This document shows positions 1 to 64,000 of a DNA stretch of 64,000 nt, piece by piece. The first letter of the stretch is position 1, and each line of letters opens with the position of its first letter. Below the pieces are notes generated by a model. The model did no database searches. It had not been told where the DNA came from and saw only the letters and a program-made list of their open reading frames with translations. The translations under genes and the position numbers were made by a program. Origin of the DNA: Streptomyces sp. PR69 (GTDB taxonomy: Bacteria > Actinomycetota > Actinomycetes > Streptomycetales > Streptomycetaceae); contig NZ_JAOWCB010000001.1 in assembly GCF_026420845.1 (NCBI RefSeq), positions 1 to 64,000 on the forward strand, in the 5' to 3' direction.

Positions 1-102
1 GTACAGGGGGTAGGGGGCGGAGCCCTCCAGTTTCGGGAAGTGGGGGTCCCCCACGCCTCCAGGGCGTAGGGGGAGGGGAGGGGAGCGCCCCGCCCGACGC
101 GC
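1..102. terminator. GC-rich hairpins downstream of cobS
   Basis: This non-coding stretch lies 3' of cobS. It contains a near-palindrome at 41-55 (GTGGGGG, one T, CCCCCAC), overlapping a second pair of arms around 50-72 (CCCCCACGCC and GGGCGTAGGGGG). The same motif recurs near 4552-4591 and, in variant form, at 21174-21227, so it belongs to a dispersed Streptomyces intergenic family that often sits at gene ends. Its role as the cobS terminator is inferred. Confidence 0.5.
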
Positions 103-1074
103 CTACGCCAGCGCGAGCGCCACCACCGCCGCCGTCGCCGCGGTCTCCGCAAGCGCGCCGAAGACATCTCCCGTCACCCCGCCGAACCGCCGCACGCAGC
201 GTCGCAGCAGCGCCTGCGCGGCGAGCAGCCCGACGGCGAGCGCGAGCGCGTGGTGCAGCGCCCCGAGCGCGCCGAAGAGCGCCCCCGCCGCCCCGGCGCA
301 GACCGCCGCCGTCGTCGCGGCGACGGCCAGCGCGCCGGGCGCCGGGACGACGCCGGCGACCGCCGCGCCCAGGCCCTCGGGGCGCGCGGCGGGGACGCCG
401 GGCCGGGAGGCGAGGGTCAGCGCGAGCCGTGCGGCCACGGCGCTCAGCACGGCTGCCGCCGCACCCCGCGGCCAGCTCTGCGCGTACAGCTCGTACACCG
501 CGGCGATCTGGGCGGACAGGACGAACAGCAGTGTGATCACACCGAACGGTCCGATGTCGGACTGCTTCATGATCCGCAGCGCGTCCGCGGCGGGCTTGCC
601 GCTGCCCAGGCCGTCCGCCGTGTCGGCGAGACCGTCCAGATGGAGCCCCCGGGTGAGGACGGCGGGGACGGCCGCGGTGGCGACGGCGGCGAGCAGTGGG
701 CCGCCGCCCAGCAGCAGGATCAGTCCGCCGGCGGCCGCCGCGGCGAGGCCGACGACGAGCCCGGCGAGCGGCGCGCACAGCATGCCGGCGCGGGCGGCGG
801 TGCGGTCCCATCGGGTGACGCGCACCGGGAGCACGGTCAGGGTGCCGAAGGCGAAGCGCAGCCCGTGCAGGCCGATGGCGGAGTCGGGGGCCGGTGCCGG
901 GGCAGGTCCCGGGGCCGACCTGGCGGCCGGGTCGGGGGCCGGTGCCGGGGCAGGTGCCGGGGCCACCCCGGCCGCCGGGTCGGAGGCGGGGTCGGGCGTT
1001 GGGCCGGACCTCGCGTCGGAGGCGGGGTCGGGCGTCGGACCGGAGGCCGGCTCCGGAGAGTGATTGGCATCCAC
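103..1074 (-). CDS. cobS: Adenosylcobinamide-GDP ribazoletransferase (cobalamin synthase)
   Basis: CobS joins alpha-ribazole (or its phosphate) to adenosylcobinamide-GDP at the membrane, the last assembly step of cobalamin. From about residue 80 the 323-aa product matches the family, with LRFAFGTLTVLPV, then RGLHLDGLADTADGLGS and MKQSDIGPFGV, the acidic D-G-L-A-D-x-x-D motif being metal-binding. Several hydrophobic segments follow. GTG at 1074 is taken as the start because it is the last in-frame start before the family region. It leaves about 75 residues of Pro/Ala/Asp-rich repeats (PAPAPAPD type) ahead of the enzyme, absent from a usual CobS of about 250 aa, so the true start is uncertain. 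cobT and cobU lie upstream on the same strand. Confidence 0.88.
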   Translation of the reverse strand: MDANHSPEPASGPTPDPASDARSGPTPDPASDPAAGVAPAPAPAPAPDPAARSAPGPAPAPAPDSAIGLHGLRFAFGTLTVLPVRVTRWDRTAARAGMLCAPLAGLVVGLAAAAAGGLILLLGGGPLLAAVATAAVPAVLTRGLHLDGLADTADGLGSGKPAADALRIMKQSDIGPFGVITLLFVLSAQIAAVYELYAQSWPRGAAAAVLSAVAARLALTLASRPGVPAARPEGLGAAVAGVVPAPGALAVAATTAAVCAGAAGALFGALGALHHALALAVGLLAAQALLRRCVRRFGGVTGDVFGALAETAATAAVVALALA

Positions 1075-1161
1075 CGCGCGAAGGGTAGCCGGACGCCTCC
1101 GACGGTAAATTGCGCATGACGCACATTCACCGGCATAACGTGTGAACCGGAAGCGGACGGC

Positions 1162-1926
1162 ATGGGTGACTGGTTCTACCGCAACATCGTCGAGCCGGGA
1201 AAGCTCCCGACGCTCCTCGCCCTGACCTCCTTCATCCTCACCTTCCTGATCACCCGGGCCGTCACCCGGCTGATCCGCGCGGGCAAGGGGCCGTTCCGCA
1301 ATGTCACACCCGGCGGGATGCACATCCACCATGTCGTCCCAGGCGTCGTCCTCACCGTGGTCGGCGGCTTCGCCTCCGTCGGCAGCGGCCGGCACGGACC
1401 CGCCGCGGCCGCCTCCGCCGTCATCTTCGGCATCGGCGTGGGCCTCGTTCTCGACGAGTTCGCGCTCATCCTCCATCTCGACGACGTCTACTGGACCGAA
1501 CAGGGCCGCCAGAGCGTCGAGGTGGTCGTTCTGGCCGCCGCGCTGGCGCTGCTGGCGCTCGGCGGCTTCTCGCCGCTCGGCGTCGACCAGCTCACGCCCG
1601 AGGAGCGGCAGAACCGGGCCGTCGTGCTGGTGACGCTCGCGGGCAACTTCCTCTTCGTCGTCATCACGCTGGTCAAGGGCAAGATGCGGATGGCCTTCAT
1701 CGGGGTGCTGGTGCCGTTCGTGGCGCTCTTCGGCGCGGTACGGCTGGCCCGGCCGGGCTCGCCGTGGGCCCGGCGCTTCTACCGGAAACGGCCGAGGGCC
1801 CGCGCCAGGGCCCGGCTGCGCTCGTACCACCACGACCGACGCTGGGACCGGCCCCGCCGCAAGTTCCAGGACCTCATCGGGGGCGCGCCCGACCGGCCGA
1901 ACCGCCGGGACGGCGTCGACCGCTGA
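1162..1926 (+). CDS. Integral membrane protein, unknown function
   Basis: The 254-aa product has about five hydrophobic segments: residues 15-33, 53-73, 84-100, 120-140 and 153-195. A very basic C-terminal tail (KRPRARARARLRS) should be cytoplasmic. The loop GMHIHHVVPG and the acidic LDEFALILHLDDVYW segment hold His and Asp/Glu residues near membrane borders, but I recognise no enzyme family. It is the only plus-strand gene inside the minus-strand cob region. Its last 53 bases overlap the 3' end of the convergent rhomboid-like gene in another frame, and it is divergent from cobS with an 87-bp gap. Confidence 0.75.
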   Translation: MGDWFYRNIVEPGKLPTLLALTSFILTFLITRAVTRLIRAGKGPFRNVTPGGMHIHHVVPGVVLTVVGGFASVGSGRHGPAAAASAVIFGIGVGLVLDEFALILHLDDVYWTEQGRQSVEVVVLAAALALLALGGFSPLGVDQLTPEERQNRAVVLVTLAGNFLFVVITLVKGKMRMAFIGVLVPFVALFGAVRLARPGSPWARRFYRKRPRARARARLRSYHHDRRWDRPRRKFQDLIGGAPDRPNRRDGVDR

Positions 1927-2608
1927 GCCCCTCGGCTGCGCCGTCGGCGGTGCGGCGCTTCACCGACAGCGCGGCGCACAGGGCGAGCACCGCCGCGATC
2001 GCCGCCAGATGCTCCTTGCCCGCCAGATTGGGTTTGACGATCACTTCGACGACCATCGCGGCGATGACCAGGCCCGCCGTGAACCAGGCCCGGTAACGCC
2101 AGCAGACGAACACCGCCAGGCCCACGACCGCGGCGGACGGCCCGGTGTCGACCACGCGCGCGTCGGAGGCCGGCAGCCCGAGGCCGGCGAAGGCGTCGGG
2201 CCCCAGGGCGACGCCGATCCGGGCGTACATCGTCCCGGCGAGCGTCGCCAGATAGGCGACCGCCAGCGTCCGCGCCCGGCCCACAGTGATCTCCGCTATG
2301 CCGAACACCAGCAGGATCTGCGCCAGCGCGCCCCACACCGGAAGGTCCAGCGCGGGCACGAACAGCGACAGCGGGGTGCGCAGCAGCGCCAGCCACAGCG
2401 GGTCCTCGGCGCGTACGGCTCCGATCTCCTGGACCGGTCCGTACCCCCACGACTGGTGCTGTACGACCTGGAACAGCGCGGTGAGGCAGACGGCCGTCAG
2501 GGTCAGGGGGACCGCTCGCCACTTGTCGGTGACGAGCGCCGTGCGCACGGTTCTGTGCAGCGGGCCCCACTCGCGGCGCGCAAAAGCAGACAAGCGGACC
2601 TCTCCCAT
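1874..2608 (-). CDS. Rhomboid-like membrane protein
   Basis: The 244-aa protein has six or so hydrophobic segments and resembles actinobacterial 'rhomboid-like' proteins. The segment VVDTGPSAAVVGLAVF lies where rhomboids carry the catalytic Gly-x-Ser-Gly, and KEHLAAIAAVLAL where they carry the second catalytic residue, His. Here the motif reads G-P-S-A, so a serine and a histidine are present but the final Gly is missing; protease activity is not assured. The ATG at 2608 is the only good start. It lies 50 bp downstream of cobT and may be co-transcribed with it. A canonical rhomboid is encoded separately at 36777-37538. Confidence 0.65.
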   Translation of the reverse strand: MGEVRLSAFARREWGPLHRTVRTALVTDKWRAVPLTLTAVCLTALFQVVQHQSWGYGPVQEIGAVRAEDPLWLALLRTPLSLFVPALDLPVWGALAQILLVFGIAEITVGRARTLAVAYLATLAGTMYARIGVALGPDAFAGLGLPASDARVVDTGPSAAVVGLAVFVCWRYRAWFTAGLVIAAMVVEVIVKPNLAGKEHLAAIAAVLALCAALSVKRRTADGAAEGLSGRRRPGGSAGRARPR

Positions 2609-2658
2609 GAAACGCGATCATATGGGGCATCACGTGTCATGACGGTCCGCCTGATCCG

Positions 2659-3777
2659 TCAGTCGTCGCTGTGCACGCTCTCGCTGCGCACGCTCCCGCT
2701 CTCCGCCTCCGCAGAACCCTGTTCGGGCTGTTCGGGCCGTTCGGGCAGTTCCGCCGCGAGCGCGGCGGCCGCCTGGACGAGGGGGAGCGCGAGCAGTGCC
2801 CCGGTTCCTTCGCCCACAGTGACGCCGTGGTCGAGCAGCGGGTTGAGCGCCATCCGGTCGAACGCCTTCGTCTGCGCCGGTTCGCCGCTGACCTGGCCCG
2901 CCAGCCACCAGTCCGGCGCGCGGAACGCGGCGCGCTGGCCGACCAGCGCGCAGGCCGCGGTGACGACCCCGTCGAGGATGACCGGCATCCGGCGCACCGC
3001 CGACTGGAGCAGAAAGCCGGTCATCGCGGCGAGGTCCGCGCCGCCGACCGCGGCGAGCAGCTCCAGCTGGTCGCCCAGCACCGGACGGGCGCGGCGAAGG
3101 GAGTCCCGGACCGCCGCGCACTTGCGCATCCAGGCCAGATCGTCGATGGCGACGCCGCCGCGTCCGGTGACCACCGAGGCGTCGGTGCCGCACAGTGCGG
3201 CGACGAGGGTGGCGGCGGGCGTCGTGCCGCCGACGCTCAGATCGCCGAGCACGACGAGGTCCGTGCCGGAGTCGGCCTCCTCGTCGGCGATGGCCATGCC
3301 GAGGCGCACGGCCGCCTCGGCCTCCTCGGCGGTGAGCGCGTCCTCGACGTCGATACGGCCGCTGCCCCGGCGCACCCGGTGGCGGACGACCTCCTCCGGC
3401 AGCAGGGCCGGGTCGCAGTCGAGACCGGCGTCCACGATGCGGACGGGAACGTCCATACGGCGGGCGAGCACGGCGACCGGGCTCGCCCCGTCCAGCACAT
3501 CCCGCACCAGCCGGTGCGCGGCGCCCGCCGGGCGGCGGGACACCCCCAGCCCGGCGACCCCGTGATCCCCGGCGAACAGCACGACCCGCGGCTGAGCCAC
3601 GGCCTTCACCGGGGCGACGCCCTGCGCGGCCGACAGCCACTCCGCGAGCTCGTCCAGCCGCCCCAGGGCCCCGGGGGCGACCGCGAGCCGCTCACGCCGG
3701 GCTTCGGCGTCGCGGCGGGTGCCGCTGTCGGGACGCTCGATCAGATCGGAGAAGTCGTCGAGATTCAACCTGCTCAT
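2659..3777 (-). CDS. cobT: Nicotinate-nucleotide--dimethylbenzimidazole phosphoribosyltransferase
   Basis: CobT makes alpha-ribazole 5'-phosphate from nicotinate mononucleotide and dimethylbenzimidazole, supplying CobS. The 372-aa product starts MSRLNLDDFSDLIERPD and shows family blocks VVLFAGDHGVAGLGVS, LGDLSVGGTTPAA, GRGGVAIDD and QTKAFDRMALNPLLDHG. The C-terminal glutamate typical of the active site falls in GVTVGEGTGALLALP. The last 30 residues are a Glu/Ser-rich tail of no known role. ATG at 3777 is chosen because upstream in-frame sequence is intergenic repeat. A 67-bp segment of its 5' coding region (3673-3739) is copied exactly upstream (see repeats). Confidence 0.93.
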   Translation of the reverse strand: MSRLNLDDFSDLIERPDSGTRRDAEARRERLAVAPGALGRLDELAEWLSAAQGVAPVKAVAQPRVVLFAGDHGVAGLGVSRRPAGAAHRLVRDVLDGASPVAVLARRMDVPVRIVDAGLDCDPALLPEEVVRHRVRRGSGRIDVEDALTAEEAEAAVRLGMAIADEEADSGTDLVVLGDLSVGGTTPAATLVAALCGTDASVVTGRGGVAIDDLAWMRKCAAVRDSLRRARPVLGDQLELLAAVGGADLAAMTGFLLQSAVRRMPVILDGVVTAACALVGQRAAFRAPDWWLAGQVSGEPAQTKAFDRMALNPLLDHGVTVGEGTGALLALPLVQAAAALAAELPERPEQPEQGSAEAESGSVRSESVHSDD

Positions 3778-4086
3778 TCGCCGAACAGTACCGGGCCCAC
3801 CCGCTCTTGGGGGTGTTGCCCCCAGCCCCCTTTCCCGCTTTGGGTGCGGGGGCTTCGGCCCTCCACGGCCCTGCGGCGCTGCGCGCTGCGGGCGTCTCCC
3901 GGGCGTGCCCGGTCTCCGCGGGCCGCGGGCCCTTTCCCGCCCACCCGCCCTCACCGCCGCGGGGCTGCGCCCCGCACCCCTGCGGCGAGGGGGCGACCGC
4001 GAGCCGCTCACGCCGGGCTTCGGCGTCGCGGCGGGTGCCGCTGTCGGGACGCTCGCCGCGGGGCTGCGCCCCGCACCCCTGCGGCG
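3673..4086. repeat. 67-bp cobT fragment duplicated upstream, flanked by 33-bp direct repeats
   Basis: Bases 3673-3739, inside cobT, are repeated without mismatch at 3989-4055 in the intergenic region. The second copy sits between two identical 33-bp segments, 3955-3987 and 4054-4086 (the latter overlapping it by two bases), so the pattern is repeat-fragment-repeat with a 99-bp period. The identity and coordinates are read directly from the sequence. The mechanism (template switching, slippage or gene conversion) is inference. Confidence 0.9.
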
Positions 4087-4692
4087 CTGCGCGCCGTGCG
4101 CCCTTCGGGCCTTGGGGCGGAGGGGCCCGTGGGCGGCGGGCCTTCAGGCCCTTGGGGTGCGGGGCCTTGCCGGGTGCGGGCGGTCGGGGCCCCTCCGGGC
4201 TCACCTCCTCGGGGCCGGCGGCGTGACCGCCCCTGTCCCGGTGCCCCGGTCTTGCCGCCGATCCCCTGCGGGGGCGCCCCTGCACGGCCCCTCCCCACCA
4301 GACGGCCCCGGCCCCCTTCCGAGCCTCGCGGGGTGCTGGAAACGGGCTGGGGGTTCCCCACGCCCTCAGGGCAATGCCGTTGCACTAACAGGCCTTCCCG
4401 GTCTCCGCCGGGCAGCTTTCCGCAGCTCTCCGGCCCGGGACCGCTGGGTAAGGCGACGGCGCCCCCAGGGCGCAGGGGGAGGGAGGGAAAGGCACCTGCC
4501 CGGGCCACAGGGGCGGCTCGCCCCGGGCCCGCGCCTGGCAAGGTGCTGGAAACGTGGGGGTCCCCCACGCCCTCAGGGCGTAGGGGGCGGGTGGGCGGGA
4601 AGGGAACCCGCCCGGGCCACGGGCAGCCCGCGCCGACAGACGGCGGCGCCCGCGAGGCCCCCGCACCCCGCCCGTCACCCGCACCCCGCCCG
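3778..4692. other. 915-bp non-coding region between cobU and cobT
   Basis: No gene is supported here: open frames in all directions are GC-driven and low in complexity. It holds the copied cobT fragment (3989-4055), two GGTGCTGGAAACG motifs (about 4332 and 4541) each followed by a GC hairpin, and the hairpin motif near 4552-4591 shared with the start of the window. I looked for a cobalamin riboswitch ahead of cobT and did not see its conserved core. Confidence 0.6.
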
Positions 4693-5901
4693 TCACCCCC
4701 GCAGCACCACCGCCTGCCCCGCCACCACCAGCACCACCTGCTCGCACTCGTCGGCGAACGCCGCGTTCAACCGCCCCAGTTCGTCCCGGAAGCGCCGCCC
4801 CGCCGCCGTCGCGGGCACCACGCCCGAGCCCGTCTCGTTGGTGACGGCGACGACCGTCCGGGTCGTCTCCCGGACGGCCGTGACGAGTTCGGCCACCCGC
4901 TTGCGCAGCGCCCCCCGCGCCGACCGGTCGCCGGCCGCCCACTTCTCGTCGTCCCAGGCGCCGACCCGGTCCATCGCATCGGTCAGCCACAGCGACAGGC
5001 AGTCGATGAGCAGCGGCGGCCCGTCCGCCGCGAGCAGCGGCACGAGGTCGCAGGTCTCGGCGGTGCGCCAGCTGCCGGGACGGCGTTCGCGGTGCAGGGC
5101 GACCCGCTCCGCCCACTCGGCGTCCCCCTCCCGCGTCCCGCCCGTCGCGACGTACAGCACGTCGGGGAAGGTCTGCAGCCGGCGTTCGGCCTCCACGGAC
5201 TTGCCGGACCGTGCGCCGCCGGTGACCAGGGTGCGGCGCGGCACGTCCGGGACGGCGTGGTACTCGCCGACGTACAGCGTCGTCCCGTCGGGCACCGCCC
5301 GCGCCCCCGCGGCCGCGAGACGCCTCGTCAGTTCCGGCCCGCCGGGCACATCGTGGTCGAGGTGCGCGGCGATGACGTCCGTGGTCGCCCCGACCGCCCC
5401 GGACGCCCGCAGCCGGGCCAGCGCGTCGGGCCGTCCGACGACGTCGGCGATGACCATGTCATACGCGGCGAGCCCCTCGGCGAGGCCCGCGGGGGCGCCG
5501 CCGGGCGGGAGGTAGAGGAGGCGTTCGCCGTCGGGGGAGGCCACCTCGTATCCCGTGCCGGGGTGGTCCATCGGCACGGCACGCACCCGGTGCCCGCTGA
5601 TGAGGGTCAGCTCGCGTCCGTCCGGCACCCGCCCGGCCGTGGGCAGCCCGGCGGGCAGGTCGAGGGCGGGCCCGTTGTGCGGATGTGTGAGCAGCACCTG
5701 CCGTACGCCGACGAGGGAGTGCCCGGCGCGCGCCGCGGCGAGCGCGGCGCCCGGAGTGAGGTCGAGCAGCAGCGCGCTGTCCACCAGAAGCGCCGTCGAG
5801 GCCCGTGCGAGGCCGCCGCGGGCGGTGGCGCAGACGGCGCAGGGGCAGTCGGGGCGGGGGAGTCCGGCGGGCGCGCCGGTGCCGAGCAGAGTCACTTCCA
5901 C
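4693..5901 (-). CDS. cobU: MBL-fold domain fused to adenosylcobinamide kinase/guanylyltransferase
   Basis: The C-terminal half (about 222-402) is CobU, which phosphorylates adenosylcobinamide and transfers GMP to it. It has the P-loop GGARSGKS at 228-235, and RVALHRERRPGSW with His270 where the guanylylated histidine is expected. LIDCLSLWLTD and VTNETGSGVVP are further family blocks. The N-terminal 220 residues resemble a PhnP-like metallo-beta-lactamase fold, with an upstream PDCPCAVC cysteine cluster. Its metal motif reads H73-P-H75-N-G-P instead of HxHxDH, so two ligands are lost. The start is GTG. The fusion gives 402 aa against about 180 for CobU alone. Confidence 0.9.
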   Translation of the reverse strand: MEVTLLGTGAPAGLPRPDCPCAVCATARGGLARASTALLVDSALLLDLTPGAALAAARAGHSLVGVRQVLLTHPHNGPALDLPAGLPTAGRVPDGRELTLISGHRVRAVPMDHPGTGYEVASPDGERLLYLPPGGAPAGLAEGLAAYDMVIADVVGRPDALARLRASGAVGATTDVIAAHLDHDVPGGPELTRRLAAAGARAVPDGTTLYVGEYHAVPDVPRRTLVTGGARSGKSVEAERRLQTFPDVLYVATGGTREGDAEWAERVALHRERRPGSWRTAETCDLVPLLAADGPPLLIDCLSLWLTDAMDRVGAWDDEKWAAGDRSARGALRKRVAELVTAVRETTRTVVAVTNETGSGVVPATAAGRRFRDELGRLNAAFADECEQVVLVVAGQAVVLRG

Positions 5902-5994
5902 GCCCCTGATCCTGCCGCGTCGCCGTCTGGCCTGCGCGCCCGGCTACGCTGCGGGCAGCAATGAGCGATCAGTCGGCGGGACCCGGGAGGCGAC

Positions 5995-6222
5995 ATGGCA
6001 TGGACGTGGCGGTTCGAGAAGTCCGACGGCACGGAGGTCCAGCCTGCGGTGCAGCCGGAGGAGTTCACCACGCAGGGCGACGCGGAGACCTGGATCGGTG
6101 AGCACTGGAAGGATCTGCTGGAGGGCGGCGCGGACCAGGTGGTGCTTTCGGACGACGGCAGAAAGGTCTACGGGCCGATGAGCCTGCACGCGGCCGAGGG
6201 AGACGGCGAGGGCGAGCGATAG
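5995..6222 (+). CDS. Small conserved hypothetical protein
   Basis: The 75-aa acidic protein begins MAWTWRFEKSDGTEV and contains WIGEHWKDLLEGGADQVVLSDD. A good ribosome site (GGGAGG) lies seven bases before the ATG. No transmembrane segment or signal peptide is visible. The length and sequence style fit small soluble proteins conserved among streptomycetes, but I know no function. It is divergent from cobU with a 93-bp gap and is followed by a long non-coding stretch. Confidence 0.75.
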   Translation: MAWTWRFEKSDGTEVQPAVQPEEFTTQGDAETWIGEHWKDLLEGGADQVVLSDDGRKVYGPMSLHAAEGDGEGER

Positions 6223-6805
6223 CCCCAGGGGGCGGGGAGCCGCGCAGTTCGCTCTCCGCCCCCGCGGGCGCGCGGACGCACGCGTGCCTCCGCGGGCTTG
6301 CAGCTGCGCGCCTCGGCCGAGTGCCGGCCACCGCGTTTCCGGCCATTCCGCCGGCGGGTCGAACTCTGCGCACCCGGGTGGGCGTCGCGTCAGTCTCCGG
6401 CGTGTGTGCGCGGGCCGAGTTCCCCGTTCCCCGTCCCCTCGCGGGCACGCGGCCCGCACCCGCCTCCGCCGGCTGCCCGACGCGGCATAAGCCCCCGCAC
6501 CCCCGGGCGCGTCAGCTTCCGCCTCCCGCAGGTGTGTTGGCCCTCCGCTTCCCGCGGGTCGGTTGAGCCCTCCGCCTCCCGCAGGCGCATCGACCATCCG
6601 GCCCCCGGCGCGGTCTGAGCCTCCGCAGCCTGGCGGGCGCGCCGAACTCCGGGCTCTGCGGGCCCGCGACCCGCAGGTCCGCAGCCCCCAGGCCCGTTGG
6701 TCCGCTGGTCCGCAGGCATCCGGCCCCTGGCCCCGCCCCCGGGCGTCCGACCCCCGCCCCCGGTCTCCCACGGGCCGCCGCGCCGCACGCCGTCGCTCCA
6801 CCGCG
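6223..6805. other. 583-bp intergenic region, nothing recognised
   Basis: The region is very GC-rich, with open frames on both strands that look like low-complexity Pro/Arg/Ser/Gly translations rather than genes. It separates two genes that converge on it from either side. I see no RNA gene, clear promoter or strong terminator hairpin. Confidence 0.5.
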
Positions 6806-7954
6806 TCATTCCATTTCGCCCAGCGTCACCTCCGCCGACCGTGCCGTACCGCCCCGCACATACTCCACGTCCACCGTGTCGCCCGGCCTCAGGGAGGCCA
6901 GCGCCTCCGCCAGGGACGTGATCGTGGTGACCGCCTTGTCGCCGACGCGGGTGATGATGTCGCCGGACCTGAGTCCCGCCTCTGCCGCCGCGCCGCCGGG
7001 CGTCACCTCCACCACCGCCACACCAGACGGCTGGTACTCGGTGTTCAGCACGGTGCGGCCCCGGATGCCGAGGGCTGCCCGGCCCGAGTCAGTGACCTGG
7101 CCGTCGCGGATGATCTGGTCCGCGATCGAGCGGACCGTGGAGGCGGGGATGGCGAACCCGATGCCCGGCGCCGCGCTGCCGCCCAGCTCGGGGTCGGTCG
7201 CGGCCAGCGTCGGCACGCCGATGACCTGGCCGTCCAGGTCGACGAGCGCGCCCCCGCTATTGCCCGGGTTGATCGCCGCCGACGTCTGGACCATGTTGCC
7301 GAACGTCGTGCCGACGCCCCCGCCCGCGCCGCTGGTGGTCACCGCGCGGCCCACCGCAGAGACGATGCCCTGGGTGACGCTGCTCGACAGGCCCAGCGGC
7401 GAGCCCATCGCCAGCACGATCTGACCCACCTCGACCTCCCCCGAATCGCCGAAGGCCGCGGGCTTCAGCCCCTCGGGCGTCTGCTCCAGCTTGATGACGG
7501 CAAGATCCTGCTCGGGGTACGAGAACACCAGCTCGGCGGTCAGCGGCTGTTCCCCGGTCGCGGTGGTCACCCGCATCGACCGCTCCCGGCCGACCACATG
7601 CGCGTTGGTGACGATATGGCCCTGGTCGTCGTAGACCACGCCGGAGCCGAGGCTGTCGTCCGCCTCGATCTGGACGACCGACGGCAGGACGTTCTCGATC
7701 ACGTTCTGGTAGTCGTCCTGGAGTTCGCTCGCCGCCTTCGGCGCGGCCGCGCGCCCCGCCGCCTGGTTCGAGGCTTCGGCCGTGGAGCGCGCCTGCCCCT
7801 GAGACGCGGGCGCGGGCGAGCCCGGCGAGCAGCCGCAGGCCAGGGCGATCACGCCGACCGCCCCGAGAACGGCGGCGGTCGTACGGCGGAGAAGGGACGT
7901 CGTACGGCGGCGAGGGGACGTCGTACGACGGCGAGGGGACAGAGAAGCGCTCAT
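6806..7954 (-). CDS. HtrA/DegP-type trypsin-like serine protease with PDZ domain
   Basis: This 382-aa exported protease probably degrades or repairs misfolded extracytoplasmic proteins. Residues 1-25 are basic, followed by a hydrophobic stretch ending in ALAC at 37-40, a possible lipobox. The protease domain spans about 85-275 with catalytic His119 (TNAHVV), Asp150 (QDLAVIK) and Ser233 (GNSGGAL). A single PDZ domain follows (about 290-378, GGAAAEAGLRSGDIITRVG). The basic N-terminus is made by three 21-bp tandem DNA repeats (7879-7941) encoding an RRRTTS-type unit. The methyltransferase and DUF3043 genes lie upstream on the same strand, about 100 bp away. Confidence 0.92.
   Translation of the reverse strand: MSASLSPRRRTTSPRRRTTSLLRRTTAAVLGAVGVIALACGCSPGSPAPASQGQARSTAEASNQAAGRAAAPKAASELQDDYQNVIENVLPSVVQIEADDSLGSGVVYDDQGHIVTNAHVVGRERSMRVTTATGEQPLTAELVFSYPEQDLAVIKLEQTPEGLKPAAFGDSGEVEVGQIVLAMGSPLGLSSSVTQGIVSAVGRAVTTSGAGGGVGTTFGNMVQTSAAINPGNSGGALVDLDGQVIGVPTLAATDPELGGSAAPGIGFAIPASTVRSIADQIIRDGQVTDSGRAALGIRGRTVLNTEYQPSGVAVVEVTPGGAAAEAGLRSGDIITRVGDKAVTTITSLAEALASLRPGDTVDVEYVRGGTARSAEVTLGEME
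7879..7941. repeat. Three 21-bp tandem repeats inside the protease gene
   Basis: Three consecutive copies of a TCGTACGGCGGCGAGGGGAC-like unit start at 7879, 7900 and 7921 with few differences. They encode RRRTTS(P/L) repeats in the positively charged part of the export signal, so copy number changes would keep the frame and alter the charge of the signal sequence. Confidence 0.85.
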
Positions 7955-8054
7955 GCTGGGAGTGTCCCCGCCGGACCGCCCCCGTTGCCCGCCGAGCGCC
8001 GCCGATCAGAGGGCCGGGGCCTTGACGCGCCCCGGCTCAGTCCTCCCGCGCGGC

Positions 8055-8873
8055 TCAGTCCTCCCGCCCCGGCCGGTCGCCCCGCACCCCGCACAGATGC
8101 AGCAGCGCCGCGACCCGGCGGTACGGTTCCGTGCGGCCCGCCCGGTCCTCGGCCGTCAGCAGCCGGGCCAGTTCCGCCGCGGGCGGCAGCGGCTCGTCGT
8201 TGTCGGCGAGGTCGGTGAAGACCCGTACCCCGTACCAGGCGTGCAGCGGCGCCGCGATCCCCGCCAGGGTCGCCGTCAGCGCCTCCAGGCGGTCCGCGCG
8301 CACCTTCAGACCGAGCCGGTTGGTGTACGCGTCCGAGTCGAAGGCCGCGAGCGCGCTGTCCCAGTCTCCGGCGAGGCCGGGCCGCAGGGCGAGCGCGTCG
8401 CCGTTGCGGACCAGCAGGGAGAGCAGTCCGCCGGGCGCGAGCATCCTCGCCAGTCCGGCGAGCATCGCGTCGGGCTCCTCGACGTACATGAGCACGCCGT
8501 GGCAGAGCACCACGTCGAAGCTGCCGGGCCGGAAGTGGACGCCCGTCTCCCGGCCGTCGCCCTCGATCATCCGGAACCGCTCCCGGATGCCCGGGGGCTC
8601 GCCGGCCAGCGAGGCCTGGGCCGCTTCGAGCATCGCCGGGTCGGACTCAAGCCCGGTCACCGTGTGCCCGGCGCGGGCGAGCCGCAGCGCCTGCGTGCCC
8701 TGGCCCATGCCGACGTCGAGGACGCGCAGCCGCTGTCCGACCGGGAAGCGCGCGGCCATCTGTTCGTCCAGCTGGCGGGCGACGAGCTCCTGGCGGACGA
8801 CGTTGCGCAGCCCGCCCAGTCCCGCCAGCCACTCGGCGGACGCCCCCGAGAAGGGGGTGACGTCCGCGCTCAG
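8055..8873 (-). CDS. SAM-dependent methyltransferase (class I)
   Basis: The product (272 aa from the proposed start) has the class I SAM-binding motif LRVLDVGMGQGTQALRLA, the acidic residue of motif II in HTVTGLESDP, and DVVLCHGVLMYVEEP as motif IV. The substrate cannot be told; the fold is like tRNA-modifying CmoM/SmtA-type enzymes. No ATG, GTG or TTG occurs where the conserved N-terminus (VTPFSGASAEWLAGLGG) begins. The best candidate is a CTG at 8873 whose last two bases start the TGA of the upstream DUF3043 gene, with GGGGAA just upstream. The first ordinary ATG (8759) would remove conserved sequence. Confidence 0.8.
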   Translation of the reverse strand: MSADVTPFSGASAEWLAGLGGLRNVVRQELVARQLDEQMAARFPVGQRLRVLDVGMGQGTQALRLARAGHTVTGLESDPAMLEAAQASLAGEPPGIRERFRMIEGDGRETGVHFRPGSFDVVLCHGVLMYVEEPDAMLAGLARMLAPGGLLSLLVRNGDALALRPGLAGDWDSALAAFDSDAYTNRLGLKVRADRLEALTATLAGIAAPLHAWYGVRVFTDLADNDEPLPPAAELARLLTAEDRAGRTEPYRRVAALLHLCGVRGDRPGRED

Positions 8874-9469
8874 GGCCGTTCCCCGCGCTTGACCTTCGGC
8901 TTGGGCAGCCGCAGTCGGCGCATCTGCAGGGTGCGCATCAGCCCGTAGGCGACCGCGCCGCGCTTGGGCTCGTTCGGGAAGCGCGCCTTGAGCTGCTTCT
9001 TCAGCCGTACGGCCAGACCGACCGAGTCCACGACGATCAGCACGATCACACCCAGCCACAGCAGCAGCGCGATGTTCTGCATCTGCGGGTTCTGGAGCAT
9101 GCTCAGCACCAGGATCACCACGGCGAGCGGCAGGAACCACTCGGCGATGTGGAAGCGCGAGTCGACGAAGTCGCGGACGAAGCGGCGGACCGGGCCCTTG
9201 TCCCGGGCCGGGAGATAGCGCTCGTCACCGCTGGCGAGGGCCTCACGCTGGCGGGCCAGGTCCGCACGGCGGGCCTCCCGCTGGCGGCGCATGGCCTCCT
9301 TGCGGCTCTGCGGCGCGCCGCTGTTGGCGCGGCGGCGCTGGCTCTGGGCCTCGTTGCGCTTGGGCGTGGGACGGCCCTTGGGGGCCTGGGGGTCGCGGGG
9401 CTGCTTGGAGAGGTCCGCCGTCACCGGAGCGGTGGGGGCCTTCTCTTCCTTGGAACGGCTACGGAACAC
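8870..9469 (-). CDS. DUF3043 membrane protein
   Basis: The 199-aa protein begins VFRSRSKEEKAPTAPV, has a long basic/polar region (residues 20-95, rich in Arg, Gln and Lys), then two transmembrane segments (about 118-137 and 143-162), and a conserved basic C-terminus with RFPNEPKRGAVAYGLMRTLQMRRLRLPKPKV. This matches the actinobacterial DUF3043 family, whose function is unknown. GTG at 9469 is preferred to a longer frame because FRSRSKEEK is the usual family start. It is divergent from pspA and its stop overlaps the methyltransferase start. Confidence 0.85.
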   Translation of the reverse strand: MFRSRSKEEKAPTAPVTADLSKQPRDPQAPKGRPTPKRNEAQSQRRRANSGAPQSRKEAMRRQREARRADLARQREALASGDERYLPARDKGPVRRFVRDFVDSRFHIAEWFLPLAVVILVLSMLQNPQMQNIALLLWLGVIVLIVVDSVGLAVRLKKQLKARFPNEPKRGAVAYGLMRTLQMRRLRLPKPKVKRGERP

Positions 9470-9728
9470 AAAGCCCAAGGGTACGGGCTGACAGGAGTGG
9501 GGCCTACTGCGGCGGGGAACGATCCCGCAACGGCAGCTGCCGCCGGGGCCCGCCGCCGGTTCCCCGGCGGTCATCTACTCCTTGGGCCGGAGCGGCGTCC
9601 GGTCGCAGTCGTCCTTGGGGAGGAGCCCATCCGCGCTCGGACAGTGCGGTAATAGAGACAGGGCCCGTACTGTGGGTTCTGTTGGAGTGCTGGAGCTCAA
9701 GTCCGTCAGAAGGGGGCGCGCGAAGCCC

Positions 9729-10541
9729 ATGAGCGGTGTCATGAAGCGTATGGGGATGATCTTCCGCGCGAAGGCAAACAAGGCCCTGGACAGGGCCGAG
9801 GACCCGCGCGAGACCCTTGATTACTCGTATCAGAAGCAGCTGGAACTGCTCCAGAAGGTGCGCCGCGGCGTCGCCGACGTGGCGACCTCGCGCAAGCGTC
9901 TTGAGCTGCAGCTCAACCAGCTGCAGGGCCAGTCCGCCAAGCTGGAGGACCAGGGCCGCAAGGCGCTGGCGCTGGGCCGCGAGGACCTGGCGCGCGAGGC
10001 GCTGTCCCGCAGGGCGGCGCTCCAGCAGCAGGTCACGGACCTGGAGACACAGCACCAGACGCTGCAGGGCGAGGAGGAGAAGCTGACCCTCGCGGCGCAG
10101 CGGCTGCAGGCCAAGGTCGACGCCTTCCGTACGAAGAAGGAGACGATCAAGGCGACGTACACGGCGGCGCAGGCCCAGACGCGCATCGGCGAGGCGTTCT
10201 CCGGCATCTCGGAGGAGATGGGCGACGTCGGTCTGGCCATCCAGCGGGCCGAGGACAAGACCGCCCAGCTCCAGGCGCGGGCCGGGGCGATCGACGAGCT
10301 GCTCGCCTCGGGCGCCCTGGACGACCCCTCCGGCATGGCGAAGGACGACATCGCGGCCGAGCTGGACCGGATCTCCGGCGGCACGGATGTGGAGCTGGAG
10401 CTCCAGCGGATGAAGGCGGAGCTCGCGGGTGGCTCGGGTGCGGAGAAGCAGGCGATCGAGGGAGGCAACGGCGCGGCGGGCGCTGCCGGTCAGCAGGACG
10501 CGCAGCAGCAGAACAGCCCGCACCGCTTCGACAAGCAGTGA
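9729..10541 (+). CDS. pspA: Phage shock protein A (PspA/IM30 family)
   Basis: PspA binds stressed cytoplasmic membranes and keeps them sealed, forming ESCRT-III-like assemblies. The 270-aa product starts MSGVMKRMGMIFRAKANKALDRAEDP, an amphipathic helix that contacts lipid, followed by long coiled-coil helices rich in Leu/Gln/Arg/Glu to about residue 225. The tail (GGNGAAGAAGQQDAQQQN) is disordered. The ATG at 9729 has AGAAGGGGG upstream. The stop codon lies within a 10-bp tandem repeat. pspAA follows on the same strand 126 bp later and a histidine kinase pair comes next. Confidence 0.93.
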   Translation: MSGVMKRMGMIFRAKANKALDRAEDPRETLDYSYQKQLELLQKVRRGVADVATSRKRLELQLNQLQGQSAKLEDQGRKALALGREDLAREALSRRAALQQQVTDLETQHQTLQGEEEKLTLAAQRLQAKVDAFRTKKETIKATYTAAQAQTRIGEAFSGISEEMGDVGLAIQRAEDKTAQLQARAGAIDELLASGALDDPSGMAKDDIAAELDRISGGTDVELELQRMKAELAGGSGAEKQAIEGGNGAAGAAGQQDAQQQNSPHRFDKQ

Positions 10542-10571
10542 CAAGCAGTGACAAGCAGCGACAAGCGGTGA
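10531..10571. repeat. 10-bp tandem repeat spanning the pspA stop codon
   Basis: Four adjoining copies of GACAAGCAGT or close variants run from the last codons of pspA through its TGA stop. Adding or losing a unit (10 bp, not a multiple of three) near the stop would change the C-terminal end of PspA. Confidence 0.8.
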
Positions 10572-10667
10572 TGCGGCAGCAGTGAACGGCGTCTGAACAC
10601 GGACCACGGTAGTGTGACCATCAGTGTGCGTTGGTGACCGACAGTAGGCCGACAGTTGGGACTCGAC

Positions 10668-10946
10668 ATGATCGTACGGATCATGGGGGAGGGGCAGGTG
10701 AAGCTGGCGGACAGCCACTTCGCCGAACTGAACAAGCTCGACGACGAGCTGCTTGAGGAAATGGAGAGCGGCGACGGACCGGGGTTCCGCACCACGCTCC
10801 AAGCGCTCCTGGACAAGGTCCGCGAGCTGGGCGAGCCGCTGCCGGATGACGCTCTGGAGCCGTCGGAGCTGATCCTGCCGGCCCCGGACGCCACCCTTGA
10901 GGAGGTCCGCGCCATGCTCAGCGACGACGGTCTGATCCCCGGCTGA
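10668..10946 (+). CDS. pspAA: PspA-associated protein PspAA
   Basis: The 92-aa protein MIVRIMGEGQVKLADSHFAELNKLDDELLEEM resembles PspAA, a small actinobacterial protein encoded next to pspA and thought to work with it. It is acidic, soluble and has no signal peptide. ATG at 10668 is chosen over an upstream TTG at 10656 because family members start MIVRI. I found no strong ribosome site. The gap from pspA (126 bp) may hold a separate promoter. Confidence 0.85.
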   Translation: MIVRIMGEGQVKLADSHFAELNKLDDELLEEMESGDGPGFRTTLQALLDKVRELGEPLPDDALEPSELILPAPDATLEEVRAMLSDDGLIPG

Positions 10947-11019
10947 GCCTCCCGGCTCGCTGCCCCCGCTCCACTCCAGCCCTCTGCGCCGCCCCGCGCC
11001 CGGAAGCCCGGGTGCGGGG

Positions 11020-11066
11020 CGCGCGCGTATCCATGCGCGTGTATATGCGCATGTACGCGTGCGTAC
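11020..11066. other. Alternating purine-pyrimidine tract (Z-DNA prone)
   Basis: From 11033 to 11066 every base alternates purine and pyrimidine for 34 bp. A further 11 alternating bases lie at 11020-11030, separated by CC. It is built of GC, GT and AT steps and sits 35-80 bp before the proposed histidine kinase start. Alternation is read directly; a left-handed helix under supercoiling is inference. Confidence 0.75.
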
Positions 11067-11100
11067 CCGTGCGCGGGCCGACGCCGTACCGTTGCGTGAC

Positions 11101-12363
11101 GTGACCACACTCGCCCCCGGGCTCGCCCCCACCCAGCGCTGGCTGCGCACGCATCCGACGGTGTGCGACGGCGTGCTCGCACTGGGCGTGCTGCTGTGCA
11201 TGGTTCTCGCGGCCTACGCCGATCCGCATGCGCCGCGCGGCGCTTTTGGCACGTTCGGCGCCCGGACGCCCGAGCCGAGCAGCCTGCTGCTGATGCTGCC
11301 CGCCGCCGGGGCCCTGGTCTTCCGCCGCCGCGCTCCGGTGGCCGTGCTCGGCTGCACCGGCCTCATCACGGTCATCGAACTGATCAAGAGCGAGCCGCCC
11401 GCCCCGCTGGCGATGTCCGCCGTGATCGCCCTCTACACCGTGGCATCCCGCACCGACCGGCCCACCACCTGGCGGGTCGGCCTGCCGACCATGATCACGC
11501 TGACCGGGACGGCCATGGTCTTCGGCCCCGCGCCCTGGTACGCACAGGAGCACCTCGGCATCTTCGCCTGGACCGGCATGGCCGCGGCCGCGGGCGACGC
11601 CGTACGCAGCCGCCGCGCCTTCGTCGACGCCATGCGCGAACGGGCCGAACGCGCCGAACGCACCCGCGAGGAGGAGGCCCGCCGCCGGGTCGCGGAGGAG
11701 CGGCTGCGCATCGCCCGCGATCTGCACGACGTGGTCGCCCACCACATCGCCCTGGTCAATGTGCAGGCGGGCGTCGCCGCCCATGTGATGGACCGGCGGC
11801 CCGACCAGGCCAAGGAGGCGCTCGCCCATGTACGGGAGGCCAGCCGCTCGGCGCTGACCGAACTGCGCGCCACCGTGGGACTGCTGAGGCAGTCCGGCGA
11901 CCCGGAGGCCCCCACCGAGCCCGCCCCCGGCCTCCATGTCCTCGACGAGCTGATCACCACCTTCCGGCAGGCGGGGCTCCCCGTCGACGTCGCCCGCGCC
12001 GACGGCGGCGAGCCGCTCCCGGCGGCCGTGGACCTCGCCGCGTACCGGATCGTCCAGGAGGCCCTGACGAACGTCCGCAAGCACGCCGGGCCGGACGCCA
12101 CGGCCGAGGTGAGCGTCGTACGGGTCGGGCCCGCCGTGGAGATCACCGTCCTGGACAGCGGCGGCGGCGACCCGGCCGACGACTCCGCCGGACAGCCGGG
12201 CGAGGGCCAGCCCGGCGGCCACGGGCTGCTCGGCATGCGCGAACGCGTCGCCGCCCTCGGCGGAACCCTCACGACAGGGCCCCGCCACGGCGGCGGTTTC
12301 CGCGTCCAGGCGATACTGCCTGCGACAGCTGCCGCCACGGCCCGGGTACAGGGGGACGGATGA
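11101..12363 (+). CDS. NarL-family sensor histidine kinase
   Basis: This 420-aa membrane sensor phosphorylates the adjacent response regulator. Four to five hydrophobic segments lie in residues 22-165, then a charged linker (RERAERAERTREEEARRR). The HisKA_3 site is RLRIARDLHDVVAHH with His209. The ATPase domain has AYRIVQEALTNVRKHAG (N box) and GGHGLLGMRERVAALGG (G box). GTG at 11101 is chosen; TACCGT ends eight bases before it, so the message may be leaderless. The stop overlaps the regulator gene by ATGA. Being 3' of pspA-pspAA suggests an envelope-stress role, which is inference. Confidence 0.88.
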   Translation: MTTLAPGLAPTQRWLRTHPTVCDGVLALGVLLCMVLAAYADPHAPRGAFGTFGARTPEPSSLLLMLPAAGALVFRRRAPVAVLGCTGLITVIELIKSEPPAPLAMSAVIALYTVASRTDRPTTWRVGLPTMITLTGTAMVFGPAPWYAQEHLGIFAWTGMAAAAGDAVRSRRAFVDAMRERAERAERTREEEARRRVAEERLRIARDLHDVVAHHIALVNVQAGVAAHVMDRRPDQAKEALAHVREASRSALTELRATVGLLRQSGDPEAPTEPAPGLHVLDELITTFRQAGLPVDVARADGGEPLPAAVDLAAYRIVQEALTNVRKHAGPDATAEVSVVRVGPAVEITVLDSGGGDPADDSAGQPGEGQPGGHGLLGMRERVAALGGTLTTGPRHGGGFRVQAILPATAAATARVQGDG

Positions 12364-13049
12364 CCATCCGCGTGCTGCTCGCCGACGACCAGGCCCTGCT
12401 GCGCAGCGCCTTCCGCGTGCTGGTGAACTCCGAGCCCGACATGGAGGTCGTCGGCGAGGCCGCGGACGGCGCGCAGGCGGTGGAGCTGGCGCGCAGCGGC
12501 AAGGCCGACGTCGTGCTGATGGACATCCGCATGCCCGGCGTCGACGGACTCGCCGCCACCCGCCTGATCAGCGAGGACCCCGAACTCGCCGACGTACGCG
12601 TGGTCATGCTCACCACCTTCGAGGTCGACGAGTACGTGGTCCAGTCGCTGCGCGCCGGAGCCTCGGGCTTCCTCGGCAAGGGCGCGGAGCCGGACGAACT
12701 CCTCAACGCCATCCGCACCGCGGCCGCGGGCGACGCCCTGCTGTCCCCGGCCGCGACCAAGGGTCTGATCGCCCGGTTCCTCTCCCAGGGCGGGGGAGCG
12801 GACGAGGGCCGGCCCGACTCGGGTCCGTACGCCGAGAAGCTCGCCGCGCTCACCGGCCGCGAACGCGAGGTCCTGGTCCATGTCGCGGGAGGACTGTCCA
12901 ACGACGAGATCGCCGAACGGCTCGAAGTCAGCCCGCTGACCGTGAAGACGCATGTGAACCGCGCGATGGCCAAGCTGGGCGCCCGCGACCGCGCGCAACT
13001 CGTCGTCACCGCCTATGAGTCGGGCCTGGTCCGCCCGAGGACCGAATAG
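12360..13049 (+). CDS. NarL/LuxR-family response regulator
   Basis: The 229-aa regulator has a receiver domain (3-120) with the DD pair at 9-10, phospho-acceptor Asp55 (VVLMDIRMPG) and Lys107. A LuxR-type helix-turn-helix lies at about 160-222 (LTGREREVLVHVAGGLSNDEIAERL, SPLTVKTHVNRAMAKLGARDRAQLV). It is translationally coupled to the kinase gene by a four-base overlap and is surely its partner. A strong hairpin follows at 13074-13104. Confidence 0.92.
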   Translation: MTIRVLLADDQALLRSAFRVLVNSEPDMEVVGEAADGAQAVELARSGKADVVLMDIRMPGVDGLAATRLISEDPELADVRVVMLTTFEVDEYVVQSLRAGASGFLGKGAEPDELLNAIRTAAAGDALLSPAATKGLIARFLSQGGGADEGRPDSGPYAEKLAALTGREREVLVHVAGGLSNDEIAERLEVSPLTVKTHVNRAMAKLGARDRAQLVVTAYESGLVRPRTE

Positions 13050-13073
13050 CCCGAGTAGCCGGGTAACGCCCTT

Positions 13074-13104
13074 GGCCCGTCCCAGCACCTTCCCGGGACG
13101 GGCC
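13074..13104. terminator. Hairpin between convergent genes
   Basis: GGCCCGTCCC (13074-13083) pairs with GGGACGGGCC (13095-13104) around an 11-base loop. It lies between the response regulator and the DUF397 gene, which converge, so it may end both messages. Confidence 0.75.
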
Positions 13105-13121
13105 CCGTGCGCGTGCTGCTC

Positions 13122-13397
13122 CTATGCCTTGAGCCCGCCGACGAAGACGGCCCAGGCGGCGGCGGGGACGACGATCGGGGGGAGGTGGGGGTTCTTGCTG
13201 TCCCGTACGGGGACGACGCCGGGGAGATTCGCGGCGACCTCGACGCACGCGCCCCCGTTGGAGTTGCTGTAGCTGCTCCTGCGCCAGCGGGCGGCTCCGG
13301 GGAAGTCCTGGGCCACTTCGACGCAGTTGCCGCCGTCCATGTTGCTGTAGCTGCTCTTGCGCCAAGTGGCTGCGCTCAGCTCGACTCTGATTCGCAT
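13122..13397 (-). CDS. Protein with two DUF397 domains
   Basis: The 91-aa protein carries two copies of the DUF397 signature: WRKSSYSNMDGGNCVEVAQDFPG and WRRSSYSNSNGGACVEVAANLPG, the second followed by VPVRDSKNP. Most family members have one copy. DUF397 proteins typically pair with a DUF5753/HTH regulator in streptomycetes, as in the abaA- and whiJ-type loci that affect development and antibiotic production. Its start lies inside the 3' end of the upstream regulator gene (22-base overlap), so the two are co-translated. Confidence 0.9.
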   Translation of the reverse strand: MRIRVELSAATWRKSSYSNMDGGNCVEVAQDFPGAARWRRSSYSNSNGGACVEVAANLPGVVPVRDSKNPHLPPIVVPAAAWAVFVGGLKA

Positions 13398-14221
13398 GGC
13401 TCGTACCCCTCCATCACTTGCCGGATAAGCGACGCGGAGTCCTCTGGAGACAGAGCGTACGCCCGGAGCGCATCGTAAAGCGCCCAGCGCTGGTTGACTT
13501 CTTCCGGGTCCTCCAGTAGATGGCCGGACTTGCGCCCCTCCTCGTACGCGACGACCTGTCGGCCAGGCAGCCTCAGCAGCGTCACCGGCCCTTCCATGAG
13601 CGCGTATCCGCCGTGGCGGAAGGGGAGCACCTGAACCTTGGTGTGCGGAGTATCGATCCGTGTCAGCAGCGACTCCAACTGACCATGCATCACCGCAGGC
13701 CCGCCCACAGGCCGGTGCAGCACAGCCTCATCCAGAATTGCCCAGTACCGCGCAGCGGAGGCTGAGCGCAGACGCTCCTGACGACCGAGCCGCGCTTGTA
13801 CACGCTCCTCGATCTCCTCTGGGGTGATCCCCGGCACATAGCCGAAGAAGGCACGGGCGTACGCCTCGCTCTGGAGCATCCCCGGTACGACGTGTGTCGC
13901 CACGTCTTCCATGACTTCGGCGCGGGCCTCGAAGTCCATGTACCTCCGGTACTGGTCCGGATGCGCCTCGCGCTTGGCGAGTTGGTACAGCCCGTGGAAG
14001 TACTCGTCCGTCCCGAACGCCGCATCCAGCCGCGCGGGCAGATCCGGCGGCGGCATCAACTCCGCGGTCTCCACCCGCGCCAGCGCGCTCTTGCTGGAGT
14101 TCACGATCCCGGCGAGCTGCACCAGCGACAGCCGTGCCCGCTCCCGGTGGCGGCGCTGCTCGGAGCCGAAGTAGTGGCGGGCGGAGACGTACGGGGTCAG
14201 GGCCTGGGGCTGGAACTTCAT
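13376..14221 (-). CDS. Helix-turn-helix regulator with DUF5753 domain
   Basis: The 281-aa protein has an XRE-type helix-turn-helix at about 20-75 (LRRHRERARLSLVQLAGIVNSSKSALARVETAE-like arrangement) and the DUF5753 domain after it, with TPHTKVQVLPFRHGGYALMEGPVTLLRLP. These regulators occur in many copies in Streptomyces next to DUF397 genes; WhiJ is the studied example. The ATG at 14221 is preceded by AGAAAGG. Its binding site and signal are unknown. It is divergent from the small gene at 14354. Confidence 0.9.
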   Translation of the reverse strand: MKFQPQALTPYVSARHYFGSEQRRHRERARLSLVQLAGIVNSSKSALARVETAELMPPPDLPARLDAAFGTDEYFHGLYQLAKREAHPDQYRRYMDFEARAEVMEDVATHVVPGMLQSEAYARAFFGYVPGITPEEIEERVQARLGRQERLRSASAARYWAILDEAVLHRPVGGPAVMHGQLESLLTRIDTPHTKVQVLPFRHGGYALMEGPVTLLRLPGRQVVAYEEGRKSGHLLEDPEEVNQRWALYDALRAYALSPEDSASLIRQVMEGYEPCESESS

Positions 14222-14353
14222 CGGTCGAACCTTTCTGCCGTCCCGTTCTCAACGCGGGGACGCGCAGCCCCTGTTGAGCCCATGCGCCACAGGGCAACGA
14301 TGGGAGCACACACCGTAATCGCCCGAAGCACGGCATGGAGGACATACGCGATA

Positions 14354-14647
14354 ATGCGCAACGAACAGGGGACCCCGCTGCGACTGCTGCCGTGGGCGTC
14401 GGCGACGGGCGGCCCGTGCTACCTGAGCACCGAGGACTCGGCCAGCCGCATGTCGCGGCTGGCCGACAAAATGGAGGCGGACCTGCTCGCCTCGGCCGCG
14501 TTCGTCCTCTCCGAGGCGAGGCCGCTGCTCGCGGAGCCCGCCACGGAGGCGCGGGAGCTCCGCTTCACGGGCGTACGCCTCGCCGAGGCGCTGGGCGACG
14601 CGCTGCGCATCGCGTCGAGCCGCGGCGCGCGGCTGGAGGGGGAGTGA
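14354..14647 (+). CDS. Small hypothetical protein
   Basis: The 97-aa protein starts MRNEQGTPLRLLPWASATGGPCYLSTED and continues with an amphipathic region. The ATAATG around the start and lack of a clear ribosome site leave the start unsure. A GTGA overlap links it to the next small gene. Both sit next to a DUF397/HTH regulator pair, where small signalling or anti-sigma-like proteins are common, but I recognise no family. Confidence 0.6.
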   Translation: MRNEQGTPLRLLPWASATGGPCYLSTEDSASRMSRLADKMEADLLASAAFVLSEARPLLAEPATEARELRFTGVRLAEALGDALRIASSRGARLEGE

Positions 14648-14808
14648 GCGGGTCGGAGGAGCTCGCGGATCTCGAAGACGACCTCGCTATCGCGCAGAAC
14701 CGTCTGAACGAGGCGCTGGGCTCCCCGGAGCCGGTCCTTACGCTGGATGAGCTGAGCGCCGAGCTGGCCGCCGCTGACAGCGGCGAGGAGGAGCCGCATG
14801 GGCGCTGA
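14644..14808 (+). CDS. Small protein resembling the C-terminal half of an antitoxin
   Basis: The 54-aa product (GTG start) contains DLEDDLAIAQNRLNEALGSPEPVLTLDELSAELAAA. Acidic D-L-E-D-x-x-D-L and L-x-E-L-x-A-E-L patterns are typical of the C-terminal, toxin-binding tail of Phd/YefM antitoxins, but the DNA-binding N-terminal half is missing. It overlaps the previous gene by GTGA. A 16-codon frame starting at 14798 overlaps its end in another frame and stops at 14848, where a RelE-type toxin would be expected. A decayed toxin-antitoxin pair is a guess. Confidence 0.5.
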   Translation: MSGSEELADLEDDLAIAQNRLNEALGSPEPVLTLDELSAELAAADSGEEEPHGR

Positions 14809-14875
14809 CGTCGTGATCTCCGTCGAAACCGTGGGTCGGGTCCCGTGACACGCAATGGCCCCGCCTGATGCAGCT

Positions 14876-14913
14876 GTCGCCCCGGCCAGGTGTGATCACC
14901 CGGCCGGGGCGAC
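14876..14913. terminator. Bidirectional terminator between nadA and the small genes
   Basis: GTCGCCCCGGCC (14876-14887) and GGCCGGGGCGAC (14902-14913) are perfect 12-bp arms around a 14-base loop. It lies between the plus-strand small genes and the end of nadA. Confidence 0.8.
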
Positions 14914-14938
14914 GGGCAAGGGCTCGGCAGGCCTGCGG

Positions 14939-16129
14939 CTACGGCAGTGCCAGCATGCGCTCAAGCGCCAGCTTGGCGAAGCTTTCCGTCTCGCGGTCGA
15001 CCTGGATGTGGTTGATCAGCTTGCCGTCCGCGAGGGACTCCAGCGCCCACACCAGGTGGGGGAGGTCGATGCGGTTCATCGTGGAGCAGAAGCAGACCGT
15101 CTTGTCGAGGAAGACGACCTCCTTGCCCTCCGGGGCGAAACGATTCGCCAGGCGGCGGACGAGGTTCAGCTCGGTGCCGATGGCCCACTTGGAGCCGGCC
15201 GGGGCCGCCTCCAGGGTCTTGATGATGTACTCCGTGGAGCCCACGTAGTCCGCCGCGGCGACGACCTCGTGCTTGCACTCGGGGTGCACCAGCACGTTCA
15301 CGCCCGGGATGCGCTCCCGTACGTCGTTGACGGAGTCGAGGCTGAAGCGGCCGTGCACCGAGCAGTGGCCGCGCCAGAGGATCATCTTGGCCGCGCGCAG
15401 CTCATCGGCGGTCAGGCCGCCGTTGGGGCGGTGCGGGTTGTAGACGACGCAGTCGTCGAGGGACATGCCCATGTCGCGGACGGCCGTGTTCCGGCCCAGG
15501 TGCTGGTCCGGCAGGAAGAGGACCTTGTTCTGCCGGGGCTCCCCCTGCTCGAAAGCCCAGTCCAGCGCCCGCTTGGCGTTGGACGAGGTGCAGATCGTGC
15601 CGCCGTGCTTGCCGGTGAAGGCCTTGATGTCCGCGGAGGAGTTCATATACGAGACGGGGACGGTGGCCTCGGCGACCCCCGCCTCCGTGAGCACGTCCCA
15701 GCACTCCGCCACCTGCTCCGCCGTGGCCATGTCGGCCATCGAGCAGCCCGCCGCCAGGTCCGGCAGCACGACCTTCTGGTCGTCGGAGGTCAGGATGTCG
15801 GCCGACTCGGCCATGAAGTGCACGCCGCAGAAGACGATGTACTCCGCCTCCGGCCGCGCCGCCGCGTCCCGCGCCAGCTTGAAGGAGTCGCCGGTGACGT
15901 CCGCGAACTGGATGACCTCGTCGCGCTGGTAGTGGTGGCCGAGGACGAAGACCTTGTCCCCGAGCTTCTCCTTGGCCGCGCGGGCGCGCTCCACCAGATC
16001 CGGGTCGGACGGGGAGGGGAGGTCGCCGGGGCACTCCACGCCCCGCTCGCTCTTGGGGTCGGCCTCGCGGCCGAGCAGCAGCAGAGCGAGAGGCGTCGGC
16101 TGGACATCCAGCGGCTGGGCGGTGGTCAC
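14939..16129 (-). CDS. nadA: Quinolinate synthase
   Basis: NadA condenses iminoaspartate with dihydroxyacetone phosphate to quinolinate, the precursor of NAD, using a [4Fe-4S] cluster. The 396-aa product has KVFVLGHHYQRDEVIQFAD, YIVFCGVHFMAESADIL, DLAAGCSMADMA, VHPECKHEVVAAADYVGSTEYI and DKTVCFCSTMNRIDLPHLV, covering the cluster cysteines and substrate residues. GTG at 16129 is chosen over GTG 16138 because AGAAAGGG is then about eight bases upstream. It is divergent from erpA, an Fe-S carrier gene, which fits NadA's need for a cluster. Confidence 0.95.
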   Translation of the reverse strand: MTTAQPLDVQPTPLALLLLGREADPKSERGVECPGDLPSPSDPDLVERARAAKEKLGDKVFVLGHHYQRDEVIQFADVTGDSFKLARDAAARPEAEYIVFCGVHFMAESADILTSDDQKVVLPDLAAGCSMADMATAEQVAECWDVLTEAGVAEATVPVSYMNSSADIKAFTGKHGGTICTSSNAKRALDWAFEQGEPRQNKVLFLPDQHLGRNTAVRDMGMSLDDCVVYNPHRPNGGLTADELRAAKMILWRGHCSVHGRFSLDSVNDVRERIPGVNVLVHPECKHEVVAAADYVGSTEYIIKTLEAAPAGSKWAIGTELNLVRRLANRFAPEGKEVVFLDKTVCFCSTMNRIDLPHLVWALESLADGKLINHIQVDRETESFAKLALERMLALP

Positions 16130-16427
16130 GTCACGCACCCTTTCTTCTGATTCGATAAGCGCGGCGAAGCCGCTCGGACGGAGTCGGTGCCGACGCCGCC
16201 AGCGGCCTTCTCGTCTAAATGACGCTATCTATCATAACCGCTTCACGTCAGTTTGACGATGCCCATAGTGTCGATGTGACGCACCCCCCGTTCCCGCGCT
16301 CGTGCCCCATTCCGGCGCGGTATGCGAGCATGAGAGGAAGAGGACGAGAGCTCCGCGGAATGAATCCGCGATCACGCCGGTTGCTACCGTCGGCAAGCAG
16401 TCTCCGTACAACCCGGGAGAGATGTAG
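16130..16427. other. Divergent nadA-erpA intergenic region
   Basis: The roughly 300 bp between these genes is less GC-rich around 16210-16265 than its surroundings. TACCGT at 16385-16390 is a possible -10 box for erpA, but its -35 is weak. I recognise no specific regulator site. Confidence 0.4.
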
Positions 16428-16784
16428 ATGTCCGTATCGGACGAGACCACCACCGTCACCGACGGCATCATCCTGACCGACGCCGCCGCGGCCAAGGTCA
16501 AGGCCCTGCTCGACCAGGAAGGCCGGGACGACCTGGCGCTTCGCGTCGCCGTTCAGCCCGGTGGCTGCTCCGGTCTGCGGTACCAGCTCTTCTTCGACGA
16601 GCGCTCGCTCGACGGCGATGTGGTGAAGGACTTCGACGGGGTCAAGGTCGTCACCGACCGGATGAGCGCCCCGTACCTGGGCGGCGCCACGATCGACTTC
16701 GTCGACACCATCGAGAAGCAGGGCTTCACGATCGACAACCCGAACGCGTCGGGTTCCTGCGCCTGCGGCGACTCCTTCAGCTGA
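16428..16784 (+). CDS. erpA: Iron-sulfur cluster insertion protein ErpA (HesB/IscA family)
   Basis: This A-type carrier hands Fe-S clusters to target enzymes. The 118-aa product has the three conserved cysteines: Cys47 in QPGGCSGLRYQLFFDE, and Cys111 and Cys113 in GSCACGDSFS at the C-terminus. The length is typical. GGGAGAG precedes the ATG. It is divergent from nadA and followed by a strong terminator. Confidence 0.95.
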   Translation: MSVSDETTTVTDGIILTDAAAAKVKALLDQEGRDDLALRVAVQPGGCSGLRYQLFFDERSLDGDVVKDFDGVKVVTDRMSAPYLGGATIDFVDTIEKQGFTIDNPNASGSCACGDSFS

Positions 16785-16799
16785 CGGGCATCTGACAGC

Positions 16800-16846
16800 A
16801 CGGACGAGGCGGCGAGCCCCCAGCCGGGGCTCGCCGCCTCGTCCGT
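16800..16846 (+). terminator. Strong terminator after erpA
   Basis: A perfect 21-bp stem (16800-16820 with 16826-16846) closes a five-base CAGCC loop, 15 bases after the erpA stop. Such long stems without a T run are usual for streptomycete terminators. Confidence 0.85.
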
Positions 16847-17133
16847 ATGCCGCGCTGCCCGCGTCGTAGCGGAATGGCGGTTCCTGTCCGCCCCCGGTCC
16901 GACGGCGCGTCGAGCGCGGTGAGCGCAGCAGTGCCTGAGGGCGCGTGCTGGGCATCGTGCGCTGTGGTGTGCTCCTGTGTCAGGCCGTGCGGCCGGTGCG
17001 GGCATCGACAGCCATCCGCAGCTCCGCTCCAATGCCATGGGTGACGCATGTCACCTCTCGTGTGCGGACGTCGCGTCCCGCCCCGGGTGGGGCCGGGGCG
17101 CCGCGTCCGCCGTGTGGCAGTGAAGGAGTGAGC
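16847..17133 (+). promoter_or_regulatory. Leader region of the secreted protein gene
   Basis: About 290 bp lacking a supported gene. A clear ribosome site AAGGAG lies near 17122-17127, before the ATG at 17134. No promoter boxes stand out. Confidence 0.4.
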
Positions 17134-17916
17134 ATGTCCGGTCTCTTCCTCCGAATCCGGCAGGCGGCCCGGTTGGCCGCCGCCACCGTCGCCGCCCTGG
17201 GCCTGGGGCTGGCCGGCACGGGCCCCGTGCACGCCGACACCCCCGAGGGCAACGGCATCACCATAGAGAACGTCACCGAAGTCGACCCGGACACCCTGGA
17301 GTTCACCGGCACCTACTCGTGCAGCGGCTCCACCACGGTCCAGGTGGCCGTCGAGGCCAAGGACACCGCGCTCGGCGTCGGCGCGTTCCTGGAAGGCTTC
17401 CCCTGCCCGGCCGCGGGCGAGCCCTTCAGCGGGCAGCTGGTCAACCAGACCCCGGGCCAGACATGGGACAGCAGCGTCGCCGCCGTGGGCGTCCTGGCCG
17501 AGCTGCGCAACCCCACCGGAGGGGCCCTGCTGTCCACGCACAACGGCTTCCTCATCGACGACATCTTCGAGGTGATCATGGTCGACTCGGCCGAGCTCAC
17601 CTCCACCGGTGCCGTGACCGTCTCCGGGCGCATCCGCTGCTCCACCTCGGGCGACAACCGGACCCTGACCGTCAACGTCACCCAGACCGACGCCAACGGC
17701 GGCACCACCACCGGCGAGGTCATCAAGACCGCCCAGTGCCCGGCCACGCCCGGCACCCTGGGCACCTGGACCGACGACGTCGCGCCCCTCGCGTTCGAGT
17801 ACCAGCCAGGCACCGCCAGTGTCCTCACCACCATGGAGGCCGACGCAATCCTCGTTCCCGACTTCCCCGCCGACAAGGAGACCAAGCTGAACGTGATGCT
17901 GAACGACTTCGCGTAG
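17134..17916 (+). CDS. Secreted protein with two related beta-rich domains (DUF6299-like)
   Basis: The 260-aa product has a classical signal peptide (RIRQAARLAAATVAALGLGLAGTGPVHA, cleavage after AHA/VHA near residue 34). Two tandem domains of about 100 residues follow, each with a G-T-Y/R-x-C-S pattern (FTGTYSCSGSTTVQV and VSGRIRCSTSGDNRT) and a second Cys, probably disulfide-bonded sheets. It resembles DUF6299 exported proteins, a family of unknown function; the match is from memory. No anchor or catalytic motif is seen. The AAGGAG site supports this start. Confidence 0.8.
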   Translation: MSGLFLRIRQAARLAAATVAALGLGLAGTGPVHADTPEGNGITIENVTEVDPDTLEFTGTYSCSGSTTVQVAVEAKDTALGVGAFLEGFPCPAAGEPFSGQLVNQTPGQTWDSSVAAVGVLAELRNPTGGALLSTHNGFLIDDIFEVIMVDSAELTSTGAVTVSGRIRCSTSGDNRTLTVNVTQTDANGGTTTGEVIKTAQCPATPGTLGTWTDDVAPLAFEYQPGTASVLTTMEADAILVPDFPADKETKLNVMLNDFA

Positions 17917-17996
17917 AAACGCCGTCTGTCCGCTTGTCGCTCCCGCAGCGCCGCTCCCTGTCGGCGACCCGCGATGCGATGCAGCGTGACGGATGA

Positions 17997-18034
17997 CTCG
18001 GCAGGGCGCCGCCCAGGCGGGCGGCCCTGCCGAG
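17997..18034. terminator. Hairpin between convergent genes
   Basis: CTCGGCAGGG at 17997 pairs with CCCTGCCGAG ending at 18034 with a GC-rich inner stem. It lies between two converging genes. Confidence 0.75.
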
Positions 18035-18080
18035 AGGACCGGCACGGTCGGCTGAAGCCAGGAGAACAGCCGTGCGGGGC

Positions 18081-19616
18081 TCAGTGCGCGGGGACGACCT
18101 CCTCCGACTCCGCGTCCACGACCTTCCGCTCGCCCAGCGGCTTCTCCAGCGTCACCGTCGCCGTCAGCTCCTTCGCCAGTGCGATGCACGCCCGGCCGGG
18201 GTCCGGCACCGACTCGACGATGCGCACGGCGACCTCGCCGTCCCGCTCGTCCGCCTCCGCGGCGTAGCTGCTGCACACGCCGCCCCAGAACCACACCGTC
18301 AGCTCCCGGCCGCCGTCGCCGTCCGCGCTGTACGCCAGCACCCGCCGGTCCGACACCGGCGGCGTCCCGCCCTTGTCCTTGGGCGGACCGGGCTCCTTCA
18401 GATACTCCGCGGCCACCGCCGGATGCGTGATCGTGAACGAACCGGTCGGGCCCTCGGCCTCCACCTCGAACAGCCAGGACGGCACCAGGGCCTGCCGCCC
18501 GTCCACATAGCGGGCGGCCAGCCCGAAGACTGCCTGGTCGATCAGTACGACCTCCGTCGATCGCGACGGGTCCGGCTCGCAGGGGGCCACGGGCTCCGCT
18601 TCCCCTGTCTTGGCCTCGCCTTCCTCGCCTTCCTGCACCGGCACCGGCGTCGCACAGCCCCCGATGCCGATCGGGCCCCGGCTCGCCCCCTCGTTCAGCC
18701 GCTTCAGCGCCTCCTCCGCGGGGACCACCGGGTATGAGTCGCTCCTGCGCGGCTCCTTGAGCTGCCCGCTGCCGCCCGTCACCCGGCCGTCAGGGCCGAC
18801 CTGGACGCCCGTGGACCAGCCGTACGTAGGGAGCCCGCCGACCACGGGATCGGCGTTCACCACCCGTACCGCGCCCATGAGCTGGCGCGCGTCCAGCTTG
18901 GCGTCGTCCTGGCCGAGTGCCTTGAGCACGGGGGCCGCCGCCTGCTTCGCGGCCTGTTCGCTCACCGGTGTACCGGGGTCGGAGGGGACTGCGGGGTCGG
19001 AGGGGGAGCCAGGGTTGGCGGGCAGGCGCGCGCCTCCGTGGCCGTCCGAGGGGCAGGTCGTCTTGCCCTTCACACAGTTGTCGCTGCCCGGCGCGGCCCC
19101 GAAAAGGCCGTACGTCCAGGTGCCGGGGGCCTCCTTGTTGACCTGGAGCAGCGGACCGTCGCCGTCCTTGTCCCCGCCGACCTTCCACACCGTGCCCTGG
19201 AGCCGCGGCGTGCCCGACAGACCGAGCGCCTCCGCCAGCCGTGTCACCTCGGCCTCGGTCACCGTCCCCTGCGCACGGTGTACGGCCGCGCTGTCCGGAC
19301 CCTTCGGCAGCGAGCCCTTGGCCCGGTAGACGACCCCGCCGGACGGATCGGGCTCGCCCGGAGCGATCCCGGCCGCGCCGTCGGCCGGTCGGTCGGCCGG
19401 TCCGTCGCCCGCGCCCTCCAGCGCGAGCACCGGCGGGCGCGCGCCGTTCCCGGGGTCGTCCGCGGCGGTCTCCCGGCCCGAGTCGCCGCCCCCGAACGCC
19501 GATGTCGCGAGATACGCTCCGCCGCCCGCGACCAGCACCGCAGCCGCGACCGAGACGACGACTGCCGCAGAGCGCCGGCTTCGGGGGCTGTCGTGCGAGT
19601 TCTCCGTGCTGCTCAC
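18081..19616 (-). CDS. Membrane-anchored extracytoplasmic protein, unknown function
   Basis: The 511-aa protein starts VSSTENSHDSPRSRRSA, has one transmembrane segment (about 19-42, AAVVVSVAAAVLVAGGGAYLATSAF), then a long extracytoplasmic part with a low-complexity linker of Pro/Asp/Gly (SPSDPAVPSDPGTPV). GTG at 19616 is chosen because AAAGGAG lies seven bases upstream; an in-frame TTG at 19637 lacks a site. The large domain has YGWSTGVQVGPDGRVTGGSGQL and VLAYSADGDGGRELTVWFWGGVC but no catalytic motif I know. A soluble sensor or scaffold role is only a guess. Confidence 0.8.
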   Translation of the reverse strand: MSSTENSHDSPRSRRSAAVVVSVAAAVLVAGGGAYLATSAFGGGDSGRETAADDPGNGARPPVLALEGAGDGPADRPADGAAGIAPGEPDPSGGVVYRAKGSLPKGPDSAAVHRAQGTVTEAEVTRLAEALGLSGTPRLQGTVWKVGGDKDGDGPLLQVNKEAPGTWTYGLFGAAPGSDNCVKGKTTCPSDGHGGARLPANPGSPSDPAVPSDPGTPVSEQAAKQAAAPVLKALGQDDAKLDARQLMGAVRVVNADPVVGGLPTYGWSTGVQVGPDGRVTGGSGQLKEPRRSDSYPVVPAEEALKRLNEGASRGPIGIGGCATPVPVQEGEEGEAKTGEAEPVAPCEPDPSRSTEVVLIDQAVFGLAARYVDGRQALVPSWLFEVEAEGPTGSFTITHPAVAAEYLKEPGPPKDKGGTPPVSDRRVLAYSADGDGGRELTVWFWGGVCSSYAAEADERDGEVAVRIVESVPDPGRACIALAKELTATVTLEKPLGERKVVDAESEEVVPAH

Positions 19617-19851
19617 CGCATCGCTCCTTTGTCGCAAGTCCCCTTGACTCCCACAGGCCCCTGCACTGCATTTCCCGGGGAGCAGGGATGGGACGGAGCG
19701 GGGGAGCGCGCGGTTCCCTCGAATGCGCCGCCGCGCGCCCTCGTGCGGCGGCGCGACCTCACCCGGTCGCCGTAAAGCGGCCTGAGGGCGTCGTCAACCA
19801 GAGGCCGTCGTCAAGCTGTCCGGCCCAGGCTCGTACGGCGGGGTGGGTGCC

Positions 19852-20058
19852 TCAGTCGCCGTAGTCCGACATCGCGTCGATCAGCCGCGCCGAGGCGGGC
19901 GGAACGACCACACCGTGAATGAGGGACGGGGAGACGGGCGCGGGCGCCTCGGCGGCGGGCACCGCCCAGTGCGGGGCCATACGGACGCAGTCGCCGCGCA
20001 GCTCAGCCAGGCTCATCTCGAACTCTCGCGACTCACGGGGGGTGGAGTGCTTCGTCAT
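19852..20058 (-). CDS. Small hypothetical protein
   Basis: The 68-aa product begins MTKHSTPRESREFEMSLAELRGDCVRMAPHWAVP and ends LIDAMSDYGD. It lacks membrane segments and known motifs. The start at 20058 is the likely one as a further upstream in-frame start would extend into the promoter region shared with the divergent PfkB kinase gene. Confidence 0.55.
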   Translation of the reverse strand: MTKHSTPRESREFEMSLAELRGDCVRMAPHWAVPAAEAPAPVSPSLIHGVVVPPASARLIDAMSDYGD

Positions 20059-20189
20059 AACCGCACGGTACGCACCGCTTAAGCCCACGACAATAGACCT
20101 ACTATCGGGTAGTTTCCGCCATTCAGGGACGGCCGGGAAAACGGGTAGCGTGAACTGTCACAGTCGTCCCTCACCAGGAGCGCCTCGCC

Positions 20190-21164
20190 GTGCGAATCGC
20201 AGTCACCGGCTCCATCGCCACCGACCACCTCATGACTTTCCCCGGTCGCTTCTCCGACCAGCTGGTCGCGGACCAGCTCCACACGGTCTCCCTCTCCTTC
20301 CTGGTCGACAACCTCGACGTACGGCGGGGCGGCGTCGGCGCGAACATCTGCTTCGGCATGGGCCAGCTCGGCGCCCGGCCGATCCTCGTCGGCGCGGCGG
20401 GCTCCGACTTCGCCGAGTACCGCGCGTGGCTGGACCGCAACGGCGTGGACACCTCGTCCGTCCGGATCTCCGAGGTGCTGCACACCGCCCGCTTCGTCTG
20501 CACCACCGACGCCGACCACAACCAGATCGGCTCCTTCTACACGGGCGCGATGAGCGAGGCGCGCCTGATCGAGCTGAAGTCCGTCGCCGACCGGGTCGGC
20601 GGGCTGGACCTGGTGCTGATCGGCGCGGACGACCCCGAGGCGATGCTGCGCCACACCGAGGAGTGCAAGACGCGCGGAATCCCCTTCGCGGCGGACTTCT
20701 CCCAGCAGATCGCCCGTATGGGCGGCGACGAGATCCGCACGCTGCTGGACGGCGCGGCGTATCTCTTCTCGAACGAGTACGAGAAGGGGCTCATCGAGTC
20801 CAAGACCGGCTGGACGGACGAGGAGATCCTCGGCAAGGTCGGCTGCCGGGTCACCACGCTGGGCGCGCGCGGCGTACGCATCGAGCGCTCCGGGGACGAC
20901 CCGATCGAGGTCGGCTGCCCGGAGGAGGAGTCCAAGGCCGACCCCACGGGCGTCGGCGACGCCTTCCGCGCCGGATTCCTCTCCGGGCTGTCGTGGGGCG
21001 TCGGCCTGGAGCGGGCGGCGCAGGTGGGCTGCATGCTGGCGACGCTGGTCATCGAGACGGTGGGGACGCAGGAGTACACGCTGCGGCGGGCGAACTTCAT
21101 GGACCGCTTTACGAAGGCGTACGGGGACGAGGCGGCGGCGGAGGTCCGCGCGCAGCTGGCGTAA
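20190..21164 (+). CDS. PfkB-family carbohydrate/adenosine kinase
   Basis: The 324-aa product has the PfkB N-terminal GG motif in VRRGGVGANICFGMGQLGA and the C-terminal signature DPTGVGDAFRAGFLSG with the catalytic base Asp257. The lid-forming beta strands (HTVSLSFLVDN) and sequence style resemble actinobacterial adenosine kinase, so phosphorylation of adenosine or a sugar is likely; the sequence does not decide between them. The start is GTG with CAGGAG nine bases upstream. A long terminator follows. Confidence 0.9.
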   Translation: MRIAVTGSIATDHLMTFPGRFSDQLVADQLHTVSLSFLVDNLDVRRGGVGANICFGMGQLGARPILVGAAGSDFAEYRAWLDRNGVDTSSVRISEVLHTARFVCTTDADHNQIGSFYTGAMSEARLIELKSVADRVGGLDLVLIGADDPEAMLRHTEECKTRGIPFAADFSQQIARMGGDEIRTLLDGAAYLFSNEYEKGLIESKTGWTDEEILGKVGCRVTTLGARGVRIERSGDDPIEVGCPEEESKADPTGVGDAFRAGFLSGLSWGVGLERAAQVGCMLATLVIETVGTQEYTLRRANFMDRFTKAYGDEAAAEVRAQLA

Positions 21165-21173
21165 CGGCGGGCC

Positions 21174-21227
21174 TTTCCCCCTCCCCTCCCCCTACGCCCT
21201 AGGGGCGTGGGGGGAGGGGAGGGGAAA
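21174..21227. terminator. Long bidirectional terminator
   Basis: A pyrimidine-rich arm from 21174 (TTTCCCC...) is complementary, with one bulge, to the purine-rich arm ending GGGGAAA at 21227, with CTA at the loop. It lies between the kinase and the convergent desulfurase gene and belongs to the dispersed hairpin family seen at 39-72 and 4552-4591. Confidence 0.85.
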
Positions 21228-21229
21228 CG

Positions 21230-22603
21230 TCACGCCACCCGCCGCACCGTATACGCCACGCCCCCCTCCACCCCCCGCTCGCCCACATACTCCTGCCCCC
21301 GCATCTCGCACCACGCGGGAATGTCCAGCCGTGCCGCCTCGTCGTCCGAGAGGACTGTGACCGTGCCGCCCACGGGGACGTCGCCGATGACCTTGGCCAG
21401 TTCGATGACGGGGATCGGGCAGCGCTTGCCGAGGGCGTCCACCAGGATCGAGGAAGACTCCTCGGGGCGCGGCACGGAGGCGACCGGGGCGGCCAGGCGG
21501 GCGCGGGTCGCGGCGACCACGTCGGGGAGGGTGGCCAAGAAGGCGTCCACGTCCGTCTCTTCGGCGCCCCGCGGCAGGGAGACGCGGACATTGCCCTCCG
21601 AAAGCACCCCCATCGCCCGCAGCACATGGCTCGGCGTCAGCGTGGAGCTCGTACACGACGAACCGGACGAAACGGAGAAGCCCTTCCGGTCCAGCTCATG
21701 CAGCAGTGTCTCTCCGTCGACATAGAGACAGGAGAAGGTGACCAGATGGGGGAGCCGGCGCACCGGGTCGCCGACCACCTCCACATCGGGCACCAGCTCC
21801 GGCACCCGGGCGCGGATCCGGTCCACCAGGGCCCGCAGCCGTGCCGCCTCGGCGTCAGCCTCCGCCCGTACCGCCCGCAGTGAGGCCGCCGCGGCCACGA
21901 TCGCCGGGAGGTTCTCAAAGCCGGGCGCTCGCCCCGACTCCCGCTCATCGGCGGGATGTTGCGGGGCGAAACGGACACCTTTGCGGACGGCGAGCAGGCC
22001 CACCCCCGCCGGTCCGCCCCATTTGTGGGCGCTCGCGGCCAGCAGCGACCAGTCGCCCGCCACCGATCCCCAGCCCAGCGACTGCGCCCCGTCGACCAGC
22101 AGCGGCACGCCCGCCTCCCGGCAGACCTGCGCGACCTCGGCCACCGGCTGTTCGGTGCCGACCTCGTGGTTGGCGGACTGCAGACACGCCAGGGCGGTGT
22201 CGGCGCGCAGGGCCGCCGCGAACGCCTCCGCGTCCACCGCGCCCGTGCGGTCCACGGCGACTTCCGTCACCTCGCCGCCGACCGCCTCGGCCGCGTGGAG
22301 TACGGACGAATGCTCGACCGCCGACACGACCAGGTGGTTTCCGGTGCGCCGCCGCCCGGCCGCCGCGCCGGACACCGCCGAGTGAACCGCGTACGTCCCC
22401 GAAGGGGTGAAGACCAGTTCGTCCGGACGGCAGCCGACCGCCTCCGCGGCGGTCTCCCGGGCCGCGTCCAGCAGCATCCGGGCGCGCCGCCCCTCGCGGT
22501 AGAGGCGGGCGGGGTCGGCCCACCCCTCGTCGAGGGCCGCCTGCAGGGCCTGGCGGGCGACGGGGTGCAGCGGTGCGGAGGACGCGGCGTCAAAGTAGGG
22601 CAC
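21230..22603 (-). CDS. Cysteine desulfurase (NifS/IscS-like) fused to TusA
   Basis: The desulfurase part (1-375) takes sulfur from cysteine using PLP: Lys194 in SAHKWGGP, the phosphate/His block SAVEHSSVLHAAEA, and the flexible-loop nucleophile Cys317 in VSSGSSCTSS. The last 70 residues (386-457) are a TusA domain with the acceptor Cys395 in DALGKRCPIPVIELAK. The fusion should pass sulfane sulfur from Cys317 to Cys395 within one chain, for tRNA thiolation or other sulfur carriers; the final target is unknown. It starts with GTG at 22603, and ctaC is divergent from it. Confidence 0.92.
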   Translation of the reverse strand: MPYFDAASSAPLHPVARQALQAALDEGWADPARLYREGRRARMLLDAARETAAEAVGCRPDELVFTPSGTYAVHSAVSGAAAGRRRTGNHLVVSAVEHSSVLHAAEAVGGEVTEVAVDRTGAVDAEAFAAALRADTALACLQSANHEVGTEQPVAEVAQVCREAGVPLLVDGAQSLGWGSVAGDWSLLAASAHKWGGPAGVGLLAVRKGVRFAPQHPADERESGRAPGFENLPAIVAAAASLRAVRAEADAEAARLRALVDRIRARVPELVPDVEVVGDPVRRLPHLVTFSCLYVDGETLLHELDRKGFSVSSGSSCTSSTLTPSHVLRAMGVLSEGNVRVSLPRGAEETDVDAFLATLPDVVAATRARLAAPVASVPRPEESSSILVDALGKRCPIPVIELAKVIGDVPVGGTVTVLSDDEAARLDIPAWCEMRGQEYVGERGVEGGVAYTVRRVA

Positions 22604-22929
22604 GCTGCCACGCTAACTCCGCGGCGGCTGCACGGAGGAACCAGCGGCCGGGCAGCGGCGGAACCGCGGCTCCGCAGCGGCCGGAGAAGCGGCGGGCAGC
22701 GGCCTGGCAGCGGCTGGAGAAGGCGTCAGAACGCAGGCCGGAACAGGTCCGTCCACCCCTTGGGGGTGTCGGACGGCGCGTTGGGCACCCTCCCCGCGCG
22801 ACCCCAAATAGCGTCCAGTAGGGTTTGGTCCGCATAAACATCCAAACCCCTGCCCGCGTCAGGGCCGGCGACCGACCAGCGAGACGGCCGCGGCCGGCCG
22901 CGCGGGCGAGACTCTCGGGAAGGCGCTAC
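22604..22929 (+). promoter_or_regulatory. Divergent region with ctaC leader
   Basis: Some 326 bp between the desulfurase fusion and ctaC. A TAGGGT box at 22819-22824 could be a -10 for the ctaCDF message, giving a leader of about 100 bases, but no good -35 is seen. GGGAAGG just before the GTG at 22930 is the ribosome site. The part from 22610 to 22740 is built of short repeated GCGGC words. Confidence 0.45.
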
Positions 22930-23934
22930 GTGAGTCCCAACGGCTCCGACCTCCCCCACCGCCCGCAGGGCGGGGGCGGTACCTCCATGTCGCGGCGCCC
23001 GGTGCGGCGGAAACTGCCGCAGGTGCTGACTGCGGGCCTGATCCTGGCTACCGCCTCCGGTTGCTCGTACAACTGGGAGGACTTCCCCCGCCTCGGTATG
23101 CCCACCCCGGTCACGGAGGAGGCTCCTCGGATCCTCTCCCTCTGGCAGGGCTCCTGGGCGGCCGCGCTCGCCGTGGGCGTGCTGGTATGGGGTCTGATCC
23201 TGTGGAGTGTCATCTTCCACCGGCGCAGCCGCACCAAGGTCGAGGTTCCCCCGCAGACCCGGTACAACATGCCCATCGAGGCCCTGTACACCGTGGTCCC
23301 GCTGATCATCGTCTCGGTGCTTTTCTACTTCACCGCACGCGATGAGTCGAAGCTCCTCGCCCTCTCCGACAAGCCCGCCCACACCATCAACGTGGTCGGC
23401 TACCAGTGGAGCTGGGGCTTCAACTACCTCGAGGACGTGGACGGGAACCCGGCCACCGGCGACGCCGCGGCCGACAAGAACCTGAACGCGATCCCGGACA
23501 GGTACACCAATGACTTCCCGGCGGGCGCCGAGGGCGTGTACGACGCCGGCATCCCCGGCACCCGGAACCCGCAGACGGGCAACCCCGGCCCGACGCTGTG
23601 GCTGCCGAAGGGCGAGAAGGTCCGCTTCATCCTGACCTCCCGTGACGTCATCCACTCCTTCTGGGTCGTCCCCTTCCTCTTCAAGCAGGACGTCATCCCC
23701 GGTCACACCAATGTCTTCGAGGTGACCGCCACCGAGGAGGGCACCTTCCTGGGCAAGTGCGCCGAACTCTGCGGCGTCGACCACTCCCGGATGCTCTTCA
23801 ACGTCAAGGTGGTCTCCCCTGAGCGCTACCAGCAGCACCTGAAGGAGCTGGCGGAGAAGGGGCAGACCGGCTTCATCCCGTCGGGCATCGAGCAGACGGA
23901 CCCGGCCAGGAATGCGGAGAAGAACCAACTGTGA
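22930..23934 (+). CDS. ctaC: Cytochrome c oxidase subunit II (lipoprotein)
   Basis: Subunit II of the aa3 oxidase carries the CuA centre that takes electrons from cytochrome c. The 334-aa product has a lipobox TASGC (Cys45), two transmembrane segments (about 76-96 and 118-135), and CuA ligands His242, Cys277, Cys281, His285 and Met288 ([22 protein letters not shown]). The loop at 170-222 ([14 protein letters not shown]...) is an insertion seen in actinobacterial subunits. GTG at 22930 has GGGAAGG upstream; an inner ATG at 22987 is less likely. It overlaps ctaD by GTGA. Confidence 0.96.
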
Positions 23935-25667
23935 GCATCCTCAACGAACCTCAGGGTGCCGCCGCGGCTGAGGACTCTTACGAGAACGAGCTGCCGGTAC
24001 GGCGCAAGCAGCCGGGCAATGTGGTGGTGAAGTGGCTGACCACCACCGACCACAAGACCATCGGCACGCTCTACCTGGTCACCTCGTTTGCCTTCTTCTG
24101 CATCGGCGGCTTGATGGCGCTCTTCATGCGCGCCGAGCTTGCCCGCCCGGGTACGCAGATCATGTCGAACGAGCAGTTCAACCAGGCGTTCACGATGCAC
24201 GGCACGATCATGCTGCTGATGTTCGCGACGCCGCTCTTCGCCGGATTCGCGAACTGGATCATGCCGCTGCAGATCGGCGCGCCCGATGTGGCGTTCCCGC
24301 GGCTGAACATGTTCGCCTACTGGCTCTACCTGTTCGGCTCGCTGATCGCGGTGGCCGGCTTCCTGACCCCGCAGGGCGCCGCCGACTTCGGCTGGTTCGC
24401 CTACTCCCCGCTGTCGGACGCGGTCCGCTCGCCGGGCATCGGCGCCGATATGTGGATCATGGGTCTGGCCTTCTCCGGGTTCGGCACGATCCTCGGCTCG
24501 GTCAACTTCATCACCACGATCATCTGCATGCGCGCTCCGGGCATGACGATGTTCCGGATGCCGATCTTCACCTGGAATGTGCTGCTGACCGGTGTGCTGG
24601 TCCTGCTCGCCTTCCCGGTGCTGGCCGCCGCGCTCTTCGCGCTGGAGGCGGACCGCAAGTTCGGCGCCCATGTCTTCGACGCGTCCAATGGCGGCGCGCT
24701 GCTGTGGCAGCACCTCTTCTGGTTCTTCGGCCACCCAGAGGTGTACATCATCGCGCTGCCGTTCTTCGGCATCGTCTCGGAGATCATCCCGGTCTTCAGC
24801 CGTAAGCCGATGTTCGGTTACATCGGTCTGATCGCCGCGACCATCGCGATCGCCGGTCTGTCCGTGACCGTGTGGGCCCACCACATGTACGTCACAGGCG
24901 GCGTGCTGTTGCCGTTCTTCTCCTTTATGACCTTCCTGATCGCGGTGCCCACCGGTGTGAAGTTCTTCAACTGGATCGGCACCATGTGGAAGGGGTCGCT
25001 GTCCTTCGAGACGCCGATGCTCTGGACGATCGGCTTCCTGATCACCTTCACCTTCGGCGGTCTGACCGGTGTCATCCTGGCCTCGCCGCCGATGGACTTC
25101 CATGTCTCGGACTCGTACTTCGTCGTCGCGCACTTCCACTACGTCGTCTTCGGCACCGTGGTCTTCGCGATGTTCGCCGGATTCCACTTCTGGTGGCCGA
25201 AGTTCACCGGCAAGCTGCTGGACGAGCGGCTTGGAAAGATCACCTTCTGGACGCTGTTCATCGGCTTCCACGGCACGTTCCTGGTGCAGCACTGGCTCGG
25301 CGCCGAGGGCATGCCGCGCCGGTACGCCGACTATCTGGACGCCGACGGCTTCACCGCGCTGAACACCATCTCCACGATCAGCTCGTTCCTGCTCGGCCTG
25401 TCGATCCTGCCGTTCTTCTACAACGTCTGGAAGACCGCCAAGTACGGCAAGAAGGTCGAGGTCGACGACCCGTGGGGCTATGGCCGTTCGCTCGAATGGG
25501 CGACTTCGTGCCCGCCGCCGCGGCATAACTTCCTCACCCTGCCGCGCATTCGCTCGGAATCCCCGGCGTTCGACCTGCACCACCCGGAGATCGCCGCGCT
25601 CGACCAGCTCGAGAACCGCGCGCACGGCGACAAGGCCCTCGCGGGTGAGAAGGAGGCCGGCAAGTGA
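23931..25667 (+). CDS. ctaD: Cytochrome c oxidase subunit I
   Basis: The catalytic heme-copper subunit reduces oxygen to water and pumps protons. The 578-aa product has 12 hydrophobic helices. Visible motifs are [15 protein letters not shown] (heme a ligand His), [14 protein letters not shown] with the His-Tyr crosslink, [10 protein letters not shown] (CuB ligands) and [11 protein letters not shown] (heme ligands). The K-pathway lysine lies in the loop near [10 protein letters not shown] basic N-terminus ([26 protein letters not shown]) is standard. It starts with GTG overlapping ctaC and overlaps ctaF. Confidence 0.97.
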
Positions 25668-26062
25668 AGATCCAGGGCAAGATGTTCATCTGGCTGAGCG
25701 TCTTCATCCTCGCCATGGCGATCGTCTATGGCGTGTGGGCGAAGGAGCCGGTCGGCACCACGGCGCTCTTCCTGTCCTTCGGCCTGGCCATCATGATCGG
25801 CTACTACCTGGCCTTCACGGCCCGGCGCGTGGACGACCTGGCCCAGGACAACAAGGAAGCCGATGTCGCGGACGAAGCCGGCGAGGTGGGCTTCTTCTCC
25901 CCGCACAGCTGGCAGCCGCTGTCGCTGGCCATCGGCGGCGCGCTCGCCTTCCTCGCCGTCGCGATCGGCTGGTGGCTGCTGTACTTCTCGCTGCCGCTGA
26001 TCCTCGTCGGCGTCTGGGGCTGGGTCTTCGAGTACTACCGCGGAGAGAACCAGAACCAGTAA
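25664..26062 (+). CDS. ctaF: Cytochrome c oxidase subunit IV
   Basis: This small actinobacterial subunit stabilises the aa3 oxidase. The 132-aa product [29 protein letters not shown] has four transmembrane segments (about 8-25, 32-50, 85-101 and 103-125) and ends [10 protein letters not shown], as in the family. It starts with GTG overlapping the ctaD stop. A terminator follows. Confidence 0.95.
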
Positions 26063-26130
26063 GTCCGGCTGAGCCCGGCCGCAACGCGGCAGCACGGCAG
26101 TACGGCAGCAAGTCAATACGGCATACGAAC

Positions 26131-26169
26131 GGGCCCGGCTCCTTCACTCCGGTGGAGGAGCCGGGTCCC
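26131..26169 (+). terminator. Terminator after ctaCDF
   Basis: GGGCCCGGCTCC at 26131 pairs, with one mismatch, with GGAGCCGGGTCCC ending at 26169. It lies about 70 bp after ctaF. Confidence 0.8.
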
Positions 26170-26224
26170 TCGTTTGCGGTCGCCTGACGCGCCCTGGTGG
26201 ACGATTCTTCATACTGTGTGATCT

Positions 26225-27475
26225 ATGAATCGCACGCCGCACATCCGGACCGTTGTCAGCTGCACGCTGCTGGTCGTGACCTTCGGGGCGGTCGCGACGG
26301 CGTGCAGCGGCCCTGACGGCCACCCGCTGTCCGCCCAGCCCTACGACGCGGCGCACCAGGTCGCCTTCAACGCCGAGGACGACGGCGCCAAGGTGGACCC
26401 CGACCGGCCGCTGGAAGTCACCGCCAAGGGCGGCGACGGACGCATCACCGATGTCACCGCCATCGACGACAAGGGCCACTTCCTCGCCGGAGAGCTCTCC
26501 GCGGACGGCACACGCTGGCGCTCCACCGCCGCGCTCGGCGCCGGAGTCAAGTACACCGTGCGGGTCTCCACAGAGGACGAGGACGGCGCTCCAGGCCTCA
26601 GGACGCTCACCTTCGAGACGTCCCCGGCCAAACGCCACCTCACCGTCGAATTCGGCCCGGAGTCGGGCACGTACGGCGTCGGCCAGCCCATCACGGCGGA
26701 ACTCAACCGCCCGGTGAAGGACAAGAAGGCCAGGACCGTCGTCGAGCGTGCGCTGAAGGTCGAGTCCACGCCGCGTGTGACCGGCGCCTGGCACTGGGTG
26801 GACGACAAGACCCTGCACTACCGCCCCAAGGACTACTGGCCCAGCGGCGCAAAGGTCCGCGCGGTCAGCAACCTCCAGGGCGTCAAGGTCGCCGACAAGC
26901 TCTACGGCAAGGCGTCCAAGCCGGTGGAGCTCACGATCGGGGACCGCGTCGAGGCCATCACCGACGCCTCCGCACACAGCATGACGGTCAAGCGCAACGG
27001 AAAAGTGATCAACACCATTCCGGTGACCACCGGCAAACCGGGCTTCTCCACCCGTAACGGAACCAAAGTGGTGCTGGAGAAGCAGTACTTCGTACGAATG
27101 CGCAGCTCGACCGTCGGCATCGGCGGCAGTGAGTTCTACGACCTGCCCGTCTACTACGCGACCCGGGTCACCTGGAGCGGTGAGTATGTGCACGCCGCGC
27201 CCTGGTCCGCGGGCTCGCACGGGTACGCCAACGTCAGCCACGGCTGTGTGGGCATGTCCACGGGCAACGCCGCCTGGTTCTACGAGAACGTGCGGCCGGG
27301 CGATCTGGTCACGGTCGTCAACAGCTACGGCGAGAAGATGCCCACGTTCGGCAATGGCTTCGGCGACTGGAACATGCCCTGGGACAAGTGGCGCAAGGGC
27401 AGCGCCCTGATCGGCGGCACCCGCGACGGAGCCAGCCCCGTCGACACGGCCCGCCTGCGCCCCCAGGCGCTGTGA
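26225..27475 (+). CDS. L,D-transpeptidase lipoprotein (YkuD, LdtMt2-like)
   Basis: This enzyme makes 3-3 crosslinks in peptidoglycan. The 416-aa product has a lipoprotein signal with ATAC (lipobox Cys near residue 27), two Ig-like domains (about 45-255; RPLEVTAKGGDGRITDVT and GQPITAELNRPV), and the YkuD catalytic domain with HGYANVSHGCVGMS, Cys341 and His339. This Ig-Ig-YkuD order is that of LdtMt2. TACTGT at 26212-26217 ends eight bases before the ATG and no ribosome site is seen, so translation may be leaderless. It separates ctaCDF from ctaE-qcrCAB. Confidence 0.93.
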   Translation: MNRTPHIRTVVSCTLLVVTFGAVATACSGPDGHPLSAQPYDAAHQVAFNAEDDGAKVDPDRPLEVTAKGGDGRITDVTAIDDKGHFLAGELSADGTRWRSTAALGAGVKYTVRVSTEDEDGAPGLRTLTFETSPAKRHLTVEFGPESGTYGVGQPITAELNRPVKDKKARTVVERALKVESTPRVTGAWHWVDDKTLHYRPKDYWPSGAKVRAVSNLQGVKVADKLYGKASKPVELTIGDRVEAITDASAHSMTVKRNGKVINTIPVTTGKPGFSTRNGTKVVLEKQYFVRMRSSTVGIGGSEFYDLPVYYATRVTWSGEYVHAAPWSAGSHGYANVSHGCVGMSTGNAAWFYENVRPGDLVTVVNSYGEKMPTFGNGFGDWNMPWDKWRKGSALIGGTRDGASPVDTARLRPQAL

Positions 27476-27637
27476 TTCTTGTGGCTCCTTCGCCTCCGGG
27501 GCGCCTTAGCGTCTGTCGACGGTCGATCATGCTCGGTCCCTCGTTCCTCACGACCTGCGCGTGATCTCCCTTTCGACACCCGCGCACCCCTTCGGCTCAC
27601 TCGCCCATGGGGTGAGGCAACGGGTGTGAGCAGGCCT
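27476..27637. other. Short convergent gap, possible dispersed repeat
   Basis: The 160 bp between the transpeptidase and the receiver-like gene show no open frame of merit. The composition is less GC-rich than the neighbours (CTCGGTCCCTCGTTCCTCAC) and has several short palindromes (GTCGACGGTCGA). A dispersed element is possible; I could not test this. Confidence 0.35.
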
Positions 27638-28039
27638 CTACGCCTCCACGGAGAGTCTGCTGCGCAGCAGCGCGGCCAGTGAGTCGGCGAACTCCACCGG
27701 CTCCACCGGCAGCGTCACCGCGGCGTCCGCGCGGCTCCAGGAGGCCAGCCAGGCGTCCTGGGGGCGGCCGATCAGCAGCAGCACGGGCGGGCAGTCGAAG
27801 ATCTCGTCCTTGATCTGCCGGCACACCCCCATGCCGCCCGCCGGCACCGTCTCCCCGTCCAGGACGCAGACGTCCACGCCCCCGCCCTGCAGGGCCTTGA
27901 GCACCGCGGGCAGGGTCGCGCACTCGACGAAGTCGACCGGGGGAACGTCGGCGGCCGGCCTGCGGCCCGCCGCCAGCCGCACCTGCGCGCGGGTGTTCGC
28001 GTCGTCGCTGTAGACCAGCACGGTGGCGCTCGACTGCAT
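27638..28039 (-). CDS. Receiver-like single-domain protein
   Basis: The 133-aa product begins MQSSATVLVYSDDANTRAQVRLAAG with GGAGGAACA directly before the ATG. The fold pattern resembles a response-regulator receiver: acidic pair near residue 11-12 (SDD), VDVCVLDGE with an Asp where the phospho-acceptor lies, and VLLLIGRPQD for strand 4. No output domain is present. Whether it is phosphorylated is uncertain. It lies between the cta genes and may tune the respiratory block, which is inference. Confidence 0.8.
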   Translation of the reverse strand: MQSSATVLVYSDDANTRAQVRLAAGRRPAADVPPVDFVECATLPAVLKALQGGGVDVCVLDGETVPAGGMGVCRQIKDEIFDCPPVLLLIGRPQDAWLASWSRADAAVTLPVEPVEFADSLAALLRSRLSVEA

Positions 28040-28098
28040 TGTTCCTCCGAGTTCGTCGTCGTACATCGGCGGCGGTGCCCAAGGGACCGATGCGGCGG

Positions 28099-28125
28099 AT
28101 GCTACTCCGTCCGACAGCTTGTCAA
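28099..28125 (-). promoter_or_regulatory. Candidate promoter of the receiver-like gene
   Basis: On the minus strand TTGACA (28120-28125) is followed after 15 bases by TAGCAT (28099-28104). The -35 is perfect but the spacer is short. It would start transcription about 50 bases before the gene. Confidence 0.5.
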
Positions 28126-28240
28126 CACTGGTTCGGACAGTGCTTCGAGCGGGTCGCCCCAGCGCCCGGATGGGCCGTTCGGGCTGGACACAGCGCACGG
28201 ACACACCGAACGGCACCCCCCGGAGTGAGGGCGGGATAAG

Positions 28241-28261
28241 CGACCGACATAATGTCGGTCG
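28241..28261 (+). promoter_or_regulatory. 21-bp palindrome spanning the ctaE start codon
   Basis: CGACCGACAT (28241-28250) and ATGTCGGTCG (28252-28261) are perfect arms around a single A. The right arm begins with the ctaE ATG. There is no normal ribosome site. In DNA it could be an operator; in RNA the single-base spacer is too short to close a full hairpin, so any stem would lose its inner pairs. Confidence 0.75.
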
Positions 28262-28872
28262 TGGCGACAGCAACGACAGTAGATACCGGGCACGCGCACC
28301 CGTCGGTCAATCGGCCGAACCTCACCAGCGTCGGAACCATCATCTGGCTGAGTTCCGAGCTGATGTTCTTCGCGGCCCTCTTCGCGATGTACTTCACCCT
28401 GCGATCGGTGATGGGCGCGGAGTACTGGGCGGAACAGGCCTCGGCCCTGAACTTCCCGTTCTCCGCGACCAACACCACGATCCTGGTGCTCTCCTCTCTC
28501 ACCTGCCAGCTCGGCGTGTTCGCCGCCGAGCGCGGTGATGTGAAGAAGCTGCGCACCTGGTTCGTGATCACGTTCGTGATGGGTGCGATCTTCATCGGCG
28601 GGCAGGTGTACGAGTACACCGAGCTGGTCAAGCACGAGGGCCTGTCGCTCTCGTCCGATCCGTACGGCTCGGTCTTCTACCTGACCACCGGCTTCCACGG
28701 CCTGCATGTGACGGGCGGACTCATCGCCTTCCTGCTGGTCCTCGGCCGTACGTACGCGGCCAGGAGGTTCACCCACGAGCAGGCAACCGCCGCCATCGTC
28801 GTGTCCTACTACTGGCACTTCGTCGATGTCGTCTGGATCGGCCTCTTCGCCACGATCTACATGATCAAGTAA
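28252..28872 (+). CDS. ctaE: Cytochrome c oxidase subunit III
   Basis: The 206-aa subunit III has five transmembrane segments, as is usual for actinobacteria, with [63 protein letters not shown] and [21 protein letters not shown]. The conserved Glu of helix III (QVYEY) and His residues of the family are present. It heads ctaE-qcrCAB and so links the oxidase to the bcc complex. The start codon lies in a perfect 21-bp palindrome; an alternative GTG three codons later (28261) exists. Confidence 0.95.
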
Positions 28873-28984
28873 CCGGCCGCGGCCAGCGGCCGGCCGCGGC
28901 GTGACCGCCGCACGTGCCGGGCCCTGACCGCCGCCGCACAGTCCAGAAGCACCGACGCAGAAGATCCTGACACCGGGGTAATCC

Positions 28985-29794
28985 GTGAAAAAGCTCTCCG
29001 CACGACGACGCCACCCGCTGGCGGCGGTCGTCGTCCTACTCCTCGCGCTGGCGGCCACTGGGGGGCTGTATGCCGCGTTCGCGCCCGCGGACAAGGCGCA
29101 GGCTGAAGAAACCGCCCAGTCCCTCGCCATCGAGGAGGGCAAGAAGCTCTACACCGTCGGCTGCGCCAGCTGCCACGGAACCGGCGGTCAGGGCACCACT
29201 GACGGTCCCAGTCTGGTCGGCGTGGGCTCCGCGGCAGTCGACTTCCAGGTCGGCACCGGCCGGATGCCGGCCATGCAGCCGGGCGCGCAGGTCCCGAAGA
29301 AGCCGAAGGTCTACTCGCAGGCCGAGATCGACCAGCTCGCGGCGTACGTCGCCTCGCTCGGCGCCGGTCCGATCACGCCCACCAAGGAGCAGTACGACCC
29401 CGCCGGGGCGGACATCGCCAAGGGCGGTGAGCTGTTCCGCACCAACTGCGCCCAGTGCCACAACTTCACCGGTGAGGGCGGCGCGCTGACGAACGGCAAG
29501 TTCGCCCCGAGCCTTGAGGGCGTCAGCTCCAAGCACATCTACGAGGCCATGCAGACCGGCCCGCAGAACATGCCGTCCTTCCCCGACGCGACGATGCCCG
29601 AGCAGGAGAAGCGGGACATCATCGCGTACATCGAGGCTGTCAACGGCGATGAGACCCCGACCCCCGGCGGCTTCGGTCTGGGCGGGCTCGGCCCGGTCAG
29701 CGAGGGCCTGTTCGGCTGGATCTTCGGTCTCGGCTCGCTCGTCGCAGTCGCCGTCTGGGTTGCGGCCCACACCGCTAAGGCCAAGAAGTCATGA
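28985..29794 (+). CDS. qcrC: Cytochrome bc1 complex diheme cytochrome c subunit
   Basis: QcrC passes electrons from the Rieske centre to CuA of the aa3 oxidase, replacing a soluble cytochrome c. The 269-aa product has an N-terminal membrane anchor (13-32), two heme sites C60-A-S-C-H64 and C155-A-Q-C-H159 with Met ligands downstream, and a C-terminal transmembrane helix (about 243-262). Start GTG at 28985. The stop overlaps qcrA by ATGA. Confidence 0.96.
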   Translation: MKKLSARRRHPLAAVVVLLLALAATGGLYAAFAPADKAQAEETAQSLAIEEGKKLYTVGCASCHGTGGQGTTDGPSLVGVGSAAVDFQVGTGRMPAMQPGAQVPKKPKVYSQAEIDQLAAYVASLGAGPITPTKEQYDPAGADIAKGGELFRTNCAQCHNFTGEGGALTNGKFAPSLEGVSSKHIYEAMQTGPQNMPSFPDATMPEQEKRDIIAYIEAVNGDETPTPGGFGLGGLGPVSEGLFGWIFGLGSLVAVAVWVAAHTAKAKKS

Positions 29795-30846
29795 GTACCC
29801 AAGAGATTCCAGAAGAGAACCTGCCGTCAGGGCAGGGCGAAGCCGCCCATGGCGCGGTGAAGGTCGCCGAGGATCCGTTCGCCGACCCCGGGCTGCCGGC
29901 GCACAAGCCGCGTGTCCAGGACATCGACGAGCGGGCCGCCAAGCGCTCCGAGCGCACGGTCGCGCTGCTGTTCACGGTCTCGATGCTGTCCACGATCGGC
30001 TTTATCGCGTCGTTCGTGATCTTCCCGGTCGACCACATCGTCTACATCTGGCCGTTCGGGCACATCAGCTCGCTGAACTTCTCGCTCGGCATGACCCTCG
30101 GGCTCGCCCTGTTCTGCATCGGCGCGGGCGCGGTCCACTGGGCCCGCACCCTGATGTCGGATGTGGAGACCGCCCAGGAGCGCCACCCGATCGAGGCGAC
30201 CCCCGAGGTCAAGGCCAAGGTCATGGAGGACTTCCGGGCCGGCGCCGCGGAGTCCCAGCTGGGCCGCCGCAAGCTGATCCGCAACACCATGTTCGGCGCG
30301 CTGGCCATGGTGCCGCTCTCCGGTGTGGTGCTGCTGCGCGAACTGGGTCCGCTGCCCGAGGACAAGCTCCGCCACACGCTGTGGGCCCGGGGCAAGATGC
30401 TCATCAACCAGAACACCAATGAGCCGCTGCGTCCCGGGGACGTCGCGGTGGGATCGCTGACCTTCGCGATCCCCGAGGGCCTGGAAGAGAGCGACCACAA
30501 CTTCAACACCGAGATCGCCAAGGCCGCCCTGATGATCGTCCGGCTCCAGCCCGGCGACATCAAGGACAAGCAGGAGCTGGAGTGGTCCCACGAGGGCATC
30601 GTGGCCTACTCGAAGATCTGCACCCATGTCGGCTGCCCGATCAGCCTGTACGAGCAGCAGACGCACCATGTGCTGTGCCCGTGCCACCAGTCCACCTTCG
30701 ACCTCGCCGACGGCGCCCGTGTCATCTTCGGCCCGGCCGGGCACGCCCTTCCGCAGCTGCGGATCGGCGTCAATGACGAGGGTTATCTCGAGGCGCTCGG
30801 CGACTTCGAAGAGCCCGTCGGTCCTGCCTTCTGGGAGCGCGGATGA
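29791..30846 (+). CDS. qcrA: Cytochrome bc1 complex Rieske iron-sulfur subunit
   Basis: The 351-aa Rieske protein has the [2Fe-2S] site C277-T-H279-V-G-C282 and C296-P-C298-H299, with Cys282 and Cys298 forming the disulfide. Three hydrophobic segments (about 57-79, 94-116 and 165-183) precede it, typical of actinobacterial QcrA, unlike the single helix of mitochondrial Rieske proteins. It overlaps both neighbours by ATGA, so qcrCAB is translated as a unit. Confidence 0.96.
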   Translation: MSTQEIPEENLPSGQGEAAHGAVKVAEDPFADPGLPAHKPRVQDIDERAAKRSERTVALLFTVSMLSTIGFIASFVIFPVDHIVYIWPFGHISSLNFSLGMTLGLALFCIGAGAVHWARTLMSDVETAQERHPIEATPEVKAKVMEDFRAGAAESQLGRRKLIRNTMFGALAMVPLSGVVLLRELGPLPEDKLRHTLWARGKMLINQNTNEPLRPGDVAVGSLTFAIPEGLEESDHNFNTEIAKAALMIVRLQPGDIKDKQELEWSHEGIVAYSKICTHVGCPISLYEQQTHHVLCPCHQSTFDLADGARVIFGPAGHALPQLRIGVNDEGYLEALGDFEEPVGPAFWERG

Positions 30847-32477
30847 GTACTGCGACTGCGACCGAAGCAAAGAACCGCAAGGCACCCGCGGGCGAGCGGG
30901 TCGCCGACTGGGCGGACGGCCGACTGGGGATCTACTCCCTGGCCAAGGCCAATATGCGGAAGATCTTCCCGGACCACTGGTCCTTCATGCTGGGCGAGGT
31001 CGCCCTCTACAGCTTCATCATCATCATCCTCACGGGTGTGTATCTGACGCTGTTCTTCCACCCGAGCATGAACGAGATCGAGTACCACGGCTCGTATGTG
31101 CCGATGCAGGGCATCCGGATGACCGAGGCCTACGCCTCGACCCTGGACATCAGCTTCGACGTCCGCGGCGGTCTGCTGATCCGGCAGATCCACCACTGGG
31201 CGGCGCTGATCTTCCTGGCCGCGATGTTCGTGCACATGATGCGCGTCTTCTTCACCGGCGCGTTCCGCAAGCCGCGTGAGCTGAACTGGCTCTTCGGCTT
31301 CCTGCTGTTCGTCCTCGGCATGTTCACCGGCTTCACCGGCTACTCGCTCCCGGACGACCTGCTCTCCGGCACCGGTGTCCGCTTCACCCAGGGCGCGATC
31401 CTGTCGACGCCGATCGTCGGCACGTACATCTCGATGTTCCTGTTCGGCGGGGAGTTCCCCGGCCACGACATGGTGGCCCGGTTCTACTCGATCCACATCC
31501 TGCTGCTGCCGGGCATCATGCTCGGCCTTGTGGTGGCACACCTGATCCTGGTCTTCTACCACAAGCACACGCAGTTCGGCGGTCCCGGCAAGACCGAGAA
31601 GAACGTCGTCGGCATGCCGCTGCTGCCGGTCTACATGGCCAAGGCGGGAGGCTTCTTCTTCCTGGTCTTCGGCGTGATCGCGATGATCGCGGCGATGTTC
31701 ACGATCAACCCGGTGTGGGCGCTCGGCCCGTACCGCCCGGACCAGGTGTCCACCGGCGCCCAGCCCGACTGGTACATGGGCTTCGCCGAAGGTCTGATCC
31801 GGGTGATGCCCGGCTGGGAGATCAATATCGCGGGCCATACGCTCGTCCTGGGCGTGTTCATCCCGCTGGTGATCTTCGGTGTGATGCTCGGCGCGATCGC
31901 GGTCTACCCGTTCATCGAGTCGTGGATCACCGGCGACAAGCGCGAGCACCACATCCTGGACCGCCCGCGCAACGCGCCGACCCGCACCGCGCTGGGCGTC
32001 GCCTGGATCACCGCGTACGTCCTGATGCTGATCGGCGGCGGAAACGACATCTTCGCCACGCACTTCCATCTGTCGATCAACGCGATCACCTGGTTTGTGC
32101 GGATCATGTACTTCGTCGGGCCGGTCCTGGCGTTCGTCGTCACCAAGCGGATCTGCCTCGGCCTCCAGCGCCGCGACAAGGAGAAGGTGCTGCACGGACG
32201 TGAGTCCGGCATCATCAAGCGCCTGCCGCACGGTGAGTTCGTCGAGGTCCATGAGCCGCTCGACCCGGAGGCCCGCTACCAGCTCGTCGCGCACGAGCAG
32301 TACGAGCCGGCCGAGATCGGCCCGGAGGTCGACGAGAACGGCGTCAAGCGCAAGATCAAGCGCTCGGAGAAGCTCCGCGCCAAGCTCAGCAAGGGCTACT
32401 ACGGCGAGGGGAACCAGATCCCCAAGCCCACGGCCGAGGAGTACCGGGAGATCACGAGCGGCCACGGCCACCACTGA
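30843..32477 (+). CDS. qcrB: Cytochrome bc1 complex cytochrome b subunit
   Basis: QcrB binds two b hemes and the menaquinol sites. The 544-aa product has heme-ligand helices ([28 protein letters not shown] and [27 protein letters not shown]), the Qo motif as PDWYMGF where mitochondria have PEWY, and a long charged C-terminal extension of more than 100 residues ending EITSGHGHH, as in other actinobacteria. The His-rich end is unusual. A terminator follows after 26 bp. Confidence 0.97.
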
Positions 32478-32503
32478 TCCCTGATCGGACAGTCCGCCAC
32501 GGC

Positions 32504-32536
32504 AAGAGCCCCGTCCATGCGCTGGACGGGGCTCTT
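32504..32536 (+). terminator. Terminator after qcrB
   Basis: AAGAGCCCCGTCCA (32504-32517) and TGGACGGGGCTCTT (32523-32536) are perfect 14-bp arms around TGCGC. Confidence 0.9.
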
Positions 32537-32561
32537 CGCCGTCTCCGGGGCTGGATAGGGT

Positions 32562-32604
32562 GGTATGCATACCCCGCGTATGCATACCCGGTGGATGTGT
32601 ATAC
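32562..32604 (+). promoter_or_regulatory. Palindrome array upstream of trpD
   Basis: GGTATGCATACC (32562-32573) is a perfect 12-bp palindrome. GTATGCATAC repeats at 32578-32587 and GTATAC at 32599-32604. Their centres are 15 and 19 bp apart. They lie between the qcrB terminator and the trpD ATG at 32648, where an operator is expected. No regulator is known to me for this word. Confidence 0.65.
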
Positions 32605-32647
32605 GTGCGGACGCATCCCCATCGGCTGTGGACCCCAGGAGCGGACC

Positions 32648-33712
32648 ATGAACGTTGTGACCCCGGTCGGCGGCGACAGCGTGGCGGACCTCTCCTGGCC
32701 CGTCGTGCTGAACGCCCTGCTGGACAACCGCGACCAGAGCGCGGAGGCCACCGCCTGGGCGATGGACCGCATCCTCAGCGGCGAGGCCACCAACGCCCAG
32801 ATCGCGGGCTTCGCCGTCGCCCTGCGCGCCAAGGGCGAGACGGTCGAGGAGATCTCCGGCCTGGTGCGCACCATGTACCGGCACGCCAATGTGATCGAGG
32901 TGCCCGGCAGAACCGTCGACATCGTCGGCACCGGCGGCGACGGCGCGAAGACGGTCAACATCTCCACGATGTCGGCGATCGTCGTCGCCGGCGCCGGAGC
33001 GAAGGTCGTCAAGCACGGCAACCGCGCCGCGTCCTCCGCGAGCGGCGCCTCCGACGTGCTGGAGAAGCTCGGCGTCAATCTGGAGCTCACCCCCCAGCGG
33101 GTCGCCCAGGTCGCCGAGGAGGCCGGGATCACCTTCTGCTTCGCGGTGAAGTTCCACCCGGCGCTGCGGCATGTGGCCGCGGCCCGCAAGGAGCTGGGAA
33201 TCCGTACCACGTTCAACTTCCTAGGCCCGCTGACCAACCCCGCACGGGTCAAGGCACAGGCCACCGGCGTGGCGGACGCCCGGATGGCCCCGATCATGGC
33301 CGGAGTGCTCGCCGAGCGCGGTTCCTCGGCCCTTGTCTTCCGCGGCGATGACGGTCTGGACGAGCTGACCACCACGGCCACCTCGCGCGTGTGGACCGTA
33401 CGCGACGGCCAGGTGCGGGAGGAGAGCTTCGACCCCCGGGACGTCGGCATCGAGCTGGTGCCCGTGGAGGCGCTGCGCGGCGGCGACTCGTCGTATAACG
33501 CCGATGTCGCCCGCCGGCTCCTGGACGGCGAGCAGGGCCCCGTACGGGACGCGGTGCTGCTCAACGCGGCGGCGGCGCTGGCCGCCCTGGAGCCGGCCGA
33601 CGGCACGCTCGCCGAGCGGCTGGCGGCGGGCATCGAGCAGGCGGCGCAGTCGATCGACTCCGGCGCGGCCAAGGCGGCGCTGGAGCGTTGGGTCGCGGCG
33701 AGCAACGCCTGA
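32648..33712 (+). CDS. trpD: Anthranilate phosphoribosyltransferase
   Basis: TrpD joins anthranilate and PRPP in tryptophan biosynthesis. The 354-aa product has the family blocks [18 protein letters not shown] (PRPP/diphosphate loop), [21 protein letters not shown], and [25 protein letters not shown] lies before the ATG. It stands alone, apart from other trp genes; an anthranilate synthase fusion is encoded at 62.3 kb. In Streptomyces trp genes are scattered, so this is usual. Confidence 0.96.
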
Positions 33713-33820
33713 GCGCGCGCTCTGCGCGGACCGCGGACGGCCCTCGCGCGGACCGCGGCGCGAGCTGTGCGGGGATCGCGCGAGCGTCGCGCGAGCGTCG
33801 CGCGGGCCTCGTGTGTGACA

Positions 33821-33854
33821 CAAGGCGCAGTCCGGATTGCGGGACTGCGCCTTG
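33821..33854 (+). terminator. Terminator after trpD
   Basis: CAAGGCGCAGTCC (33821-33833) pairs with GGACTGCGCCTTG (33842-33854) with an eight-base loop. Confidence 0.85.
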
Positions 33855-33879
33855 CGCATGCTGAGACATATGGCAGGAT
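33852..33879 (+). promoter_or_regulatory. Candidate promoter of the SAM-IV riboswitch transcript
   Basis: TTGCGC (33852-33857) and CAGGAT (33874-33879) are spaced by 16 bases. The predicted start near 33886 is right at the beginning of the riboswitch. The -35 overlaps the trpD terminator stem. Confidence 0.55.
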
Positions 33880-33886
33880 GCTCAGC

Positions 33887-34008
33887 AAGGTCATGAGTGA
33901 CAGCGACTACGGCCCCGGCCCGCTGTCCGGCAACCCTCCGTCCGTGGCGGGGTGCCCCGGGTGAAGACCAGGCCGTGGGCAGCGAGGTCCGCGGCAAGCG
34001 CGGACCCC
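33887..34008 (+). ncRNA. SAM-IV-type riboswitch
   Basis: The leader contains GGTCATGAGTGACAGCG, CGCTGTCCGGCAACCCTCC, then GGCGGGGTGCCCCGGGTGAAGA and a further stem with GTCCGCGGCAAGCGCGGAC. The first two blocks are the SAM-I/SAM-IV binding core; the arrangement after them fits SAM-IV, found in actinobacteria upstream of methionine and cysteine genes. Recognition is by eye from memory; a covariance search with the Rfam SAM-IV model would settle it. Confidence 0.85.
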
Positions 34009-34066
34009 TGCGAACCCTGGGGTCCTGGTCCTCAAGGGAGCAGTTTCGTGAGCAAGCGAATGCGCT

Positions 34067-34088
34067 AGGGCCGTCTGGCCCCTTCTTT
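34067..34088 (+). terminator. Terminator of the riboswitch expression platform
   Basis: AGGGCC (34067-34072), a GTCT loop and GGCCCC, then TTCTTT form an intrinsic-type terminator in the leader. It lies between the riboswitch core and the coding start at 34167. SAM binding would favour it and shut the gene; this is inference from the class. Confidence 0.65.
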
Positions 34089-34166
34089 CATGTCTCCGCG
34101 CGGCGGCGCCCGCCGTGTGTCGAGCTTTCACAGCCATCTCGCCTTGTCCCACCGGGAGTCACCGCC

Positions 34167-35612
34167 ATGTCCGCATGCCCGAACACCGCCGTCTCCGATG
34201 CTGCCGTTTCCGACTCTGCTGTCTCTGAGCCTGCTGTCTCCGACTCTGCCCGTTCCGAGTCGTACGGGCTCTCCGGTCCGCTGCCCGTGCTGGGGCGCGA
34301 TGTCACCGTGCCGCTGGTGACCGGCGGCGACGTCGCCTACGCCGCCCTCGACTACGCGGCCAGCGCGCCCGCCCTGCAGCGCGTCTGGGACGACATCGCC
34401 GCCTACGCTCCGTACTACGGCAGCGTGCACCGCGGCGCGGGCTACCTCTCCCAGCTCTCCACCGACCTGTTCGAGAACAGCCGGGCCACCGTCGCCGACT
34501 TCCTCGGCTGCCGGGCCGATGACCAGGTCATCTTCACCCGCTCCACGACCGACTCGCTCAATCTGCTGGCCGCCGCGCTCCCGGAAGGCTGCGAGGTCTT
34601 CGTCTTCGAGACCGAGCACCATGCCGCGCTGCTGCCTTGGAGGACGGCCCGGGTGACCTATCTGGACGCCCCGCGGACCCCCGGACAGGCCGTTCAGACC
34701 CTGGAGCGGGCCCTCGCCGACCGCGACCCCCACGGGCCCGCGCTGGTCTGTGTCACCGGCGCGTCCAATGTGACGGGCGAGATCTGGCCGGTGCGGGAAC
34801 TCGCGGCGGCGGCGCACGCCCACGGCGCGCGCATTGTGCTGGACGCCGCCCAGCTCGCCCCGCACCACCCGGTGGACATCGCCGAACTCGACGTCGACTG
34901 GGTCGCGTTCTCCGGGCACAAGCTGTACGCGCCCTTCGGCTCCGGCGTCCTCGCCGGACGCGCCGACTGGCTGCGGGAGGCCGAGCCGTACCTCGCCGGC
35001 GGCGGCGCGTCCCGGTCCGTGGCGCGGCGCGCCGCCGCCGACGACGACGGCGGCGGTGGCGGTGGCGGTGGCGGTGGCGTGGACGTGGAGTGGCACGACA
35101 CCGCCGCGCGGCACGAGGCCGGTTCGCCGAACGTCATCGGCGCATACGCCATCGCCTCCGCCTGCCGGACGCTGACCGCGGCCGGTTTCGACGCCCTCGT
35201 CGCCCGCGAGCAGCGTCTCGTCGACACGGTCCGCGCCGGCCTCGCGGATGTGCCCGGCGTGCGGGTGCTCTCGCTGTTCGGCGACGACGCGCCCCGCGTC
35301 GGCGTCATCTCCTTCGTCGTCGACGGCTGGAACAGCTCGCACTTCGCGGCGGCGCTGTCGGCGGAGTACGGGATCGGGGTACGCGACGGCCTCTTCTGCG
35401 CCCACCCCCTGGTGCGCACGCTCCTCGGCGGCGAGCCCGAGCGATCCGCCGGATGCGGTGCGCCCGAGGCGCTCAACGCGATCCGCGTCAGCTTCGGCGC
35501 GGGCACCCCCGACGAGCACGTTGAGCGCTTTCTGCACGCGGTGCGGGAGCTGGTGCGGGACGGGGCGCGCTGGCTGTACCGCACGGAGGCGGGCCGCTGC
35601 GTCCCGGCCTGA
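34167..35612 (+). CDS. Class V aminotransferase-fold PLP enzyme, group II cysteine desulfurase-like
   Basis: The 481-aa product has the PLP lysine Lys252 in AFSGHKLYAP, DAAQLAPH as the cofactor-contacting motif, and RDGLFCAHPL with Cys411 where SufS-type desulfurases carry their active cysteine. SAM-IV control upstream points to methionine/cysteine sulfur metabolism; the reaction may be a desulfurase or C-S lyase. Residues 7-31 are five pentapeptide repeats (AVSDS type, 15-bp DNA units at 34185-34259) and residues 295-304 are ten glycines, both unusual in this fold. GGGAG precedes the ATG. Confidence 0.85.
   Translation: MSACPNTAVSDAAVSDSAVSEPAVSDSARSESYGLSGPLPVLGRDVTVPLVTGGDVAYAALDYAASAPALQRVWDDIAAYAPYYGSVHRGAGYLSQLSTDLFENSRATVADFLGCRADDQVIFTRSTTDSLNLLAAALPEGCEVFVFETEHHAALLPWRTARVTYLDAPRTPGQAVQTLERALADRDPHGPALVCVTGASNVTGEIWPVRELAAAAHAHGARIVLDAAQLAPHHPVDIAELDVDWVAFSGHKLYAPFGSGVLAGRADWLREAEPYLAGGGASRSVARRAAADDDGGGGGGGGGGVDVEWHDTAARHEAGSPNVIGAYAIASACRTLTAAGFDALVAREQRLVDTVRAGLADVPGVRVLSLFGDDAPRVGVISFVVDGWNSSHFAAALSAEYGIGVRDGLFCAHPLVRTLLGGEPERSAGCGAPEALNAIRVSFGAGTPDEHVERFLHAVRELVRDGARWLYRTEAGRCVPA
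34185..34259 (+). repeat. Five 15-bp tandem repeats at the N-terminus of the PLP enzyme
   Basis: Units of 15 bp coding TAVSD, AAVSD, SAVSE, PAVSD and SARSE follow each other. They encode a disordered Ser/Ala/Val/acidic tail before the enzyme. Confidence 0.85.
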
Positions 35613-36498
35613 CTGGGGTGCCCCGAGGCCCCGCCTGGGGTGCGGGGGCCCAGCCCGTTTCCGGCACCCCGCCGGGCGCGGGCCGAGGGCACCCCGGCGT
35701 GCCGCCTTTTGCTCCTGCGGGTTTCCCGGTGCGCGGGTAGGTGCTTTTCCCTCCCTCCCGCCCGTTTCCAGCCCCTCGCCGGGCGCGGCCCAGGGGTGCT
35801 CCGGCGTGCCGGTAGCCCGCCCGGCGCGGGGGCGGGTGGTGGAGCGCCGCGGGGGGTGTGGGGGAGCCGTCACACCTGCGCAGGGTGGGTGGGTGGGAAA
35901 GCAGCCTGCGCGTTGTGGAGGGAGCTCGCTCTGCGGGGGGGGGAGCTGTCACATCCACGCAGGGTGGGTGGGCATGAAGGCAGCCCGCGCGTTGTGGAGG
36001 GGGCTCGCTTCTGTGGGGGCGGGGCTGCCGTATTCACGCAGCGTGGGTGGGTGGGAAAGGGCTTGCGCGTTGTGGGGGTGGCTCGCTCTGTGGGGGCGGG
36101 GCTGCCGCATTCACGTAGGGCGGGTGGGTGGGAAAGAGCCTGCGGTCCGTGGAGGTGGGCTTGCCCAGGGGCGCTCACGGCGCGCAGCGCCGCGGGGGGT
36201 GTGGGGCGGAGCCGTCACACCCGCGCAGGGTGGGTGGGCATGAAGGCAGCCCGCGCGTTGTGGAGGGGGCTCGCTCTGTGGGGGCGGGGCTGCCGCATTC
36301 ACGTAGGGCGGGTGGGTGGGAAAGAGCCTGCGGTCCGTGGAGGTGGGCTCGCCCGGGGGCGCTCACGGCGCGCAGCGCCGCGCGGGGGGTGTGGCGGCGG
36401 AGCCCCACACCTGGGCAGGGCGGGTGGGTGGGAAAGGGGCCCGCGCCTCGCGGAGGGGGCTCGCCCGGGGGCCCGGGCCCGCAACCCCGCGGGAGGCG
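35613..36498. repeat. 886-bp intergenic region with hierarchical tandem repeats
   Basis: Seven copies of a unit beginning (C/T)AG-GG-GGGTGGGTGGG start at 35881, 35960, 36039, 36116, 36226, 36304 and 36416. Spacing is 77-79 bp or 110-112 bp, the longer units having an extra GCGCTCACGGCGCGCAGCG block. A 114-bp segment at 36081-36194 recurs at 36269-36382 with two mismatches. The unit contains G-runs that could form G-quadruplexes. The first 260 bp have GC hairpins with GTTTCCGGCACC/GTTTCCAGCCCC motifs that are reverse copies of those between cobU and cobT. No gene is supported. Confidence 0.85.
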
Positions 36499-36780
36499 CT
36501 ACGCGTCGAGGCCGATCGCGAACGCCGCCTCCAAGTCATGCTGCGAGTACGTCCGGAACGCCACATGCGTGTCCGTCGCCTCCACGCCCGGGATCTTGCT
36601 GATCCGGCCCGGGATGACGTCCGCCAGGTCGTCGTGCTTCGCCACCCGCACCATCGCGATCAGGTCATACGTACCCGTCACGGAGAAGACCTCGCTGACG
36701 TTCTCCAGCGCGGCGATCGACTCAGCGATCTCCGGAATGCGGTCCACGCTGGTCTTGATGAGCACGATCGCGGTGATCAC
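36499..36780 (-). CDS. Stand-alone Lrp/AsnC RAM-domain protein
   Basis: The 93-aa protein MITAIVLIKTSVDRIPEIAESIAALENVSEVFSVTGTYDLIAMV is an Lrp/AsnC effector-binding (RAM) domain without the helix-turn-helix. Such proteins form rings and bind amino acids, and may modulate full-length Lrp proteins. It starts with GTG whose last bases overlap the rhomboid stop (GTGA), so the two genes are coupled. Confidence 0.9.
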   Translation of the reverse strand: MITAIVLIKTSVDRIPEIAESIAALENVSEVFSVTGTYDLIAMVRVAKHDDLADVIPGRISKIPGVEATDTHVAFRTYSQHDLEAAFAIGLDA

Positions 36781-37538
36781 GGTTGGCGTTCTCCCTCGGT
36801 GGCCGCTGCTGGGGGCTTCGGCTTTACTCTAGCCCCACCTCTGAACCGCCCCCACGCGTAGACGAAGCCGAGCCCGAACCCCACGAGGTGGGCGAGGTAG
36901 GCCACGCCCGGCCCGCTGTCCGCCTCCCGCGCCGCCAGCCACTGGAGCACAAACCAGAAGATCAGCACCGCCCAGGCGGGGAACCGCAGAGGCAGAAAGA
37001 ACAGAAACGGGAAGAGACTGGTCACCCGGGCCCGGGGGAAGAGGCATAGGAACGCCCCGAGGACGCCAGAGATGGACCCGGACGCGCCCACGAGGGTCTG
37101 CTCCGATCCGGCGTTCGCCGCCGCGTAGGCGAACAGCGCCAGACAGCCGCAGCCGAGATAGAACAGACAGAACTCCAGATGCCCTATGCGTTCCTCTGTC
37201 ATCGCGCCGAAGACGAACAGAAACAGCATGTTGCCGAGCAGATGCAGCCAGCTTCCGTGCACGAACAGCGCGGTGAGCGGGGTGAGCAGCGCCCGGGGCC
37301 GGCCTGTGAGCAGCTCCGCGGGGATCACGCCCCAGCGTTCGAAGTACTCGGTCTGCGCGGCGATGAGGGTGTCGAGGGAGCCGCCGGCGCCGTACCCGGG
37401 GACGAGGCCCGATACGGGGCTGACCAGGAACACCGCGCAGCATATGGCGATCACGCCGTGGGTGACCCAGGGGCCCGTGCCCAGGCCCCGTACCGCCCCC
37501 CGCGCCGCACGCCGCCAACCGATCACGGGACAGATCAT
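36777..37538 (-). CDS. Rhomboid-family intramembrane serine protease
   Basis: The 253-aa product has the rhomboid blocks HGSWLHLLGNMLFLFVFG (loop 1-helix 2), GASGSISGVLGAF with catalytic Ser153, and AYLAHLVGFGLGFVY with catalytic His217. Six transmembrane segments are visible. It would cleave membrane protein substrates within the bilayer. ATG at 37538 is chosen. Unlike the rhomboid-like protein at 1874-2608, its catalytic motifs are complete. Confidence 0.93.
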   Translation of the reverse strand: MICPVIGWRRAARGAVRGLGTGPWVTHGVIAICCAVFLVSPVSGLVPGYGAGGSLDTLIAAQTEYFERWGVIPAELLTGRPRALLTPLTALFVHGSWLHLLGNMLFLFVFGAMTEERIGHLEFCLFYLGCGCLALFAYAAANAGSEQTLVGASGSISGVLGAFLCLFPRARVTSLFPFLFFLPLRFPAWAVLIFWFVLQWLAAREADSGPGVAYLAHLVGFGLGFVYAWGRFRGGARVKPKPPAAATEGERQP

Positions 37539-37704
37539 GGCGTAGCGGGACCCACCGGTACAGAGTGCCTCGCCGCTCCAATGGGTACCCGCGAGGCCGT
37601 AGGGTTGCGGGCAGCACTTCCGCAGTTCGACGGCGCACCGCGGCACCCGCACCCGTACGGCGGCGCACGACGCACGGCGTACGACGAAAGAGGAGACGGC
37701 AGGC

Positions 37705-37950
37705 ATGACGACGACGGTTCCCCAGCCGACCGCCGACACCCGCTGGCGCTGCACGCTCTGCGGCAATCTCACGCGCTTCGATGTGACCCGCTCGTCCCGT
37801 GTCGTCGAGTATGTCCATCTGGACCTGGCGGGAGAGCCGAAGGTCGAGGAGCGCGAGGTGCTCAGTGAGACCATCGAGTCGGTCCGCTGCCGCTGGTGCA
37901 GTGCGGTGGACCAGGTCGAGCTGGTCGACAGGCCCGGCGCGGGCTCCTGA
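37705..37950 (+). CDS. Small zinc-ribbon-like protein
   Basis: The 81-aa product has two C-x-x-C pairs (RWRCTLCGNLTRFDV and VRCRWCSAVDQ), suggesting a single zinc ribbon. It begins MTTTVPQPTADTRWR after GAGGAG. The function is unknown; it may contact nucleic acid or a protein. The NYN-domain gene follows 63 bp later, so the two may be co-expressed. Confidence 0.8.
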   Translation: MTTTVPQPTADTRWRCTLCGNLTRFDVTRSSRVVEYVHLDLAGEPKVEEREVLSETIESVRCRWCSAVDQVELVDRPGAGS

Positions 37951-38013
37951 CGGAGCAGCCCGCAGGGGCCATGGGGCAGGGACAGGCAGGACAGGCAGCA
38001 GAGGTGACGGATC

Positions 38014-39375
38014 GTGGAGCAGCCCGAAGGCGGCGCGGAGCCGGCCGGTGCGGCCGGTGACGCCGCGGAGGCGCTCGACCGCCCGCTGCCGGAGGGCGTA
38101 CGGCGGCGGATCGTCGCCCTGGTGTCGGACGCCTTCGGCGGGCTGACCGTCACGGAACTGCCGCCGCAGCTGCGCCAGTATGCCCGGTTCACCCCGTCCC
38201 GCCGGGCCCGGTTCGCGGGCAACGCGATGGCGGCCGCACTGGAGAGCGACCCCGTCTTCCGGCAGCGGATCGGGGAGCGGCTCAGCAAGGCGGAGCCGGA
38301 GCTGGCCCGCGCCCTGGAGGGCGGGTCGCCCCCAGCGGCCGCCGACCCGGTGGATGTGGCGGCCGCGGCCTATGTGCTCAGACCCACCGGATGGGTGAAA
38401 TTGGTGGCGGCCGCGGGGGAGGAGGCCCAGCGCGCCGACGCCGAGCGGGCCGATGAGGCCGGCCGCCGTGAGCTGGAGCGGCTGCGCGCGGAGCTCGCCG
38501 AGGCGCGCGACCGGGCCAAGGGCGAGACCGAGCGGCTGCGCGCGGAGTTGGATGCAGCGCGCAAGGAAGCTGAATCGCTTCGCCGCAAGCTCCGCAGCGC
38601 GCAGAGCGATGTGAAGCGCGGCGAGGCCGCGCTGCGGCGTGCGCAGGCGGACGCCGAGGCGCAGCGGTCGGATTCCGCGGCCCAGATCTCGGCGGCGGAG
38701 AGCGAGGCCCGGCGGCTCAAGGCCCGGCTCGGTGAGGCCGAGGCGGCCGTGGAGGCGGGGCGGCGGGCCGCGCGTGAGGGCCGTTCGATAGAGGACATGC
38801 GGCTGCGGCTGCTGCTGGACACGGTGCTGGACGCCGCCCAGGGGCTGCGCCGCGAGCTGGCGCTGCCCCCCGCGGGCATGCATCCGGCGGACACGGTCGA
38901 CGCGGTGGAGCCGGGGCGGATGTCGCCCAAGGACGTCGCGGCCCGTGCGCTGTCGGCGACCGATCCGGCGCTGCTGGACCAGCTGCTGGCGCTGCCGCAG
39001 GCGCATCTGGTGGTGGACGGCTACAACGTCACCAAGACCGGCTATCCGACCATGCCGCTGGAGCAGCAGCGGCTGCGGCTGCTGGGCGGTCTTTCGATGC
39101 TCGCCGCGCAGACGGGCGCGGAGATCACCTGTGTCTTCGACGGCGCCGAGCTGGCCGCGCCGGTGCTGCTGGCGCCGCCCCGCGGGGTGCGGGTGCTGTT
39201 CTCCAAGCCGGGTGTGACGGCGGACGAGCTGATCCGCCAGCTGGTGCGGGCCGAGCCGCCGGGACGTCCCGTCATCGTCGTCTCCACCGACCGCGAGGTG
39301 GCGGACGGCGTCGCGAAGGCGGGTGCACGTCCGGTCGCGTCCGCTTTGCTGCTCAAGCGGCTTTCGCGGGTCTGA
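38014..39375 (+). CDS. NYN-domain (YacP-like) protein with coiled coil
   Basis: The C-terminal 170 residues are a YacP/Rae1-like NYN nuclease domain: LVVDGYNVTKTGYP with the first catalytic Asp, EITCVFDGAEL with the second acidic site, and VIVVSTDREVADG with the third. The N-terminal 290 residues include a conserved helical part and a long Glu/Arg/Ala coiled coil (about 140-260). Rae1 of Bacillus is a ribosome-associated mRNA endonuclease, but this longer actinobacterial form is unstudied to my knowledge. It starts with GTG after GAGGTGA. Confidence 0.88.
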   Translation: MEQPEGGAEPAGAAGDAAEALDRPLPEGVRRRIVALVSDAFGGLTVTELPPQLRQYARFTPSRRARFAGNAMAAALESDPVFRQRIGERLSKAEPELARALEGGSPPAAADPVDVAAAAYVLRPTGWVKLVAAAGEEAQRADAERADEAGRRELERLRAELAEARDRAKGETERLRAELDAARKEAESLRRKLRSAQSDVKRGEAALRRAQADAEAQRSDSAAQISAAESEARRLKARLGEAEAAVEAGRRAAREGRSIEDMRLRLLLDTVLDAAQGLRRELALPPAGMHPADTVDAVEPGRMSPKDVAARALSATDPALLDQLLALPQAHLVVDGYNVTKTGYPTMPLEQQRLRLLGGLSMLAAQTGAEITCVFDGAELAAPVLLAPPRGVRVLFSKPGVTADELIRQLVRAEPPGRPVIVVSTDREVADGVAKAGARPVASALLLKRLSRV

Positions 39376-39521
39376 CCCCCTCGTCGACGGGTTCCCGTAA
39401 CTGTCATATGGAATGCCCGAATTGACCCGGTGTCGATGGAACATTGTGTCAAGTGGCGGCTACTGCCCGTGGGAAGCGAGTAAAGAATGAGCTGCGTGGG
39501 TGAGTTTTTTCCCATGAGGAT

Positions 39522-39551
39522 TTGAAGTGATCACAAGAAGGTCACTAGGGT
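39522..39551 (+). promoter_or_regulatory. Promoter of the riboswitch-controlled hydrolase gene
   Basis: TTGAAG (39522-39527) and TAGGGT (39546-39551) are separated by 18 bases, a good housekeeping-type streptomycete promoter. Transcription would start near 39558 and give a leader of about 155 bases. The preceding 39376-39521 stretch is relatively AT-rich and has no gene. Confidence 0.75.
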
Positions 39552-39557
39552 CTGACC

Positions 39558-39700
39558 TCGAACCTTCGCGCGGTTGATCGCCCATCCGGGGTGACAGCGA
39601 AGGAACCGCCGAGTCCGTGCACTTCAGCCCTTTCCCCCGAGGGTGTGAGGCCGGAAGCCGGGGCCTGGCCCCCACGCCCGGCAGGCGGCTTATGGAAGAA
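39558..39700 (+). ncRNA. Probable ydaO-type (c-di-AMP) riboswitch leader
   Basis: The leader has GCGGTTGATCGCCC (39570-39583), GGGGTGACAGCG, GGAACCGCCGAGTCCGTG and GAGGGTGTGAGGCCGGAAGC. GCGGTT and AACCGC can pair, and GCCGAGTCCGT resembles the conserved ydaO core. In Streptomyces such leaders precede rpfA and NlpC/P60 hydrolases and respond to c-di-AMP. Assignment rests on partial motif matching from memory. Confidence 0.65.
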
Positions 39701-39713
39701 GGAGCTCGCCTTC

Positions 39714-40763
39714 GTGGCGTCCCACCGTCGTCCCAAGCAGCCAAGCCGCGCTCGTGTGACCGTGCTCACCGCGACCGCCGCGGCGGCCGTGGCCCTGACT
39801 TCCCAGTCCGCCCAGGCCGACCCCAAGCCGACCAAGGAAGAGGTCAAGGCCAAGGTCGACAAGCTCTACCACGAGGCGGAGAAGGCCACCGAGGAGTACA
39901 ACGGGGCCAAGGAGCAGCAGGACAAGCTGCAGAAGCAGGTCGACACCATCCAGGACCAGGTGGCGCGCGGCCAGGAAGAGGTCAACGAGCTGCGTGACAA
40001 GCTCGGTTCGGTGGCCAGCGCCCAGTACCGTTCGGGCGGAATCGACCCGTCCGTCCAGCTTTTCCTCTCTTCCGACCCGGACACCTACCTCGACAAGGCG
40101 TCCGCCGTGGACCAGTTCGGCGCGCGTCAGGCAGAGGTCCTGGAGGACATCCAGCTCAAGCAGCGCGCCCTTGCGCAGCAGCGCGCTGAGGCCGCCGAGA
40201 AGCTCACCGACCTCGAAGACGTCCGCAAGAAGCTCGGCGAGAAGAAGAAGAGCTACCAGGGCAAGCTCGCCGAGGCGCGCAAGCTGCTCAACACGCTGAC
40301 CGCCGAAGAGCGCGAGAAGATGCGCCAGGAGGAGCAGAAGCGCGCCCAGGAGGCCGAGAAGCGCGTCGCCCGCTCCACGGGTGACCGCGTCGACCTCGGC
40401 AACGAGGTCCCGGCCTCGCAGCGGGGCGCTGCCGCCCTCAGTGCCGCCGCGACCCAGATCGGCAAGCCGTATGTCTCCGGTGCGGAAGGCCCCAACTCCT
40501 ACGACTGCTCGGGTCTGACCCAGTGGGCGTACCGCCAGGCGGGCGTGAGCATCACCCGCACCACCTACACCCAGCAGAACGACGGCACCAAGATCGGTCG
40601 CAGCCAGCTCAAGCCGGGTGACCTGGTCTTCTTCAACGGCCTGTCGCACGTCGGCCTGTACGCGGGCAACAACACCATCCTGCACTCCCCGAAGCCGGGG
40701 GCCTATGTCCGCTATGAGTCGATGGACTACATGGGCACGTTCCAGTTCGGCGTGCGCATCTGA
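39714..40763 (+). CDS. Secreted NlpC/P60 peptidoglycan endopeptidase with coiled coil
   Basis: The 349-aa exported hydrolase cuts peptide stems in the wall. It has a signal peptide to about residue 35 (SQSAQA), a long coiled-coil region (40-215) that probably gates activity, and an NlpC/P60 domain with Cys265 (YDCSGLTQWAY), His312 (SHVGLYAG) and His324. GTG at 39714 has AAGAAGGAG nine bases upstream. A probable c-di-AMP riboswitch in the leader links it to osmotic or wall stress. A paralogue follows. Confidence 0.92.
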   Translation: MASHRRPKQPSRARVTVLTATAAAAVALTSQSAQADPKPTKEEVKAKVDKLYHEAEKATEEYNGAKEQQDKLQKQVDTIQDQVARGQEEVNELRDKLGSVASAQYRSGGIDPSVQLFLSSDPDTYLDKASAVDQFGARQAEVLEDIQLKQRALAQQRAEAAEKLTDLEDVRKKLGEKKKSYQGKLAEARKLLNTLTAEEREKMRQEEQKRAQEAEKRVARSTGDRVDLGNEVPASQRGAAALSAAATQIGKPYVSGAEGPNSYDCSGLTQWAYRQAGVSITRTTYTQQNDGTKIGRSQLKPGDLVFFNGLSHVGLYAGNNTILHSPKPGAYVRYESMDYMGTFQFGVRI

Positions 40764-40837
40764 GCAGCCCCGGCTGAACGGCCCCGGCCGGAGAGAGGGC
40801 ACACGCTGCCCTTCGGGTGAATTCCGGCATCCGACGC

Positions 40838-40883
40838 TGACGCCCCGCCCCGCCGGTGACCTGTGGTCTCCGGCGGGGCGTCA
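40838..40883 (+). terminator. Terminator between the two hydrolase genes
   Basis: TGACGCCCCGCC near 40838 pairs with GGCGGGGCGTCA ending at 40883, with an imperfect inner stem. Confidence 0.75.
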
Positions 40884-40905
40884 CTGTTCGTGCCCCGGAC
40901 GGCCG

Positions 40906-40935
40906 TTGGTCCTCATGTGATCGTCCGGCTACTGT
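40906..40935 (+). promoter_or_regulatory. Candidate promoter of the second hydrolase gene
   Basis: TTGGTC (40906-40911) and TACTGT (40930-40935) are 18 bases apart. The leader to the start at 41005 is too short to hold the riboswitch seen upstream of the first hydrolase gene. Confidence 0.5.
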
Positions 40936-41004
40936 CGGCCGCGCAACATCCCTCGTTTTTCCCGTACATCTCGGTGTACGCGCATGAGGAAGGGAGCGCG
41001 GCAC

Positions 41005-42048
41005 GTGGCGTCCCATCGCAGGCCCTCGCAGCCGGGTTTCACCCACGGCGCCCGGGTCACCGTCCTGTCCGCCGCCGCGGCCACCGCGGCCGCGGCCCTC
41101 GGCGCCGCTCCGCCGGCGAGCGCCGACCCGCACGAGACGGCCGAGGGGGCTCGGGCCGCGGTCGACCGCCTCTACGAGGAGGCCGAGAAGGCCACCGAGC
41201 AGTTCAACAAGGCCGAAGAGCGCGTGGAGCGGCTGCGCGAGCGGGTGGCGCAGGCACAGGACCGCGTGGCACGCGGCCAGGAGGCCGTCAACCGTATGCG
41301 GGCGGCGCTGGGTTCGCTGGCCGGCGCGCAGTACCGGTCCGGGGGCATGGACCCCTCACTCGCCCTGCTGCTGTCCGAGGACCCGGACGGCTATCTCGAC
41401 AAGGCCGTCACACTGGACCGGATCAGCGAGCGGCAGGCGACGGCGCTGAGCGATCTGCGTGAGGCCCAGCGCAGGATCGGCCAGGAGCGGGCGGAAGCCG
41501 GGCGTGACCTCGCGGAGCTGGAGCAGGGCCGCAAGGCGGTCGCCCGGCACAAGCGCCTCGTCGAGGGCAAACTCGCCGAGGCGCAGCGGCTGCTGAACGC
41601 GCTGACGGCGCGGGAGCGCGCCGCGTACGACGAGGAGCGGGCCTCCCGCTCCGGCCGCGGTGAGTCCCTGCCGGAGATGACGCCCGGTCTCGGGCCCGCC
41701 TCCGCGCGCGCCGCCGCGGCCGCCGCCGCGGCACGCAGCGCGGTCGGCCGGCCCTATGTGTGGGGGGCCAACGGGCCCTCCGGCTTCGACTGCTCCGGAC
41801 TGATGCAGTGGGCGTACGCCCAGGCAGGGGTCGGTCTGCCGAGGACCTCGCAGGCGCAGCGGTACGCGGGCCGGCAGGTGCCGCTGTCGCAGGCGCGGCC
41901 GGGGGATCTGGTGACGTACCGCAGCGACGCCAGCCATGTGGGCATGTACATGGGCAACGGTCAGGTGGTGCACGCGCCGTATCCGGGCGCGTCCGTGCGG
42001 TACGACCCTGTGGGCATGATGCCCATCGCCTCGGTCACCCGGGTCTGA
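41005..42048 (+). CDS. Secreted NlpC/P60 peptidoglycan endopeptidase, paralogue
   Basis: The 347-aa product matches the preceding hydrolase in plan: start VASHRRPSQP, signal peptide, coiled coil (45-215), and catalytic domain with Cys263 (FDCSGLMQWAYAQ) and SHVGMYMGNG with its His. GTG at 41005 is chosen by analogy with the first copy and because AGGAAGGGAG lies eight bases upstream. The pair arose by tandem duplication. It is followed 15 bp later by the lipoprotein gene and may form an operon with it. Confidence 0.92.
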   Translation: MASHRRPSQPGFTHGARVTVLSAAAATAAAALGAAPPASADPHETAEGARAAVDRLYEEAEKATEQFNKAEERVERLRERVAQAQDRVARGQEAVNRMRAALGSLAGAQYRSGGMDPSLALLLSEDPDGYLDKAVTLDRISERQATALSDLREAQRRIGQERAEAGRDLAELEQGRKAVARHKRLVEGKLAEAQRLLNALTARERAAYDEERASRSGRGESLPEMTPGLGPASARAAAAAAAARSAVGRPYVWGANGPSGFDCSGLMQWAYAQAGVGLPRTSQAQRYAGRQVPLSQARPGDLVTYRSDASHVGMYMGNGQVVHAPYPGASVRYDPVGMMPIASVTRV

Positions 42049-42063
42049 TCCTACGATCGTGGG

Positions 42064-43164
42064 GTGGCGACCAGGCGTGAGGCGATCCGGGCCGCGGCCG
42101 GTGCGGGCGCGGCGGCGCTGCTGACGGCGTCCGGATGCACGGCGCCCGGCGAGCCGCCCCTCGACGACGCGCTGGAGGAGCACGCGGCCGCCCTCCGCGC
42201 CCGGTTGCCGCTCGCCTCGTGCGCGTACCGCGTGACCTCGGTGCGCCGCGAGGGCGCACGGGCCGCCGTCGCGGCGGAACTGCGCTACCGCTTCGAGGGG
42301 TACGGCTCCGGGCCCGAGGCCGCCGTGGCGCGCCGGCTGGAACTGCGCCGCGGCGGCGACGGCGGGAGCCGCTGGCGGGTGCGTGCCGACCGTCCCGCGG
42401 ACGGGGCCCCGCAGCAGCTCTGGGACCAGGGCGAGGTGCGGACGGCGCGGGGCGCGCGGAGCCTGGTGCTCGGCGTCTCACAGCCCGCCGCCCGGCTGCG
42501 CGCCCTCGCCGCCGAAGCCGATCGGGCGGTCCCCGCAGTCTCGGCCGCGTGGCCGCTGCCGTGGGCGCGGCGGGTCGTGGTCCTCGTCCCCGCCTCCCTG
42601 GACGGGATGGGCGCGCTGCTGGGCGCGGCTCCGGCCGCGTACCGGGGGATGGCGGCGGTGGCCGCCGGCGGGGCGGGGAACCCCGACCGGCTGATCGTCA
42701 ACCCCGAGGCGTACGGGGAGCTCAGCGCGTACGGGCGCGAGGTGGTCCTCACCCATGAGGCCGCGCATGTCGCCACCCGCGCGGACACATCGCCGTCGAC
42801 CCCCATGTGGCTCTCCGAGGGCTTCGCGGACTGGTGCGCCTACCGCACCTCCCCCCGCCCCGCGCCGGACCTCGCCCCCGCCCTGACCCGCGCGGTCCGC
42901 CGCGGCGACCTCCCCGCGGCCCTCCCCGCCGACACCTCCTTCACCTTCGGCGGCCCTCCCCAGACCCTCGCCCTCGCCTACGAGGGCGCCTGGCTGGCCT
43001 GCGCCCTCGTCGCGGACCGCTGGGGCGAGGCCCGCCTGCGGGAGCTGTACCGGGCGGCGGGGGCGGGGGGAGCGGAGAGTGCGGTGCGGGAGGTGCTGGG
43101 GGTGACGGTGAACACGCTGCAGGCGCGATGGCGGGCCTACACCCAATCCCGCCTGTCCCCCTGA
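42064..43164 (+). CDS. Lipoprotein with zinc-peptidase motif
   Basis: The 366-aa product begins with a twin-arginine type signal (TRREAIRAAAGAGAAALLTASGC) ending in a lipobox. A HExxH motif lies in VLTHEAAHVATRAD, and PMWLSEGFADWCAY supplies the downstream glutamate, the gluzincin arrangement. The role in the wall is not known. The gene follows two wall hydrolases with a 15-bp gap. The start is GTG. Confidence 0.8.
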   Translation: MATRREAIRAAAGAGAAALLTASGCTAPGEPPLDDALEEHAAALRARLPLASCAYRVTSVRREGARAAVAAELRYRFEGYGSGPEAAVARRLELRRGGDGGSRWRVRADRPADGAPQQLWDQGEVRTARGARSLVLGVSQPAARLRALAAEADRAVPAVSAAWPLPWARRVVVLVPASLDGMGALLGAAPAAYRGMAAVAAGGAGNPDRLIVNPEAYGELSAYGREVVLTHEAAHVATRADTSPSTPMWLSEGFADWCAYRTSPRPAPDLAPALTRAVRRGDLPAALPADTSFTFGGPPQTLALAYEGAWLACALVADRWGEARLRELYRAAGAGGAESAVREVLGVTVNTLQARWRAYTQSRLSP

Positions 43165-43654
43165 CCCGCACGGGCCACGGCCTCTTCTGCCACCCGCCCT
43201 GAGGGCGTGAGGGGACCCCAGCCCTGTGTGGGTGCGGGGGCTTGGCCCCTCGCACCCCGTGCGGCCCCTCGCACCCCGTGCGGCGCTGCGCGCCGCGGGG
43301 GCCTCTCGGGCGTGCCGGTCTCCGCGGGTGCGGGTCGCCTGCCTCCCCACCCGCCTTGTGTGGGTGCGGGGGGCTTCGCCCTCACACTCCTGAGCGGCGC
43401 TGCGCGCCGTGGGGGTTCCCCCCTCGCCCCCAGGGCGAAGGGGGAGGGTGGGCGGGACAGGCACCGGCCCGGGCCTCGGGCAGCCCGCGCGGGTGGGCAG
43501 CCGCGACCTCGGCCCCCGCGGGCGCGGGTCTCTTGCCCACACCCGCCCGCGGCGCGGCCCAGGCTGCTCTGACGGCCGGGAGGGGGGTCTCGTGGGGCGG
43601 CAAGCCCCGCCCGGCCTCCCCCTCCCGGAGGGGGGCTGGGGGCGGAGCCCCCAG
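43165..43654. other. 490-bp intergenic region of GC-rich repeats
   Basis: It contains duplicated words (GCCCCTCGCACCCCGTGCGGC twice at 43245-43285 in shortened form, and GGTGCGGGGGCTT motifs) and a hairpin near 43410-43450 (CCCTCGCCCCCAGGGCGAAGGGGGAGGG), again of the dispersed family. No gene is supported. It separates two converging genes. Confidence 0.55.
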
Positions 43655-44911
43655 TTACGGGAAGGGGCGGGGGAGGGGGGAAACTCGCCCCGCGGAACCC
43701 GGCTCCCCGCGCACCGCCTCCCCCCGTACCCCCGCCCCCCACACCCTCCCGCACGCGACTGCCGTCGCCCCCGCCAGCAGCCCGTTGCGGGCGATCAGCA
43801 GGCCGAGGCCCAGCGCGTCGCTGGCGACGACGTTGCCGAAGAAGACGGGGAACTCCAGCAGCGTGACGGCGGTTGCCGCGAGCACCAGCATCGCCGGCGG
43901 GCCCATCCGGCTGGGGCGGAAGGTCAGGCACACCGCGGCCAGGCCGACGAGCCAGAGCACGTACTGGGGGCTGATCACCCGGCTGGTCACGGTGAACAGC
44001 AGCACCGCCGCGAACGCGGCGTCGCACACCGTGCTCGCGGTGAATCTCCGCGTCCGTACGCGCCACAGCAGCAGCCAGCCCAGCGCCAGGGCGCTGAGCC
44101 CCAGGGAGACGGCGCTGACCAGCGGCACATAGGGCCCGAGGAACTCGACCGAGCCGTAGTTCAGCATCATCTGGCCGTCCCAGCCGACATGCCGCGCCAC
44201 ATGGAACACCAGCGCGCCGAGCGACTCGATCTCGATGCCGCGGTCGCGCTGGAAGGCGAGGAAGGCCAGCGCGCCGGGCGCCGCCGCGACCAGGAGGACC
44301 GTGAGCGCGGCCGCGGTGACCGCAGCGGCGGACCAGGCGGCCCGCGCGGGCCGCCCCCGCCGCACGCCGACGAGCAGCAGCGCGGGCCACAGCTTCAGCA
44401 GCGCACCGACGGCCGCCAGCGCCCCCAGCGCCCGCGGCCTGCGGGCCCCCGCCAGCAGCGCGGCGACGGCGACCGCGGTCACCATCAGGTCGTAACGGGC
44501 GTATGCGGTCGGCCCGAGCAGCGGCACCCCGGCTGTCCACACCCATGCGCCCCGCGCCGACCGGCCCGGCCCGCCCGCGCCGGCGTACAGCAGCAGCCCG
44601 AAGACGGCCGCGTCGCACAGCAGGCACAGCACGAAGAAGGCGGACGCGTAGTCCAGGAACGGCAGCGTCCCCGGCGCGAGGACGGGCAGCGCGGCGCCGG
44701 GCGGGTACTGCCAGGTGACGTCGTTCAGCGGATACGTTCCGCCGCGCAGCACCTCGTACCAGCCCCGGTAGATCACTGAGACATCCGAGGTGACGTCGGG
44801 GCCCGGCACGACGATCACTTTGAAGACGCACAGCAGCAGCGCCGCTCTGCTGAGCAGCCAGGCCGACACAAGCCACGGCAGGGTCCGGTACGCGCCGATC
44901 ACGACGGCCAT
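43655..44911 (-). CDS. GT87-family polyprenol-phosphate-mannose-dependent mannosyltransferase
   Basis: The 418-aa integral membrane protein has about ten hydrophobic segments. A loop with PGPDVTSDVSVIYRGWYEVLRGGTYP after the first helix carries the acidic residues typical of the GT87 (DUF2029) family, and WQYPPGAALPVLAP and RYDLMVTAVAVAALL are further blocks. These enzymes lengthen or branch phosphatidylinositol mannosides or lipomannan in actinobacteria. ATG at 44911 is chosen. It is divergent from a GT4 mannosyltransferase-like gene. Confidence 0.85.
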   Translation of the reverse strand: MAVVIGAYRTLPWLVSAWLLSRAALLLCVFKVIVVPGPDVTSDVSVIYRGWYEVLRGGTYPLNDVTWQYPPGAALPVLAPGTLPFLDYASAFFVLCLLCDAAVFGLLLYAGAGGPGRSARGAWVWTAGVPLLGPTAYARYDLMVTAVAVAALLAGARRPRALGALAAVGALLKLWPALLLVGVRRGRPARAAWSAAAVTAAALTVLLVAAAPGALAFLAFQRDRGIEIESLGALVFHVARHVGWDGQMMLNYGSVEFLGPYVPLVSAVSLGLSALALGWLLLWRVRTRRFTASTVCDAAFAAVLLFTVTSRVISPQYVLWLVGLAAVCLTFRPSRMGPPAMLVLAATAVTLLEFPVFFGNVVASDALGLGLLIARNGLLAGATAVACGRVWGAGVRGEAVRGEPGSAGRVSPLPRPFP

Positions 44912-44971
44912 GATGCCGCCGCGGACGGCCCGCAGGCGGACAGGCGCGGCCGTTCGGTACTGTCTGCGGCG

Positions 44972-46114
44972 ATGCACAAGACCCTGATCGTGACCAACGA
45001 CTTCCCGCCCCGCCCCGGCGGCATCCAGGCGTTTCTGCACAATATGGCGCTGCGGCTGGACCCGGGGCAGCTTGTGGTCTACGCCTCCACCTGGAAGCGG
45101 ACCCGCGAGGGCGCCGAGGCGACCGCCGCCTTCGACGCGGAGCAGCCGTTCACCGTCGTACGGGACCGAACGACCATGCTGCTGCCGACGCCGCGCGTGA
45201 CCCGGCGGGCGGTGCAGCTGCTGCGTGAGCACGGATGCGAGTCCGTGTGGTTCGGGGCGGCCGCCCCGCTGGGGCTGATGGCCCCGGCGCTGCGTGCCGC
45301 GGGCGCGCGGCGGATCGTGGCCACCACACATGGCCACGAGGCGGGCTGGGCGCAGCTTCCGGCGTCCCGGCAGCTGTTGCGGCGGATCGGCGAGACCACG
45401 GACACGATCACCTATCTGGGTGAGTACACCCGTTCCCGGATCGCCGCCGCCCTCACCCCTGAGGCGGCCTCCCGCATGGTGCAGTTGCCGCCCGGAGTCG
45501 ATGAGAAGACCTTCCACCCCGGCTCGGGGGGCGACGCGGTGCGCGAGCGGCTCGGGCTCGCGGACCGGCCCGTGGTGGTGTGCGTGTCGCGGCTGGTGCC
45601 GCGCAAGGGCCAGGACACGCTGATCCGCGCGATGCCGGCGATCCTGGCGGAGATCCCGGACGCCGTGCTGCTGATCGTGGGCGGCGGCCCGTATGAGAAG
45701 GAGCTGCGGCGGCTGGCGGGGGAGACCGGGGTGGCCGGGGCGGTGCGGTTCACCGGCGCGGTGCCGTGGGAGGAGCTGCCCGCCCACTACGGCGCGGGCG
45801 ACGTGTTCGCGATGCCGTGCCGCACGCGCAGACGGGGCCTCGATGTGGAGGGCCTCGGCATCGTCTATCTGGAGGCGTCCGCCACCGGCCTGCCGGTCGT
45901 CGCGGGCGACTCGGGCGGTGCGCCGGACGCCGTGCTCGACGGCGAGACGGGCTGGGTGGTCCGCGGCGGCGCGCCCGAGGAGGCGGCTGAGCGGATCCTC
46001 AAGCTGCTGGACGACCCGGAGCTGCGGCGCGCCATGGGCGAGCGGGGCCGTGCCTGGGTCGAGGAGAGGTGGCGCTGGGATCTGCTGGCCGAGAAGCTCC
46101 GTACGCTCCTGTAG
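44972..46114 (+). CDS. GT4 glycosyltransferase, PimB'-like mannosyltransferase
   Basis: The 380-aa cytoplasmic enzyme has two Rossmann domains with GGIQAFLHNMALRL near the N-terminus, VSRLVPRKGQDTLIRAMP as the nucleotide-sugar loop and EGLGIVYLEASATGLPVVAG as the E-x7-E donor site. It resembles PimB', which adds the second mannose to phosphatidylinositol mannoside. TACTGT (44958-44963) ends eight bases before the ATG and no ribosome site is visible; the message may be leaderless. Confidence 0.87.
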   Translation: MHKTLIVTNDFPPRPGGIQAFLHNMALRLDPGQLVVYASTWKRTREGAEATAAFDAEQPFTVVRDRTTMLLPTPRVTRRAVQLLREHGCESVWFGAAAPLGLMAPALRAAGARRIVATTHGHEAGWAQLPASRQLLRRIGETTDTITYLGEYTRSRIAAALTPEAASRMVQLPPGVDEKTFHPGSGGDAVRERLGLADRPVVVCVSRLVPRKGQDTLIRAMPAILAEIPDAVLLIVGGGPYEKELRRLAGETGVAGAVRFTGAVPWEELPAHYGAGDVFAMPCRTRRRGLDVEGLGIVYLEASATGLPVVAGDSGGAPDAVLDGETGWVVRGGAPEEAAERILKLLDDPELRRAMGERGRAWVEERWRWDLLAEKLRTLL

Positions 46115-46144
46115 AAACCAGCCGCGTCCCGCTTGCTGACGGTT

Positions 46145-47908
<1,764 letters not shown>

Positions 47909-47915
47909 TCAGCCG

Positions 47916-49712
47916 TCAGCCGCGGTAGATCGACTCGATCTCGTCCGCGAAGTCCTTCGCCACCACATTGCGCTTGAGCTTCAGCGACGGCGTGATGTGA
48001 CCGGCCTCCTCGGTGAACTGAGACGGCAGAACACGGAACTTCCGCACCGACTCCGCCTTGGAGACGGCCGCGTTGCCGTCGTCCACCGCCTTCTGGACCT
48101 CCGCCAGCAGCTCCGGGTCCTCGCGCAGCGAAGCGGCCGTCGCCCCCTCGGGCTTGCCGTGCTCCGCCGCCCAGCGGCCCAGGAACTCCTCGTCCAGGGT
48201 GATCAGCGCGCCCACGAAGGGACGTCCGTCGCCCACCACCATGCACTCCGCGACCAGCGCATGCCCGCGGATGCGGTCCTCGATCACCGCGGGGGCGACG
48301 TTCTTGCCGCCCGCGGTGACCAGGATCTCCTTCTTCCGGCCCGTGATCGTGAGATAGCCGTCCTCGTCGAGCGTGCCGATGTCGCCCGTGTGGAACCAGC
48401 CGTCGGCCAGCGCCTCCGCCGTCGCCGGCTCATTGTTCCAGTACCCCTGGAAGAGCTGATCGCCGTGCAGCAGCACCTCGCCGTCGTCCGCGATCCGCAC
48501 GGTGGAGCCCGGCAGCGGCTGACCGACCGTGCCGATCTTCTGCCGGTCCCAGGGGTTGAACGCCGTCGCCGCGCAGGACTCGGTCAGTCCATAGCCCTCC
48601 AGCACCGTGAAGCCGATGCCGCGGAAGAAGTGGCCGAGCCGCTCGCCCAGCGGCGCGCCGCCGGAGATGGCGTACTCGCCGCGCCCGCCCAGCACCGCCC
48701 GGAGCTTGCGGTAGACGAGCAGGTCGAAGACCTTGTGCTTGAGCCGCAGCGCTGTCGAAGGGCCGGACGGGGCGGACAGCGCCCGGCTGTAGGCGATGGC
48801 GGTGTGCGCGGCCTTGTCGAAGATCGCGCCCTTGCCGTCCGCCTGCGCCTTGGCCCGCGCCCCGTTGTAGACCTTCTCGAAGACGCGCGGCACGCCGAGA
48901 ATCAGCGTCGGCTTGAAGGAGGCCAGTTCATCGGTGAGCTGCTTGATGTCCGGTACGCAGCCGAGCTTGATCGGCGCCATCACGGCCGCGACCTCGACCA
49001 GCCGGCCGAAGACATGCGCGGCGGGCAGGAAGAGCAGCACGGAGCACTCGCCCGTGCGGAACAGCGGTTTGAGCCGCTCCACCGCGTTGCCGCACTCCGC
49101 GAAGAAGCTGCGGTGGGTGAGCACACAGCCCTTGGGACGGCCGGTGGTGCCCGAGGTGTAGACGATGGTCGCCGGGTCGTCCGCCTTGGCGCTCGCGCTG
49201 CGCTCGTCCACCGTGGCGTCGTCGATCTCCGCTCCGGCCGCGACCAGTTCACCGACCCCGTCACGCTCGATCTGCCAGACGTTGCACAGCTCCGGCAGCC
49301 GGTCGCGTACGGAGTCCACCGCGGCGGCGTGGGCGTCGCTCTCCACGAGCACGGCGACCGCGCCCGAGTCCCCGAGAATCCACTGGAGCTGCTCGGCGGA
49401 GCTGGTCTCGTACACCGGGACGGTCACCGCTCCGGCGCTCCAGATCGCGAAGTCCAGCAGCACCCACTCGTACCGGGTGCGCGACATCAGCCCCACCCGG
49501 TCGCCCGGCCGGACGCCCGAGGCGATCAGGCCCTTGGCCGCGGCCCGCACCTCGGCGAGGAACTGCCGGGCGGTCACATCCGTCCAGACGCCCGCCACCT
49601 TGCGGCCCATCACCGCGACATCCGGATGCTGAGCGGCATTGCGGCGGATCAGGTCGGTCAGGTTGCCGTCCGTGGGGACCTCGTACAGGGCCGGAAGGCT
49701 GAACTCGCGCAA
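47916..49712 (-). CDS. Long-chain fatty acid--CoA ligase
   Basis: The 598-aa enzyme activates fatty acids as acyl-CoA through an acyl-adenylate. Family motifs are IVYTSGTTGRPKGCVLTH (P-loop), LEGYGLTESCAATAFNP (adenylation core), WFHTGDIGTLDEDGYLTITGRKKE and AGGKNVAP. It starts with TTG (LREFSLPALYEVP) with GAGGAG about ten bases upstream; this start matches the N-terminus I remember for close homologues. Sequence does not show chain-length preference. Confidence 0.93.
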   Translation of the reverse strand: MREFSLPALYEVPTDGNLTDLIRRNAAQHPDVAVMGRKVAGVWTDVTARQFLAEVRAAAKGLIASGVRPGDRVGLMSRTRYEWVLLDFAIWSAGAVTVPVYETSSAEQLQWILGDSGAVAVLVESDAHAAAVDSVRDRLPELCNVWQIERDGVGELVAAGAEIDDATVDERSASAKADDPATIVYTSGTTGRPKGCVLTHRSFFAECGNAVERLKPLFRTGECSVLLFLPAAHVFGRLVEVAAVMAPIKLGCVPDIKQLTDELASFKPTLILGVPRVFEKVYNGARAKAQADGKGAIFDKAAHTAIAYSRALSAPSGPSTALRLKHKVFDLLVYRKLRAVLGGRGEYAISGGAPLGERLGHFFRGIGFTVLEGYGLTESCAATAFNPWDRQKIGTVGQPLPGSTVRIADDGEVLLHGDQLFQGYWNNEPATAEALADGWFHTGDIGTLDEDGYLTITGRKKEILVTAGGKNVAPAVIEDRIRGHALVAECMVVGDGRPFVGALITLDEEFLGRWAAEHGKPEGATAASLREDPELLAEVQKAVDDGNAAVSKAESVRKFRVLPSQFTEEAGHITPSLKLKRNVVAKDFADEIESIYRG

Positions 49713-49980
49713 GACTGCTGCTCCTCATCGGGCTGCCGACGCCACGGCTCTGTGCTGCACCGGCTGCGGTCCAAGATCGGGCAGGGTGCTCAGTGGGGGT
49801 GAGCACGACTGGACTGCCCGGACGTTACCCACCAGTACTCGTTTCCCGATAGGGGTTCCCGGCCAGATGTTCCCTGCGTCACACACGTTCCGCGGCGCTT
49901 CGCGCAGATTAGTCCACCCCTTTTGTGACTCGCAGGTAACCGCAGATCCACCGGCTCTACCCAGCTCCGAGCCCGCGTCC

Positions 49981-49986
49981 TAGGGT
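49981..49986 (+). promoter_or_regulatory. -10 box of a likely leaderless message
   Basis: TAGGGT ends seven bases before the ATG at 49994, placing the transcription start at or next to the start codon. No clear -35 is visible. A similar spacing is seen before the genes at 11101, 26225 and 44972. Confidence 0.55.
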
Positions 49987-49993
49987 GATCGCC

Positions 49994-50770
49994 ATGCGAG
50001 GCATGCGAGTCAACGTGGTCAGCGACGTGCACGGCAATGCAAAGGATCTCGCCACCGCGGGGGACGGCGCCGACGCCCTGATCTGCCTGGGAGACCTGGT
50101 GCTCTTCCTCGACTACGCCGACCACACACGAGGCATCTTCCCCGACCTCTTCGGCGTGCGGAACGCCGATCTGATCGTGGAACTGCGCACCGCCCGCCGC
50201 TTCGACGAGGCCCGTGACCTCGCCCGCAGACTCTGGGCGGAGCTCGGCGCCGACCGGGAACGCGCCATCGAGGCGGCCGTGCGCACCCAGTACGCCGAGA
50301 TGTTCGCGGCCTTCCCCACCCCGACGTACGCCACCTACGGCAATGTCGACATCCCCGCGCTCTGGCCGGAATACGCCAGGCCCGGCACCACCGTCCTCGA
50401 CGGCGAACGCACCGAGATCGGCGGCCTCGTCTTCGGCTTCGTCGGCGGCGGGCTGCAGTCCCCGATGCGCACCCCGTACGAGATCCCCGACGAGGAGTAC
50501 GCGGCCAAGGTCGAGGCCCTCGGCGAGGTCGACGTCCTCTGCTCGCACATCCCTCCGGACGTCCCCGAACTGACCTATGACACCGTGCCGCGCCGCTTCG
50601 AACGCGGCAGCCGCGCCCTGCTGGAGGCCATCCACCGCACCCGGCCGCGCTACGCCCTCTTCGGCCATGTCCATCAGCCGCTGGCCCCGCGGATGCGCAT
50701 CGGCGCCACCGAGTGTGTCAACGTCGGCCACTTCGCCGCCACCGGCAAGCCCTGGACGCTCACCTGGTGA
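49994..50770 (+). CDS. Metallophosphoesterase family protein
   Basis: The 258-aa protein has the calcineurin-like motifs: VVSDVHGN (D-x-H), LICLGDLVLF (GD), TYATYGNVD where GNH(D/E) is usual, LCSHIPP and YALFGHVHQPL. The His of the GNHD motif is replaced by Val, so one catalytic residue may be changed. The substrate is unknown. ATG at 49994 (MRGMRVN) is preferred because of the TAGGGT box; GTG 49985 overlaps that box. Confidence 0.85.
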   Translation: MRGMRVNVVSDVHGNAKDLATAGDGADALICLGDLVLFLDYADHTRGIFPDLFGVRNADLIVELRTARRFDEARDLARRLWAELGADRERAIEAAVRTQYAEMFAAFPTPTYATYGNVDIPALWPEYARPGTTVLDGERTEIGGLVFGFVGGGLQSPMRTPYEIPDEEYAAKVEALGEVDVLCSHIPPDVPELTYDTVPRRFERGSRALLEAIHRTRPRYALFGHVHQPLAPRMRIGATECVNVGHFAATGKPWTLTW

Positions 50771-50938
50771 CCCCGGCCCCGGCCCCAGTCGGCAGGGCGG
50801 CGCATACGCCGGCCCATGCGCCCCGCAGGCCCCGGGCGGACCGCCCGACCGGCCGCGATAGCCTTCACACCGCACACACCACCACCCCGGTCAATACACA
50901 CCACACCGGTCCGTACCGCACTGTGAGGAGCCGCAGCG

Positions 50939-51388
50939 ATGGCGGAACACACCAGCTCGAGCATCGAGATCGCGGCGGCGCCGGCCGACGTCATGGCGGT
51001 GATCTCCGACTTCGCCCGCTACCCGGAGTGGACCGGAGAGGTGAAGCAGGCCGAGGTGCTCGCCGTCGACGACCAGGGCCGCGCCGACCAGGTACGGCTG
51101 GTCCTCGACGCGGGCGCGATCAAGGACGACCACACCCTCGCCTACACCTGGCACAGCCCGAACCAGGTCAGCTGGACGCTGGTCAAGTCCCAGATGCTGC
51201 GCGCCATCGACGGCTCCTACACCCTCGCCCCGATCGGCGCGGGCGACCGCACCGAGGTCACCTACCAGCTCACCGTGGATGTCAAGATCCCCATGCTGGG
51301 CATGATCAAGCGCAAGGCCGAGAAGGTCATCATCGACCGCGCGCTGGACGGGCTGAAGCAGCGCGTCGAGAGCGGGCCGCACACCTGA
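50939..51388 (+). CDS. SRPBCC (START-like) family protein
   Basis: The 149-aa protein MAEHTSSSIEIAAAPADVMAVISDFARYPEWTGEVKQAEVL follows the polyketide-cyclase/START fold, which makes a lipid- or ligand-binding cavity. GAGGAG precedes the ATG. No catalytic residues can be named. Its stop codon overlaps the start of the ArsA-like gene (TGATG), so the two proteins are co-translated and may act together. Confidence 0.9.
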   Translation: MAEHTSSSIEIAAAPADVMAVISDFARYPEWTGEVKQAEVLAVDDQGRADQVRLVLDAGAIKDDHTLAYTWHSPNQVSWTLVKSQMLRAIDGSYTLAPIGAGDRTEVTYQLTVDVKIPMLGMIKRKAEKVIIDRALDGLKQRVESGPHT

Positions 51389-52566
51389 TGCGCACGGTCC
51401 TCGTCACCGGCCTCGGCGGCGCGGGCCGCACCGCCGTCGCCGCGGCCACGGCCCTCGCCGCCGCCCGCCGCGGGGAGCGCACGCTCTTCCTGAGCGCCGA
51501 CCCCGGCGAGGTGCTCGGCGCGCCCATACGCGGGGGCGTCACAACGCCCGAACCGGTCGCCGACGGACTGTGGGCCGCCCGCGTCGAGCCCGCCGCCGAC
51601 TTCCGCGCCGAGTTCCTCTCCCTCCAGGAGCGCTGCGCCGCCGCCCTCGACCTGCTCGGCGCCGCCCGGCTTGAGGGCGAGGAGCTGACCGAACTGCCCG
51701 GCAGCGAGGAGTTCGCCCTGCTCCGCGCCCTGGCCCGCGCAGCGCGCGGCGACTGGGACCGGATCGTCCTCGACCTCCCCCCGCTGCGCAGGGCCATCGC
51801 CCTGCTCGCCCTGCCCGAGCAGCTCCGGCGCTATCTGCGCAGGCTGCTGCCGCCGGAACGGCAGGCCGCCCGCGCCCTGCGCCCCGTACTCGCGCAGCTG
51901 GCCGGGGTCCCGATGCCCGCGCAGCAGCTCTACGAGACCGCCGGGCGCTGGGACGCGGAGCTGGCCGCCGTCCAGGCGGTCGTCGAGCACCCGGACACCG
52001 CCGTGCGGCTGGTCGCCGAGCCGGGGCCGGCCGCCGCGGACGCCCTGCGCACCGCCCGTCTCGGCCTCGCCCTCCAGGGGCCCGCCCCCCAGATGGTGGT
52101 GGCCAACCGGGTGCTGCCCGCCGAGACGCCCGACACCTGGCTCGCCGGACTCATCGCACAGCAGCACAAGCATCTGGCGGAGCTGCGCGCCGAGTACGGC
52201 ACGGTGTGCGAGCTGCCGCACCTCGGCCGCGACCCGCGCGGACTCGACGATCTCGCCCTGCTCGCCCCGTCCGAGGCCGCGACGCCTGCGGCGGCGCCCG
52301 CGCCCGCGGCAGGCTGGACCATCGAGGACCGGCGTGCGGAGGAAGGCTTCCTCATCTGGCGTCTTCCGCTGCCCGGAGCGGTCAAGGAGGAGCTCACGCT
52401 GGTCCGCCGCGGCGACGAACTCGTGATCACGGCCGGACCGTTCCGCAGGATCTTCGCCCTGGAGCCCGCGCTGCGCCGCTGCACGGTCGCGGGCGCGGGC
52501 CTGACCGGCGGTGAGCTGACGGTGCGGTTCGCCCCGGACCCCGGTCTGTGGCCGCGCGGGGCGTGA
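51388..52566 (+). CDS. ArsA/GET3-like protein with degenerate P-loop
   Basis: The 392-aa protein has the ArsA/GET3 fold outline, with a P-loop TGLGGAGRTAVAAATAL at residues 7-23, a deoxy-lid like LPGSEEFALLRALARAA, WDRIVLDLPPLRRAI and VVANRVLPAE. The C-terminal 75 residues resemble the Hsp20-like ArsA tail (GFLIWRLPLPGAVKEELTLVRRGDELVI). The consensus GKGGVGKT reads G-L-G-G-A-G-R-T: both the signature Lys (here Leu9) and the Walker A Lys (here Arg14) are gone, so hydrolysis may be lost or changed. It is coupled to the SRPBCC gene. Confidence 0.85.
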   Translation: MRTVLVTGLGGAGRTAVAAATALAAARRGERTLFLSADPGEVLGAPIRGGVTTPEPVADGLWAARVEPAADFRAEFLSLQERCAAALDLLGAARLEGEELTELPGSEEFALLRALARAARGDWDRIVLDLPPLRRAIALLALPEQLRRYLRRLLPPERQAARALRPVLAQLAGVPMPAQQLYETAGRWDAELAAVQAVVEHPDTAVRLVAEPGPAAADALRTARLGLALQGPAPQMVVANRVLPAETPDTWLAGLIAQQHKHLAELRAEYGTVCELPHLGRDPRGLDDLALLAPSEAATPAAAPAPAAGWTIEDRRAEEGFLIWRLPLPGAVKEELTLVRRGDELVITAGPFRRIFALEPALRRCTVAGAGLTGGELTVRFAPDPGLWPRGA

Positions 52567-52639
52567 ACGCCCATCGCCCGTTCGGGTAACGTCGAGCGTA
52601 CGCAGGGCCGGACACACGGACACGGACACGGAGTACGCC

Positions 52640-53110
52640 ATGAGCGATGCGACCGAGCGCCCCGACGCCTGGGTCGACGCCGACGCCGACGCCGACGCCT
52701 GGGCCGATGCGTGCGCCGAGGACCTGAAGGCGGAGCGGGCGCGCCGGCGCGAGCAGTACGGGGAGCAGCCCGGCACGGCCTCCGAGGAGTTCAGAAGGCT
52801 GCTGGACGCCGTCGCCGACAAGGTCGCCTCGATCCAGGGCTCCCTGCCCGGGACGGCCGCGCAGAACGCGGTACAGCAGTTCGTCCGGCAGGCCAAGGCG
52901 GCCGTCGAGCCGGTCATCGAGCGCAACCCCCAGGTCTTCGACCACCTCGCGGCCGCAGGCGGTGAGCTGCTCGCCGCCTATCGATCCGCCGTCGAGGGCC
53001 ATGAGCGACGCTGGACGCAGCGGCCGAGCGACACCGCGGAGGCCGGGGACCCGCGCGACGGACGCTCTGACGAGGGCCCAGGCCCCAGTGAGCGCATCGA
53101 CCTGGACTGA
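52640..53110 (+). CDS. DUF5304 protein
   Basis: The 156-aa protein MSDATERPDAWVDADADADAWADACAEDLKAE has an Asp/Ala repeat at residues 10-25, then helices with RLLDAVADKVASIQGSLPGTAAQNAVQQFVRQAKAAVEPVIERNPQVFDHLAAAG. It fits DUF5304, found in actinobacteria near glkA. No function is known. It lies 73 bp after the ArsA-like gene and 65 bp before glkA. Confidence 0.8.
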   Translation: MSDATERPDAWVDADADADAWADACAEDLKAERARRREQYGEQPGTASEEFRRLLDAVADKVASIQGSLPGTAAQNAVQQFVRQAKAAVEPVIERNPQVFDHLAAAGGELLAAYRSAVEGHERRWTQRPSDTAEAGDPRDGRSDEGPGPSERIDLD

Positions 53111-53175
53111 CAGGCGGGCACCCGCCCTCGGGTACGGTTGGCCATAGCGGGGCTCGACCGAAAACTGAGGGACAC

Positions 53176-54117
53176 ATGGGACTCACCATCGGCGTCGACA
53201 TCGGCGGCACGAAGATCGCGGCGGGCGTGGTCGACGAAGAGGGCACCATTCTCGAGACGCACAAGGTGCCCACCCCGTCGACCTCCGAGGGCATCGTCGA
53301 CGCCATTTGCTCCGCCGTGGCCTCGGCCGGGGAGGGGCGCGACATCGAGGCCGTCGGCATCGGCGCGGCCGGATACGTCGATGACAAGCGTGCCACCGTG
53401 CTCTTCGCGCCGAACATCGACTGGCGGCACGAGCCGCTCAAGGACAAGGTCGAGCAGCGCGTCGGTCTGCCGGTGGTCGTCGAGAACGACGCGAACGCGG
53501 CCGCATGGGGCGAGTACCGCTTCGGCGCCGGCCAGGGCCATGACGACGTCATCTGCATCACCCTCGGCACCGGGCTCGGCGGCGGCATCATCATCGGCAA
53601 CAAGCTGCGGCGCGGGCGCTTCGGCGTGGCCGCGGAGTTCGGCCACATCCGGGTGGTGCCGGACGGACTGCTGTGCGGCTGCGGCAGCCAGGGCTGCTGG
53701 GAGCAGTACGCCTCCGGCCGCGCCCTCGTCCGCTACGCGCGCCAGCGTGCCAACGCCACGCCCGAGAACGCGCGGATCCTGCTGGGGCTCGGCGACGGCA
53801 CCCCCCAGGGCATCGAGGGCAAACACGTCAGCGCCGCGGCCCGGCAGGGCGACCCGGTCGCCATCGACTCCTTCCGCGAACTGGCCCGCTGGGCCGGCGC
53901 GGGCCTCGCGGACCTGGCGTCCCTGTTCGACCCCTCGGCGTTCATCGTCGGCGGCGGCGTCTCCGACGAGGGCGAGCTGGTCCTCGACCCGATCCGCAAG
54001 TCCTTCCGCCGCTGGCTGATCGGCGGCCAGTGGCGTCCCCACGCCCAGGTCCTCGCCGCGCAACTCGGCGGCAAGGCGGGCCTGGTGGGCGCGGCGGACC
54101 TGGCCCGCCACGGCTGA
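53176..54117 (+). CDS. glkA: Glucokinase (ROK family)
   Basis: GlkA phosphorylates glucose with ATP and is needed for carbon catabolite control in Streptomyces. The 313-aa product has LTIGVDIGGTKIAAGVVD (ATP phosphate loop), VVENDANAAAWGEY with the catalytic Asp, and AEFGHIRVVPDGLLCGCGSQGCWEQYASG, the ROK zinc-binding motif. GAGGG precedes the ATG. It is followed by a 256-bp inverted-repeat element. Confidence 0.96.
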   Translation: MGLTIGVDIGGTKIAAGVVDEEGTILETHKVPTPSTSEGIVDAICSAVASAGEGRDIEAVGIGAAGYVDDKRATVLFAPNIDWRHEPLKDKVEQRVGLPVVVENDANAAAWGEYRFGAGQGHDDVICITLGTGLGGGIIIGNKLRRGRFGVAAEFGHIRVVPDGLLCGCGSQGCWEQYASGRALVRYARQRANATPENARILLGLGDGTPQGIEGKHVSAAARQGDPVAIDSFRELARWAGAGLADLASLFDPSAFIVGGGVSDEGELVLDPIRKSFRRWLIGGQWRPHAQVLAAQLGGKAGLVGAADLARHG

Positions 54118-54151
54118 CCCCTCCCGGTGGCTCCGCCCCCGGACCCCCGCG

Positions 54152-54407
54152 CCTCAAACTCCCCCAGCTACCGCTGGGAGGTGCCCCCACGAGGCTGGGT
54201 ATCTGGCCCTCGCGCCTCAAGCGCCGGCGGGGCTGGGTTTCTGGCCCTCGCGTCTCAGGCGTCGGCGGGCTGGGTTTTTGACCCCTCGTGTCTCAGGCGT
54301 CGGCGGGGCTGGGTGTGCGCTTCCAATGTCGGCGGGGCTGGGATTTGGCGCAGCCAAATCCCAGCCCGTTGGGGGCACCTCCCAGCGGTAGCTGGGGGAG
54401 TTTGAGG
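54152..54407. repeat. 256-bp element with 38-bp perfect inverted ends
   Basis: Bases 54152-54189 and 54370-54407 are exact reverse complements (both contain CCTCAAACTCCCCCAGC at the outer end). Between them about four degenerate copies of a 36-40-bp unit (CTCAGGCGTCGGCGGGGCTGG type) lie at about 54209, 54249, 54285 and 54326. A hairpin GGCTGGGATTTGGC (54336-54349) and GCCAAATCCCAGCC (54353-54366) is inside. The outer motif recurs at 62160-62258. No transposase is present; it is MITE-like in form. Confidence 0.8.
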
Positions 54408-54485
54408 ACACGGCCGAAGGCCGTACGGGGGGCTGGGGGCTTGCCCCCAGTTTCGGGAAGGGGCGGGGCTGGGGAAAAGCCCCCC

Positions 54486-55241
54486 ATGCCGCCCACCCCG
54501 CTCCCCACCCCCCACACCACCCCCGACGGCTCCGCCGTCATCCGCGTGCTCAGCTACAACATCCGCTCCATGCGGGACGACGAGAACGCCCTCGCCCGCG
54601 TCATCCGCGCCTGCGCCCCCGACCTCGTGTGCGTGCAGGAGGCCCCGCGTTTCTTCCGGTGGCGCAAGCACGCCGCCCGGCTGGCGGCCAAGAGCGAGCT
54701 GGTGGTGCTGAGCGGCGGGGCGACCGCCGCCGGGCCGCTGCTGTTGTGCTCGCTGCGCGCGACCGTGGAGCGTACGGAGGATGTGCTGCTGCCGCTCACC
54801 CCGGGGCTGCACCGCCGCGGCCTGGCCACGGCGGTCGTACGCTTCGGGGGCGCCCGGCTCGGGGTGCTTAGCTGCCATCTGAGCCTCCAGGCGGACGAGC
54901 GCTATGCACAGGCCGGCATGGTGCTTCAGCGGCTGGCGGCGCTGGACGTGCCGCATGCCGTCGCGGCGGGCGATGTCAACGACCGACCTGGTGGCCGCGC
55001 TTTCCGCAGGCTCGCGGCGGAGCTCCAGGACTGCTGGGCCGTTGCCCCCTGGGGCGGGGAGTACACCTCCACACCGGCCGACCCGCACCAGCGGATCGAC
55101 GCGATCTTCGCCACCAAGGGCGTCGAGGTCCTCGGCTGCGGCGTTCCCGCCGGGCTGGAGGGCGTGTCCGACGACGATCTGAGGGCGGCCACGGACCATC
55201 TCCCGGTCCTGGCCGCCCTCCGCGTCCCCGCCGCCGTCTGA
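54486..55241 (+). CDS. Endonuclease/exonuclease/phosphatase family protein
   Basis: The 251-aa protein has the EEP catalytic residues: LSYNIRSMRDD (Asn), VCVQEAPRF (Glu), LSCHLSLQ (His), AAGDVNDRPGG (Asp and Asn), QRIDAIFAT (Asp) and ATDHLPVLA (Asp-His). It could cut DNA, RNA or phosphate esters; the sequence does not choose. The ATG at 54486 lacks a clear ribosome site and is directly next to the inverted repeat; the first 20 residues are Pro/Thr-rich. The gene stands alone. Confidence 0.85.
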   Translation: MPPTPLPTPHTTPDGSAVIRVLSYNIRSMRDDENALARVIRACAPDLVCVQEAPRFFRWRKHAARLAAKSELVVLSGGATAAGPLLLCSLRATVERTEDVLLPLTPGLHRRGLATAVVRFGGARLGVLSCHLSLQADERYAQAGMVLQRLAALDVPHAVAAGDVNDRPGGRAFRRLAAELQDCWAVAPWGGEYTSTPADPHQRIDAIFATKGVEVLGCGVPAGLEGVSDDDLRAATDHLPVLAALRVPAAV

Positions 55242-55334
55242 CCCGGCCCCGGCGTGCCGACACCCCGGCACCCCGACGCACTGCCACCCCGGTATCCCGC
55301 CACACCCGCGCCCGCGCCCCCGCGCACCGCCGCG

Positions 55335-55961
55335 CTACACCACCGCGCCGCGCCCCGGATCGTCGTCCTCGTCGTCCCCCGGCCGCATCCGTGCCACCAG
55401 GGCGACGAAACCGCCCAGGAAGCCGCCCACGCACAGGGTGGTGAGCCACCAGGTCATCTCCCACCGCAACAGCACCGCGACCAGCATCAGCACCGGTCCG
55501 CCGATCACCGCGAGCCAGGCGAACTTCGCCGTGACGTCGGCCTCCGGCAGCGGCGGGGGCTCCGGCGGCACGAAATGGCCCTCGTCGTCCTCGCCGGGAT
55601 CGTCGTCGGAGGGCTCGGAGACCCGGTAGTCGCGCGGGCCGCCGCCCACTCCGGGCGCAAAGGTCACCGAGCTGCCCAGCGAGGGCCCTCCGCCCGATCC
55701 CGCGCCGCCGTCGCCCGCGTCCCCGCGGGAGCCCGGTCCGCTGTCCCGCGGGCCGTCGTTGAACTCGCCCTCCAGCGCGGCCAGGTCCTCCACGGACTTG
55801 AAGGGCTTCGCCCCCGGCGGGTCCGCGGGCTCTTCGCCGTACCCCGCGACGATGGCGGCCCAGGCGGCCTCCTCGTCGACGGGCCGCGGCTCCCGTTCCC
55901 GGTCCCTGTCCCGGTCCCTGTCCCGGTCTCTGTCCCGGTCCGCGTCGTGCTGCTCAGCCAC
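55335..55961 (-). CDS. Membrane protein with Asp-Arg repeat
   Basis: The 208-aa protein starts VAEQHDADRDRDRDRDRDR, a stretch of alternating Asp and Arg coded by a 6/12-bp DNA repeat (55893-55946). It has an acidic disordered region (PSDDDPGEDDEGHF) and two transmembrane segments (about 150-168 and 172-190) near the C-terminus. GTG at 55961 overlaps the stop of the esterase gene by eight bases (GTGGCTGA), so it is coupled to it. The function is unknown. Confidence 0.8.
   Translation of the reverse strand: MAEQHDADRDRDRDRDRDRDREREPRPVDEEAAWAAIVAGYGEEPADPPGAKPFKSVEDLAALEGEFNDGPRDSGPGSRGDAGDGGAGSGGGPSLGSSVTFAPGVGGGPRDYRVSEPSDDDPGEDDEGHFVPPEPPPLPEADVTAKFAWLAVIGGPVLMLVAVLLRWEMTWWLTTLCVGGFLGGFVALVARMRPGDDEDDDPGRGAVV
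55893..55946. repeat. Hexanucleotide/12-bp repeat encoding Asp-Arg
   Basis: TCCCGGTCCCTG units in tandem, slightly diverged, encode alternating Arg and Asp in the membrane protein. Variation in copy number would keep the frame. Confidence 0.85.
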
Positions 55962-56733
55962 CGGTGGTGCTTCCTTCCTTCCCCGCACTGGGGGCGAGCC
56001 GGCCGATGAACGCGTAGCTCTCCTCGAATATCAGCTCCGCATCGTGGTCCAACGTCGCCACGTGGTAGCTCTGTTCCAGCAGGATCTCCTTGACGTCCCG
56101 CGAGGAGACACGGCTGAGTATGCGCGCGGAGTCGACGGACGGCACCACATGGTCCTGCGGGCTGTGCAGCAGCACCAGCGGCTGGGTGACCTGCGGCAGC
56201 TCGCCGTCCACCAGCTTCAGGAACTGCCGCAGCGAGTGCGCGGCGTGCAGCGGCACCCGGTCGTAGCCGAGCTCCTCCTCGCCGTCCTTGGCGATGTCGC
56301 TGGTCAGCCCCTTGGTTGTGCGCACCAGGTGCCTGGCGACCGGCAGCGCGTACGCGGACAGGCCGTGGACCTTGTTCGCCGGGTTCACCAGCACGATGCC
56401 GCTGATCGCCTCGCCGTGCTTGGCGGCGAGCCGCAGCGTGAGCGCCCCGCCCATGGACAGGCCGAAGACAAACACCTGGCTGCACCGCTCCCGCAGGGCC
56501 CGCAGCTCGCGGTCCACCTCCGCGTACCAGTCCTGCCAGCCGGTGAGCTGCATGTCCTGCCAGCGTGTGCCGTGCCCCGGCAGCAGCGGCAGCGACACCG
56601 TCAGCCCGCGCTCCGCGAGATAACCGGCCCAGGGGCGCAGCGACTGCGGGGATCCGGTGAATCCGTGACAGAGGAGGACGCCGACCTCTCCGCCCTCGTG
56701 GCGGAACGGCTCAGCTCCGGGAAGGACCGGCAC
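55954..56733 (-). CDS. Alpha/beta-hydrolase, carboxylesterase type
   Basis: The 259-aa product has GVLLCHGFTGSPQSLRPWA (oxyanion loop), FVFGLSMGGALTLRLA with nucleophile Ser93, the acidic residue in LLHSPQDHVVPS and His in LEQSYHVATLDHD. It resembles Est30-type esterases or monoacylglycerol lipases. GTG at 56733 (VPVLPGAEPF) is chosen over ATG 56751 because AGGAG lies seven bases before it. The PlsC-type gene is divergent from it. Confidence 0.9.
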   Translation of the reverse strand: MPVLPGAEPFRHEGGEVGVLLCHGFTGSPQSLRPWAGYLAERGLTVSLPLLPGHGTRWQDMQLTGWQDWYAEVDRELRALRERCSQVFVFGLSMGGALTLRLAAKHGEAISGIVLVNPANKVHGLSAYALPVARHLVRTTKGLTSDIAKDGEEELGYDRVPLHAAHSLRQFLKLVDGELPQVTQPLVLLHSPQDHVVPSVDSARILSRVSSRDVKEILLEQSYHVATLDHDAELIFEESYAFIGRLAPSAGKEGSTTGG

Positions 56734-56951
56734 CGGGGGTCTCCTGTTCATGAGGATCGAATCCCGCGGACGGAATTCTGCGGACGGAATACTTCTGACG
56801 AAATGCCTGGCTCAAAGGGTGTACCTCACCGTACGCGACCGGACTGACACCGACCAGGGCCGTCCGCGCTCCCGGTGGGCGGGGCCGCCGCGGGGAAGGC
56901 GCGCCCGCCACGGGTTAAGGTCTGTTCGAGAGCACACAGGAGGCACACGAG

Positions 56952-57761
56952 TTGATCTACGGCGCAATGAAGTTCTCCCTCGGCAGCTCACTGAAGCTTG
57001 CCTTCCGGCCCTGGGTGGAGGGTCTGGAGAACGTACCCGCGGAGGGGCCGGCGATCCTCGCGAGCAACCACCTCTCCTTCTCGGACTCGTTCTTCCTGCC
57101 TGCCGTCCTGGACCGCAAGGTCACCTTTATCGCCAAGGCTGAGTACTTCACCACGCCCGGCGTCAAGGGCAGGCTCACCGCGGCCTTCTTCAAGGGCGTG
57201 GGCCAGCTCCCGGTGGACCGTTCCGGCGCGCGCGGCGCGGGTGAGGCGGCCATCAAGGCGGGTGTCGAGGTGATCGAGGAGGGCGGCCTGTTCGGTATCT
57301 ACCCCGAGGGCACCCGCTCCCCGGACGGCCGCCTTTACCGGGGCAAGCCCGGCGGCCTCGCGCGCGTGGCGCTGGCCACGGGCGCGCCCGTCATCCCCGT
57401 CGCGATGATCGACACCGAGAAGATCCAGCCGCCGGGGAAGGTGCTGCCCAAGCTGATGCGGCCGGGCATCAGAATCGGCAAGCCGCTGGACTTCAGCCGC
57501 TACCGCGGCATGGAGGGCGACCGCTTCATCCTGCGCTCGGTGACCGACGAGGTCATGTACGAGATCATGAAGCTGTCCGGGCAGGAGTACGTCGACATCT
57601 ACGCCACGGCGGCCAAGCGCCAGATCGCGGAGGCCGAGAAGGCCGCGAAGGCACAGGCCAAGGAGCAGGCGAAGGCCGAGTCCGCGACGCACGGGAAGAC
57701 GCAGGAGAAGAAGGGCCGGCGACGCAAGGGCGACGGGCAGCAGGACAGGACCGCGGCCTAG
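56952..57761 (+). CDS. 1-acyl-sn-glycerol-3-phosphate acyltransferase (PlsC family)
   Basis: The 269-aa enzyme probably adds an acyl chain to lysophosphatidate at the membrane. LASNHLSFSDSFFLP has the NHx4D motif (His40, Asp45), FGIYPEGTRSPDG the EGTR motif, and VALATGAPVIPVAMID the third block. The C-terminal 50 residues are Lys/Ala/Glu-rich. It begins with TTG with a full AGGAGG eight bases before it; an ATG lies five codons in. The MacRS-like genes follow. Confidence 0.92.
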   Translation: MIYGAMKFSLGSSLKLAFRPWVEGLENVPAEGPAILASNHLSFSDSFFLPAVLDRKVTFIAKAEYFTTPGVKGRLTAAFFKGVGQLPVDRSGARGAGEAAIKAGVEVIEEGGLFGIYPEGTRSPDGRLYRGKPGGLARVALATGAPVIPVAMIDTEKIQPPGKVLPKLMRPGIRIGKPLDFSRYRGMEGDRFILRSVTDEVMYEIMKLSGQEYVDIYATAAKRQIAEAEKAAKAQAKEQAKAESATHGKTQEKKGRRRKGDGQQDRTAA

Positions 57762-57810
57762 GCCGTGTCGCCGAGGTTCTGTCCGTACAGTGCGTCCCGG
57801 GGTGGGGAAG

Positions 57811-59046
57811 ATGGCCAAGCGCGAGCGCGTCGTGCGGATGTCGGTCGAACAGCCGCTGTGGCGGGCGCTCACCGCGTACCGCGTGCTGACCATGGTCTAC
57901 GCGGTGCTGCTGGCCTTCTTCACCCGGGAGAAGTTCGAGCGGCCCCTCGTGGCCGCCGCCTTCCTGGCCTTCCTGGCCGTGTGGACGCTGGCCACGCTGC
58001 CCAAGGTGGCGGGTGCCGCGCACTGCACCAAGCGCTTCCTGGCCGCCGACCTGACCGTCGCCGTCACCGGCCTTCTGCTGACCCCGCTGGCCGACGCGCA
58101 GGCGCAGCAGATCGACGGGCCCACGCTGCCGACCATCTGGACCGCGGGTTCGGTGCTCGCCTACGCGATCAAGGGCGGCTGGCGCTGGGCGGCCGGCGCG
58201 TCGTCCGTCGTCGCCGTCGCCAATGTCGTCGAGCGGGGCGAGCCGAGCAGCGACACGTACCACAACGTCCTGCTGGTGTGGGTGGCGTCCATCGCCATCG
58301 GATACGTCGTCGAGGTCGCCCGGGCCTCCGAGCGCACCCTCGCCCGCGCCCTGGAGATCGAGGCCGCGACCCGGGAGCGGGAGCGGCTCGCCCGGGACAT
58401 CCATGACAGCGTGCTGCAGGTGCTGGCGATGGTGCAGCGGCGCGGCACGGCCCTCGGCGGCGAGGCGGCCGAGCTGGGCCGGCTTGCGGGGGAACAGGAG
58501 ATCGCCCTGCGGACCCTGGTCGCCGGCGGCATGGTGCCCCCGTCCCGGGTCTCGGAGGACGCCTCGCAGGGCGCGGTCGTGCGACTCGTCGAAGAGCCCG
58601 CAGAGCCCGGCCCGGAGCCCACGGAGACGTCTGGCCCATCGCCCTGCGATCTGCGGACCCTGCTGGGCCCGTACGCGGGCACGCGGGTGACGATCTCGGA
58701 ACCGGGCGCGCCGGTGCTGCTGCCCGCGCCCGCCGCACGGGAGTTGACGGCGGCTGTCAGTGCCGCCCTGGACAATGTCCGCAGACACGCGGGGGAGCAG
58801 GCGCGCGCCTGGATTCTGGTCGAGGACTGGCCGGACGAGGTGGTCGTGACCGTGCGGGACGACGGCCCCGGCATCCCGGAAGGGCGGCTGGAGCAGGCCG
58901 AAGGCGAGGGGCGGATGGGCGTCGCCCTGTCCATCCGCGGGCGGCTGCGGGATCTGGGCGGCAGCGCCGAGGTGATCTCGGCGCCGGGGCAGGGCACGGA
59001 AGTTGAATTGAAGGTTCCACGGGGGAAGGCGGGACAGGACGGATGA
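57811..59046 (+). CDS. macS: Sensor histidine kinase, MacS-like
   Basis: The 411-aa kinase has four or five transmembrane segments in residues 22-170, then the HisKA_3 site ERLARDIHDSVLQVL with His198 and an ATPase domain (LTAAVSAALDNVRRHAG, VTVRDDGPGIPEG, GRMGVALSIRGRLRDLGG). Position next to plsC and pfkA fits MacS of S. coelicolor, which controls membrane protein genes and development; naming is from synteny in memory. GTG 57790 overlaps a TACAGT box (57786-57791), so ATG 57811 is used. Confidence 0.85.
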   Translation: MAKRERVVRMSVEQPLWRALTAYRVLTMVYAVLLAFFTREKFERPLVAAAFLAFLAVWTLATLPKVAGAAHCTKRFLAADLTVAVTGLLLTPLADAQAQQIDGPTLPTIWTAGSVLAYAIKGGWRWAAGASSVVAVANVVERGEPSSDTYHNVLLVWVASIAIGYVVEVARASERTLARALEIEAATRERERLARDIHDSVLQVLAMVQRRGTALGGEAAELGRLAGEQEIALRTLVAGGMVPPSRVSEDASQGAVVRLVEEPAEPGPEPTETSGPSPCDLRTLLGPYAGTRVTISEPGAPVLLPAPAARELTAAVSAALDNVRRHAGEQARAWILVEDWPDEVVVTVRDDGPGIPEGRLEQAEGEGRMGVALSIRGRLRDLGGSAEVISAPGQGTEVELKVPRGKAGQDG

Positions 59047-59783
59047 CGGACCGGCGACAGCGTTCGGACGAGCAGGAGACCGGGCAGGAGACGGGGCAGC
59101 AGACCGGGCAGGAGACCGGGCGGGCGATCAGGGTCATGGTGGTCGACGACCACCCCATGTGGCGTGACGCGGTCGCCCGCGATCTCGAAGCCGCGGGCTT
59201 CGAGGTGGTCGCCACGGCAGGCGACGGCGAGCAGGCGGTGCGCCGCGCGCGTGCGGCGAGCCCGGACGTCCTCGTCCTCGATCTCAATCTGCCCGCCAAG
59301 CCGGGCGTCCAGGTGTGCAAGGAGCTCGTCGGCTCCCTGGAAGGGCTGCGCGTGCTGGTGCTCTCCGCGAGCGGTGAGCACGCTGACGTGCTGGAGGCGG
59401 TCAAGTCCGGAGCCACCGGCTATCTGCTCAAGTCGGCCAGCGCCGGGGAGCTGACCGACGCGGTGCGCCGCACGGCCGCCGGGGACCCGGTCTTCACACC
59501 GGGCCTCGCGGGCCTGGTCCTGGGCGAGTACCGCAGGCTGGCCGCCGAGCCCGCCCCCGCCCCAGACGCCGGGGAGCCCCATGCGCCCCGGCTCACCGAG
59601 CGGGAGACGGAGGTGCTGCGGCTGGTCGCCAAGGGGCTGTCGTACAAGCAGATAGCCGAGCGTCTGGTCATCTCCCACCGCACCGTGCAGAACCACGTCC
59701 AGAACACCCTCGGCAAGCTCCAGCTGCACAACAGGGTCGAGCTGGTGCGGTACGCGATAGAGCGCGGCCTCGACGACGCCTGA
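59043..59783 (+). CDS. macR: NarL-type response regulator, MacR-like
   Basis: The 246-aa regulator has an N-terminal stretch of four ETGQ-like units (12-27, coded by 12-bp repeats at about 59074-59121), a receiver domain with Asp35-Asp36 and phospho-acceptor Asp80 (VLVLDLNLPAKPG), and a C-terminal LuxR-type domain (LTERETEVLRLVAKGLSYKQIAERLVISHRTVQNHV). It overlaps the kinase gene by ATGA. In S. coelicolor MacR is reported to bind a TGAGTAC/GTACTCA palindrome; I see no such site upstream here. Confidence 0.87.
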   Translation: MTDRRQRSDEQETGQETGQQTGQETGRAIRVMVVDDHPMWRDAVARDLEAAGFEVVATAGDGEQAVRRARAASPDVLVLDLNLPAKPGVQVCKELVGSLEGLRVLVLSASGEHADVLEAVKSGATGYLLKSASAGELTDAVRRTAAGDPVFTPGLAGLVLGEYRRLAAEPAPAPDAGEPHAPRLTERETEVLRLVAKGLSYKQIAERLVISHRTVQNHVQNTLGKLQLHNRVELVRYAIERGLDDA

Positions 59784-59863
59784 CGCCCCTACTCGTACGG
59801 GTGAAAGCCATGGGCCCAACCGCCCCGGCCTGTAACGGAATTGACGATCCTTCCCATCTCTGA

Positions 59864-59877
59864 GTGAGCTGGCTCAC
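59864..59877 (+). promoter_or_regulatory. Palindrome upstream of pfkA
   Basis: GTGAGC, TG, GCTCAC forms a 14-bp palindrome 60 bp before pfkA. GCTCACCAT recurs at 59899. TAGCGT at 59881-59886 may be the -10 box, and AAGGAGAG precedes the ATG. Confidence 0.5.
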
Positions 59878-59923
59878 CATTAGCGTGGCGGTCATAAGGC
59901 TCACCATGCGAAGGAGAGATTCC

Positions 59924-60952
59924 ATGCGCGTCGGAGTACTGACCGGGGGCGGCGACTGCCCCGGGCTCAATGCGGTCATCCGTGGCATCGTCCGCAAGGG
60001 CGTGCAGGAGTACGGATACGAGTTCCTCGGCTACCGCGACGGCTGGCGCGGACCGCTTGAGGGCGACACGATGCCCCTCGACATCCCCGCCGTACGCGGC
60101 ATCCTGCCCCGTGGCGGCACCATCCTCGGCTCGTCGCGCACCAACCCCTTCCGGGAAGAGGACGGCGTCCGCCGCATCAAGGAGAGCCTCGCCAAGAACG
60201 AGGTCGAGGCGCTCATCGCGATCGGCGGCGAGGACACGCTGGGCGTCGCCGCCCGGCTGTCCAACGAGTACGGCGTCAAGTGCGTCGGCGTCCCCAAGAC
60301 CATCGACAACGACCTCTCCGCCACCGACTACACCTTCGGCTTCGACACCGCGGTCGGCATCGCCACCGAGGCGATCGACCGCCTCCACACCACGGCCGAG
60401 TCCCATATGAGGGTCCTCGTCGTGGAGGTGATGGGGCGTCACGCCGGCTGGATCGCGCTCCACTCCGGCCTCGCCGGCGGGGCGAACGTCATCCTCATCC
60501 CCGAGCAGCGCTTCGACCTCGACCAGGTCTGCGCCTGGGTGACATCCCGGTTCAGGGCGAGCTACGCCCCGATCGTGGTCGTCGCCGAGGGCGCCATGCC
60601 CACGGGCGGCGACGCGGTCCTCAAGGACGGCTCCGTGGACTCCTTCGGCCATGTCCGCCTCTCCGGAGTGGGGGAGTGGCTGGCCAAGGAAATCGAGCGG
60701 CGCACCGGCAAGGAGGCCCGCACCACGGTGCTCGGCCATGTCCAGCGCGGCGGCACGCCCAGCGCCTTCGACCGCTGGCTGGCCACCCGCTTCGGCCTGC
60801 ACGCCATCGAGGCCGTGCGGGACGGCGACTTCGGCTCGATGGTCGCGCTGCGCGGCACGGACATCGTGCGCGTCCCGATCGCCGAGGCGACAGCGAAGCT
60901 GAAGACGGTCGACCCGAAGCTGTACGAGGAGGTCGGCGTCTTCTTCGGCTGA
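59924..60952 (+). CDS. pfkA: 6-phosphofructokinase
   Basis: PfkA commits glucose to glycolysis by making fructose 1,6-bisphosphate. The 342-aa product has VLTGGGDCPGLNAVIRG, IGGEDTLGVAARL and VPKTIDNDLSATDYTFGFDTA, with the catalytic Asp in TIDND, and VEVMGRHAGWIALHSGLA. The Lys in PKTIDND and Asp in GGEDT are the form seen in group III enzymes of actinomycetes; they make the choice of ATP or pyrophosphate uncertain by eye, ATP being known for Streptomyces. AAGGAGAG precedes the ATG. Confidence 0.94.
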   Translation: MRVGVLTGGGDCPGLNAVIRGIVRKGVQEYGYEFLGYRDGWRGPLEGDTMPLDIPAVRGILPRGGTILGSSRTNPFREEDGVRRIKESLAKNEVEALIAIGGEDTLGVAARLSNEYGVKCVGVPKTIDNDLSATDYTFGFDTAVGIATEAIDRLHTTAESHMRVLVVEVMGRHAGWIALHSGLAGGANVILIPEQRFDLDQVCAWVTSRFRASYAPIVVVAEGAMPTGGDAVLKDGSVDSFGHVRLSGVGEWLAKEIERRTGKEARTTVLGHVQRGGTPSAFDRWLATRFGLHAIEAVRDGDFGSMVALRGTDIVRVPIAEATAKLKTVDPKLYEEVGVFFG

Positions 60953-61067
60953 GGGCGAGGGCCGTTCGGCCCCGGGCGCAGGCGGGGCGTGGGCCGTATA
61001 TTCACGGTACGGACACATACCGGCAAAGGCGGTATCCGGCCCATTGCCCGCCTTCGAGAGGTGCGTC

Positions 61068-62063
61068 GTGGAAGTCCTGGCATTCGGTGTGCAGGCGGAC
61101 GAGAAGCCGCTGATCGAGAGGGCCTTCGCGGACGGCCATGACATCCGCTGCCTGGGCGTCTTCCTCAGCGAGGACACCGCGCCGCTGGCCGCCGGCCATG
61201 AGGCGGTCTCCACCAGCGTCAACGCCGATCTGGGCGCACGGGTGCTGCGGATCCTGGCCGGCGGCGGCACCCGGATGATCGCCCAGCGTTCCACGGGCTT
61301 CAACAACATCGACCTGCCCGTCGCCGAGCGGCTCGGCCTGACCGTCGCCCGGGTCTCGTACTACTCCCCGTACTCCGTCGCCGAATTCGCCTGGACCCTG
61401 GCGATGGCGGTCAACCGCCATGTCGTCCGCGCCGCGAGCCGCACCCGGGACTTCGACTTCCGCCTCGACGGGCTCATGGGCCGCGATCTGCGCGGCCGCA
61501 CGGTCGGCGTGCTCGGCACCGGGAAGATCGGTGAGGCATTCACCCGGATCGCCCACGGCTTCGGCGTCCAGCTGCTCGGCTGGGACATCGTGCACAACCC
61601 CGCGTGCGTGGAGCTCGGCATGGAGTACGTCGAGAAGGAGGAGCTGCTCGCCTCCAGCGACCTGGTCAGCCTGCATGTCCCCCTGCTGCCCGCCACCCAC
61701 CACCTCCTGGACGCCGAGGCCCTGCGCATGATGAAGGACGACGCGATCCTGGTGAACACCAGCCGCGGCGGCCTCATCGACACGGATGCGCTGGTCGCCG
61801 CGTTGCGCCGGGGCCGTTTCACCGGTGTGGGCCTGGATGTGTACGAGGCGGAGGCCGGGCTGTTCTTCCTCGACAAGTCCCTCGAACCGATCGAGGACGA
61901 CACCCTGGCCAGGCTGATGACCCTCCCGAACGTGCTGGTCACCTCGCATCAGGCGTACTACACGCGGGACGCGGTGACACAGATCGTCGAGACGACGCGG
62001 CGCAACGTCGACGACTATGCGGCGGGGCGGCGCAGCGGCAATACGCTGACCCCCCGCGCCTAG
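61068..62063 (+). CDS. D-2-hydroxyacid dehydrogenase, D-lactate dehydrogenase-like
   Basis: The 331-aa enzyme interconverts a 2-keto acid and D-2-hydroxy acid with NAD. RTVGVLGTGKIGEAFTRIA is the nucleotide site; catalytic Arg is in ILVNTSRGGLID, Glu in DVYEAEAGLFF and His in VTSHQAYYTRDA. The overall sequence follows the LdhA type of D-lactate dehydrogenase. GTG at 61068 is chosen because GAGAGG lies six bases before it. The gene stands alone between pfkA and repeats. Confidence 0.9.
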   Translation: MEVLAFGVQADEKPLIERAFADGHDIRCLGVFLSEDTAPLAAGHEAVSTSVNADLGARVLRILAGGGTRMIAQRSTGFNNIDLPVAERLGLTVARVSYYSPYSVAEFAWTLAMAVNRHVVRAASRTRDFDFRLDGLMGRDLRGRTVGVLGTGKIGEAFTRIAHGFGVQLLGWDIVHNPACVELGMEYVEKEELLASSDLVSLHVPLLPATHHLLDAEALRMMKDDAILVNTSRGGLIDTDALVAALRRGRFTGVGLDVYEAEAGLFFLDKSLEPIEDDTLARLMTLPNVLVTSHQAYYTRDAVTQIVETTRRNVDDYAAGRRSGNTLTPRA

Positions 62064-62159
62064 GGGCCCCGGGGGGTCTTTCCCCACCCCTCCCCCCTCA
62101 CGCCCTGGGGGCAAGCCCCAGACCCCGTTTTGCGGGGGCTCCGCCCCCGTACCCCCGCG

Positions 62160-62259
62160 CCTCAAACTCCCTCAGCTGCCTCCCCCAGACGGCGTCTGGG
62201 GGAGGCAGCTGAGGGAGGAGTCCGGGGGAGTTTGAGGACATGGCCGAAGGCCGTACAGG
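62160..62259. repeat. Nested inverted repeat with 25-bp perfect stem
   Basis: Arms at 62167-62191 and 62193-62217 are perfect 25-bp reverse complements with one base between them. Outside them CCTCAAACTCC at the left (62160) and GGAGTTTGAGG at the right (about 62229-62239) are also complementary. CATGGCCGAAGGCCGTACAGG follows. The same outer motif and tail flank the element after glkA, so this is a second copy of that family, likely acting as terminator for two converging genes. Confidence 0.85.
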
Positions 62260-62332
62260 GGTCTGGGGGCTTGCCCCCAGTTTCGGGAAGGGGTGGGGTG
62301 GGGGAAAGCCCCCCGAGGCCCGCCCCCCGGCT

Positions 62333-64000
62333 TCAGGACACCAGCACCCCCGCCAGCAGCGACGCCGTCAGCTCCGCGCCCGACGTGGTCAGGACGGACT
62401 CCGGGTGGAACTGGACGCCCGCGAAGCCCGGCCCGCGCAGGGCGTGGACATCACCCGTCGCGGCGTCGCGGCTCAGTTCGATGCGGTGCATCGCCAGCTC
62501 GGCCGCCGTCGCCTCGTCGCAGCGGGCGGTGAAGCTGTTGTAGAAGCCCACCGTCTCGGGCCGGCCGAAGAAGTCGATCCGCTCCTGTGCCCCCTGATAG
62601 GGGGCGTCCTTGCGGACGATGTCCAGGCCGAGCTCCGCCGCGAGCAGCTCATGGCCGAGGCAGACGCCCAGCAGTCCCTGGCGGTGGCCGTGCAGCAGCT
62701 CCCCGGCGAGCAGGCGCAGCAGCCGCATCTTGGGATCGGCGGGGTCCGTCGGATCCCCCGGGCCGGGGCCCAGCACCACAGGGCCCCGATGGGAGAGGAC
62801 GTCCGCCCGCAGGCCCGGCTCGTCGAAGCGGCGGACCGCCACCTCAAGGCCGGTGGCTCGCAGCAGATGCGCCAGCATCGAGGTGAAGGTGTCCTCTCCG
62901 TCCACCACCAGCGCCCGCCCGGTCAGCCGCGCGGACCGGGCCTGCATCCGCAGCCAGAAGGGCGCCAGCTGGGCCCGCCGGCCGTCCAGCGCCGCCCGCA
63001 CCCGCGGATCGTCGGCCAGCCGGGGCCGTACGGACTCCTCCCGCGGCCGCTCCGGCCGCACCCCGAGCGCCGCCAGCACCCCGGCCGCCTTGGCGTGCGT
63101 CTCGGCGACCTCGCCCGCCGGGTCCGAGTGCCTCACCAGCGTCGCGCCCACCGGCACCCGCACCCCGCCCTGCGCGTCGATGTCCGCCGTGCGGATCAGG
63201 ATCGGCGAGTCCAGCCGCTGCGCTCCTCCGGCGTCCCTGCCGAGGAGGGCCAGCGCGCCCGCGTAGTAGCCGCGGCCCCCGGTCTCGTGCCGGGCGATCA
63301 CCCGGCAGGCGTTCTGCACCGGCGACCCGGTGACCGTCGCCGCGAACATGGTCTCCTTCAGCACCTGGCGCACATCGAGCGACGAGCGCCCCCGCAGCTC
63401 GTACTCGGTGTGCGCGAGGTGCGACATCTCCTTCAGCCGGGGCCCGATCACCACCCCGCCCATGTCGCCGACGGTGCACATCATCTTCAGCTCCTCGTCG
63501 ACGACCATGGAGAGCTCCTCGCGCTCCTTGCGGTCGCCGAGGAAGGCCAGCAGACCCTCCGCCGTCGCCCCGCCCTCCGGGTAGCGGTAGGTGCCGCTGA
63601 TCGGGTTCATCACGACCGTGCCCCCGGCCATCCGCACATGCACCTCGGGGCTGGCGCCGATCAGCGTCCGCTCCCCGGTGTGCACGGCGAACGTCCAGTA
63701 GGCGCCCCGCTCGCTCTGAAGCAGCCGCCGCAGCAGGGCGAGCGCGTCGGCGCGGCCGAAGCCGGGGATGCGCCCCGTGTAGGTCCGCCGTACGACGAAG
63801 TTCGCGCCCTCGCCGCTGCCGATCTCGTCCCGGACGACCCGGCGGACCACCTCCGCGTACGCCGCGTCGTCGGTGTCAAAACCACCGTCCCGCACCCGCA
63901 CCTCATGGGCGGGCAGGTCGGCGAGCACCTCGGCCAGCGGCAGCTCATGCACCTCGTCGGCGACGAGCACGGCCAGCGGCGTGCCGTCGTCGGTGACTTC
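62333..64000 (-). CDS. trpE: Anthranilate synthase components I and II fused, 5' end outside window
   Basis: The gene is open to the window edge, so the start is missing. The visible part has the chorismate-binding domain (GVRVPVGATLVRHSDPAGE, TVMVDEELKMMCTVGDMGGV-like order with MNPISGTYRYPEGG) and a C-terminal class I glutamine amidotransferase domain with LLGVCLGHELLAAELG (nucleophile Cys) and VQFHPESVLTTSG (His-Glu). Such a fused TrpE-TrpG occurs in actinomycetes, either for tryptophan or for secondary metabolism such as phenazines. trpD, the next pathway enzyme, lies at 32.6 kb. Confidence 0.9.
   Translation of the reverse strand, partial: EVTDDGTPLAVLVADEVHELPLAEVLADLPAHEVRVRDGGFDTDDAAYAEVVRRVVRDEIGSGEGANFVVRRTYTGRIPGFGRADALALLRRLLQSERGAYWTFAVHTGERTLIGASPEVHVRMAGGTVVMNPISGTYRYPEGGATAEGLLAFLGDRKEREELSMVVDEELKMMCTVGDMGGVVIGPRLKEMSHLAHTEYELRGRSSLDVRQVLKETMFAATVTGSPVQNACRVIARHETGGRGYYAGALALLGRDAGGAQRLDSPILIRTADIDAQGGVRVPVGATLVRHSDPAGEVAETHAKAAGVLAALGVRPERPREESVRPRLADDPRVRAALDGRRAQLAPFWLRMQARSARLTGRALVVDGEDTFTSMLAHLLRATGLEVAVRRFDEPGLRADVLSHRGPVVLGPGPGDPTDPADPKMRLLRLLAGELLHGHRQGLLGVCLGHELLAAELGLDIVRKDAPYQGAQERIDFFGRPETVGFYNSFTARCDEATAAELAMHRIELSRDAATGDVHALRGPGFAGVQFHPESVLTTSGAELTASLLAGVLVS

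Follow-up and report, generated by a model that had tools for sequence, protein, structure and literature searches.

The capture and release of clients by Get3 and ArsA proteins is generally taken to depend on a cycle of ATP use, and a locus of Streptomyces sp. PR69 raises the question of what a protein with this fold does when both P-loop lysines are absent. The window, i.e., the whole stretch of DNA that was analysed, is 64,000 nucleotides long and contains the following features.

44972..46114, + strand: PimB'-type glycosyltransferase, recurrent neighbour (Pfam Glycos_transf_1, 7.9e-45)
47916..49712, - strand: long-chain acyl-CoA synthetase (FadD15-like), recurrent neighbour (Pfam AMP-binding, 1.3e-78)
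49985..50770, + strand: metallophosphoesterase, frequent neighbour (Pfam Metallophos, 6.1e-9)
50939..51388, + strand: SRPBCC/START-fold protein, 149 aa, first gene of the module (Pfam PF10604, Polyketide_cyc2, 3.2e-17)
51388..52566, + strand: 392-aa protein of the ArsA/Get3 fold that ends in an alpha-crystallin domain and lacks the P-loop lysines (Pfam)
51409..51432, + strand: degenerate P-loop GLGGAGRT, residues 8-15 of the ArsA-like protein (normally GKGGVGKT)
51802..51909, + strand: helical client-side segment of the ArsA-like protein, about residues 139-174, Arg-rich
52354..52530, + strand: alpha-crystallin (Hsp20-like) domain of the ArsA-like protein, residues 323-381
52640..53110, + strand: DUF5304 protein, 156 aa, third gene (Pfam DUF5304, 2.2e-63)
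53176..54117, + strand: ROK-family glucokinase (glkA), conserved downstream neighbour (Pfam ROK, 1.6e-99)
55954..56751, - strand: alpha/beta hydrolase, frequent neighbour (Pfam Hydrolase_4)
56952..57761, + strand: PlsC-type acyltransferase, recurrent neighbour, by synteny the counterpart of mycobacterial PlsM (Pfam Acyltransferase, 6.7e-24)

The name PimB' is presumptive and leans on synteny, and the acyl-CoA synthetase is presumably FadD15. A preliminary description of this DNA placed DUF5304 next to the ArsA-like gene and glkA downstream, an order with which the open reading frames and Pfam assignments agree. It also had the first two genes translationally coupled through TGATG. This overlap does join the two reading frames in PR69, but it is not a conserved coupling: in 95 Streptomyces, with start codons guessed by position, the spacing is -1 in only 4, any overlap occurs in 5, and the gap exceeds 60 nt in 50, which rules conserved coupling out.

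The ArsA-like protein matches Pfam ArsA_ATPase (2.4e-28; 99.7 bits against a cut-off of 24.3) and ArsA_HSP20 (PF17886, 7e-15). The former match and the AlphaFold model (pLDDT 92.9, alpha-crystallin strands at 311-383) place it in the SIMIBI/Get3 fold. The best fold match is NosGet3d with a Z score of 29.7 over 344 residues, in a comparison that barely tested the model beyond residue 298 except through Get3d entries. In TIGR00345, the model for Get3/TRC40/ArsA ATPases with a deviant Walker A motif, the PR69 protein scores 93.2 bits, below the cut-off of 135, and five relatives (L067, L128, L184, L199 and L216) score 145-268 bits; this model is no clean test because a Frankia form lacking Lys14 (L199) passes with 157.8 bits. 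The NCBIfam NosAFP equivalog model gives 68.0 bits against a cut-off of 325 (101-155 for the five relatives), and membership of the Get3d equivalog is thereby ruled out. The motif GKGGhGK[ST] with both lysines is absent from the PR69 protein, which has GLGGAGRT.

The loss of the two lysines, first noticed in PR69, where Leu9 and Arg14 replace them, extends to all Streptomyces examined, among which it is fixed: Lys9 and Lys14 each occur in 0 of 97 P-loops, position 14 being Arg in 96 and Val in one. These 97 genomes, from 266 searched, comprise loci returned by the searches and 38 of 39 extra regions, many of them picked for low identity or split matches. An orthologue was found in 98 of 101 Streptomyces genomes, once as a contig-end fragment only; of the three genomes with none (G017, G050 and G079), two are less than 85% complete and two are in more than 1000 contigs. 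In S. coelicolor the orthologue is probably SCO2128, judging from the gene order.

The switch motifs have been lost together with the lysines. In switch I, His41 is present in 0/97 Streptomyces versus 89/89 non-redundant intact relatives and Asp45 in 6/97 versus 89/89, and in switch II, Thr135 is present in 11/97 versus 88/89. For these counts, with one row per Streptomyces genome, rows with P-loop gaps or more than 120 gap columns (60 in the intact group) were dropped. Other residues are kept in Streptomyces, namely the Walker-B Asp (96/97), Asn240 (93/97), and Asp38 (77/97, with Glu in 14), and pair identity in the P-loop is 0.865; the conservation of these positions and of Arg14 suggests that a phosphate or nucleotide may still be bound to some extent. 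Where overall pair identity is matched (0.606 in Streptomyces and 0.607 in intact relatives), identity in Streptomyces versus intact relatives is 0.318 versus 0.898 in switch I and 0.620 versus 0.905 in switch II, but 0.858 versus 0.611 in the helical segment and 0.699 versus 0.545 in the alpha-crystallin domain. Constraint has moved towards the client-side helices and the alpha-crystallin domain. The Hsp20-like tail that the preliminary description saw as kept is present in PR69 and conserved in the Streptomyces examined. The gene's median dN/dS is 0.30 over 191 close pairs, by a simple method in which close pairs per gene ranged from 191 to 4041.

Outside Streptomyces the picture differs. 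Homologues with a normal GKGGVGKT loop in the same operon, which the preliminary description had named as a refutation of its own reading, are common in other Actinobacteria (Nocardioides, Nonomuraea and others) as GKGGVGK[TS] syntenic orthologues, of which we take M. tuberculosis Rv2184c to be one; the PR69 protein is about 34-41% identical to the intact orthologues. Therefore, the Streptomyces state is derived and not the nature of the family: lysine loss is the rule within the genus but not beyond it, and a family-wide loss is ruled out. The best 80 loci among the matches listed, in 64 of which the SRPBCC gene lies directly upstream of the ArsA-like gene, came from a P-loop-pattern scan that favours intact loops, so the P-loop states outside Streptomyces are a non-random sample.

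The lysines have also been lost in other lineages such as the Frankiaceae, position 14 being Thr or Val in these and others, and mixed P-loop states occur inside f6, f20 and f36. A tree of the flanking genes (SRPBCC and Glk), built from 51 of 70 rows having both neighbours, rejects a single lysine-less clade (p-AU 0.0007) and requires at least five changes. In the ArsA-like protein's own tree (83 rows), a single clade holding all 36 rows that lack Lys14 is not rejected (p-AU 0.526), the topology that groups them being 3.95 log units better; independent loss consequently rests on the flanking-gene tree and the mixed states within f6, f20 and f36. The ArsA-like gene may have been transferred alone. 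Independent-pairs sign tests yielded 3 supported pairs only, too few for significance.

The SRPBCC protein belongs to the SRPBCC/START superfamily by its Pfam match and predicted helix-grip fold (AlphaFold pLDDT 92.3), and its best fold match is the START protein MSMEG_0129 (5z8o; TM about 0.90), with which it shares 26-27% identity and which is not known to belong to an SRPBCC-ArsA locus. Its gene is often retained where the ArsA-like gene is absent, so the SRPBCC protein does not need the ArsA-like protein. DUF5304 is homologous to CxxCPxC proteins encoded at the equivalent position in other actinobacteria (hhalign profile comparison 97.9%, E 4.5e-13; Pfam DUF5304 on one CxxCPxC ORF reaches 2.7e-4, under the family cut-off). 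The motif is absent from the Streptomyces third protein and from 14 of 100 intact loci, the other 86 having it, and the lysine-less Frankiaceae retain it in 19/19; cysteine loss hence does not track lysine loss everywhere. In these counts duplicate contigs (e.g., L199 = L260) were counted once, and 9 loci were left out by gap size.

The SRPBCC-ArsA-DUF5304 block lies in a phospholipid gene cluster of the PimB'/FadD/PlsC type. The PR69 locus has SRPBCC directly upstream, Glk downstream and FadD, PlsC and PimB'-type genes around, and this synteny is found in intact and lysine-less lineages alike. The locus resembles the mycobacterial PimB'/PlsM cluster, in which PlsM, beside such genes, is required for phospholipid synthesis and growth. 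The literature searched gave no account of what the ArsA-like gene does in either the mycobacterial cluster or Streptomyces. The role with tail-anchored proteins that the preliminary description raised is conjectural; S. coelicolor was described as having 73 putative tail-anchored proteins with a targeting machinery unknown in 2011 (PMC3087755).

The most likely function is that of an ATP-independent chaperone for lipids or hydrophobic clients, paired with the START-fold SRPBCC protein, and the ArsA-like protein likely does not use ATP. Stated in full, an actinobacterial Get3d-like protein would in Streptomyces have turned into a pseudo-ATPase with little or no catalysis and no useful ATPase activity. 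Its client-side helices, still folded, and its alpha-crystallin domain would have been kept, and it would serve without ATP, in putative contact with the SRPBCC protein, as a holdase, an adaptor or a scaffold, its cargo possibly a phospholipid, an acyl chain or some hydrophobic client from the PimB'/FadD/PlsC pathway; we give this reading about an even chance. A chaperone module that does not use ATP in the usual way, as originally suggested, accords with the loss of lysines and switches, the kept tail and the phospholipid neighbourhood in Streptomyces, but not as the nature of the family. More tentatively, and with somewhat less than even confidence, we propose that a phospholipid-locus machine conserved in actinobacteria, made up of a START-fold carrier, a Get3d-like alpha-crystallin ATPase and a small CxxCPxC protein, repeatedly shed its ATPase, and that Streptomyces, having also lost the Cys motif, was left with a purely binding, energy-independent chaperone of lipids or hydrophobic clients in which selection left the nucleotide site for the client and alpha-crystallin surfaces.

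That the protein still binds or slowly hydrolyses nucleotide, with Arg14 in place of Lys14 and binding rather than fast turnover driving the cycle, is possible though rather unlikely. Some ATPase activity may remain, because NosGet3d, whose P-loop Lys is replaced by Arg and whose switch I Asp is replaced by Glu, still hydrolyses ATP slowly (kcat 0.28 per min), and the near-universal Arg14 and Walker-B Asp of Streptomyces, with Asp38 or Glu in 91/97, fit such residual use. Against this, Get3d including NosGet3d keeps an intradimeric lysine, which the Streptomyces examined do not have; their His41, Asp45 and Thr135 are mostly or wholly gone, and Thr or Val at position 14 in the Frankiaceae and others cannot replace the action of Arg.

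Alternatively, the gene may be relaxed and dying, its ATPase dispensable in lysine-less lineages and the protein heading for loss, which we consider unlikely. One syntenic slot does hold a graded series from intact to lysine-less to lacking the P-loop part to absent: L331 is an open frame without the P-loop part that keeps the alpha-crystallin end, and the gene is missing from 5/5 f21 loci examined. Among pairs matched for SRPBCC identity (about 0.55), that of ArsA falls from 0.533 in 482 intact pairs to 0.360 in 354 mixed pairs, where one row lacks a lysine, and 0.352 in 65 pairs where both rows do. Retention by nearly all Streptomyces genomes, the median dN/dS and a helical segment more conserved than in intact relatives speak against decay. 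It is quite improbable that the protein serves as a regulatory subunit, paired with an ArsA/Get3-like paralogue encoded elsewhere in the genome that supplies the active site of the heterodimer: the PR69 genome has a tandem ArsA-type pair (contig C12; loops GAGGVGKT and GKGGTGKT), and mycobacterial Get3-like A and B were solved together (6bs3), but pair and locus lie on different contigs, and since the operon carries intact orthologues in other bacteria, a partner was not needed ancestrally. A misread frame, a misplaced start or a faulty assembly can be dismissed as the source of the missing lysines, given lysine-less loops in 97 genomes and the confidently predicted Get3-like fold.

If the more tentative reading, of an ATPase shed repeatedly, is true, nature would have run the same experiment more than once and shown that a Get3 fold is able to work without ATP. 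A genus-wide lineage that has discarded lysines and switches, while selection maintains fold, client region and alpha-crystallin domain, makes the role of the Get3 scaffold without ATP directly testable, and the intact orthologues that other bacteria carry in this operon offer natural controls.

Among known systems, the closest in architecture is Get3d (NosGet3d 8egk/3igf, AtGet3d 8elf; PMC10248533), which has the same Get3/ArsA fold, a helical client domain and a C-terminal alpha-crystallin domain. Degenerate catalytic residues occur there too, and Arabidopsis Get3d copurifies with molecules of about 750 Da, the size of phospholipids. Get3d is a slow ATPase, retains the intradimeric Walker A lysine that the Streptomyces protein lacks (0/97), and is tied to photosynthetic lineages, with no mention of an SRPBCC or phospholipid locus in the text examined. 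Get3/TRC40 and ArsA share the fold, the P-loop glycine scaffold and the Walker-B Asp with the PR69 protein, which differs from them in its sub-threshold TIGR00345 score, missing lysines, degenerate switches and extra alpha-crystallin domain. The intact actinobacterial orthologues lie in a locus ordered, like that of PR69, SRPBCC-ArsA/alphaCD-small protein-Glk, and mostly have FadD, PlsC or PimB'-type genes as neighbours; unlike the Streptomyces forms, they carry both lysines, AHSLxD in switch I and CAPTxET in switch II.

Four genes lie head to tail in the window, which belongs to a genome of 6.57 Mb:

50939-51388, SRPBCC protein
51388-52566, ArsA-like protein of 392 aa
52640-53110, DUF5304 protein
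53176-54117, ROK glucokinase (Glk)

The first two genes overlap in TGATG, and the P-loop of the ArsA-like protein reads GLGGAGRT, in which Leu9 and Arg14 replace the lysines of GKGGVGKT, both as the preliminary description had stated. The protein matches the Pfam families ArsA_ATPase (2.4e-28) and ArsA_HSP20 (7e-15, the alpha-crystallin domain), and its score of 93.2 bits against TIGR00345, the TRC40/GET3/ArsA ATPase model, lies below the cut-off of 135. The same genome also carries a tandem pair of ArsA/Get3-like genes (C12:3654-5662, loci L002 and L003) with the loops GAGGVGKT and GKGGTGKT, which we take to be of the BagA/BagB type.

An orthologue of the ArsA-like protein is present in 98 of 101 Streptomyces genomes, one being a contig-end fragment. 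The searches covered 266 Streptomyces genomes in all, and the P-loop was read in 97 of them. Neither lysine occurs in any of the 97: position 9 is Pro (68), Leu (8), Thr (8), Ala (6) or another residue (7), and position 14 is Arg (96) or Val (1). Lysine loss is thus the rule within Streptomyces (97/97 read) but not outside it. The intact motif, GKGGVGK[TS], is found in syntenic orthologues of many Actinomycetes and Acidimicrobiia and in homologues from Archaeoglobaceae, Aminicenantes and others; the named loci were located with a P-loop pattern, so P-loop state frequencies are no random sample. Because intact homologues occur in the same operon, the lysine-less state of Streptomyces is derived, and the earlier proposal of a chaperone module that does not use ATP in the usual way fails for the family as a whole.

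Other lineages also lack lysines. The lysine-less loop of Frankiaceae (group f20) is GKGG[AGV]GTT. Group f3, which belongs to the same order, has GKGGSGVT and GPGGAGTT, two genera of group f6 have GPGGSG[VI]S and GAGGAGRT, and f50, f30 and f36 have T forms; within each of f6, f20 and f36, intact and lysine-less forms coexist. One Frankiaceae ArsA sequence (L260) is identical to that of the Candidatus Frankia meridionalis locus L199. In a third f6 genus (g78, locus L221) the loop is GPGGAGKST, with the first lysine gone and the second kept, possibly an intermediate state.

A tree of SRPBCC and Glk (51 rows) rejects a single lysine-less clade (log-likelihood 388 lower, p-AU 0.0007) and requires at least 5 changes, which, given inheritance in place, argues for repeated lysine loss. 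Alternatively, the ArsA-like gene alone may have spread between lineages. The tree of the ArsA-like protein itself, built from 83 rows without the motif columns, needs no fewer than 4 changes at position 14 and 5 at position 9, but it does not reject placing every row that lacks Lys14 in one clade (p-AU 0.526); long branches may pull those rows together.

Both lysines and the switch motifs have been lost in Streptomyces. In the numbering of L067, the locus of a relative, switch I Asp38 is present in 89/89 non-redundant intact rows vs 77/97 Streptomyces. His41 and Asp45 of the same switch, also invariant in the 89 intact rows, are kept in 0/97 and 6/97 Streptomyces, respectively, and in none of 18 other lysine-lacking rows. 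Switch II Thr135 falls from 88/89 intact rows to 11/97 Streptomyces and 1/18 others. The Walker-B Asp is retained throughout (89/89, 96/97 and 18/18). Regions were compared between Streptomyces pairs (1133, but 894 for switch I) and intact pairs (817) of equal overall identity (0.606, 0.607). Pair identity is lower in Streptomyces than in intact pairs for the P-loop (0.865 vs 0.952), switch I (0.318 vs 0.898) and switch II (0.620 vs 0.905), and higher for the helical segment that follows switch II (0.858 vs 0.611) and the alpha-crystallin domain (0.699 vs 0.545). These alignments indicate that constraint has shifted from the switches to the putative client side. In Frankiaceae pairs at overall 0.61 the alpha-crystallin domain is likewise raised (0.663) and the helical segment is not (0.588); of the two rises, the helical one is therefore a feature of Streptomyces. 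At an SRPBCC identity of about 0.55, ArsA identity is 0.533 in intact pairs, 0.360 when one member lacks a lysine and 0.352 when both do. Median dN/dS over close Streptomyces pairs is 0.30 for the ArsA-like gene (191 pairs), 0.215 for SRPBCC, 0.223 for Glk and 0.278 for DUF5304; the ArsA-like gene is therefore under selection, yet evolving faster.

The gene between ArsA and Glk in other Actinomycetes usually encodes a small CxxCPxC protein, whose cysteines are inferred to bind metal. After removal of duplicates, and with 9 loci excluded for their gap size, the motif is present in 86/100 intact loci, 19/19 Frankiaceae, 1/1 f30, 1/1 f50 and 1/4 lysine-less f6 loci, and in 0/97 Streptomyces, 0/13 f3, 0/1 f36 and 0/1 other f1 loci. 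L067 is one of the loci that encode a CxxCPxC protein in the DUF5304 slot. Streptomyces DUF5304 is a homologue of this protein (hhalign 97.9%, E 4.5e-13) in which other residues stand in place of the Cys stretch; together with the ArsA-like changes, the Streptomyces lineage has lost cofactor-type residues in two of the three proteins. Four loci (L336-L339) keep the CxxCPxC protein although the ArsA-like gene is absent, and in L334 the motif takes the form CxCPxC.

SRPBCC is also retained where the ArsA-like gene is missing. All 21 genomes of group f21 have an SRPBCC match of 6e-57 or better, and their best match to the ArsA profile reaches only 6e-24 to 6e-22. At the five f21 loci read (L326-L330), Glk lies directly 3' of SRPBCC in 5/5, and the ArsA-like and third genes are both absent from an otherwise conserved cluster. 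Between SRPBCC and Glk, locus L331 (f36) has an open frame without the P-loop part that keeps the alpha-crystallin end.

Among the best 80 matches listed for the named loci, SRPBCC lies directly 5' of the ArsA-like gene in 64, and Glk is downstream in 60 of those; the other 16 comprise 12 loci of other phyla, 1 unassigned bacterium, 1 contig end and 2 actinobacteria. FadD, a metallophosphoesterase, an alpha/beta hydrolase, PlsC, a PimB'-type glycosyltransferase and NlpC/P60 recur around SRPBCC-ArsA loci, in intact and lysine-less lineages alike and in the window too. Two adjoining NlpC/P60 genes (Pfam) lie at the opposite cluster edge (39591-42048), where NlpC recurs in other actinobacterial loci, and a histidine kinase and response regulator 3' of plsC (57790-59783) recur in the same cluster of several Nocardioides loci. 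Locus L316, of a group (f6/g9) which we take to be Mycobacterium, has the order NlpC, GT, FadD, SRPBCC, ArsA, PlsC and an intact loop; Rv2184c and Rv2185c are presumably the ArsA-like and SRPBCC genes of the mycobacterial cluster. According to the available part of PMC10593935, mycobacterial PlsM (Rv2182c), the PlsC of such a cluster, is encoded next to pimB' and further PIM genes, and phospholipid synthesis and growth stop when it is silenced.

In some of the papers that mention it, Rv2184c appears as an entry in lists only, and no mention of SCO2128 was found in the literature searched. Combined terms led, in the portions available, to Get3d, other Get3/ArsA work (mostly on eukaryotes) and otherwise unrelated papers. 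Partial sources describe SCO2129 as an ARO-CYC protein detected in a nucleoid proteome and SCO2131 as a long-chain fatty acid CoA ligase. To judge by gene order, the DUF5304 gene is probably SCO2127, which is the subject of a deletion study on actinorhodin regulation, known through a citing paper available in part.

The likeliest reading of the Streptomyces ArsA-like protein is a pseudo-ATPase that serves as a holdase or adaptor; it likely lacks ATPase activity. Synteny and fold suggest its partner and cargo: with the START-fold carrier SRPBCC, it would handle lipid or hydrophobic cargo of a phospholipid pathway. Tail-anchored proteins are possible clients; the accessible part of PMC3087755 counts 73 putative ones in S. 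coelicolor, and its authors state that bacterial ArsA lacks residues required for tail-anchored targeting. The strongest argument against a pseudo-ATPase is that the glycine loop, Arg14 and the Walker-B Asp are retained and that NosGet3d, in which Arg replaces the P-loop Lys, is slowly active (kcat 0.28 per min, AtGet3d 1.10; available sections of PMC10248533).

The predicted model of the SRPBCC protein (pLDDT 92.3) matches the START protein MSMEG_0129 (TM ~0.90). For the predicted ArsA-like model (pLDDT 92.9, pTM 0.91), Foldseek and VIA-align place Get3d 8egk first (Z 29.7, 344 residues, to residue 384); a second Get3d structure, 8elf (Z 26.9), scores near archaeal Get3 3zq6 (Z 28.0) and yeast Get3 (Z ~25). 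According to the same sections of PMC10248533, Get3d possesses an alpha-crystallin domain and conserves an intradimeric Lys, and AtGet3d copurifies with ~750-Da molecules, consistent with phospholipid; the authors judged a primary lipid-binding role unlikely. The ArsA-like protein shares the domain, and the Streptomyces proteins read lack that Lys. Nine further ArsA relatives with intact motifs (L184, L190, L172, L175, L176, L195, L198, L203 and L205), from Archaeoglobaceae, Aminicenantes, Kryptonia, Dadabacteria, Poribacteria and a Phaeodactylibacter, align over most of the query including the C-terminal part. Pfam confirmed the domain for L184 only, which shows that it extends beyond the photosynthetic Get3d lineages. 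The alpha-crystallin domain was termed unique to the Get3d clade (PMC10248533, available sections), but Pfam detects it in actinobacterial proteins as well, and in one protein of Archaeoglobaceae.
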